From the IMG/VR virus record IMGVR_UViG_3300018036_000032, positions 1 to 35,427 of that record: 35,427 nucleotides of DNA; one strand, 5' to 3'. This document shows positions 1-35,427 of the stretch, piece by piece (positions within the stretch are counted from its first letter, which is position 1; each line of letters starts with the position of its first letter). The notes under the pieces are model-generated. The model was given only the letters and a program-made list of their open reading frames with translations, had not been told where the DNA came from and did no database searches. The position numbers were made by a program, and so were the translations under genes. The stretch is from a virus.

Positions 1-99
1 ACTTCGAATGCACGATCAAGAGTGGTTGATGCGATTGAAGAAAACAGAGAATTGCTCAAACAAATGAGAAAGGAGGGTCGACTAGATGACCATAACTAA
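1..99 (+). CDS. C-terminal end of an unknown gene (5' partial)
   Basis: The first frame is open from the window edge to a TAA at 97-99 and encodes 32 residues, a charged and probably helical tail (for example DAIEENRELLKQMRKEGR). It overlaps the next gene by 14 bases, and that gene's strong ribosome binding site lies inside it, which is the packing seen throughout the block. The fragment is too short to assign. In T4 the genes near the late sigma factor encode the gp46/gp47 recombination nuclease, so such a subunit is possible, but nothing in these residues proves it. Confidence 0.6.
   Translation, partial: TSNARSRVVDAIEENRELLKQMRKEGRLDDHN
71..77 (+). promoter_or_regulatory. Strong Shine-Dalgarno site
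   Basis: AGGAGGG ends 8 bases before the ATG at 86. It is the best ribosome binding site in the window and fixes the start of the small membrane protein, even though that start lies inside the preceding reading frame. It also argues that the host uses anti-Shine-Dalgarno pairing. Confidence 0.8.
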
Positions 100-481
100 T
101 TGGCTCGCTATTGCCCTAATTTTATCCATTATAGGCAATGTTTTTGCCTTGTGGTATATTCGTAGGCTATTAGCCAAGATACTGTTTGTATCTCAAAATC
201 TTACCGATTTAGTGGATCTTTTGACCACTTATCGCAATCATTTGCAACGACTGTTTAATCTCGAGATGTATTACGGAGATGAGACAATGCAATTCCTTAT
301 CAAGCACACACGATCATTGCTAGAAGTTTTGGAGGACTATAGCGATATTTATTTAATGACCGAACCCATCGAGGTCGGCGAAGAGGATGAAGAGTCTTAT
401 GACGACCAAGAAGAGACGCGGCCGCAAGCGGTCAACGAAGAGAATGTATTTTACGGAGGTACACGAAGCGGCAATAGTTGA
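86..481 (+). CDS. Small membrane-anchored protein, unknown function
   Basis: This 131-residue protein has a single hydrophobic segment at about residues 5-25 (NWLAIALILSIIGNVFALWY), followed by Arg-Arg, which suggests an inner-membrane anchor with the rest in the cytoplasm. Residues 30-90 look helical. The tail from about residue 95 is very acidic (GEEDEESYDDQEE). I do not recognise a family or catalytic motif. The start is set by the AGGAGGG site at 71-77. Its last 83 bases overlap the late sigma factor gene in another frame, so the acidic tail and the basic start of the sigma factor share DNA. The overlap suggests co-translation, but a functional link is only inference. Confidence 0.7.
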   Translation: MTITNWLAIALILSIIGNVFALWYIRRLLAKILFVSQNLTDLVDLLTTYRNHLQRLFNLEMYYGDETMQFLIKHTRSLLEVLEDYSDIYLMTEPIEVGEEDEESYDDQEETRPQAVNEENVFYGGTRSGNS

Positions 482-1103
482 GTATTGTTCTTCTAATTGT
501 AACGAAAGAAAATCCGAACTTTATGTTGGCTTTATTCAGCCAACATTTAACGAGATGGTAGACAAGATTGTTTATTCTTATCATTTCACCTCGCTTGCTA
601 ACATTGACGATTTGAGAGACGAATGTAAAGCGTGGCTTATAACAATATTAGACAAATTCGATCCAAACAAAGGATCCAAAGCATTCTCTTATTTCAGCGT
701 TGTGACGAAGAATTGGTTTATTCACAAAGTAAAGAAGCAAACCAAACGATGCCAGAGAGAAATTGAATATGACCTTGTAGCAAACGAAGTCTATGAACAA
801 GAAGTTCAAACAGATTCGAACTATCTTGCGAAAAGAGAAAAAGAAGATTTCTGGAGGAAACTCTGGGAAGAAATGGAAGCATGGGGAACCGACGACATGC
901 GCGAGAATGAAAAGAAAGTCTATGAGGCTGTAAAAATCATTCTGTCTTCCGCAGATGAGATCGATGTCTTCAATAAAAAAGCAGTTTATCTCTATTTAAG
1001 GGAATTGACTGGATTGAATACAAAACAGATTGTAACTCAATTAAATAAGTTTCGTGAGAAGTATCGAGACTTTAAAACTGATTGGGATGATAGCAAAATT
1101 TAA
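399..1103 (+). CDS. gp55: gp55-like late-transcription sigma factor
   Basis: The 234-residue protein resembles the T4 gp55 family, small sigma factors that pair host RNA polymerase with the phage sliding clamp to read late promoters. The N-terminus is strongly basic (KKRRGRKRSTKR), followed by MYFTEVHEAAIVEY, a typical family opening. A sigma region-2 core follows, with FDPNKGSKAFSYFSVVTKNW starting at residue 87. The C-terminal part (ELTGLNTKQIVTQLNKFR) could be a short DNA-binding or clamp-contact region; a full sigma region 4 is absent. I chose ATG 399 because GAAGAG lies 4 bases upstream. ATG 387 sits directly against its only purine-rich stretch, and ATG 444 would lose the basic start. 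The clamp and co-activator gp33 are not in the window. It probably drives the structural block that follows. Confidence 0.85.
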   Translation: MTTKKRRGRKRSTKRMYFTEVHEAAIVEYCSSNCNERKSELYVGFIQPTFNEMVDKIVYSYHFTSLANIDDLRDECKAWLITILDKFDPNKGSKAFSYFSVVTKNWFIHKVKKQTKRCQREIEYDLVANEVYEQEVQTDSNYLAKREKEDFWRKLWEEMEAWGTDDMRENEKKVYEAVKIILSSADEIDVFNKKAVYLYLRELTGLNTKQIVTQLNKFREKYRDFKTDWDDSKI

Positions 1104-1121
1104 TTTAAAACTAATTAGGTT

Positions 1122-1412
1122 ATGAGCAAAAAACTTGAAAAATGCATCGATGATGCCCTAAAAAACATAGAAGAAGACCGAAAAGTCACTAAAGAACTTC
1201 TAAACGATGCTATCAAATATGTCGCAGTTGACGAGGCTAGGCATAGAGAAGTAGGCATTATTATGTCCAAGTATGTTGAGACCTTACAACGATCAAATGA
1301 GCAATTGGTCAAGATTGCTGGTCTTATGTCTAAAAACGAAAAAGCCTCTGCTGGATTAACTGATGACGATAAAAAAGATTTGTTTGATTTAATCTCCGGC
1401 ACAGACGAATGA
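1122..1412 (+). CDS. Small helical phage protein, unknown function
   Basis: The 96-residue product is charged and appears almost wholly alpha-helical. It has heptad-like stretches (KCIDDALKNIEEDRKVTKEL; YVETLQRSNEQLVKIAGL) and an acidic end (DDDKKDLFDLISGTDE). There is no signal peptide, membrane segment or catalytic motif. It sits 18 bases after the sigma factor, and its stop overlaps the next start as ATGA, so translation is probably coupled to the hub gene. The AGG at 1117-1119 is unusually close to the ATG, which makes initiation look weak. Candidate roles are a small assembly chaperone or coiled-coil adaptor, but this is a guess from position. A 108-codon frame on the other strand looks like a shadow. 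Confidence 0.65.
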   Translation: MSKKLEKCIDDALKNIEEDRKVTKELLNDAIKYVAVDEARHREVGIIMSKYVETLQRSNEQLVKIAGLMSKNEKASAGLTDDDKKDLFDLISGTDE

Positions 1413-2569
1413 GTTTTGATAAGTATTTTAACAGCATCCAAGATAAAGCATCAAGATATTATCGCAGATTAGCGGATCTTGATGATCTTATTTATGATAA
1501 ATATTTCAACAAATTCCGAGGAAAGACGGTTTTTGAAGCCGAGGTTTTAAGCAAGCCCGGTGAGGTACCTGCCGAGGGTTCAACTGGAAATACAGATTTA
1601 TTTATTCCTTTGCGAGTTAGAATCAAAGATATTCACGATAACAGATTACCGGATCCTTATGATGCCGTTAAAGATATTCAAGATGAGGTTGAGAAATTAA
1701 AGCAATTTCGAAAGTTAATTCTTTCTCATCCTATCGCTTACCCTGATACCAAAAATCTTATGCAGTCTGCTATCTCTCAAGGGTTAGCGCAAGGATCGAT
1801 CGTCGAGGTATATTTCGCAGAGGAAGGGCCCGACTTCAATGGCCGAATGCGAGGCTTACGATATCGCCAAGTTATTGTAGCGGCACCGACAAGATCGATT
1901 CCAAATGAATTATCGATCGCTTCTGGATTTGAAGGTGGTGAAACTCTTGCTGTTGGTGACTTTTCTGAATTTTCAAGTTTGGAAGAACTTCTTTCCCTCC
2001 AGCAGGGTGAAGGTGCCGAATCAGTTGATCAAATAGCGGAATTTATCGAGAACCCAGAAGGCACTATTAATGGATCTGGATATTCTGAAGCAACTAGCAG
2101 AGTAGAAGCAGAACTCGCAAGATGGTCCGGTTTATCAGAAACTAGCGAAGCAACATTGCCTTTTTTAACTGAATACTGGAACAATATAATAAATACTGGA
2201 GAGCCGTGGTTTCAAGATCAATGGACTCCTACGGGAACAAGGTGGTCGGCTGCTTTTATAAGTTATATTTTAAGAGGGTCAGACTTTAAAACTTCAGCCT
2301 CACATTTAAACTATTTTAAAAAAAATGGAGCATCCAATAATGCGTGGAAGTTATTTTCTTTAACAAAACCTGGCCAAATAAAAGCACAGGTCGGTGATAT
2401 ATTGGGTTATGACGGACATAGTGATATAGTTTATAAAATCGTAAATAATGTAGCATTTTTAGCAGGAGGGAATTTGAGTGATACTGTGAAAATAGCAGAC
2501 GAAATCACTCTTGAAAATGGAACTTATCCCGATGATGTTTATTATAGTCTTGTACTGAAGAGAATGTAA
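1409..2569 (+). CDS. Baseplate hub / tail-lysozyme-like protein with peptidase-like C-domain
   Basis: This 386-residue protein appears to have two parts. Residues about 38-160 (GKTVFEAEVLSK, FIPLRVRIKDIH, GSIVEVYFAEEGPDFNGRMRG) read like the OB-fold found at the base of T4 gp5-type hub proteins. Residues about 230-386 resemble the DUF2272/NlpC-P60-like class, with WSAAFISYILR at residues 279-289, SASHLNYF, a GD turn (VGDILGYDG), then HSDIV with His337. In related amidase folds the first motif is WCAAF with a catalytic Cys; here it is Ser280. The likely role is cutting or binding peptidoglycan at the tail tip. The C-terminal half is clearly more AT-rich than the N-terminal half (34% against 44% GC in counted stretches). 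It is followed after one base by the spike-like gene, which supports a tail-tip role. Confidence 0.65.
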   Translation: MSFDKYFNSIQDKASRYYRRLADLDDLIYDKYFNKFRGKTVFEAEVLSKPGEVPAEGSTGNTDLFIPLRVRIKDIHDNRLPDPYDAVKDIQDEVEKLKQFRKLILSHPIAYPDTKNLMQSAISQGLAQGSIVEVYFAEEGPDFNGRMRGLRYRQVIVAAPTRSIPNELSIASGFEGGETLAVGDFSEFSSLEELLSLQQGEGAESVDQIAEFIENPEGTINGSGYSEATSRVEAELARWSGLSETSEATLPFLTEYWNNIINTGEPWFQDQWTPTGTRWSAAFISYILRGSDFKTSASHLNYFKKNGASNNAWKLFSLTKPGQIKAQVGDILGYDGHSDIVYKIVNNVAFLAGGNLSDTVKIADEITLENGTYPDDVYYSLVLKRM

Positions 2570-2570
2570 A

Positions 2571-3551
2571 ATGAGTGATTTTTTAAAGAAAGAACAAAAG
2601 CCGATGGATGTTCAAGATTTATCTCTTTCATCTCCATCGCAAAAAGCAACACAAGGCCTCGCAGAGCAAATGGGGACTGGTGTATATCATACAGCATTCC
2701 GCGAAGGCTATCCTCAATATGATGCCGCTCCAAGCGAGAAAGTGATTGCCGGCGATAATAATGCTTTTGTTATTATTGGAAGGGATCGTCCATATTCTAT
2801 GGCCTCTGGTAAAGGTGCTTACGGCGGCAAATGTGGAAGAATTCACTTGATTGCTGGTCTTGCTTCTGCATCAGAATTGAAAGAAGATGCTCAAACGGGG
2901 CCAAACTTAATCACAGATGCAGCAACGGTTTACATTTCACAGAGAACCAGCATTGACGAATATTTCGGAATCCCAGAAGGAACTAACGTTCCGGCAAAAG
3001 ATAAGTCAGGCATCGGGATCAAAGCGGATCACGTTCGGATCATTGGCCGAGAACACGTTAAAATTTATGCTGGATCAGCACAAAACATTTCAAAACCAAA
3101 CAAAGCAGTCCGCAATATCCTTGGTCTCAATAGAGAAAGAAACTCAAAAGGCGGAGATATTACATCGAGAGGCCGCATCGATCTAATCGCTGATAACTAC
3201 AACGATATACAGCCAGCGGTAAAAGGACAGAATCTTGTTGAGTTTCTACAAAGATTATTGGAAATCATCCGTGAAATATATTCCGAGATTAATGATATTA
3301 ATTCAAGAACTTTAGAAATCAATAATGCGCTCCTTCTTCATCAGCACCCAGAGTTCTTGGGAATTGGAGGAACACCGGGGCCTGCTCTAACATTTAAGAT
3401 TTTAAGCAATTATCCTCCACATTTCAAGTCGTCAATCAATTCGTTTGTATCCAACATTAATTTGGCGATTGACGAAATCAATTATCTACAAACAGATCTT
3501 CCTGCTCTTGGAGCAAGACATATTTTATCAGACAGCGTGTATCTAACATGA
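2571..3551 (+). CDS. Tail-spike / central-spike-like virion protein
   Basis: The 326-residue product has beta-rich, repeat-like strands of similar shape: NAFVIIGRDRP, GRIHLIAGLAS, ADHVRIIGREHVKIYAG and SRGRIDLIADN. This pattern is typical of beta-helical or stacked spike proteins beneath baseplates. The segment TVYISQRTSIDEYFGIPEGT matches a pattern I remember from marine phage tail proteins. The C-terminal third is helical (EFLQRLLEIIREIYSEINDI) and carries a histidine pair (LLLHQHPEF), like the C-terminal trimer region of some spike proteins. It follows the hub-like gene by one base, and its stop overlaps the next start. Together the two genes could do the job that T4 packs into the single gp5 protein. 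No metal-binding spike apex is evident, so the exact role is inferred. Confidence 0.6.
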   Translation: MSDFLKKEQKPMDVQDLSLSSPSQKATQGLAEQMGTGVYHTAFREGYPQYDAAPSEKVIAGDNNAFVIIGRDRPYSMASGKGAYGGKCGRIHLIAGLASASELKEDAQTGPNLITDAATVYISQRTSIDEYFGIPEGTNVPAKDKSGIGIKADHVRIIGREHVKIYAGSAQNISKPNKAVRNILGLNRERNSKGGDITSRGRIDLIADNYNDIQPAVKGQNLVEFLQRLLEIIREIYSEINDINSRTLEINNALLLHQHPEFLGIGGTPGPALTFKILSNYPPHFKSSINSFVSNINLAIDEINYLQTDLPALGARHILSDSVYLT

Positions 3552-6500
3552 GTACAGAAAACAAATCCCAATTCCTCGATATGCAAAAAGACATTTGCGA
3601 AGTTGTTCCTCCACCGGAAGAGCCTCCCAAGATTTGTCCAACTTGCGTTCCTAATCCTGATGCGATTGTCCCAAACTGGTGGGAAACTGAAGAACCTTAT
3701 CTGGATGAAAGAGAATGCTTGTATTCCGTAACCGTGGCTATCAACGACGATGGGCAGGTTTACGATGTTGCGCGTATGACCTCCGAAGGCTGGAAGATAA
3801 AGCAATTAATCGAGACATATAAAAGATTCGGTCTTTTGCAATTGATGAGATTCTATAACAAAGAAATCTCAAATGAAACTCTTTTCGCATTTCCAGAAGA
3901 TCCTGAAAAGTTGGAGAGACTAAACCAAAGAGCAAATAGAAAGATTGAAAATTCAATTCAAGTTCTCGAGCAACAACTTCCAAATGGCTCGTTTAATGTT
4001 TATGGGATTCCCGGACCAATTTTAGAATCATTTGATATCAAAGAAGGTGAGAACTTTAATGCATTTGCAGCCGAGTTGTATGTAAAAGCAAACGATTATT
4101 ACATTTCCTCATTTCAGACATCGACAGGTGGAGAGCCCATTTTAGTTCGTGTGACGATTCCTGCTTTTGTATTTGATAGAATCCCACAAGCCAAGCCTGT
4201 TCAAGAAGCGGACATCCAGAGCGAAGTCGTCCTCGATGGGCTCAACTTAAAAGCGCAGATTCAAAGATTAAAGATCGCTATGGGCATATTCGGAAAGTAT
4301 CAGGCTTATTGGTGGCAAACCGAGAAAGGCCGACTAGTCTTTCAAAAAACCTTAACTCCCGATCAGGATTTAACCGTCGAAGACGCTTTCGGCAGTTCGC
4401 AAGGCATCAGCGATTTCTATTGCCGGACATATCCAAACAAATTGGATTCCTTTGTTGATCGTCTCGAAACTTTGATCGAATCGCAGACCAACTTTAGATT
4501 TAGAAGAATACGTACTCCAAGAGCAGTACAATTTATCAAAATTTCTTTCAACAACTCCGATCCCGAGAGACCATATCAAATTAAAAAGATCGAAGTCAAA
4601 GGCGAAGGTTGCGAATACGAAAGAGTCCCATTGGGATCAATCAAGAAACTAACTGTTGATGGAAGTGATAAATTCATTTATCCTTTCAATGATCAAACTA
4701 TTATGGGCTATGTCGCAAACATAAATGATATTGATACCGATCTTCAAGCAAAAGAAACCCCACCTTGGGTTGACTTCTGTTTAGAATATACGTTCCCTCC
4801 GCTTGATATTGAATACGGAAAAGCCAACCAACTCACAGCAGAGTTTGGCCAACCAGAAACAATCTTGGGATGTGTTATTGATAATCTTGGAGGCGAGGAT
4901 GCTATTAGAGATTTCTTTTTAGAAACCGTTATGACGTTCTTTGATTCCATTGCTTACAAATTTAATCAAAATAACTGTAAAGCCTTGGCTGGAAACTATG
5001 TTTCGAGAGAAGAACAATTGGCTCAAGGAGCCCAACAAACAGCCGGAGAAGAACGAAGATCACAGAGAGGCGATACAACACAAGTAGACAGTCAGATACA
5101 GGCGCTTCAAAAGGAAATTACCGATATAAATGGAATAATAAAGCATTACGAAGATCAAATAAAATTTATAGAAAGCCGTTTAGCAAAGCCAGATGAACTG
5201 GAGCAACCTTATTTGCAACAACTCGAACAAGATAAAATTCGCTCCCAAGAACAGATAGCCGCATCAGAAGAACTTATTGGATTAAACAAACAAAAAATCC
5301 AGAAATTAGAACAACAAAGAAGAGATTTGAATAACCCTTCTGGCGCCAATAGAAGAGAAGCGCAAGAGCGCACAGCAGCACAACGAGAACAAGACAGAAA
5401 TGTTAGAGCCGAAGGTAAAAAAGAAAAAATACCTTTTAGAGAAACACTAAATCTAGGCTTAAGGAACACTAGACAATATAACCAAGCCGTTAGAGAATCC
5501 CAAAGAGAAAGTCAAGGCTCTCGGCGTGAAGCGGCACTTGATCGAAGACAACAAAGAGGCGAGGCATTGGGTAGTGATCCGTATGTTTCAGCCGCAAGAA
5601 ATATTGTATCAGAACAGTTCCCGTTTGAGGATTCGTTGATCCAATTATTCTTAACAGAAGAAGAGTTCGAACAGTACGGCCTCGCCGGCTTTGATTTTGT
5701 TGGAGGACTCAAGGATTTATCCAATCGCGGAGAAGGCGAGAACAAAAAACAAAGATTAAAGAATTTTATTTCTAGACTCGGCATTTGCGGAATCAATAAG
5801 TTAGGCCAGCGAGTTGTACAGTGTCTCCTTGGTGGCGTTGATCTTGATACCGGACTTCGTTCAATTATTAGAGCGGCTCTTAATAATATGGCTCCAAATT
5901 ATATGGAGAAATTGCTTCTTGGTCTTGATCCTAGAAAACAAGAAGAAATCAGAAAACAAGTCGAAGCGATTTTTAGAAATATGCCTGCACCTTGGGAAAC
6001 TGGATATCGTCCCGGCTCCAAGTCTGGTTTCTCTGGCGAGACAAGATCTAGAGCATATGAAGATGCTAGCGACTCAATAGAGACTTCTATTTCCATTTTA
6101 GAAACAGATTTGGAATCTTTAAATCAACTACGAAATAATAATTTTAATTCCAACGATCAATATGGTCGCTCTAGAGTTGATGAAATTTTGGAACTATCAA
6201 CAGAACAATATGCTATTGATCAAAAGTTTATGGACCAATTGAGAGTTGAGATTTCAAAAATAGAATCATTTCCAACAACATATCAGAGAATTAGCCAAGC
6301 ATTTCAGGCTGTAACAAATACAGTTGATCTTGAATTGGCTTCGTTAATTGCTGAACAGACACAAGTACAACTTGATGCTTCAAATGTAAAGTTTGGTAGT
6401 TGGAACAACCTCTCTGAAGAAGAGCAAGAGGAATTAATAGCAAGAGAAAGAGAAGTAGCAGAGCAGTTCGCTAATGGAGCAAACGCAGAACAGAGAGTCA

Positions 6501-9500
6501 ATCAAGGCTCCGTTGGTAAGGCACTCGGCTCTGTTCAGGAACTTGTATTCGAGGCTTATGTCGATGCTATTATGGACAATGTCGAGATTCAGGAATTATT
6601 CTCAATTTTAGATAAAGTTCCCGGTGCTCGCTTGGTTGCTCGACTAATCGCTTCTTTTGATTGCCCAAATATTCATTTTATTCATCCTCCGATCAAGTCT
6701 TTCTTGGGATCTTTAACCTTCGATCAATGTTTAGATCGCGGATCTCTTACTTTGCCCAGAATACCTCGTATTCCTAAATTGAGAACAATAAAGGAATATC
6801 TGTTCGAGTTATTAAAAGATATTTTCAGACAGGCTTTCGAGCAACTAGTAACTTCAATTATATCAGCCATAACGCTAAAGTTTCTAATAACACTTGAAAA
6901 TGCTCTTTGTAAGGCGCTTGAGACGGTAGGCCAGTTTGCGGCCGAAGCAGTAAAAGGCCCAGAGGCGAACTTTAATTCTGTTCTGAATGAAGTTATTTGC
7001 GGCGGTAATAGCGATGATGAAGAGATGGATGCAATCACCTCAAGTTTATTAACATCGATAGGCATAACGCCACAAAGATTAAACGAATTAGCAGAACAAG
7101 AAATTACACCAGCCAGCATTCAAGGGCAACACAAACAAGTTATGGATGCGATCTCGAACGTTGTTTCAGGCAAAGAATTAAAGAAACTTCTTGTAGCCAA
7201 TCCCGGCGAAATGGAAGACGATGTATTAAGAAGAATCTCTAGAACTGTTGCGGACAGATTTCCAGCATTCGGAATCTTTTTCGATACACCCGCCAAGGTG
7301 GAATCAGTATTCGGGGCTCTTGGTAATTTTATAACTCCCGAACAGCGTCAATTGATCAGAGACAATCTCGCAAACCCTCAAATCGAACCACAAGATAATA
7401 CAAGTATCTGTTTGACTCAAGAGCAATTGCAAGCATTTGAGGACCAACAAAGAGGGGTTTTGAGAAATTCTGGTCTCGATGATGATACGATTGATGAGAT
7501 TCTTCAAAAAAACAAAGATAATAATAAACAAAGGCTTGACGATGTTGTCGGTATTATGGCCAAAGGCCCCGCAAATCTAATTAAAGACGCTCTAGACAAG
7601 GCTCTACTCCCAGAAGAGTGCGGCAATCCAAACGGAATCGCTAAATTTGAAACACCAGAGATCGCAAAACAAAACGATATCTTGACCGAAGGTGTATTTC
7701 GCAGCCTACAAGCAACCTACAGTAGAGATATGATTGGTAAAAGAGACTCGTTTCTCGATAATGTTCTCGCCGATACAAGCGACCTTCAATTGAGAAGGCA
7801 CGAAAGAAGAACAAATAGCGAATCTTTTTATATTGATTACGCCAACTCTGCCGAAGATTGGGAAGCGAAGAAGAAACGCTTCGAGAAGACAGCCGCCGGA
7901 GATTTCTATTTTGGTTTGTTCTCGCAGGAAGAGCCGAAGGGCGTATTCCCCGATACCGTCGCAATCCTTCTCAAAGAACAACTTGAGGCCCAAACATTTG
8001 ATACAAACTACTCTCTTGTTCCAAAGCAATTACCATCTCGCGAAACAAGATCAGTAAGAGTTGGTTTGCTTGGAAGACAACAAGATATAACAGTACCAAA
8101 GCCATATCTTAAAAGCCCAGACATGAAACTAACTTTTGATAACGGTGATGATTCGCAAACAGAATTAGATGTTGATCTTATGTACACGACATTCAAAAAT
8201 CAACAAGTAAACATCGAAAGAGACTTTGGCTACAAGATTGATATTTCCAGAACCGAAATAACAACCACAACTGACGAAGAAGGCGAAGAAGGACCCGAAA
8301 GGTTCGTTGGTTATAGAAAGTATGCTATATTCTCCCCTCAAACGATTGATCAATCGGCTTCTGTTGTCTTGGCGCAATATGATGTCGACGAGGATACGCT
8401 CAATCAAAAGCAAGTTCCTTATCAATCTTATTTACTTTCGAATCTTGTTAATTCTAGATTACAGGACGCATCACACACACCTGTAAACGTCAAGCAATTC
8501 ACAACAACATTTTATAACAAATTTACAAAGAAAACATATGACGTTTTGTCCAAAGGTCTTTTAACCCAACTCGACGGAACTGTCTCTGAAGGTTTCAACT
8601 TCGGATACGATGCCGATCCACTAACACCAGACGATCTTCTTTATGTAAATCCCGAATCTGATCCAAACGACGATTCAACTTGGGAATATACATATGAAAA
8701 CGAAGATGCTGTTCTTGGCCGATCCGCAACAAAGAATCCACGAGTCTTTTTCTTGGATCCGAACGTATACGGTGGCTCCTATGTTAATCCGCCAATTTAC
8801 GTTGAACCAGCAACCTATACCGGCTGGATGGGCCTTGCTCAAATGCTTGTCCCTGAAATCGACGGTTGCAAGCCAAAGCGAACTGACTTTATCGATATAA
8901 AGCAAATCTCCGAGAAAGTAAGACAAATTCAAACATCGATCCCACAAGACCCAAGATTAAGCGAGGACCCTGAATGTGTTAAAAGAATACCGTTTGATAA
9001 AATTTCTGATGCTTCTACGCTTGCTTTTTTAGATGGAACAGTCACGGCAACTGTTAGGACCTATGCCTCCGAAGCAATGCTAAAATCTATGCCTATGCTA
9101 GCATTTTTGATGTATAAAGATACAAATTACGACAACGGGTTTGCTCAAATGATCGTCAAAGAAATGGAAGATGGCTTAACTGATGAGACCGCTTTGTTCG
9201 GAGGACGCATTGAAGGTTATACTTATTGGCTGTTATTCTTGGAACAAGCGGTCCAATCTGTTGTTCGTAAGTTAGACAGCGGAGAAATGGAGAACACCCC
9301 AGAGATCGAAGAAGCGAGAAAAGCAATCAACGACGCGCAAATTGCTTACAAATACCCACAGAAGTCGGATCTCGAAGCATTTAAAGAATTTAATGAGTTG
9401 GATCACGTCGCAGCAAAAGCGGCTGGTACGGGTGCCGCTATAACACTTGGCATGTTTGCTCTTGCTTTTCCAGCCATCGTGGCGACCGGCGTCGTTATTG

Positions 9501-10843
9501 CTACTCCCGTTGCTATCGTTGGAAGCCTATTATCTCTCAATGCATTGAGATTTGCTAGCAAAATCGGAATGATCGAAAGCGTCAAAAGAGAATCCAAAGT
9601 TCTACTCAAGGCGCTCATTAACCACGAACTCAAGTTTCTATCCTCCAAACTTGAAGGAGACTCACGCTTTCGCCCTTATGTTAGCGACTTTACTAAATAC
9701 TGTCTTTCACTTCCTAACTTTATGTACGGCTCTACGCTTAAGGCCGGCCTTATGGATGTTGAAAACCCCGAAGTTGCTGGTGAAAGTAATATCGACTATG
9801 GCGATGTGGCCGAAGTTATTTCTAATCCAACGTTGACTCCTTTATTAGCGACGCTTGGAATAAGCCAAGAACAGGCCACACAACTGTCCGAATCAGGCGG
9901 CCTAGTTATCGAAAAATACATCCGAACAATTGATAAGCCCCGCCAAGGACCGCAATTACAAAATGAGACCAGAGAAGACCAACAAGAGCCACGATATTTA
10001 CAAATTGTTCGTCAAAGACCCGAGACCCTAAAAGGTGTTTGCAATATTACCGAGTTCCGACAATGGGCCCAAGGTGTAAAAGAGCAACTACCAGCCGAAT
10101 TGAATATTTCAGATTTATTTGGAGATGCTTCAATTACAGCAGGAAATAGCGGCGAATACGAAGGTTCTATCGGAATCAAATTTGGTTTAAGAATAAGCCT
10201 TCTTCCAAATGACGCTTTAAGAGATTCTCTATCTAGCGGCAATTGGGACCCTGAAGTTGTTGCGAGAGAAAAGAGTTATCGCTTCCAAGACACAATCGCA
10301 ATCCCACTAGTTTCGTATGAGAGAGATATAAAAGATGTTAAATTTGTTGATTTAGATTTTACAGACTCGAATTTAGGAGAAGACCTCAAATGTTATGTCG
10401 ATAAGATTGCTTTAGAGCCAGAGTATCGCTTTGTTATGGAATATCTTCTCGGATTAAAAAGGGTTCCAACAATTCTCACCATCTATATGGCTCAAAACTT
10501 TGTTTCAGCCGTAGGAAAAAGTGAAAGCGAAAGAGATGAGGATGCTAAATTGCTTGGCTTCAATATCACCAACGATGACTGGAAGACAGAAATATTGGCG
10601 GACACAAAGAGAGAATGCCGTAGATTGTTTGCTTCTTTCTATCGTTCTGATGATTTTGATCCGCAAGACGATAATGATGCTTCGTTAAGAGAATTGGTTT
10701 CACGAATTCTTCCCGGTGTCTTCGGCGTTAACCGTGGCCTTCTTCATTGGCTCCGTCGTCGTCGCTTGAGAGACCGGCCATTTGATAAAGATGGAAATTT
10801 CTGTAAAAATGCCTTCCAACGGCTATTTAGTTCTGACGAATAG
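3548..10843 (+). CDS. Giant (2431-residue) virion structural protein, probably baseplate
   Basis: This single unbroken frame is the longest gene in the window. The N-terminus has a Pro/Cys-rich stretch (PPPEEPPKICPTC). Residues about 485-640 are Gln/Glu/Arg-rich and coiled-coil-like, and a second helical, acidic region spans about 830-990. Hydrophobic helices occur near 1080-1150 (LVTSIISAITLKFL). A 38-residue hydrophobic, glycine-rich segment at about 1956-2000 includes AITLGMFALAFPAIVATGVV and resembles a membrane hairpin. Several cysteine-bearing blocks (FDCPNIHFIHPP) look like conserved structural motifs. I recognise no enzyme motif. Its place between spike-like and gp25/gp6-like genes suggests a large wedge, hub or tape-measure-like component. 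It starts at ATG 3548, overlapping the previous stop as ATGA. Confidence 0.75.
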   Translation: MSTENKSQFLDMQKDICEVVPPPEEPPKICPTCVPNPDAIVPNWWETEEPYLDERECLYSVTVAINDDGQVYDVARMTSEGWKIKQLIETYKRFGLLQLMRFYNKEISNETLFAFPEDPEKLERLNQRANRKIENSIQVLEQQLPNGSFNVYGIPGPILESFDIKEGENFNAFAAELYVKANDYYISSFQTSTGGEPILVRVTIPAFVFDRIPQAKPVQEADIQSEVVLDGLNLKAQIQRLKIAMGIFGKYQAYWWQTEKGRLVFQKTLTPDQDLTVEDAFGSSQGISDFYCRTYPNKLDSFVDRLETLIESQTNFRFRRIRTPRAVQFIKISFNNSDPERPYQIKKIEVKGEGCEYERVPLGSIKKLTVDGSDKFIYPFNDQTIMGYVANINDIDTDLQAKETPPWVDFCLEYTFPPLDIEYGKANQLTAEFGQPETILGCVIDNLGGEDAIRDFFLETVMTFFDSIAYKFNQNNCKALAGNYVSREEQLAQGAQQTAGEERRSQRGDTTQVDSQIQALQKEITDINGIIKHYEDQIKFIESRLAKPDELEQPYLQQLEQDKIRSQEQIAASEELIGLNKQKIQKLEQQRRDLNNPSGANRREAQERTAAQREQDRNVRAEGKKEKIPFRETLNLGLRNTRQYNQAVRESQRESQGSRREAALDRRQQRGEALGSDPYVSAARNIVSEQFPFEDSLIQLFLTEEEFEQYGLAGFDFVGGLKDLSNRGEGENKKQRLKNFISRLGICGINKLGQRVVQCLLGGVDLDTGLRSIIRAALNNMAPNYMEKLLLGLDPRKQEEIRKQVEAIFRNMPAPWETGYRPGSKSGFSGETRSRAYEDASDSIETSISILETDLESLNQLRNNNFNSNDQYGRSRVDEILELSTEQYAIDQKFMDQLRVEISKIESFPTTYQRISQAFQAVTNTVDLELASLIAEQTQVQLDASNVKFGSWNNLSEEEQEELIAREREVAEQFANGANAEQRVNQGSVGKALGSVQELVFEAYVDAIMDNVEIQELFSILDKVPGARLVARLIASFDCPNIHFIHPPIKSFLGSLTFDQCLDRGSLTLPRIPRIPKLRTIKEYLFELLKDIFRQAFEQLVTSIISAITLKFLITLENALCKALETVGQFAAEAVKGPEANFNSVLNEVICGGNSDDEEMDAITSSLLTSIGITPQRLNELAEQEITPASIQGQHKQVMDAISNVVSGKELKKLLVANPGEMEDDVLRRISRTVADRFPAFGIFFDTPAKVESVFGALGNFITPEQRQLIRDNLANPQIEPQDNTSICLTQEQLQAFEDQQRGVLRNSGLDDDTIDEILQKNKDNNKQRLDDVVGIMAKGPANLIKDALDKALLPEECGNPNGIAKFETPEIAKQNDILTEGVFRSLQATYSRDMIGKRDSFLDNVLADTSDLQLRRHERRTNSESFYIDYANSAEDWEAKKKRFEKTAAGDFYFGLFSQEEPKGVFPDTVAILLKEQLEAQTFDTNYSLVPKQLPSRETRSVRVGLLGRQQDITVPKPYLKSPDMKLTFDNGDDSQTELDVDLMYTTFKNQQVNIERDFGYKIDISRTEITTTTDEEGEEGPERFVGYRKYAIFSPQTIDQSASVVLAQYDVDEDTLNQKQVPYQSYLLSNLVNSRLQDASHTPVNVKQFTTTFYNKFTKKTYDVLSKGLLTQLDGTVSEGFNFGYDADPLTPDDLLYVNPESDPNDDSTWEYTYENEDAVLGRSATKNPRVFFLDPNVYGGSYVNPPIYVEPATYTGWMGLAQMLVPEIDGCKPKRTDFIDIKQISEKVRQIQTSIPQDPRLSEDPECVKRIPFDKISDASTLAFLDGTVTATVRTYASEAMLKSMPMLAFLMYKDTNYDNGFAQMIVKEMEDGLTDETALFGGRIEGYTYWLLFLEQAVQSVVRKLDSGEMENTPEIEEARKAINDAQIAYKYPQKSDLEAFKEFNELDHVAAKAAGTGAAITLGMFALAFPAIVATGVVIATPVAIVGSLLSLNALRFASKIGMIESVKRESKVLLKALINHELKFLSSKLEGDSRFRPYVSDFTKYCLSLPNFMYGSTLKAGLMDVENPEVAGESNIDYGDVAEVISNPTLTPLLATLGISQEQATQLSESGGLVIEKYIRTIDKPRQGPQLQNETREDQQEPRYLQIVRQRPETLKGVCNITEFRQWAQGVKEQLPAELNISDLFGDASITAGNSGEYEGSIGIKFGLRISLLPNDALRDSLSSGNWDPEVVAREKSYRFQDTIAIPLVSYERDIKDVKFVDLDFTDSNLGEDLKCYVDKIALEPEYRFVMEYLLGLKRVPTILTIYMAQNFVSAVGKSESERDEDAKLLGFNITNDDWKTEILADTKRECRRLFASFYRSDDFDPQDDNDASLRELVSRILPGVFGVNRGLLHWLRRRRLRDRPFDKDGNFCKNAFQRLFSSDE

Positions 10844-10852
10844 GGATTGGTT

Positions 10853-11284
10853 ATGGCTACAAGAATCGCAAGAACAGCACAAGAATTTATGGAAGAATTA
10901 TCTCCATATGCCGATATTGCTTATGGGCCTTCGCTGGAAGACCCAACAGATCCGGATTTAGATTTATCTGACCCTTTGGCCGAGATCAAACAAAACTTTA
11001 GAAATCTCCTCTTAACAAGGCCCGGAGAGAAGTTGAATGATCCGGACTTTGGAATAGGAATTCAAAATTTTCTGTTTGAAATGAACACTGTTGCGACAAA
11101 ACAACAAATCAGTTCAAGGATTAAATCACAAGCAATTACTTATCTATCGTCAATTAACATTACGAAGATTGATTTGAGCACTTTTGAAAACAATGAGAAC
11201 GGTGTTTATGTGGCGATAACCTACTATGTTCCACAAATCAATCAACAGGATAGAATAGTAGTAGATTTCCCTGAAAATAGATAA
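10853..11284 (+). CDS. gp25: gp25-like baseplate wedge protein
   Basis: The 143-residue product matches the gp25 / GPW family, the small wedge proteins (TssE-like in type VI secretion) that help start sheath assembly. The family signature is plain: IKQNFRNLLLTRPGEKLNDP with the Arg-Pro-Gly-Glu turn at about residues 57-60, then DFGIGIQNFLFEMN. The C-terminal part alternates beta strands (VYVAITYYVPQ; DRIVVDF), as expected. T4 gp25 is 132 residues, so the length fits. I place the start at ATG 10853 and not at the in-frame TTG at 10847, because AGGG at 10842-10845 is 7 bases upstream. The gp6-like partner follows after 33 bases; in T4, gp25 and gp6 touch in the wedge. Confidence 0.92.
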   Translation: MATRIARTAQEFMEELSPYADIAYGPSLEDPTDPDLDLSDPLAEIKQNFRNLLLTRPGEKLNDPDFGIGIQNFLFEMNTVATKQQISSRIKSQAITYLSSINITKIDLSTFENNENGVYVAITYYVPQINQQDRIVVDFPENR

Positions 11285-11288
11285 TCAC

Positions 11289-11299
11289 TACTATTTAAT
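11289..11299 (+). promoter_or_regulatory. Candidate late promoter element (shared gap motif, copy 1)
   Basis: TACTATTTAAT lies in the 33-base gap before the gp6-like gene. The identical 11-mer occurs at 30601-30611, in the longest gap of the structural block. It ends 18 bases before the ATG, with an AAGAGGG ribosome site at 11304-11310. The position suits a -10-type element for the gp55-like sigma factor, although it is not the T4 sequence TATAAATA. This is an inference from two copies. Confidence 0.35.
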
Positions 11300-11317
11300 T
11301 GGTAAGAGGGTTATTCT

Positions 11318-13117
11318 ATGCCAAAGAAAAAAATCGTCCCTATTAAATACACAAGTAGGGATTTTGAGAGCATCAAAGAAGATCTAATCGATCATGCTAA
11401 AAGATACTATCCAACAAGAATAAATGACTTTTCAAAGGCATCATTTACTTCTTTTGTGATCGATTCGGTTGCTTATGCCGGAGACATCCTGTCTTATTAC
11501 CTTGATTATCAAGTTAATGAATCTTTTTTAGACTCGAGTATAGAATTCGAAAATATTCGTAAACACGCCAAAAGCCTTGGCTATCGCTTTTCTGGAATCG
11601 CCAACTCTTATGGAACAGCCGCTTTCTTTGTTCTTGTCCCAGCCAACTCTGCTGGAACTGCTCCGGACTCCTCATTATATCCAACCCTCAAAAGAGGATC
11701 AGAATTTAAAGCATCCAACGGAGCAAACTTTATTTTGACGGAAGACGTAAAGTTCAGCGACCCAAAGAACGAAGTTGTCGCTGCTAGATTCGATAATGCT
11801 ACTGGAGCCACAACATTTTTCGCTATTAGAGCGTATGGGCAAGTTGTTTCCGGAAGATTCCAGAGAACAACAATCGACTTAACAAATCAAACATTTACAA
11901 GATTTCGTAAGGTATTGATCGGAGGCCCGAATGTCTCTGAAATTTTCTCTGTTGTGGATACCGAAGGTAATGAATATTACGAAGTCGATTACCTTTCGCA
12001 AGAAACAGTCTATCTCGAGACCACAAATAGAACAGCCGCTAGCGATGGCGTTCGCAGTATTCTCAAGCCTTATGTGGCTCCACGAAGATTTGTCGTAGAA
12101 CAAGATGATACCGGCACATATCTTCAATTTGGCTACGGTTCCGAAGAAGACGACACAACCGGCTTGGTCGAGCCTTCAAAAGTCGCCATCGAGATGTACG
12201 GAAAAAGATATATCAGCGATCGTTCTTTTGATCCAACGCAATTATTAAGAACAAACAAACTTGGTGTTTCTCCATCCGGAACTAAATTGACCGTTGTTTA
12301 CAAGGTTAACGATTTGACCTCGACCAACGTTCCGGCAAATGGTCTCAATAGCGTCCGCACATCAACGCTAACATTTCAAAACGAGCAAGTGCTCAATGCA
12401 TCCCTAACCGCTGCTGTTCGCAATTCTCTTGAAGTCAATAACACCGAGCCGATCGTCGGTGATACCTCCGGAACTTCAAACGAAGAACTTAAAGTTCAAG
12501 CAAAGAATTACTACGCAACACAAAACCGTGCTGTAACCAAGCAAGATTACGAGGCCCTCTGCTACAATATGCCGAAAAAGTTCGGAACGGTTAAGAGAGT
12601 GAATGTCGTCAATGACCCAAGTGCAACCAACCGTCGAATGGCTCTTTATGTAATCTCCGAGGACAACAATAATAAATTAACAACCGCAAACGATACAATC
12701 AAGAACAATCTTAAAGTATGGCTCGGTCGTTATAAAATGCTTAATGATGTTATCGATATTATTGACGCAAAGGTAGTAAATTTTGGAATCGATTTTGAAA
12801 TTAGCGTCACAAGAGACTCTAATCCAAATGACGTGATTAATAGAGTCATTGCTAAACTTATTTCAGAATACAGCGACACTTTTTATATTGGAGAGCCAAT
12901 TTACGTTTCTTCTTTATACAACATCATCAATAAAGTAAGCGGCGTATCCGACGTTAAGAAAATTAAAATTTACAACAAGTCGGGCGGAAACTACTCTGCG
13001 ACATCAATCAACTTTGACGATTTGAAATCTAGAGACGGGACTTTCTACAAAGCGCCAAAAAATGTAATTTTCGAACTCAAGTTCCCAAATGCCGATATTA
13101 GAGGAGTGGCTAAATAA
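11318..13117 (+). CDS. gp6: gp6-like baseplate wedge protein (baseplate J family)
   Basis: The 599-residue product is close in length to T4 gp6 (660). The opening YTSRDFESIKEDLIDHAKRY, then ASFTSFVIDSVAYAGDILSY and YLDYQVNESFLDSS, are hallmark gp6 sequences. The middle part carries the baseplate J-like core (LQFGYGSEED around residue 270). After about residue 405 comes AVTKQDYEALCYNMP, the usual entry to the C-terminal domains, ending in SDVKKIKIYNKSGG. Two copies of gp6 per wedge form the inner iris ring that opens on contraction, contacting gp7, gp25 and gp53. The ribosome site AAGAGGG lies 7 bases before the ATG. Its stop overlaps the next start as TAATG, so the next protein is made in coupled fashion. 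Confidence 0.92.
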   Translation: MPKKKIVPIKYTSRDFESIKEDLIDHAKRYYPTRINDFSKASFTSFVIDSVAYAGDILSYYLDYQVNESFLDSSIEFENIRKHAKSLGYRFSGIANSYGTAAFFVLVPANSAGTAPDSSLYPTLKRGSEFKASNGANFILTEDVKFSDPKNEVVAARFDNATGATTFFAIRAYGQVVSGRFQRTTIDLTNQTFTRFRKVLIGGPNVSEIFSVVDTEGNEYYEVDYLSQETVYLETTNRTAASDGVRSILKPYVAPRRFVVEQDDTGTYLQFGYGSEEDDTTGLVEPSKVAIEMYGKRYISDRSFDPTQLLRTNKLGVSPSGTKLTVVYKVNDLTSTNVPANGLNSVRTSTLTFQNEQVLNASLTAAVRNSLEVNNTEPIVGDTSGTSNEELKVQAKNYYATQNRAVTKQDYEALCYNMPKKFGTVKRVNVVNDPSATNRRMALYVISEDNNNKLTTANDTIKNNLKVWLGRYKMLNDVIDIIDAKVVNFGIDFEISVTRDSNPNDVINRVIAKLISEYSDTFYIGEPIYVSSLYNIINKVSGVSDVKKIKIYNKSGGNYSATSINFDDLKSRDGTFYKAPKNVIFELKFPNADIRGVAK

Positions 13118-14544
13118 TGGCTATCAAAAGATATTTTGCTAACAAAGATAACACCATAACAGATGCTTTTCGCTCCGATCTAGTAACAAGAGGAACGGGG
13201 TCGAATATGGGAGCCTCGGACATTCTTGAGGTTTTTTCAATTTACGGCCAAGCAAATTCAACTTCCGTTGAAAAAACACGATTCCTTATCGAATTTCCTA
13301 TGTCTGGTATCGAGGCGGATAGAACTTCAAATGTCTTACCTGCCGCTGGAAATGTTGAGTTTTATCTAAAACTTTACAACGCAAAGCACCCTTTTACGCT
13401 TCCATCGCAATACGATTTAAATGTTGTGGCCGTTTCTTCATCATGGCAGGAAGGCGTCGGCTTGGATATGGAAGAATACAGAGATCTTACATACGATCAA
13501 CTCGGCTCTAACTGGATAAAAAGATCGGGCTCTACGTCTTGGGATACTGAAGGTGGCGACTTCCACGCTTTACCGGTATTCTCGGCATCCTTTCCTGTTG
13601 GAAACGAAGACCTTGAAATCAATGTTACTTCGCTTGTTGAAGAATGGCTCGATGGTACCAAAGATAATTACGGTTTTGCTATCAAACTTCCTGATGCGCT
13701 CGAGACCGGAGAACTATCGTATTATACAAAAAGATTCTTTGGACGCGGAACAGGTGATTGGTTCAGAAAGCCAGTTCTCGAAGCACGTTGGGATTCAGCA
13801 ATAAAAGATGATAGAGGCAACTTCTACACCTCATCTTCGCTAGCACCAGCCGCAGACAACCTTAACACAATCTATCTTTATAACTTTGTCCGAGGTCGAT
13901 TGACCAATATTCCAAATATCGGAACAGGCGAGATTTATGTTGATCTTTATTCAACATTGGGCGGCTCTCCACTTACGCAATGTATCGACACACCAGCCAC
14001 AGGCGGTTGGGTCTCAACAGGAATTTATTCTGCTTCTGTCTGTATTGACTCATCAGAAACCACTTTATATGATGTATGGTATTCCGGAAGCACGCAATAT
14101 CACACTGGAACGATTTCGACTGATAACTTTGCTGCTTCAAATTATTCTACGACGAATCGCTATGTCTTGAGCATAACGAATATGCAAGAAGAATACTATC
14201 CTGAACAAACAGCAAGATTTAGATTCTTTTCTCGAGAAAAAGGATGGTCACCAAACATTTATACCGTTGCTCAATCAACGGTTCCAAATTTGATTTTTGA
14301 GAGCGCCTCCTATCAGATTACTCGTGTTGTTGACGATTATATCGTAGTTGACTACGGAACCGGTAGTGTGAATCATACAATGTTATCTTATGATGTCTCG
14401 GGCAATTACTTCGATCTTGATATGTCTATGCTGGAAGAAGGTTATATGTATGGAATACATATTTCCATTTATGATGATGCTATCAAATCTTATGTTGAGC
14501 AACCAGTAGAGTTTAAGTTCAAGGTTAACAAGTATGAGTATTAA
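13117..14544 (+). CDS. Virion protein with DNRLRE/CBM96-like domain
   Basis: The 475-residue protein has an N-terminal ~200-residue region that reads like a DNRLRE (CBM96-type) beta-sandwich. It shows strand TRFLIEFPMSGI (residues 54-65), VEFYLKLYNAKH, the usual tryptophan turn SSSWQEGVGLDMEEY, NWIKRSGSTSWDTEGGDF, then LEINVTSLVEEWLDGTKDN followed by YGFAIKLPDA. In known proteins this fold binds polysaccharide or acts as an adhesion module. The rest is beta-rich, with Ser/Thr/Tyr-rich strands and no motif I know. It starts at ATG 13117 inside the gp6 stop, with GAGGAG at 13101-13106, and overlaps the next gene by 11 bases. A baseplate-bound adhesion or connector role is likely; the ligand is unknown. 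Confidence 0.7.
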   Translation: MAIKRYFANKDNTITDAFRSDLVTRGTGSNMGASDILEVFSIYGQANSTSVEKTRFLIEFPMSGIEADRTSNVLPAAGNVEFYLKLYNAKHPFTLPSQYDLNVVAVSSSWQEGVGLDMEEYRDLTYDQLGSNWIKRSGSTSWDTEGGDFHALPVFSASFPVGNEDLEINVTSLVEEWLDGTKDNYGFAIKLPDALETGELSYYTKRFFGRGTGDWFRKPVLEARWDSAIKDDRGNFYTSSSLAPAADNLNTIYLYNFVRGRLTNIPNIGTGEIYVDLYSTLGGSPLTQCIDTPATGGWVSTGIYSASVCIDSSETTLYDVWYSGSTQYHTGTISTDNFAASNYSTTNRYVLSITNMQEEYYPEQTARFRFFSREKGWSPNIYTVAQSTVPNLIFESASYQITRVVDDYIVVDYGTGSVNHTMLSYDVSGNYFDLDMSMLEEGYMYGIHISIYDDAIKSYVEQPVEFKFKVNKYEY

Positions 14545-17500
14545 GGATCTCTTTTCAAAATCTAAAGTCGCAGTTTACGAATCAGCCGAATCCGCAAGTG
14601 TCGATATAGAATCAGCCGATTTTCTCAAAACAAAAGTTGAGGAAAACAACACATTTGTACCTTTTACTGACTTCTCTGATCCGTCACAGTTCATCAAGTT
14701 TGGTTCAGCCGAACTTTATTACGAGAACTCGATTAAAAGAATTTATCAACAATATCCGTATGATGGTTCGGGTAAAGAGAAACTTGAATTCCAATTATCC
14801 TCGTCTTATCTTGATCGATGGATATTCGAAAACAAGTATCCCAAAAGCACCGGCTATGCTACGTTAACAGCCGGAGGATATGGCTCGAGCGTAATCACTG
14901 ATGGCTACGGTCTTTCTTCGGATCTCGAATACATTTATGCCGCCGGTGGGCTTCATACGGCCTCTGCCGGAATGCAAAGTGGAGAACTTTTTAAAAACTT
15001 TGATAGTTCCATCAAATATGATGCCGACAAGAATAGAACTCAAAATTTCAGAATTAATCCCGTTGCCGGAACAACAGTCGAATTTTGGCTCAAGAAAGAC
15101 AACTTTATTCCTTCCTCGACAGAAAAAGAGGTCATCCTTGACTTATGGAACGGCCAAGCCTCTTCGTCTGCTGATTATGGTCGATTAACGATTTATCTTT
15201 CTGCTTCCACAGATGGTTTGGATACTGTTCGTGCAACGCTTCAAAATGGAACAACAGGCTTCGCAGATCAAAGTCTTGCGGCCTCCTCATTCACAACAGC
15301 CTCCCTTGCTGATGGGAACTGGCACCATTATGCTGTCTCTTTCTTATCGCAATCCGCTGGAATCAAGACATTCTTTTATGTTGATGGTGGTTTGAATAAC
15401 GAGCAAACGATTGGCTCTGCCGGAATTAATGAACTGTCCGGAAGAATCAATGCTTACATCGGTGCTCTCCAAACATCTCCATCTGGTTCTGCTGCGGCTC
15501 AATATGCTGGTAAGTTAAGCGGTTCTATCGACGAATTCCGTTTCTGGAAAACTCGGAGAACATCAAAACAAATAAATCTTAAATGGTATCGCCCTGTTGA
15601 CGGTGGGGCCAATACAGAAGACAATAACACTTCTCTTGGCTGCTATTTCAAGTTCAATGAAGGGATCGTTGGCTCTTCCATTGACTCAACCGTTCTTGAT
15701 TATTCAGGCCGCCTAACCAATGGTGCGTGGACCGGCTATGCTTCTGGTGCTCGTTCTACAGGCTCTTGTTTCGTTTCTGCCGGTGTTCTTTCTTCCGAGC
15801 CAGCAGATCCAATCATTTATAGCAACCATCCATCAGTAGTTTCGCTTCAAAGCGAGATGCAGACATCTGGTAGCGAGTATGACCAAGTCAACTCGACTTT
15901 GCTTTACGATAAACTTCCTCAATTCATGAGAGATGACGATGAAAGCAATGGCCTTAACATCAAGAATCTTTATCAGATCGTCTCGTCTTATTTCGATACC
16001 ATCTATGCTCAAACCAAAGTTCTTCCCGAGATCACAAATAAAAACTATTTATCGTCCTCGACCAAACCGCTTCCATTCGCAAATCGACTTCTTGAATCTC
16101 GTGGATTTGCAACAAGCGAACTGTTCGTTGATACCGAGATCTTGGAATTCTACGGCGACAACGATTACGAAAACAAGAAGTTCGAGGATAACGTTAATGA
16201 TATTAAGAACTTAATTTATCACAACATCTACAATAACCTCGATTACATCTATAAAACGAAAGGCTCCGAAAAGTCATTTCGCAATCTCCTCCGCTGTTTC
16301 GGTATTGACGACGAACTTGTGAAGTTCAATGTCTACACCGACGGAGGCACTCACTACTTTAATGATAATTTCAAAGATACAAGCATTACAGCAAAGTACA
16401 TCAATCACAATAATCCTTCGTACTTTGGCGCTTCTGTCTATCAAACATCGTCAGCGAATAACTCGCTGTCTTACATTTCTGGGTCCAGTGCCGAGAAGTT
16501 AGAAAAATACAACGCTTTCACCTTTGAGGTGGATACAATTATTCCAGAGAAACTTCCGGCCACCGACCCTGCTTTCTTCGATACTCGTTTCCTTTCGGCT
16601 TCGATTGGTGGTTTTCACCAAGCCACAGGTTCAGGATACGACTGGGCGACCAATGAGATAGCAAGCGCTCAAATATACCTCGTTAGAGATGAATTAGAGT
16701 CAAATAGAGCAAAGTTTTTGCTAACAAATCAAGACGGCACCCTAACCCTTACCTCATCGTATTATGATGAAATTTACGACAATGAGCGATGGATTTTGGC
16801 TGCACGTGTAAAGCCAACCGCCTATCCAATCATCGGATCAATGCTTACGGCTTCAAATCCAACATACGAGATCTCATTCTACGGTGTGAATCATCAATTT
16901 GGCGAGGTCAAAAATGAATTTTCTGTCTCCACCACAATCGATTACACCTCGGGATCGTCTTATCTTTCCGAGCCGAAACGAGTCTATGTTGGCGCTCACA
17001 GAACAAACTTCACAGGTTCGGTGCTAGAAAACACCGATGTTCAAATTGGTGCTTGTCGTTTCTGGATGGATTACCTCACAGATACGGATCTCAAAGGTCA
17101 TTCAAAGGACATTACCAACCTTGGCGTGGACAACTCAACAAGAAACGGAACTCTTTTCGCAACAAACTTGACCAATGTTCCAATTCCAAGATCAGATACG
17201 CTCGCCCTTAACTGGGACTTTGATCTTGTGGAATCCTCGTCTGCCGGAGGTTCTTTCTCCGTTGTGGATGTTTCTTCCGGCTCACTCGATACGATCTACG
17301 GATGGATTGATAACATTATTCGCCGAGAGCACGAGGCTACATCAATCGGTTTTGGCTCATCCGCAACTTCATTTATCGACAAAGAATTGGTTTACGCAAG
17401 CAAGAAGGAGTTGCCCGAGATCTCGGTTACCTCTGATAAAGTGTTTATCAAAGATGATCTTCAAAAATTCTTCATCAAAGATGATGATGTAAGCGATAAT

Positions 17501-20095
17501 TTTTACTCTCTCGAGAAGTCAATGTACCAAATCATCTCGGAAGAGATGCTTTCAATGTTCGCATCGGCCATCGAGTTCAATAATCTTATGGGACAAGCGG
17601 TTGACCGATACCGCCATCGCTACAAGCATTTAGACAAGATGCGACAATTGTTCTTCCAAAGAATTGAATCGGATATGGACTTTGATCGTTTCACGGATTA
17701 TTATAAGTGGATTGACTCCGCAATATCCGAGATGATGAACCAACTTTATCCTGCTTCTGTCCGTCATTCGGACTCAATCGCAAACATGGTTGAGAGTCAT
17801 ATTCTCGAGAGAAACAAATATCAGAACAAGTTTCCTATTACAACTCGACTTTCTTCGACCGAAGGTTCTGCTCGAGGTGTTGGTGAACTAACTTACAATT
17901 GGAAGTTCGGCCATGCTCCCACAGGATCCGAGGAAAATGAAAATTGTCTCTGGAACAAAGAGCGAAAAGAACGCACCGATATTCCAGATCGCGAGACAAT
18001 AAAAGAAGTTATCAATAATAGAAATAGCGTCGTTGCGCCGAAGTTATTCAAAACCGACGGAACATCGTACGAGGGCTCAACCTTCGCAATCAACAGATTA
18101 AGCAAGCCATACAAAGAAAGCATCAGTCTCAACAATTCGATTCACGGTGGTATCAATTACAACGAAGGCAAAGACCGAGATTTGGTTTATAATGCGACCT
18201 ACATTCACGGCCCTGTTTCAAAACAATATCCCAAAGGTATCCCGCAAAACGTTATGGTCGTTGGTGTCGCCGAGGGCCAAAGCACAGACGCCTTTATTGA
18301 TTGTGTAGATGTCGAGGATCCAAACGAAAAAAGAAAGTGGAGATTCTCTGCTGTTCTTGGTCGTTATGCTACTGGCTACAATCCTACTGCTCGAACGGGC
18401 AAAGATTACGAATACAAGGTCAAATCTTCTCTTTACTGGCCTGCTAATCTGGTTTCCGGAACAGTTAATAGCGGCTACAACAAGCAGGTTGTTGAGAAAT
18501 TTAAGAGCGGTTCAATCATAACAAACCTTCATTCAGATACTTTCTCTCCGACAAACGACATCGGTATGCAAGGCCCATTCACCGAGGCTTGGGTTGGAGG
18601 TCACCAATCTCGTCATGTTGAAATAAATAAAGACAAAGGCACCGATGGAATCGCAACTCCGGCAACAAAGGCAACAGCAACAATAACGATTGTGCAAACG
18701 GTATCCAACAATGATACAATAACTTTTGGGGATGGAATCACTGGCCCGTTCACTTATACATATAAAACTGTTCCTACTCCCGGTACTATCCCGACAGGTT
18801 TTACCGCAGCAGGATCCAGAAACAATACAAAGTCCTTTCTAGAAGCAAGATTTAATGTTTCGATCACAATAAATGGAAATGATCTTGAAATAACAAATAA
18901 CAATGCCGGTACTGTAGGTAATGTAACGTTAGGTGAAACTTTTACATATATTTTCAATAGTGTTAGCGGATTCACTGGTGGAGTTAACGCAACATACAAA
19001 ACTCGCAACAATCTTGACGATCAATACACTCGCGAAGAAGCGTGGAGACTTTTATTAAAAGAATGCGCTGATGGAACTTGGAATAGTGGCTCCTTCTCTG
19101 GTTCTAATGACGGTGCAATGGGCTTTGTTGGTCCGGACTACGGTGGCCCTTATCCGGACTACACAAGAAAGTATGCTATCCGTTATCGCGACGAAAGAAC
19201 AAAGCGGCCTCTAAATGTTAGAAATATCCGAACAACAACCGGCTCTGCCGTTCATGGAAACTTTGTTGAGAATTATGAAGTTCTACACACATTCGGCCGC
19301 AAAGAGAACGATCAAGGCTGGCGAAGAACCGAAGGAGATATTTTAAATCCGTTTTTCGATGGGCTTCCGACAACGACGCAAGAAGCATCTTTGATTGGTG
19401 TTGCTACTGGTTCTGGTGGTAATGTTGTTATGAACTTTAACAATAATAATAGGATCCCGCTAGATATAAAAGACCAGCAAGCATTCGACGCAAGTTCTCG
19501 TGGAAAGACAGTTATCGCAACTCGCTTCTCTGCTCCCGGTGGCTTTGAGACAATGTCCGAGGTTTACCTCGATGTTCCATCAAAAGAATACTCGGCTTAT
19601 AACGCAATGCCTTTCCGGAATCTTTCTGTTTTGGGTTCTGGTTCGGGCGAAGCAGGAACGATAAGAGTCAATAGTCACGCAAATAGAAGAGAAGGCTTAA
19701 GGACTCTTCTTGCGAGACACTCCGGAAAATTTGGTATTGACTCACAATACGGTGCTGTTACATCCGAGAACTATAATGCCGAGGCCTCATTTAATAAAAT
19801 AAACAGAAATACAAGAGTCCATGTGGAAACTGGCTCACTAATTATAACAAGCAGTTTTGATAACTTTAATGTATCTCGACCTATCCCCTCGCAAGATTAT
19901 GGGTATTCGTGGGTCACGGCGTCTCTTGGAGAAGAATTGTCTGTTAGAACGGAAGGACAACAGTTAGTATTCGGTTACTGGCCGAAAGATGGGATTTTGA
20001 GCGCATCTGCTAATGTATCGTGGAGAAGGAACGGCTTTGATTCAGCGGTTAACTTTCCCACTGGTTCCGCCGAGTTTAGAGGTTTTATAATATGA
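14534..20095 (+). CDS. 1853-residue LamG-domain virion protein (fibre/adhesin-like)
   Basis: The N-terminal ~165 residues are unassigned. Residues about 175-400 form a clear LamG/concanavalin-like domain: TVEFWLKKD, DGNWHHYAVSF, FFYVDGG and SGSIDEFRFWKTRRTSKQI. A second, weaker LamG-like region covers about 655-870 (FTFEVDTI, RWILAARV, IGACRFWMDYLTDTDL). Between and after them are helical and tyrosine/aspartate-rich parts (residues 470-600 and 980-1100). Residues about 1370-1490 look like an extra beta domain inserted into the backbone. The C-terminal part (VGPDYGGPYPDY, RPLNVRNIRTTTGS, VIATRFSAPGGFE, YSWVTASLGEE) matches patterns I recall from large marine-phage virion proteins. It is likely a long baseplate-attached fibre or adhesin. 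The start is at ATG 14534; the stop overlaps the next start as ATGA. Confidence 0.75.
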   Translation: MSIKDLFSKSKVAVYESAESASVDIESADFLKTKVEENNTFVPFTDFSDPSQFIKFGSAELYYENSIKRIYQQYPYDGSGKEKLEFQLSSSYLDRWIFENKYPKSTGYATLTAGGYGSSVITDGYGLSSDLEYIYAAGGLHTASAGMQSGELFKNFDSSIKYDADKNRTQNFRINPVAGTTVEFWLKKDNFIPSSTEKEVILDLWNGQASSSADYGRLTIYLSASTDGLDTVRATLQNGTTGFADQSLAASSFTTASLADGNWHHYAVSFLSQSAGIKTFFYVDGGLNNEQTIGSAGINELSGRINAYIGALQTSPSGSAAAQYAGKLSGSIDEFRFWKTRRTSKQINLKWYRPVDGGANTEDNNTSLGCYFKFNEGIVGSSIDSTVLDYSGRLTNGAWTGYASGARSTGSCFVSAGVLSSEPADPIIYSNHPSVVSLQSEMQTSGSEYDQVNSTLLYDKLPQFMRDDDESNGLNIKNLYQIVSSYFDTIYAQTKVLPEITNKNYLSSSTKPLPFANRLLESRGFATSELFVDTEILEFYGDNDYENKKFEDNVNDIKNLIYHNIYNNLDYIYKTKGSEKSFRNLLRCFGIDDELVKFNVYTDGGTHYFNDNFKDTSITAKYINHNNPSYFGASVYQTSSANNSLSYISGSSAEKLEKYNAFTFEVDTIIPEKLPATDPAFFDTRFLSASIGGFHQATGSGYDWATNEIASAQIYLVRDELESNRAKFLLTNQDGTLTLTSSYYDEIYDNERWILAARVKPTAYPIIGSMLTASNPTYEISFYGVNHQFGEVKNEFSVSTTIDYTSGSSYLSEPKRVYVGAHRTNFTGSVLENTDVQIGACRFWMDYLTDTDLKGHSKDITNLGVDNSTRNGTLFATNLTNVPIPRSDTLALNWDFDLVESSSAGGSFSVVDVSSGSLDTIYGWIDNIIRREHEATSIGFGSSATSFIDKELVYASKKELPEISVTSDKVFIKDDLQKFFIKDDDVSDNFYSLEKSMYQIISEEMLSMFASAIEFNNLMGQAVDRYRHRYKHLDKMRQLFFQRIESDMDFDRFTDYYKWIDSAISEMMNQLYPASVRHSDSIANMVESHILERNKYQNKFPITTRLSSTEGSARGVGELTYNWKFGHAPTGSEENENCLWNKERKERTDIPDRETIKEVINNRNSVVAPKLFKTDGTSYEGSTFAINRLSKPYKESISLNNSIHGGINYNEGKDRDLVYNATYIHGPVSKQYPKGIPQNVMVVGVAEGQSTDAFIDCVDVEDPNEKRKWRFSAVLGRYATGYNPTARTGKDYEYKVKSSLYWPANLVSGTVNSGYNKQVVEKFKSGSIITNLHSDTFSPTNDIGMQGPFTEAWVGGHQSRHVEINKDKGTDGIATPATKATATITIVQTVSNNDTITFGDGITGPFTYTYKTVPTPGTIPTGFTAAGSRNNTKSFLEARFNVSITINGNDLEITNNNAGTVGNVTLGETFTYIFNSVSGFTGGVNATYKTRNNLDDQYTREEAWRLLLKECADGTWNSGSFSGSNDGAMGFVGPDYGGPYPDYTRKYAIRYRDERTKRPLNVRNIRTTTGSAVHGNFVENYEVLHTFGRKENDQGWRRTEGDILNPFFDGLPTTTQEASLIGVATGSGGNVVMNFNNNNRIPLDIKDQQAFDASSRGKTVIATRFSAPGGFETMSEVYLDVPSKEYSAYNAMPFRNLSVLGSGSGEAGTIRVNSHANRREGLRTLLARHSGKFGIDSQYGAVTSENYNAEASFNKINRNTRVHVETGSLIITSSFDNFNVSRPIPSQDYGYSWVTASLGEELSVRTEGQQLVFGYWPKDGILSASANVSWRRNGFDSAVNFPTGSAEFRGFII
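18640..19010 (+). other. Extra beta domain inside the 1853-residue virion protein
   Basis: Residues about 1370-1490 show the pattern ATITIV..NDTITFGDG..FTYTYKT..NNTKSFLEARF..ITINGNDLEITNNNAGTVGNV. It is Thr/Asn/Gly-rich and reads as a self-contained beta sandwich. GC is 112 of 300 bases in 18661-18960, against 108 of 240 just upstream (37% against 45%). The flanking sequence (HQSRHVEINKDKG before, DDQYTREEAWRLL after) reads as continuous backbone. This suggests a module gained by domain insertion, perhaps for surface binding. Confidence 0.5.
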
Positions 20096-23000
20096 GTTTT
20101 ATTGATTTTGTTGGGCTTAATAATATTGTTCCAAAGATTATTGATTCTGATTCTAATACTATAAGTTTTGAGAATCAAAAATCTTTTTGGAACTTTGGCT
20201 TAACAGTTGCCGACTTGATATTAATTGGTAATTCCGGAGACTGGGAAGATATTATTGGCTCTGGAAGCACCGGGGATAATTATGTATTTTTTCACTATTG
20301 GTATAAAAAAACAGAAGCATCAGATCAAAGATTATTAAATTTAAAGAATTCTAGTAGCGCCAATGTTGTTTATATTGATAACAAGGCAGATGGAACTTTT
20401 GAATTTTTTATTGATCGTGATACAACAGACGGTATTTGGTCCACAACTGAAAGCCTAGAATTGAATAAATGGTATTTGTTAACAATAAATCTATCCCCTA
20501 ATGGAAACGTCTCACATGATCCTAAGATTTCATTTAGGGCTATTGGGGAAAGTAGAGTTGATTGTACCATTAATGAGGATAGCACGCCGGTAGGAAACTT
20601 CACTGGACTTGCTGGTAGTCTTTATTTTGCTACTATCGGCCAATATCCCTCCGGCCCCTTGAAAGGGCAAATAAGTCAATTTGCCGTTTTCAGAACCATT
20701 GCGGCAACTACAACTAATAATGACCAACTTTACGATATTGGAATAAATGGAAATATAATTTCACAAGGCTTCACTCCAACAATAGACTTGTATTACTACA
20801 TATCCGCAGCACAAACGGCATATGGACAAAATCCAAAAGAATTATCAGATTATACAGCATCTTTATCACAAGTTAATCCACCAGAATATAATGCTTATAC
20901 TAATTCGTATTTCCTATTTGATGATGCTAGGTTTGCTGGTCCAAACTCTTATTTAAATTCACTACTAACTAATGCTAACGGCCCCTATGGTCATCCAATT
21001 TTCAAACAAATCCGAACATCGCAGAATCCTCTGACTCGCTATCACATCGCAAATAATATCTTTTCTTTCGTTGAGTCTCCCTCACGCGAGGTTGTTCGAA
21101 ACTTCGGAGACAACCAGATCGAATACATTAGTTCTCGCTATGGAGACATCCAAAGATTTGACGAAGTTCCTATCTCATCAAAATATTATCCTCTTCAGTT
21201 TCTCTTTGGAGTTGGAATTGATAATGAAAGAATAGAGAACAAAGAAGATTTATCGATTGATAACATTGAAAGAATCTTACTGAAGTCATCTTACGGAAAT
21301 GAAATGGGTTACTTTGTTAACGATGGTATTAACAAATATTATAGCCTTTCTCAAGTCACCGAAGAAGATTATGAAAAAATCAAAGAGTTCTATCTTAATG
21401 GTGGTCTTGATGCGGATGATAGTCCGATAACCACATTCGAGTTTATGAAATATAAGGAAACCATTTTTCCTCGTGAGATCAATACATATAAGTCGCATGT
21501 AAGGCAAAGAACGAATTATCAAAATAACTACTGGCGAGATGTCCGATCTGATCGATCCGAGATTGCTGATAATAAATTTGATTCAACTATATCACAAAGC
21601 ATTTGGCCTTTAGATGCTGCCTCTGACTGGGCAACTTGGTCATCAATTAAGTTGGGATACGATAATGGCGACAATGGACAAGATGCTGGCGTTTTACAAA
21701 ATAACTATTCGCTCGTATCAGATAATTTAAGCACTTTTTCTCCTGCAACCATAAATGCCGATCTACGCCCAGCGCCTTATTATACACGGCTCCATACACT
21801 TGATACGGCAGATTCTGTTGTCGCTCCATCTGGAATTCAGATTACAGAAATAATGGGCCCCATCTTTCAAGGGACTGCTCTTTGGGAAGCCGGAGAACAA
21901 GCAGGAAAAGATCCATTCTATTCCTCTTATGATTATTTTATCGAAGAACTTCGAGGCAAAGGAAAAGATTTTTCAATTGTTCCAGAATTCAGAATAAGCG
22001 ATCATGTTGAGACCCTTCTGCAAACTGGACCTCAAACGAAAATTCTTGATTTCTTTGAAGTAACCGGCGGCCTTGCCTCTTCTAATCAATCAAGCGAAGC
22101 AACATTTTACGAGACCTACTCAACAACAGATTTCTTGAAGCATTTCGCAAAAATCAAAAAAGATCATCAAGACTTTGCCGAACCATCAACCATTAAACTT
22201 ACTTGCAAAGGATTAAAGAAATTCTTGGCTTATGATTCATTTTATCCTGCGATACGAACAAAAGAGATGGCGGAACAATTTTATGATTCGTACAAAGACT
22301 ACATTGATATATCAGATGTGGGCGGCGGCGGCAAGCCTGCATCGAATGTTAGAAGCGCTTTTATGAATCTAATTAGCACCATTTATGCGCCGGGCACTCT
22401 TTATAATTCAATAAAAGCCGGCGTTGCTTGTGATTATCCAATCTATACAGAACAGCCGGGTATTTATAATACTGGAGACAATTACTTATTAGGAGATTCA
22501 TTAAGTTCTTTATTCGATATCAGAATACCTTTTGAGGCTACTGTAGAGCCGGAAAAATATTTATCAAATATTCTTTTGTTTAATAACGAACCCCACCCTT
22601 CAGGTAATATATCCACTTCTTGTTTTTGGGACGGCAATGGAGATATTCTTTATAAAAAAATGGCCTCCAATTTTTGTGCCGAGACAAGTGAATTCTTTTT
22701 AAATAATTCATCTTTTACAAGCATTACATCATTGGAACAAAGTAATCCTAATTTTGGACAAGCAGTAGCCGGAACCACTTATGCTATGCGAGTAAAAATG
22801 TATCGCTCAATGGATTCAGCCAGATTATCTTTTAGTGGTTCGAGCGGCCCTTATATGCCGCCACAAGATTATATAGCCACAGGCCACCCAAGAGAGACAA
22901 TTACAATGTATTCTCGACCAACTGCCTTTGGTCCTCCCACATCTGGTTTCGAAGGCCTAGCACCTACTCACCGTTTAGACAGTCGTGATGGGTATAATTA

Positions 23001-24468
23001 TCCATTTACCCCCCCTTATTACCACGGTGAAGCATGGGCTGATATTGAGTTCACTGCAACAACAACAAAAAAATATACTGTAAATGAAATCATTTCAAGT
23101 GCTAATGTAAAATATTATAGAGCAGATAGACAAGCATTTGAAGATCAGGCCGGTGGCGTTACAGACGTTGGCCCACAGGCTAGTACGAGTACGGGCGATA
23201 TTGATGAAAACATATTAAATCAGAGCGCAATGCAACTTAATTCTTCATTGAATTTATTCTCTCGAGGCCAGACTGCTCAAATAAATCTTGAAAACGATAC
23301 TTCGAATCAAGCAGTTCAAATCACAACCGATGTAACCGAAGACTCGGCCACAAGATGGGTAATTCAAACAAAGTTTGAAACTCCGATACTGAATTTTAAA
23401 GATGTAGAACTTACAGTCTCTTCGAGCAATTTAGATTCGGGCCAAACTCCTCGTGGAATGTGGCACCAATACGGAAGACTACCGACTAATGAAGAAGGTA
23501 TTTATATGGCTGTTGAAAATGTGCCGCGCACTTGGTTAACGAACGCTCTTGGCCAAAGCGATGAAGATGCTAAACTAACTGGCTCACTTGTCGATCTCTG
23601 CGGTTTCTCATCAACTCCTGTTAAGTTGGGCCAAGTTGCTTCCGGTCGTGTTATCCGCGAGGCTGTCGTCGCCGTGCCTTTCATTGAGATCGGCGGAGAA
23701 AAGAAGTTCTTTGAACTTGACGCTAACAATGTAACAACCGCAAGAGAATATCTTCGTGTCGAGGATCTCAACAAAAAAGGACAAGGAGTTCCGCCCGGAG
23801 CCGGAGATCTCGAAAGTCTCGCAAAACGTACCTCTGCTTCTGTTATCGATATGGTTCGCAAAGCAAAAAGATATGTATTTCCTCCAAGTATGGACTTCTT
23901 GAATTACCCAGAAGTCAAACCGTTCTCGATGTACATCTTTGAATTCACGCACACTCTATCACAACAAGACCTTGCAGACATATGGCAGAATCTTCCTCCA
24001 TCAATCGGCACTTCATTTGAAGAGGCCGAGGCTTCTGTTACACATCCGCTCCTTGCGAATGAATTGATGGGCTATGGAACCGGAAACGATACAACACCAA
24101 AAGGCGGAGAACTTCCAAACAAAGTTCGCTGGATGGTGTTCAAAGTTAAGCAGAGAGCAAATACAAACTATTTTGATAAAGTTGTCGGCGTTAAAGGGTC
24201 TCCTTTAGCAGGACAAACAACTTCAAGAGACCAATCTTTAAAAGTAGATCAAGACTTGATATCATACAACTGGCCTTACGATTTCTTTTCGCTGGTGGAA
24301 CTAGTTAAGATTGACGCAGAAGTTACTTTTTCTGATCTTGAAAACCAAGACGGTACGACCAAAAACGTATCTAAAGGTAATCCAAAGAAAGAAAAGTCTT
24401 CTAGAACAATCCAACAGAATCCAACTTTGGATAGCACTAGAAATAATATCGGTAGGCGTGGTAGGTAA
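20092..24468 (+). CDS. 1458-residue virion protein with N-terminal LamG-like domain
   Basis: Residues about 65-220 are LamG-like (YVFFHYWYKK, LELNKWYLLTINLS, GQISQFAVFR). This part is unusually AT-rich (92 G/C in 300 bases, 20101-20400; 76 in 180 at 21001-21180). From about residue 300 the protein reads like a conserved marine-phage backbone: NGPYGHPIFKQIRTSQNPL, ISTIYAPGTLYNSIKAGVA, FTSITSLEQSNPNFG, RETITMYSRPTAFGPP, FTPPYYHGEAWADI and, near the end, KPFSMYIFEFTHTLSQQDL and VRWMVFKVKQRA. The last ~35 residues are basic and disordered-looking (KKEKSSRTIQ to NNIGRRGR). No catalytic motif is seen. It starts within the previous stop (ATGA), and its own stop overlaps the next start (TAATG). It is probably a tail/baseplate-attached structural protein partnering the 1853-residue protein. 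Confidence 0.75.
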   Translation: MSFIDFVGLNNIVPKIIDSDSNTISFENQKSFWNFGLTVADLILIGNSGDWEDIIGSGSTGDNYVFFHYWYKKTEASDQRLLNLKNSSSANVVYIDNKADGTFEFFIDRDTTDGIWSTTESLELNKWYLLTINLSPNGNVSHDPKISFRAIGESRVDCTINEDSTPVGNFTGLAGSLYFATIGQYPSGPLKGQISQFAVFRTIAATTTNNDQLYDIGINGNIISQGFTPTIDLYYYISAAQTAYGQNPKELSDYTASLSQVNPPEYNAYTNSYFLFDDARFAGPNSYLNSLLTNANGPYGHPIFKQIRTSQNPLTRYHIANNIFSFVESPSREVVRNFGDNQIEYISSRYGDIQRFDEVPISSKYYPLQFLFGVGIDNERIENKEDLSIDNIERILLKSSYGNEMGYFVNDGINKYYSLSQVTEEDYEKIKEFYLNGGLDADDSPITTFEFMKYKETIFPREINTYKSHVRQRTNYQNNYWRDVRSDRSEIADNKFDSTISQSIWPLDAASDWATWSSIKLGYDNGDNGQDAGVLQNNYSLVSDNLSTFSPATINADLRPAPYYTRLHTLDTADSVVAPSGIQITEIMGPIFQGTALWEAGEQAGKDPFYSSYDYFIEELRGKGKDFSIVPEFRISDHVETLLQTGPQTKILDFFEVTGGLASSNQSSEATFYETYSTTDFLKHFAKIKKDHQDFAEPSTIKLTCKGLKKFLAYDSFYPAIRTKEMAEQFYDSYKDYIDISDVGGGGKPASNVRSAFMNLISTIYAPGTLYNSIKAGVACDYPIYTEQPGIYNTGDNYLLGDSLSSLFDIRIPFEATVEPEKYLSNILLFNNEPHPSGNISTSCFWDGNGDILYKKMASNFCAETSEFFLNNSSFTSITSLEQSNPNFGQAVAGTTYAMRVKMYRSMDSARLSFSGSSGPYMPPQDYIATGHPRETITMYSRPTAFGPPTSGFEGLAPTHRLDSRDGYNYPFTPPYYHGEAWADIEFTATTTKKYTVNEIISSANVKYYRADRQAFEDQAGGVTDVGPQASTSTGDIDENILNQSAMQLNSSLNLFSRGQTAQINLENDTSNQAVQITTDVTEDSATRWVIQTKFETPILNFKDVELTVSSSNLDSGQTPRGMWHQYGRLPTNEEGIYMAVENVPRTWLTNALGQSDEDAKLTGSLVDLCGFSSTPVKLGQVASGRVIREAVVAVPFIEIGGEKKFFELDANNVTTAREYLRVEDLNKKGQGVPPGAGDLESLAKRTSASVIDMVRKAKRYVFPPSMDFLNYPEVKPFSMYIFEFTHTLSQQDLADIWQNLPPSIGTSFEEAEASVTHPLLANELMGYGTGNDTTPKGGELPNKVRWMVFKVKQRANTNYFDKVVGVKGSPLAGQTTSRDQSLKVDQDLISYNWPYDFFSLVELVKIDAEVTFSDLENQDGTTKNVSKGNPKKEKSSRTIQQNPTLDSTRNNIGRRGR

Positions 24469-25436
24469 TGTCATTTTTTGATAAAAAAGAAGAAGTAATC
24501 TCAATCGAATTAACACCATACGGAAGAAACTTGCTATCTCTCGGCAAGTTGAAGCCTTCGTATTATGCTTTCTTTGATGACGATGTTCTTTACAATATCG
24601 AAGCAGCCGGAGACTCCGAGACATCCGCAGACATTAAAACAAGAATCTTGAATGAAACGCCGTATTTAAAGCCGAATTATCTTTTTAAGAATCTCGACGA
24701 AAACATCGGAAGAAACGAAGTTTATCTAGAAGCAGAAGAGATCCGCTATCCTTCTTCGGACAACAAACTTTATTTCCTTCAGAAGCCTCTCGGCACATGC
24801 AAGGAGACATCCAAAGAATCTCCTGCTTTCAAAGCGACGTTTATACAGAATTCCTCATCAGCAGGATCTAAATTCATCACGGGCTCCGAGGGCGGGGATC
24901 AACAAATAACCCAAGTTGGTGTAGAGTTCGATTATACATTATCAATCAAGAATCAAAACAAACAAGCAAACCAGCAAGGTGTCTCATTTGTTAGGCCCGA
25001 GTTTAGATCTGATATCTTTGCCGATGGGACCTACATTAACGTTGAGTTTGAAAAAATGATCGTCCAACTTCTCGAGGACAACGGTTTTAATTTAACGGAT
25101 TCATTTGAGATCGAAGTCTTCAAGCAAGATTTTGTGGATACAACAAAATACGAACAACTTAAATTCCTACCAAAGAAAGCAAATATACAAAATGATATCT
25201 TGATGGATGAACAGGATCTAGGTAGCATCGATCCAACACCCGAATATGTTGAGTATTATTTTGATCTTCTTGTTGATAAAGAGATTGCTGTTGCTGATAT
25301 CTGCGAGGGAGTCAACGAACTTAAGACACAAGATATCTTTATCGACCTCGAAGTCGAGTGTCCTGATTTACAGGGGCAAGATGTTAATATTTATACATCG
25401 AGAGTAACACCAAGCGATATTGAGGTTTGCGACTAA
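24468..25436 (+). CDS. Virion-type protein, N-terminal module shared with a later gene
   Basis: The 322-residue protein opens with ISIELTPYGRNLLSLGKLKP followed by SYYAFFDDDVLY. This pattern (LTxxGRxLLxxG, then FAxxDDxxxY) is repeated at the start of the protein encoded at 30640-31596. I know such openings from structural proteins of large marine phages. The C-terminal part is acidic, with an alternating helix/strand look and cysteines in the last 50 residues (ICEGVNEL, VECPDLQG, SDIEVCD). There is no enzyme motif. Its TAATG overlaps with both neighbours imply coupled translation and matched amounts. A role as a small connector or adaptor among the large proteins is inferred from its position only. 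Confidence 0.7.
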   Translation: MSFFDKKEEVISIELTPYGRNLLSLGKLKPSYYAFFDDDVLYNIEAAGDSETSADIKTRILNETPYLKPNYLFKNLDENIGRNEVYLEAEEIRYPSSDNKLYFLQKPLGTCKETSKESPAFKATFIQNSSSAGSKFITGSEGGDQQITQVGVEFDYTLSIKNQNKQANQQGVSFVRPEFRSDIFADGTYINVEFEKMIVQLLEDNGFNLTDSFEIEVFKQDFVDTTKYEQLKFLPKKANIQNDILMDEQDLGSIDPTPEYVEYYFDLLVDKEIAVADICEGVNELKTQDIFIDLEVECPDLQGQDVNIYTSRVTPSDIEVCD

Positions 25437-28400
25437 TGGCTGAAAGTTTTGTTGGACTAGAGAATCTTCCCAATGTCTATTTTAGAGACATAACTATTTC
25501 TTCTATCAATGCTGTCGAAGGACAGCAGCAATCATCCAAGATTGAAATTAAACTTGTCGTGAAAGACGCGAAAGAAAACGGCTCATTTCAATGGGCTGAT
25601 AACGACTTGTTGAATACTTATCTTAATGTGACTTTGGTACAAACACTTGATAAAAATTTTACACAACAATTAACTAATGGACAATATACACTTAACTCTT
25701 TTGATTTCAAGGCATCACCAGATTATGATCATTCAACGACCACAAGATTGATAAAAATGCTGCGACCCGAAGGGGATCCAGAAATGTATGCCGTCGGCAA
25801 TGGAATGTATGAGTTTGAATATAACTTTTCATTCGAGATCAAAGACGAAGATTTGATTGATGTTGCTTATTTTGCTGCTTTAACAATCGACCAAGCGATG
25901 CTTGGGGCTGATTATATGGCCAATTTTGATAATAGCGAGATCAGATATTTCCAAGGCCCCATTTCATCAGAAAAGATCTTCGTTGATGGAGCCCTACAGA
26001 CAAATACAAAAGTGTTCTACCTTCCAGACAATACTATTTGGTCCGGACCAGTTCACATCCATCAAGGCAATTATATGGCTGGTGCGTTTCACAGGCCAGA
26101 GCCGCATCCGATGCTACGACTCGTTGAAGTCCAGAATCTTAAATTGAAAGATAAGCGAGGAATCAAGGACACATCAAAGAAACTAAACACCTTTGATGGA
26201 AAAAGATTGTTTATCGGCAAACCTTACGCTACGAAAGACGAAACGAACACAACAAAGCAGATACTTCATTTCGATATGGAGAATATGTTTATTGAAAAAA
26301 CAAAATACGGAGAACTTTTAAAGAATCTCAACGCTTCTCTCTTTGACCAAGCACTTGAGAGTTTTAAAATTAAAAAGTTCGTAATCAAAAGAAAGTTCAT
26401 CACAAAAGCAAAAGGCGCAAGTTCTTTCAAAACAAAGAAAGGCTCTTATCGTATTTTGAATGATAGAACCGAAATTGTAGCAATTGCGACCGACAAAACA
26501 GATCAAGGCTTTTCTATTGTTGGACCAATGACCAAAACGGGTAAGACAATCAAGATTGATGATGTTGAGACCGAAGAAATTAAAATCGTTAATCAACTCA
26601 ACGAAATCAGTATGGGAGATAAGAAATATCGCTATTTCAACTTCGCTGATTTGGGTTTTCGTAATATTAAGTACGGCGATTACGTTTACGGAATTGAAAT
26701 GACGCTTATTGATAGGACAAAAGAATTTATGTCTAATCTTTATGCGACATACAAAAACGACATAAAAGATTTGGAAGATTATTATTTAAGATCTTCAAAG
26801 TCTAGAAATGTTAATAAACTCACAGGCAAATTCAGCGAAACCTTTCTTGCTGCCGAAAGCACTTTATTCAACCTTAACAATCCAGAGAATCTAAATCTCG
26901 CTCCGTGGATTAGGGGCGTTGATAATTATATTAATTTAAAATCTTATTTATACGATTTGTCCGAAGACCAAAAGACCACCCAAGCACAGAATCTTTATAA
27001 TTCAATCAATCCTAAAACTGGAACTCGTACTAACATTACGACCTTCATTGAGATGTATCGTACTCTTCTTGGCGAGTTGATTCAAAAGTTTGATCTCAAA
27101 AAGATGAAATTAGGAACTTTCGAGAATAGACGAAGTCCAGCAAATAACAACCAAACTCATCCCAACCTCGTATTTATGGCTTACGATTATGATGATGTCT
27201 TTGATGCTACCGAGCCAGTCGAAGGATACAGAATTATTGAAAAGTTAGAGTCCGATGAGGCAACACCATTAATCACAAGAGACATATTTGATTCAAGAAG
27301 AAAGCAAGAAATTGATCGCTTCTTCCGAGGAAACCCGAACTTCAGTCAAGACGAAAGTAAAAACTTGGATCAAGATGATATTGAGGCCTTAACTGATATC
27401 GTTTCTTTCTCTACGGCTTATCTGTCGCCTGTGAAACTTATTGCTGATTCCAGAAACATTGATTTATCAGAAACCAACTTGGTTGATAATAAATTGTTGA
27501 ACGATACGATCGAGAAGATAAAAAGAAAGCCACGACGAGCACGCGGATTCTTCAAAAAGAAAATCAGACTTCAAAAATTAAAAACCAAAATCTCCACAAA
27601 TGACGACAATCCAAGATTCGAGAACACCTCTGAATATCTTGGCGACTTGTCTCCTTTGCTCAATTTGGATTTTGGGTACACGCTTGAAGACCTTAAAGAT
27701 ATTGAAAAGATCAAGGTTGATAAAAAGATTAACAACGCTATCAACAAGAAGCGAAAAAAGAAACTTATTAAAGATTACGATCTCACAAAAGAAAACAATG
27801 TCGTCTTCAAAACAAAGAGAGACAAGTCTGCGGCTAGCAAAAGCGCTAACAGCGATAGAATGAGAAGAAAGAAGAAATTTAAAAAAATGCCTCTCCACAC
27901 AAAAGCGGTTATGTTCTCACGTGGATCGAACGTTAAGACAAATCTTCTTAATTCACCAAACGATCTGTTGGCCTCTGACGAGACCGAAAACAAACTGTTG
28001 ATTGAACATTTCGCCGTCAACAAGATAGAATACTTCGCAGGGTACGAATTAGATAAGATGGATAGGCCCATCTTCAATAAGCCAAAGTGGGAATTGCTTG
28101 ATTTCGAAACGTATAAGAATTCAACAACTCGCAATCTTATTTGCCGTGCCGTGTCTCTTGATGATGAACTTATCGGCATGAGATTACCAGAAGAACTCGA
28201 TCTTCAAGTGTTTGATAAATATTTCATTATACAATCAAGTGAAACACGACCCCAATCTGCTTCCGCCACACAGAACAATCTTGTAATCAACCTTGAAAGC
28301 ACTTCGAACGTCAACTATGATTACTCAACTACAAATCCAGTTTCGCAGCCAATCAAAGAGAATTCTATTTTCACCGAACAGCCCCAAGCAAATAGGCCAC

Positions 28401-28510
28401 AAGCCGATGTCCAAACATCAAGCCGAACTAACGCCCTTTCTTCAAGGCAACGAAGAGGGAGCCAAAGAGCAATCAATAGAGCAACTTCGAACATACGAGG
28501 CACTTACTAA
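25436..28510 (+). CDS. 1024-residue virion-type protein with basic patches
   Basis: I place the start at ATG 25436 inside the previous stop (TAATG) and not at the TTG at 25427. The N-terminus (LPNVYFRDITISSINA) reads as a beta domain. At about residues 201-240 there is a His/Pro-rich stretch (IWSGPVHIHQGNYMAGAFHR) that I recall from large marine-phage structural proteins. Residues about 690-720 and 770-825 are strongly basic (KRKPRRARGFFKKKIRLQKL; KKRKKKLIKDY; MRRKKKFKKMPLHTKA), unusual for an external tail protein. The last ~90 residues are Gln/Asn/Ser-rich and look disordered, ending in Arg-rich sequence. No catalytic motif is visible. The basic patches could bind acidic tail partners, lipid or nucleic acid; this is open. 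Confidence 0.7.
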   Translation: MAESFVGLENLPNVYFRDITISSINAVEGQQQSSKIEIKLVVKDAKENGSFQWADNDLLNTYLNVTLVQTLDKNFTQQLTNGQYTLNSFDFKASPDYDHSTTTRLIKMLRPEGDPEMYAVGNGMYEFEYNFSFEIKDEDLIDVAYFAALTIDQAMLGADYMANFDNSEIRYFQGPISSEKIFVDGALQTNTKVFYLPDNTIWSGPVHIHQGNYMAGAFHRPEPHPMLRLVEVQNLKLKDKRGIKDTSKKLNTFDGKRLFIGKPYATKDETNTTKQILHFDMENMFIEKTKYGELLKNLNASLFDQALESFKIKKFVIKRKFITKAKGASSFKTKKGSYRILNDRTEIVAIATDKTDQGFSIVGPMTKTGKTIKIDDVETEEIKIVNQLNEISMGDKKYRYFNFADLGFRNIKYGDYVYGIEMTLIDRTKEFMSNLYATYKNDIKDLEDYYLRSSKSRNVNKLTGKFSETFLAAESTLFNLNNPENLNLAPWIRGVDNYINLKSYLYDLSEDQKTTQAQNLYNSINPKTGTRTNITTFIEMYRTLLGELIQKFDLKKMKLGTFENRRSPANNNQTHPNLVFMAYDYDDVFDATEPVEGYRIIEKLESDEATPLITRDIFDSRRKQEIDRFFRGNPNFSQDESKNLDQDDIEALTDIVSFSTAYLSPVKLIADSRNIDLSETNLVDNKLLNDTIEKIKRKPRRARGFFKKKIRLQKLKTKISTNDDNPRFENTSEYLGDLSPLLNLDFGYTLEDLKDIEKIKVDKKINNAINKKRKKKLIKDYDLTKENNVVFKTKRDKSAASKSANSDRMRRKKKFKKMPLHTKAVMFSRGSNVKTNLLNSPNDLLASDETENKLLIEHFAVNKIEYFAGYELDKMDRPIFNKPKWELLDFETYKNSTTRNLICRAVSLDDELIGMRLPEELDLQVFDKYFIIQSSETRPQSASATQNNLVINLESTSNVNYDYSTTNPVSQPIKENSIFTEQPQANRPQADVQTSSRTNALSSRQRRGSQRAINRATSNIRGTY

Positions 28511-30588
28511 TGGGAAAATTTACAAAAAAACTCCAAGCACACGATAGTTCGTATAACGATTTCTTTAAGAATGAGTTGGGCAAGGCCTTGACTAATGTTG
28601 ATGTTTCGCGTCAAGATGAAACCATAAGCAAACAATCCGAGGATCTTCGAAGAATAAAAATAAGTTACGACAAAAAACATTATAACACGGAAGGAAACTA
28701 TCGTGAAGAAAAGATTGTTGTAACCGCCTTGCCCGGAGCCGATTTCTTAAATGCAAACAATTTCTTAAATACAATCTCATCGCAAATTTCAGGCAACTTC
28801 TTGACTCACGATCTTGAAACAACTCTTCCTTATCGCTCTCAATTAAACAATCAAGCACAATATTACTATTCTCTCAAATCAAAATACAATTATTATGCTC
28901 GTGGCTTTGAAGAACAAACAACAAACGTTACAGAGAGAATTATTCCTAACTATTATATACAACGTTCGAGCCTAACAGAGCAGAAATCAAACTTTTCAAC
29001 ACCAAACCAAGATTTTTTCCAATCTGTTGGTACCAAGGCCTCAATCACACTGCCTCCGATAAATGATCAAAAATTAAGAAATATTATTGTAGACGATCTT
29101 CAATCAGTCGAATCTGTCGCCGACCAGTATCCGATGTATAACGAAATCAAGTTTGTTTCTTCTCAAGTTGGTAGTCTCACAAAGTACCTGAATGATCAAG
29201 GAATGATGCCTTTATTGATCAGTGATTATACGAATCCCGTTAATATCTCCAGAAGACAATTCGATTTGCTGACTTCGGAACAAAATTCACAAGTTAATCA
29301 GAGCGTTAATGTATCCATTTTTAACTTGGCCAATTGGATTCAAAACCAAAACTTTGATCTTGCAACGAATAACTTAACAGTTGTGAGTGGATACGAAAGA
29401 GATTCGTTTTATGCCGAGAGGTTAAAAAAGTTCATCCTCAACGGAATTATTCGCACTTATACACAAGCACACTTACGAACATACGAAGATATCATCGATA
29501 CAAAGCCTTGTTATGCCGAGGTAATGTTTTATAAAGTTGATAAATATGTAAACAATATCATTGGTGATCCAGTTCAAACTTATTGGGTGAGCAATAAAGA
29601 AGAATTAAATATCATTATGGACACACAAATAAAATATGGCCAACCTTATTCTTATGATGTGAAGCAAGTCATTATGGTTGTTGGAAATTCTTATAGTTAT
29701 AGCCGTCCACAGTTGCGACCCGACTCTAAACAATTCACAGCAGATATCACAGTAACTAACCGCCCATCAATACAAATATTAGAGATTCCATATTTTAGCG
29801 ATAAAATCGTTTCAATCCAAAGCCCTCCGCTTGTTCCACAGGTTCATTTCTCAACCAAGATGAATTCAGACAAAAGCATTAAAATCTCTTTGGGCCACAC
29901 TCTTGGCGAGGATCTTCAGACTTTCAAAACAATTGAGACCTCCGATCTTCAGCAACTAGATTATATGAACCTCTTCAGAACAAATTATACTTCGATGGAG
30001 AATGAATTTTATTTTAGTTCGAAGGGAATCCCAGAATACTATGAAGTTTATAGATTGGACAGGAAACCAAAGTCTTATGATGATTTCTCGGCTAACAAGT
30101 TAAAAGATGCTAAATCTTTCTTACAAGAGAAAAGAGAATCTTCGTCTCACGTAAGCGTTAACGATTTTATTTTGCCGAACAGAAAATATTATTATATGTT
30201 CCGAGCAGTCAATATTCATAATCATAAATCAAATCCAACAATAGTTTATGAAGTTGAATTGATTCAGGACGCAGATGATTCAAGAGTCGTAGTTAACAAG
30301 TTTGACTTTGAGATGCCGCCAACTTATATGAATACAAAAAAGTTCAATTCTTTATTTCAGGTTGAACCTGCTCTACAGCAGAGACTACTCGACAATAATC
30401 AGCCAAGTTTGTATAATAAAGCAACGGCAAAAGGCTCTTTGGATAATATAAAACTAGGTAATGTACCAGACTCTCTTTGGGGTAGAAATTTTAAAATTAG
30501 AATCACTTCTACAACCACAGGCAGAAAAATAGATTTCAATATTAATTTTAATGTTAAAACGTCCAAAACAAAAGAGGATTTTGAATAG
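28510..30588 (+). CDS. 692-residue virion-type protein with FN3-like segment
   Basis: The protein is Asn/Gln/Tyr-rich. The N-terminal ~60 residues are charged and helical, and a Tyr-rich stretch follows (QAQYYYSLKSKYNYYARGFE). Residues about 497-585 look like a fibronectin type III or related beta sandwich: PEYYEVYRLDRKPKSYDDF and FILPNRKYYYMFRAVNIHNH, then SNPTIVYEVELI, with the typical tyrosine strand and a closing Val-Tyr-Glu strand. The end (FKIRITSTTTGRKIDFNINF) is beta. It is the last gene of the tightly overlapped run that begins at 11318; a 51-base gap with a shared motif follows. The function is unknown; a structural role is inferred from context and composition. Confidence 0.7.
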   Translation: MGKFTKKLQAHDSSYNDFFKNELGKALTNVDVSRQDETISKQSEDLRRIKISYDKKHYNTEGNYREEKIVVTALPGADFLNANNFLNTISSQISGNFLTHDLETTLPYRSQLNNQAQYYYSLKSKYNYYARGFEEQTTNVTERIIPNYYIQRSSLTEQKSNFSTPNQDFFQSVGTKASITLPPINDQKLRNIIVDDLQSVESVADQYPMYNEIKFVSSQVGSLTKYLNDQGMMPLLISDYTNPVNISRRQFDLLTSEQNSQVNQSVNVSIFNLANWIQNQNFDLATNNLTVVSGYERDSFYAERLKKFILNGIIRTYTQAHLRTYEDIIDTKPCYAEVMFYKVDKYVNNIIGDPVQTYWVSNKEELNIIMDTQIKYGQPYSYDVKQVIMVVGNSYSYSRPQLRPDSKQFTADITVTNRPSIQILEIPYFSDKIVSIQSPPLVPQVHFSTKMNSDKSIKISLGHTLGEDLQTFKTIETSDLQQLDYMNLFRTNYTSMENEFYFSSKGIPEYYEVYRLDRKPKSYDDFSANKLKDAKSFLQEKRESSSHVSVNDFILPNRKYYYMFRAVNIHNHKSNPTIVYEVELIQDADDSRVVVNKFDFEMPPTYMNTKKFNSLFQVEPALQQRLLDNNQPSLYNKATAKGSLDNIKLGNVPDSLWGRNFKIRITSTTTGRKIDFNINFNVKTSKTKEDFE

Positions 30589-30600
30589 TTTTATTGAGAT

Positions 30601-30611
30601 TACTATTTAAT
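30601..30611 (+). promoter_or_regulatory. Candidate late promoter element (shared gap motif, copy 2)
   Basis: TACTATTTAAT, identical to the element at 11289-11299, lies in the 51-base gap before the gene at 30640, the longest gap in the structural block. The motif ends 28 bases before the ATG. A ribosome site (GAGG, 30629-30632) follows it. Weaker relatives occur before the gp25-like gene (CTATTTAGT, 10823-10831) and before 1122 (AATTTAAT, 1097-1104). Confidence 0.35.
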
Positions 30612-30639
30612 ATTAGATTACTACACACGAGGACTGTAA

Positions 30640-31596
30640 ATGGGTTTTTTAGATAATAGTGGCGATATCATACTTGATGTTGTTTTGACTGACCTCGGCC
30701 GACAATTATTGGCCAAAGGCGATGGATCTTTTAATGTCGCCAAATTCGCTCTTGGTGATGACGAGATTGATTATGCTTTGTATGATAATACAAATGCTAG
30801 CGGTAGTTCTTACTACGACCTACAGATCCTTCAGACACCAGTTTTGGAAGCATTCACCGACAACGCTGCTTCTATGAAGAATAAGTTGCTAACGATTGAG
30901 AACCAAAATCTTTTGTTTTTGCCTGTTACCAAACTTAATCAAGCAATCGCTACCACGAAACTACACCCGAGTGGGGCATTCTTCGTGGCGGTTGATAGAA
31001 ATACCGAAGACAACTCGAACAACAGTTTGACCTCTTCTGTCGCTTTTGATTCAGAAGGTCTCTTGCGACAAGGATTCATTCTCGGTGAATCTCTTGGGGC
31101 TGGTCGTGAATCTTCAAATTATATTAGAGTTGACCAAGGATTAGACACCACACAAGTGTCTCCTCGTCAAAATCTTGATCCCGATCTTATTGAGACCGAA
31201 TATATGATCCAGATTGATAACCGCCTTGGGTCTATTGTTAGTCGTGATGGTGTGATCAGAGCGGTTCCTGACTCAATTGATGATGATAATATTGCCTACT
31301 ATTCTTTCTCGCAAGGAACAGACCAGCAGTTTGTATTTGTGAACACTTCAACAGAAAACTCTGTAAACGAAGTAATTGCTGGACCTCGTGGTACAATTTT
31401 AGAATTCTCAATCGGCGCCTCTCTGGAACTTAACACAAGCACTTATCTCTTCAGCCAACTTGGGTCGACCACTCAATTACCAAACCAGACTTCTGGAAAC
31501 ACAACAACCACTAAATTTATCGATAGCATTGTAAAAGTTACAGGTATGACTACCGGATACTCTATCGATGTTCCCGTAAGATTTGTAAAAATATAG
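30640..31596 (+). CDS. Virion-type protein, paralogous N-terminal module
   Basis: The 318-residue product begins IILDVVLTDLGRQLLAKGDG and continues FNVAKFALGDDEIDYALYD, the same LTxxGRxLLxxG plus FAxxDDxxxY pattern as the protein at 24468-25436. After this ~45-residue module the two diverge. The rest is beta-rich and Thr/Asn/Ser-rich, with a long Ser/Asn region near residues 125-135 and a beta finish (STTQLPNQTSGNTTTTKFID; SIDVPVRFVKI). The start is set by GAGG at 30629-30632, 7 bases upstream. It opens a new sub-operon after the 51-base gap. The beta-rich fold and neighbours suggest a tail or fibre-associated structural protein; no enzyme motif is seen. Confidence 0.7.
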   Translation: MGFLDNSGDIILDVVLTDLGRQLLAKGDGSFNVAKFALGDDEIDYALYDNTNASGSSYYDLQILQTPVLEAFTDNAASMKNKLLTIENQNLLFLPVTKLNQAIATTKLHPSGAFFVAVDRNTEDNSNNSLTSSVAFDSEGLLRQGFILGESLGAGRESSNYIRVDQGLDTTQVSPRQNLDPDLIETEYMIQIDNRLGSIVSRDGVIRAVPDSIDDDNIAYYSFSQGTDQQFVFVNTSTENSVNEVIAGPRGTILEFSIGASLELNTSTYLFSQLGSTTQLPNQTSGNTTTTKFIDSIVKVTGMTTGYSIDVPVRFVKI

Positions 31597-31605
31597 GATT
31601 AAACA

Positions 31606-32703
31606 ATGGCTAGTACCTTTAAAGACATTAAACCAAGCGATCGTGTATCGACAAGAACTCTTCTTCACGAGGCTATTCCTATTACAGGAACAATCGTTTC
31701 AGGAACGTACGGAACTTTTCCCAACGAGGATAATATCAAAAACTTCTCCCACGGCATGTTTCAGTCAGTCTACGATTATCCTTACTTAAGTTCTTCTGCG
31801 AACCATATTTTTGATATTACCTGCGGATATTCTTCTGATAGTCCTCTTTTTGACGCGTCCTACACCCAGAATTCAAAGAAAAGAAACATTTACAACCAAA
31901 TGGCTCAAGTTTGCGTTGGTTACGATATCACCGGGTCCGTTCTTCGTTTTGATGAAGACGGAGACATCTTGGCCGGAGGAGCCAAAATCAAAGAAGGTTA
32001 TTTCTTAAACTTCACAAGACTTCTTGTAAAAGATGAAATCAAAAAAGGTACCGTGTCTTTGACCGTTGGTGTAACTGCTTCTTATTCTGCTCCTATGGGC
32101 GAGACCGTCACTATCACCGATGCTGGCGGCGTTAATGATTATCGAGTGAACTCTCCTGTTGGCGAGTACGGCGTTCTCTATGCTTCAGGTTCTTCTGTTG
32201 ATTCATCTGTAACGTCTTCTACTTACAACGCTGCTCCTTGCGGCCTTGTCTATTACCAAGCCGGCGTTATGGTTCTTTCCGCCTCTCTTTTCAAAGATAT
32301 TACTGATGGCGGTATTTTGACGGACGCAAACGGAACTTCCGAGATGAACACTTCCGGAGAAAGTATTGTTGCTGCGCTCACAGGATCAGAAATCTCTGGT
32401 AATGCCGACAACCTTCGTCATAGAATTCAGAACATCCAATTCAACAATACTGTTGAACTTAACTCAACCATTTACTTCTGCCGTGCGAACCACAACGAGT
32501 TTAATTACTCGTCAAACCCAACATACTTGAGCAGTTCTCAAATCAGAGTTAAGCAAATCTCTTCCGATGAGCCAATCTCTTATATCACAACTGTTGGTCT
32601 TTACTCCGAGAACAACGAACTCCTTGCCGTTGGTAAGTTGTCCGAGCCCCTCAAGAAGACTCCTGCTAACGAATTCACCATCCGTGCGAGACTAGATTAC
32701 TAG
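31606..32703 (+). CDS. Virion-type protein, C-terminal module shared with next gene
   Basis: The 365-residue product is rich in Ser, Thr, Gly and Tyr, a composition typical of fibre or adhesin proteins. Its C-terminal ~60 residues (NYSSNPTYL, then YITTVGLYSENNELLAVGKL and PLKKTPANEFTIRARLDY) closely match the end of the next protein. The N-terminal half has a Pro/Gly-rich start (DIKPSDRVSTRTLLHEAIPI). A central segment (KKGTVSLTVGVTASYSAP) is echoed in the next gene by KKGSVSLKFYVSGTL, so the likeness covers more than the tail. AGGA at 31595-31598 is placed for ATG 31606. The two genes probably arose by duplication and encode related external tail proteins; I cannot name the ligand or partner. 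Confidence 0.7.
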   Translation: MASTFKDIKPSDRVSTRTLLHEAIPITGTIVSGTYGTFPNEDNIKNFSHGMFQSVYDYPYLSSSANHIFDITCGYSSDSPLFDASYTQNSKKRNIYNQMAQVCVGYDITGSVLRFDEDGDILAGGAKIKEGYFLNFTRLLVKDEIKKGTVSLTVGVTASYSAPMGETVTITDAGGVNDYRVNSPVGEYGVLYASGSSVDSSVTSSTYNAAPCGLVYYQAGVMVLSASLFKDITDGGILTDANGTSEMNTSGESIVAALTGSEISGNADNLRHRIQNIQFNNTVELNSTIYFCRANHNEFNYSSNPTYLSSSQIRVKQISSDEPISYITTVGLYSENNELLAVGKLSEPLKKTPANEFTIRARLDY

Positions 32704-32709
32704 TATGCT

Positions 32710-33888
32710 ATGTCATTTTATAAATTTACCAAAGATGACTTATTTACAAACACAATAGAAGCATACCCAGAGTATTCCTTCTATATCCACAGTGGTACCA
32801 TTTACATTGGAAACGAACCGAACCAATCGGGATCCCGAACAGATAATATCTATGGAGTTCCCGATGGTTTCATTTCGTTATATGAATATAACATTGATCG
32901 TCCAGAAGGGCAGAGAATCTACCCTTTTATGTATAAGGATGGCTTGAAGAACACATTCAAGTCATATTCAACCTCGTCTTATATCTCGGCTCAATATGGG
33001 GCCGTGATTACGTCTTCGTATAATCTGTCCTCAAGTATAACAAGATATTTCTACGATTCCTCTACAACGGGAGTCAATAGACGACGACTTTTTACCCTAA
33101 AGAATACACTTAACCATTATACCTATCTATCGCCTCGGTATGCTTATTCTGCTTCATTTGGCGATAAAAATGCTATAGATGCGAATGTGATATCTGTTCC
33201 CTCGATCTTTTATGGATCATCCATCAAGAAAGGGTCCGTGTCGCTTAAATTCTATGTCTCCGGAACTCTGATTGCAGAACTTCAAGACAAGAATTATAAT
33301 GGCGATCTTATCCAAGTTTCTGGGACGACCTATGCCCAAACAAACGGCGAGGATAAAATCGCTGGATCTGTTCTCTACAATGAAGGATTCATTGTTCTTA
33401 CGGGGTCTTGGGCTCTTGAACCAACAGCAAGAGATTATCTCGGCACCGGATCTCCCGTGACTTCTTCGTGGATTTGCTTCGCCGCAGGGGCGAATGACGG
33501 AGTCTCTGGCGACGAGACCTATCAATCTGCGTCATTCCTTATGGATTATGAAGGAACAACACATACCCAAACCCTTACAATGCTGGCCCACGCCAGAGCC
33601 GGAGAACTTAATTACTCAAATAATCCAACTTATTTAAAATATAACCAACCGAATTATAAAGGCTTATCTACCGGCTCTTATTCGATTTCAGAAAGACCCG
33701 TGCTCATCAACAACAACGTTGATTCTGCTTTCACGGATGTCGACCCAGATTTTCAAAAAGTCACTTATATCTCCAAGGTCGGTATATACGATGAAAATAA
33801 AAATCTGATTGGTGTCGCTAAAGTTGCCGTTCCAATCAAGAAGACAATGAAAAACAATTATACTTTCAAATTAAAACTTGACATTTAA
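32710..33888 (+). CDS. Virion-type protein, diverged paralogue of preceding gene
   Basis: This 392-residue, Tyr/Ser-rich protein is the last structural gene in the window. Its end (NYSNNPTYL, YISKVGIYDENKNLIGVAKV, PIKKTMKNNYTFKLKLDI) and its middle (SIKKGSVSLKFYVSGTLIA, VLYNEGFIVLTGSWAL) align by eye with the preceding protein. The N-terminal half is distinct, with repeated Tyr-Ser strands (SYSTSSYISAQYGAVITSSY). It starts at ATG 32710, 6 bases after the previous stop, with only a poor ribosome site, so coupling to the upstream gene is likely. A role in an external fibre or in decoration of the baseplate is inferred from composition. The next gene begins 23 bases on, behind a sigma70 promoter that overlaps this gene's last codons. 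Confidence 0.7.
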   Translation: MSFYKFTKDDLFTNTIEAYPEYSFYIHSGTIYIGNEPNQSGSRTDNIYGVPDGFISLYEYNIDRPEGQRIYPFMYKDGLKNTFKSYSTSSYISAQYGAVITSSYNLSSSITRYFYDSSTTGVNRRRLFTLKNTLNHYTYLSPRYAYSASFGDKNAIDANVISVPSIFYGSSIKKGSVSLKFYVSGTLIAELQDKNYNGDLIQVSGTTYAQTNGEDKIAGSVLYNEGFIVLTGSWALEPTARDYLGTGSPVTSSWICFAAGANDGVSGDETYQSASFLMDYEGTTHTQTLTMLAHARAGELNYSNNPTYLKYNQPNYKGLSTGSYSISERPVLINNNVDSAFTDVDPDFQKVTYISKVGIYDENKNLIGVAKVAVPIKKTMKNNYTFKLKLDI

Positions 33889-33906
33889 TAAAAAGTATGT
33901 TATAAT
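33878..33906 (+). promoter_or_regulatory. Consensus sigma70 promoter for the RuvC-like gene
   Basis: The -35 TTGACA is at 33878-33883 and the -10 TATAAT at 33901-33906, separated by exactly 17 bases. Both hexamers match consensus. The -35 lies in the last codons of the preceding gene. Only 5 bases (ATATT) separate the -10 from ATG 33912, so the transcript should begin at or just after the start codon. No ribosome binding site is present upstream, which fits a leaderless message. Confidence 0.85.
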
Positions 33907-33911
33907 ATATT

Positions 33912-34457
33912 ATGTCTAAAAAATGTATTCTTGGTATTGATGTAAGTACCTCTTGTATCGGCATTGCAGCGATTGCCGAAAACGAAAAACTTTTATTCGC
34001 TGATACACTGACCTTCAAAAACAAAGATCTTTCTCTTGAAGATAAAGCAATTGCTTTCGAGAATACTTTGCGAAAGATTATTGAAATTGAGAAACTAGAT
34101 CCTTTGGCCGTCTTTATCGAAGAGCCTTTCTCGGCATTTGCCGGAGGAAAGACCTCTGCTAATACAATGGCGAAACTTCAACGATTCAATGGAATGTGTT
34201 GCCTTGCGACACGAAAGATCTTTGATGAAGACTCAACTCTCCTCCCAGCACGAGTTTGCCGTTCTCTCAATGAAATAAAGATTCCCCGAGGATCCAATAC
34301 AAAGAAATTGATTATTGATTGGGTCTCCGCAAAGTATCCAAAAGATTTCACATACGAGTTGACGAGACACGGTAATCCAAAAAAAGGCACCGATGATAAG
34401 GCAGATGCTGTTGTTGTTGCTTTGGCGGGTTTGAAAAAATATAAAGAATCTATTTGA
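33912..34457 (+). CDS. ruvC: RuvC-like Holliday junction resolvase
   Basis: The 181-residue protein has an RNase H-type fold with the expected acidic set. Asp10 lies in CILGIDVSTSCIGIAAI, Glu70 in AVFIEEP (with Glu71 beside it), and Asp162/Asp165 in GTDDKADAVVVALAGL. RuvC uses Asp, Glu and a C-terminal DxxD pair to cut four-way junctions with metal ions. Length and spacing match RuvC-family phage proteins. T4 uses the unrelated gp49 for this job. It probably resolves branched DNA before packaging or during recombination. The ATG at 33912 is required, since the first motif begins at residue 5 and the next in-frame Met is near residue 88. It lies 5 bases behind a consensus -10 box, so the mRNA looks leaderless. 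Confidence 0.82.
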   Translation: MSKKCILGIDVSTSCIGIAAIAENEKLLFADTLTFKNKDLSLEDKAIAFENTLRKIIEIEKLDPLAVFIEEPFSAFAGGKTSANTMAKLQRFNGMCCLATRKIFDEDSTLLPARVCRSLNEIKIPRGSNTKKLIIDWVSAKYPKDFTYELTRHGNPKKGTDDKADAVVVALAGLKKYKESI

Positions 34458-34482
34458 CAAATCATTTGTGCTGTGTTATCTT
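34454..34482 (+). promoter_or_regulatory. Extended -10 sigma70 promoter for the primase gene
   Basis: The -35 TTGACA at 34454-34459 begins inside the RuvC stop region. The -10 is TATCTT at 34477-34482 after 17 bases, preceded by TG at 34474-34475 (extended -10). Initiation would fall near 34489, about 13 bases before ATG 34502, leaving room for the GAGG ribosome site at 34492-34495. Confidence 0.7.
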
Positions 34483-34501
34483 ATATACATCGAGGCACAA
34501 C

Positions 34502-35427
34502 ATGAACGAAAAAATCAAAATCATCAACAACATTCTTGGATCCTATCGCAAGCAGCGAGACGAGTACTTATACTCTTGTCCTTTCTGCGAGGACACAAAA
34601 GGAAAGAAAAAACTTTCTGTTAATTACGCAAAGAACTACGCAAAGTGTTGGAAATGCGATTTTAGAACCAAGAACATTTACCGAATCGTCCGTCGCTTTG
34701 GAACCTACGATCAACGACAAAAGTGGCTCCAACTTGACGGACGACTTGATCTTTCCGAATTTGATAAGTTCTTCGCCGAAATCAACGAGAAAGAAATAAA
34801 GCAAACCATCTCTCTCCCAGATGAGTTTGTTTCGCTTTGCAATAAAAACCTCCCAATGTCCTCGGCCAAAGCACTTGACTACTTAAAGTCCCGAGGAATA
34901 ACAAAAAAACAAATCCTTGATTGGAAAATTGGCTATGCAACAGGAGGCAAGTATGGAGGCCGAATTATTATCCCCAGTTTTAATTGGGACGGCAATTGCA
35001 ATTATTATATTGCTCGTTCTTTTGTGGGACATCAAAGACGATATCTAAACCCTCCCGTTGGACGGGATATTGTCTTTAACGAACTATTTATTGATTGGGA
35101 CGAAGATGTCGTTCTCGTTGAAGGGGTATTTGATGCAATCGTTGCTGGCTCCAATTCTATTCCTATTTTGGGTTCTACTTTGCGTGAAAATTCACGATTA
35201 TTTCAACAAATTGTAATGAACGACACGCCGGTATACATTGCCCTAGACAAAGACGCGGAGACCAAAAGAAACTGGATTATCAAGTCCTTTTTGAGGTATG
35301 ACATCGAATTATATGTTATTGATACATCGGGCTGCGAAGATATCGGCTCAATGTCCAAAGAAGAGTTCGCTCTTCGAAAATCCCAAGCACAACCTGCTGA
35401 TCTTGACGAGATTATGATTTTTGATAA
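34502..35427 (+). CDS. DnaG-type DNA primase (3' partial, runs off the window)
   Basis: 308 residues are visible with no stop before the edge. An N-terminal zinc ribbon has Cys26-x2-Cys29 (SCPFCEDTKGKK) and Cys49-x2-Cys52 (CWKCDF), as in primases that read single-stranded template. A linker follows (residues 60-130), then a basic region (SRGITKKQILDWKIGYATGG) and a TOPRIM domain with Glu207 in VVLVEGVFDAI and Asp249/Asp251 in VYIALDKDAE. These are the glutamate and DxD metal-binding set of DnaG-like primases, which make RNA primers for lagging-strand synthesis. The start is ATG 34502, 6 bases after GAGG. It may end soon after or continue into a helicase domain, as in T7 gp4; the window cannot say. 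Confidence 0.88.
   Translation, partial: MNEKIKIINNILGSYRKQRDEYLYSCPFCEDTKGKKKLSVNYAKNYAKCWKCDFRTKNIYRIVRRFGTYDQRQKWLQLDGRLDLSEFDKFFAEINEKEIKQTISLPDEFVSLCNKNLPMSSAKALDYLKSRGITKKQILDWKIGYATGGKYGGRIIIPSFNWDGNCNYYIARSFVGHQRRYLNPPVGRDIVFNELFIDWDEDVVLVEGVFDAIVAGSNSIPILGSTLRENSRLFQQIVMNDTPVYIALDKDAETKRNWIIKSFLRYDIELYVIDTSGCEDIGSMSKEEFALRKSQAQPADLDEIMIFD

Follow-up and report, generated by a model that had tools for sequence, protein, structure and literature searches.

A single gene in the 35,427-base virus fragment analysed here (the whole stretch, hereafter the window) encodes a giant protein that, judged by alignment, is a member of a large, previously undescribed superfamily in uncultivated T4-like viruses. 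The members share one gene order, a set of conserved cysteines and a conserved helix, some carry peptidoglycan-binding inserts, and close cultured relatives lack the protein. What evolution has kept is the cysteines, not the membrane-like stretch that an initial reading of the letters (the sequence-only reading) had emphasized. We consider, with moderate confidence, that the giant is a structural part of the baseplate in a T4-like contractile tail. It most likely serves as a scaffold or collar that surrounds the spike, ties hub and spike to the gp25/gp6 ring and is braced covalently or by metal.

The giant open reading frame is a single frame from an ATG without an internal stop, and its start overlaps the stop of the spike-like gene as ATGA. 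The sequence-only reading had described a 2,431-residue gene at 3548–10843, about one-fifth of the window, between spike-like and wedge genes; the frame is borne out, as is the placement, with the spike gene upstream and gp25 and gp6 downstream. The region is organized as follows:

387: late-sigma-like gene, upstream of the giant gene
96-aa gene, upstream of the giant gene, listed between the late-sigma-like gene and the gene with the DUF2272 match
1409..2569, + strand: upstream protein, DUF2272 match (PF10030 in Pfam at 3.1e-7, which passes the cut-off)
2571..3551, + strand: spike-like protein, immediately before the giant in all superfamily loci that cover this flank
3548..10843, + strand: giant baseplate-region protein, 2,431 aa (open frame; homologues 42–74%, superfamily 21–31%)
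10847..11284, + strand: gp25-like sheath initiator/baseplate wedge subunit (PF04965, 1.7e-10; phrog_261, 5.9e-21)
11318..13117, + strand: gp6-like baseplate wedge subunit (phrog_219, 3.5e-21)

The order spike, giant, gp25, gp6 recurs in all superfamily loci in which the flanks are covered; together with the existence of full-length homologues, this shared order indicates that the open reading frame is real. Homologues of gp25 and gp6 adjoin the giant gene, as fits a T4-like baseplate module, and this neighbourhood supports the initial description of a very large baseplate-region protein. The product of 1409..2569 is likely a cell-wall hydrolase fused to the N-terminal part of a spike. A PHROG search with w_14534 (LamG, 1,853 aa), a candidate counterpart of gp7, gave no match.

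Scans with the protein and alignments identified near relatives of the window giant at 42–74% identity. The superfamily came to light when the N-terminal motif CPTC[IV]PNP was used as a DNA pattern: all non-self stretches matching it encode a giant or a giant fragment, and the motif offers an easy way to detect the superfamily. In one scan of viral contigs with a profile of residues 1680–1930, 326 stretches were found to encode relatives, and 20 further loci were taken from long contigs for full-length comparison. The 35 full-length members span 2,039–2,909 aa and are 21–74% identical to the window protein; gp6 of the members is 42–71% identical to the window gp6, whereas identity of the giant drops to 21%. 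One scan of prokaryote genome contigs yielded no giant homologue, and a literature search found no paper on the superfamily. The following features within the giant are referred to below:

3635..3658, + strand: motif CPTCVPNP, residues 30–37 (35-member alignment; C30, C33 and C57 invariant, C17 in 34/35)
5006..5338, + strand: predicted coiled-coil helical hairpin, residues ~487–597 (heptad score, model; length-variable among relatives)
6035..6457, + strand: variable linker, residues ~830–970, with a PG_binding_1 insertion site (~874) in two other lineages
6728..6910, + strand: C1061–C1121, enclosing a hydrophobic-amphipathic helix (length of the span and hydropathy compared in 35 members)
8585..9337, + strand: best conserved core, residues 1680–1930 (FLDPxxYGGSYxNPxxYxEP ... 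FLEQ; alignment A9; matches the 326 relatives)
9419..9547, + strand: hydrophobic Gly/Ala-rich segment, residues 1958–2000 (charge-free run of 43; lineage-specific)
10748..10807, + strand: basic C-terminus (WLRRRRLRDRPFDKDGNFCK), carrying C2419, whose losses coincide with those of C1774

The giant had been said to have no recognised family. This holds for the libraries searched (no match in Pfam up to E = 1, none better than 0.049 in PHROG and none among PDB sequences), but a large uncatalogued superfamily exists. PDB profile matches to F-BAR and Peptidase M23 (E values of 0.015 and above) were treated as chance coiled-coil matches. Hundreds of uncultivated viral stretches carry the giant, which has no relative in the phage, family and structure collections searched.

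A tblastn search of 50,697 phage records with seven members from across the tree found no homologue; the matches listed for one member, L188, are endolysins and other cell-wall proteins, hit through its peptidoglycan-binding domain. By gp6 (31%) and terminase (44–48%), the cultured phages nearest to the window are the Flavobacterium immuto phages and Microcystis phage Mel-JY01, and the window gp6 is equally 31% identical to that of the metagenomic record LR756508. The immuto phages and Mel-JY01 have a late sigma gene, a gene of ~100–130 aa, spike, gp25 and gp6 in the same order as the window, and share T4-like capsid and tail modules with the giant-bearing viruses, but only small unrelated genes lie between their spike and gp25. 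A homologue of the giant's core was not found in their whole records. Short matches of a profile of residues 982–1180 in Mel-JY01 and immuto were rejected as noise, as their frames contain stops. The giant is most likely the defining extra component of a large clade of uncultivated viruses.

Alternatively, the giant might be no added component at all, but a functional substitute for known hub or wedge parts (gp27, gp53 or gp7) that has diverged strongly or arisen by fusion. It does stand between the spike and gp25/gp6, the PHROG of T4 gp27 was not found in four member contigs, and the window genes were scanned without a match to the gp53 or gp7 PHROGs. Against this, remote-homology comparisons produced no profile similarity to T4 gp5, gp6, gp7, gp8, gp10, gp27, gp29, gp48 or gp53 (of which the sequence-only reading had suggested gp7, gp10 and gp29); they used single T4 sequences, and very distant relatives would escape them. 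For the gp7, gp10 and gp8 wedge families, hhalign probabilities were at or near those of shuffled controls and PHROG gave no match; for gp27, the negative covers profile similarity to a single T4 sequence, the structure models being too poor to reveal gp27-type barrels. The lack of a detected giant homologue in immuto and Mel-JY01 also speaks against replacement, if weakly at this distance. We regard replacement as a possible but distinctly less probable explanation, and prefer an added scaffold component.

By their conservation, the cysteines of the giant stand out. About 19 are conserved, ten of them invariant in 35/35 members, and 17 of the 24 cysteines of the window giant (71%) are kept in at least 90% of the 35 members; the next residue types by this measure are Trp (25%), Pro (12%) and Gly (9%). 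The core at 1680–1930 contains C1774 and C1810 (invariant but for one member); its motif FLDPxxYGGSYxNP and the basic C-terminus of the giant also belong to the conserved features. Neighbouring baseplate and tail proteins have few cysteines. As the cysteine fraction of the giant (0.99%) is near the T4 average (0.9%; PMC10811340), the protein is cysteine-conserved and not cysteine-rich. Three branches with 20–22% mutual identity (L053/L071, L075 and L189) have each lost both C1774 and C2419; L189 lacks two more pairs as well (355 and 477, 1039 and 1810), an even number of losses. Pairwise loss is the pattern expected of disulfide partners, although a shared metal site would also give it; the alignment thus suggests that C1774 and C2419 form a disulfide or share a metal site. 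An apparent loss of C2419 in another member, L181, reflects a frameshifted C-terminus.

Two further cysteines bracket a conserved helix. Both C1061 and C1121 are invariant and the span between them is 58–65 residues in all members. The helix ranges from mildly amphipathic (Kyte–Doolittle average over 19 residues of 1.52 in the window) to transmembrane-like (2.40 in L071), and is the most hydrophobic place of the giant in 22/35 members. Such a fixed span between two invariant cysteines, with transmembrane-like hydrophobicity in L053, L071, L047, L057 and L075 (octanol-scale sums of −8 to −15 over 19 residues), could mark a conserved membrane-active or pore-lining part that is exposed when the tip fires. 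However, the helix is only amphipathic in the window and several relatives (Kyte–Doolittle 0.97–1.6, with octanol sums close to zero). Its middle repeatedly has a lysine-rich position (column 1111), and the same features would be expected of an ordinary helix in the core of a multimeric ring. We consider a membrane-active role unlikely, and the most plausible reading is a helix that is packed in the core or lines the ring.

The sequence-only reading had focused on a different place, a hydrophobic segment near residues 1956–2000, for which it suggested either insertion in the inner membrane of the host when DNA enters or packing as a buried hairpin in a very large baseplate ring. The segment itself exists: residues 1958–2000 form the longest charge-free run in the giant (43 residues; chance expectation 0.0009 at this composition), and the Kyte–Doolittle maximum of the protein (2.26 over 19 residues) lies at 1977–1995. 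Hydrophobicity at the aligned place (at least 1.6 on the same scale) is shared by only 5/35 full-length members, namely the window, L002, L003, L170 and L180, whereas in 29/35 the value is below 1.0 and in 12/35 the segment is reduced to 40 residues or fewer. Even L002, 74% identical to the window protein, already has D, K and E within it. No conserved transmembrane segment of the kind expected of a membrane-inserting entry protein was thus found at 1956–2000. Such losses would not be expected of a part on which DNA entry depends; a membrane role in entry is unsupported, and the hairpin function was rejected because the segment is not conserved among the 35 members; we consider it very improbable. 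By alignment, the segment cannot be essential to entry across the superfamily and behaves as a variable loop that is hydrophobic in some lineages. Homology to a known wedge protein with a buried equivalent segment, which the sequence-only reading had named as evidence against its membrane proposal, was not found among the T4 baseplate proteins tested. Given the absence of homology to any T4 baseplate protein tested, residues 1958–2000 may have a lineage-specific membrane or buried role; they are best seen as a lineage-specific hydrophobic loop or hairpin that is probably buried.

Of the two long coiled coils initially described, the first (~504–597) stands, with a heptad score of 6.3 (95th percentile of shuffle maxima, 5.0), AlphaFold2 pLDDT values of ~80 and structural matches to helical hairpins; the second (~831–865) scores 4.6, under that shuffle level, and is only a candidate. 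Fold prediction in pieces, also suggested at the outset, recovered this coiled-coil hairpin, but the models are too poor for fold assignment: AlphaFold2 runs on two halves, with 10–12 sequences, gave mean pLDDT values of 38.7 and 47.2. Foldseek and VIA-align searches of the PDB with the N-terminal half matched only coiled-coil hairpins, a common arrangement. The linker at ~830–970 carries a PG_binding_1 domain at an equivalent site in L010 (Pfam, 5.7e-11) and L188 (9.9e-13). By eye, such a domain is also recognised at the linker of L016, in the L010 group. The window giant lacks the domain (PF01471) in a Pfam scan, as do most relatives. Because the linker carries a peptidoglycan-binding domain in some lineages, it probably comes into contact with the cell wall as the tail penetrates.

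The size of the giant, its coiled coils and the adjoining tail genes might also suggest a tape measure protein. In G001, a member contig of 131 kb, an 836-aa gene comes directly after the sheath gene, two tube genes and a gene for a hub protein with 40% identity to the baseplate hub subunit of immuto; the same sheath–tube–hub order precedes another large gene in two further member contigs (G007 and G020). In all three contigs these genes form a module separate from that of the giant, and the annotated tape measure of immuto occupies the place of the 836-aa gene. The assignment of the 836-aa gene rests on its position, as its PHROG match is to a promiscuous profile (phrog_167, which matches in all 14 control genomes). 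The giant had been noted not to lie at a tape-measure position, and three member contigs in which another gene fills the slot agree. With a separate gene of 836–984 aa directly after sheath, tube and hub, and a conserved cysteine scaffold that is a poor fit to a tape measure, we rejected this identification, which has almost no likelihood left.

A baseplate scaffold that surrounds the spike agrees with the position and size of the giant, with the signature of a covalent scaffold and with the inserts that bind the cell wall. We infer that the giant is present in the virion, surrounds the spike, contains disulfides and rearranges on firing. In the mechanism that we propose, the giant would form a scaffold or collar around the central spike and link hub and spike to the gp25/gp6 wedge ring. 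The ~19 conserved cysteines would probably brace the chain, through disulfides formed after release or through metal sites, to give a stiff, pre-stressed tip that must rearrange on sheath contraction. In some lineages, the exposed linker at ~874 with its peptidoglycan-binding domain could contact peptidoglycan during passage of the spike, close to the putative hydrolase whose gene lies two genes upstream. A bolder version, to which we give little credence, is a new kind of tail tip in widespread uncultured aquatic T4-like viruses: a 240–320 kDa chain with about nine disulfides would form a covalent spike cage that is unlocked by reduction, cell-wall contact or force before firing, and the cysteine-flanked helix would enter or line the DNA-entry path. 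The giant is a missing entry in the parts list of T4-like tails, one that the cultured phages searched cannot supply. The cysteine pairs lost together and the peptidoglycan-binding insertion site lead to testable predictions of how such tails stay ready and how they meet the cell wall.

Several known systems offer comparisons. T4 gp7 is, like the giant, a large baseplate protein, and its GenBank record notes a predicted integral membrane domain, but the two have no profile similarity. T4 gp53 and gp16 of Anabaena phage A-1(L), LysM connectors with peptidoglycan-binding-type folds (PMC10966104), link hub or spike to wedge; these are proteins of ~150–200 aa, and the giant has no sequence similarity to gp53. 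The spike cage of AlgoCIS, MAC and T6SSiv (Alg11 domain IV; PMC8894135), in which an enlarged baseplate component with glycan-binding modules surrounds the spike, offers a plausible functional parallel, although Alg11 is a wedge homologue with an extension, whereas the giant has its own gene next to an ordinary gp6 and no detected sequence in common with Alg11. Phage Milano (PMC10811340) resembles the giant-bearing viruses in having a contractile tail and structural proteins with cysteines conserved within a clade; the bonds demonstrated there connect the sheath and several proteins of ordinary size, whereas the cysteines of the giant lie in one chain and its bonds are putative. We regard Milano and AlgoCIS as parallels and not as homologues: in Milano, disulfides hold the contractile baseplate until they are broken (PMC10811340), and in AlgoCIS, an enlarged baseplate component cages the spike and carries carbohydrate-binding modules (PMC8894135).

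The longest giant baseplate-region protein, that of locus L173, has 2,909 residues, and the members encoded at L056 and L066 carry approximately 230–285 extra N-terminal residues ahead of the CPTC motif. At L181 (G022), the C-terminal part of the giant is out of frame and constitutes a separate ORF of 195 residues; the shift is either genuine or an error of sequencing. Gly/Ala-rich hydrophobic stretches differ in position between giant lineages:

L062, residue 140: Gly/Ala-rich hydrophobic stretch
L068, residue 1168: Gly/Ala-rich hydrophobic stretch
L170 and L180, site equivalent to window residues 1958–2000: Gly/Ala-rich hydrophobic stretch

These shifting stretches resemble a recurring, lineage-specific insertion.

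Two further features of the window are:

Window 14534–20095: 1,853-residue protein with a Laminin_G_3 domain
Window 31606–33888 and neighbours: tail-fibre-like paralogous genes

The Laminin_G_3 protein, which had no PHROG match, is conserved on the downstream side of gp6 and is possibly the gp7 counterpart. The paralogues share a C-terminal domain with several genes of the cultured phages Mel-JY01 and immuto.

In immuto, Mel-JY01 and the metagenomic record LR756508, the slot of the giant, immediately before gp25, holds a small protein with an N-terminal charged helix of the LIKEAVKEAVREE type. The genes in or beside this slot, and a large protein of the Mel-JY01 tail module, are:

L013:17154–17573, L012:16964–17494 and L014:13892–14563: small pre-gp25 protein, charged-helix start
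L013:16021–17136: immuto_155, annotated as a RecN-like DNA repair ATPase
L192:6172–12939: WWT39329 of Mel-JY01, hypothetical protein, 2,255 residues

Encoded next to the spike gene, immuto_155 resembles a tail protein that has a coiled coil and some hydrophobic stretches, and its RecN-like label is probably wrong. The profile of the giant did not match WWT39329, which contains only two cysteines and shows weak similarity to a 250-residue protein of G001, a member contig, located after the tape-measure slot.
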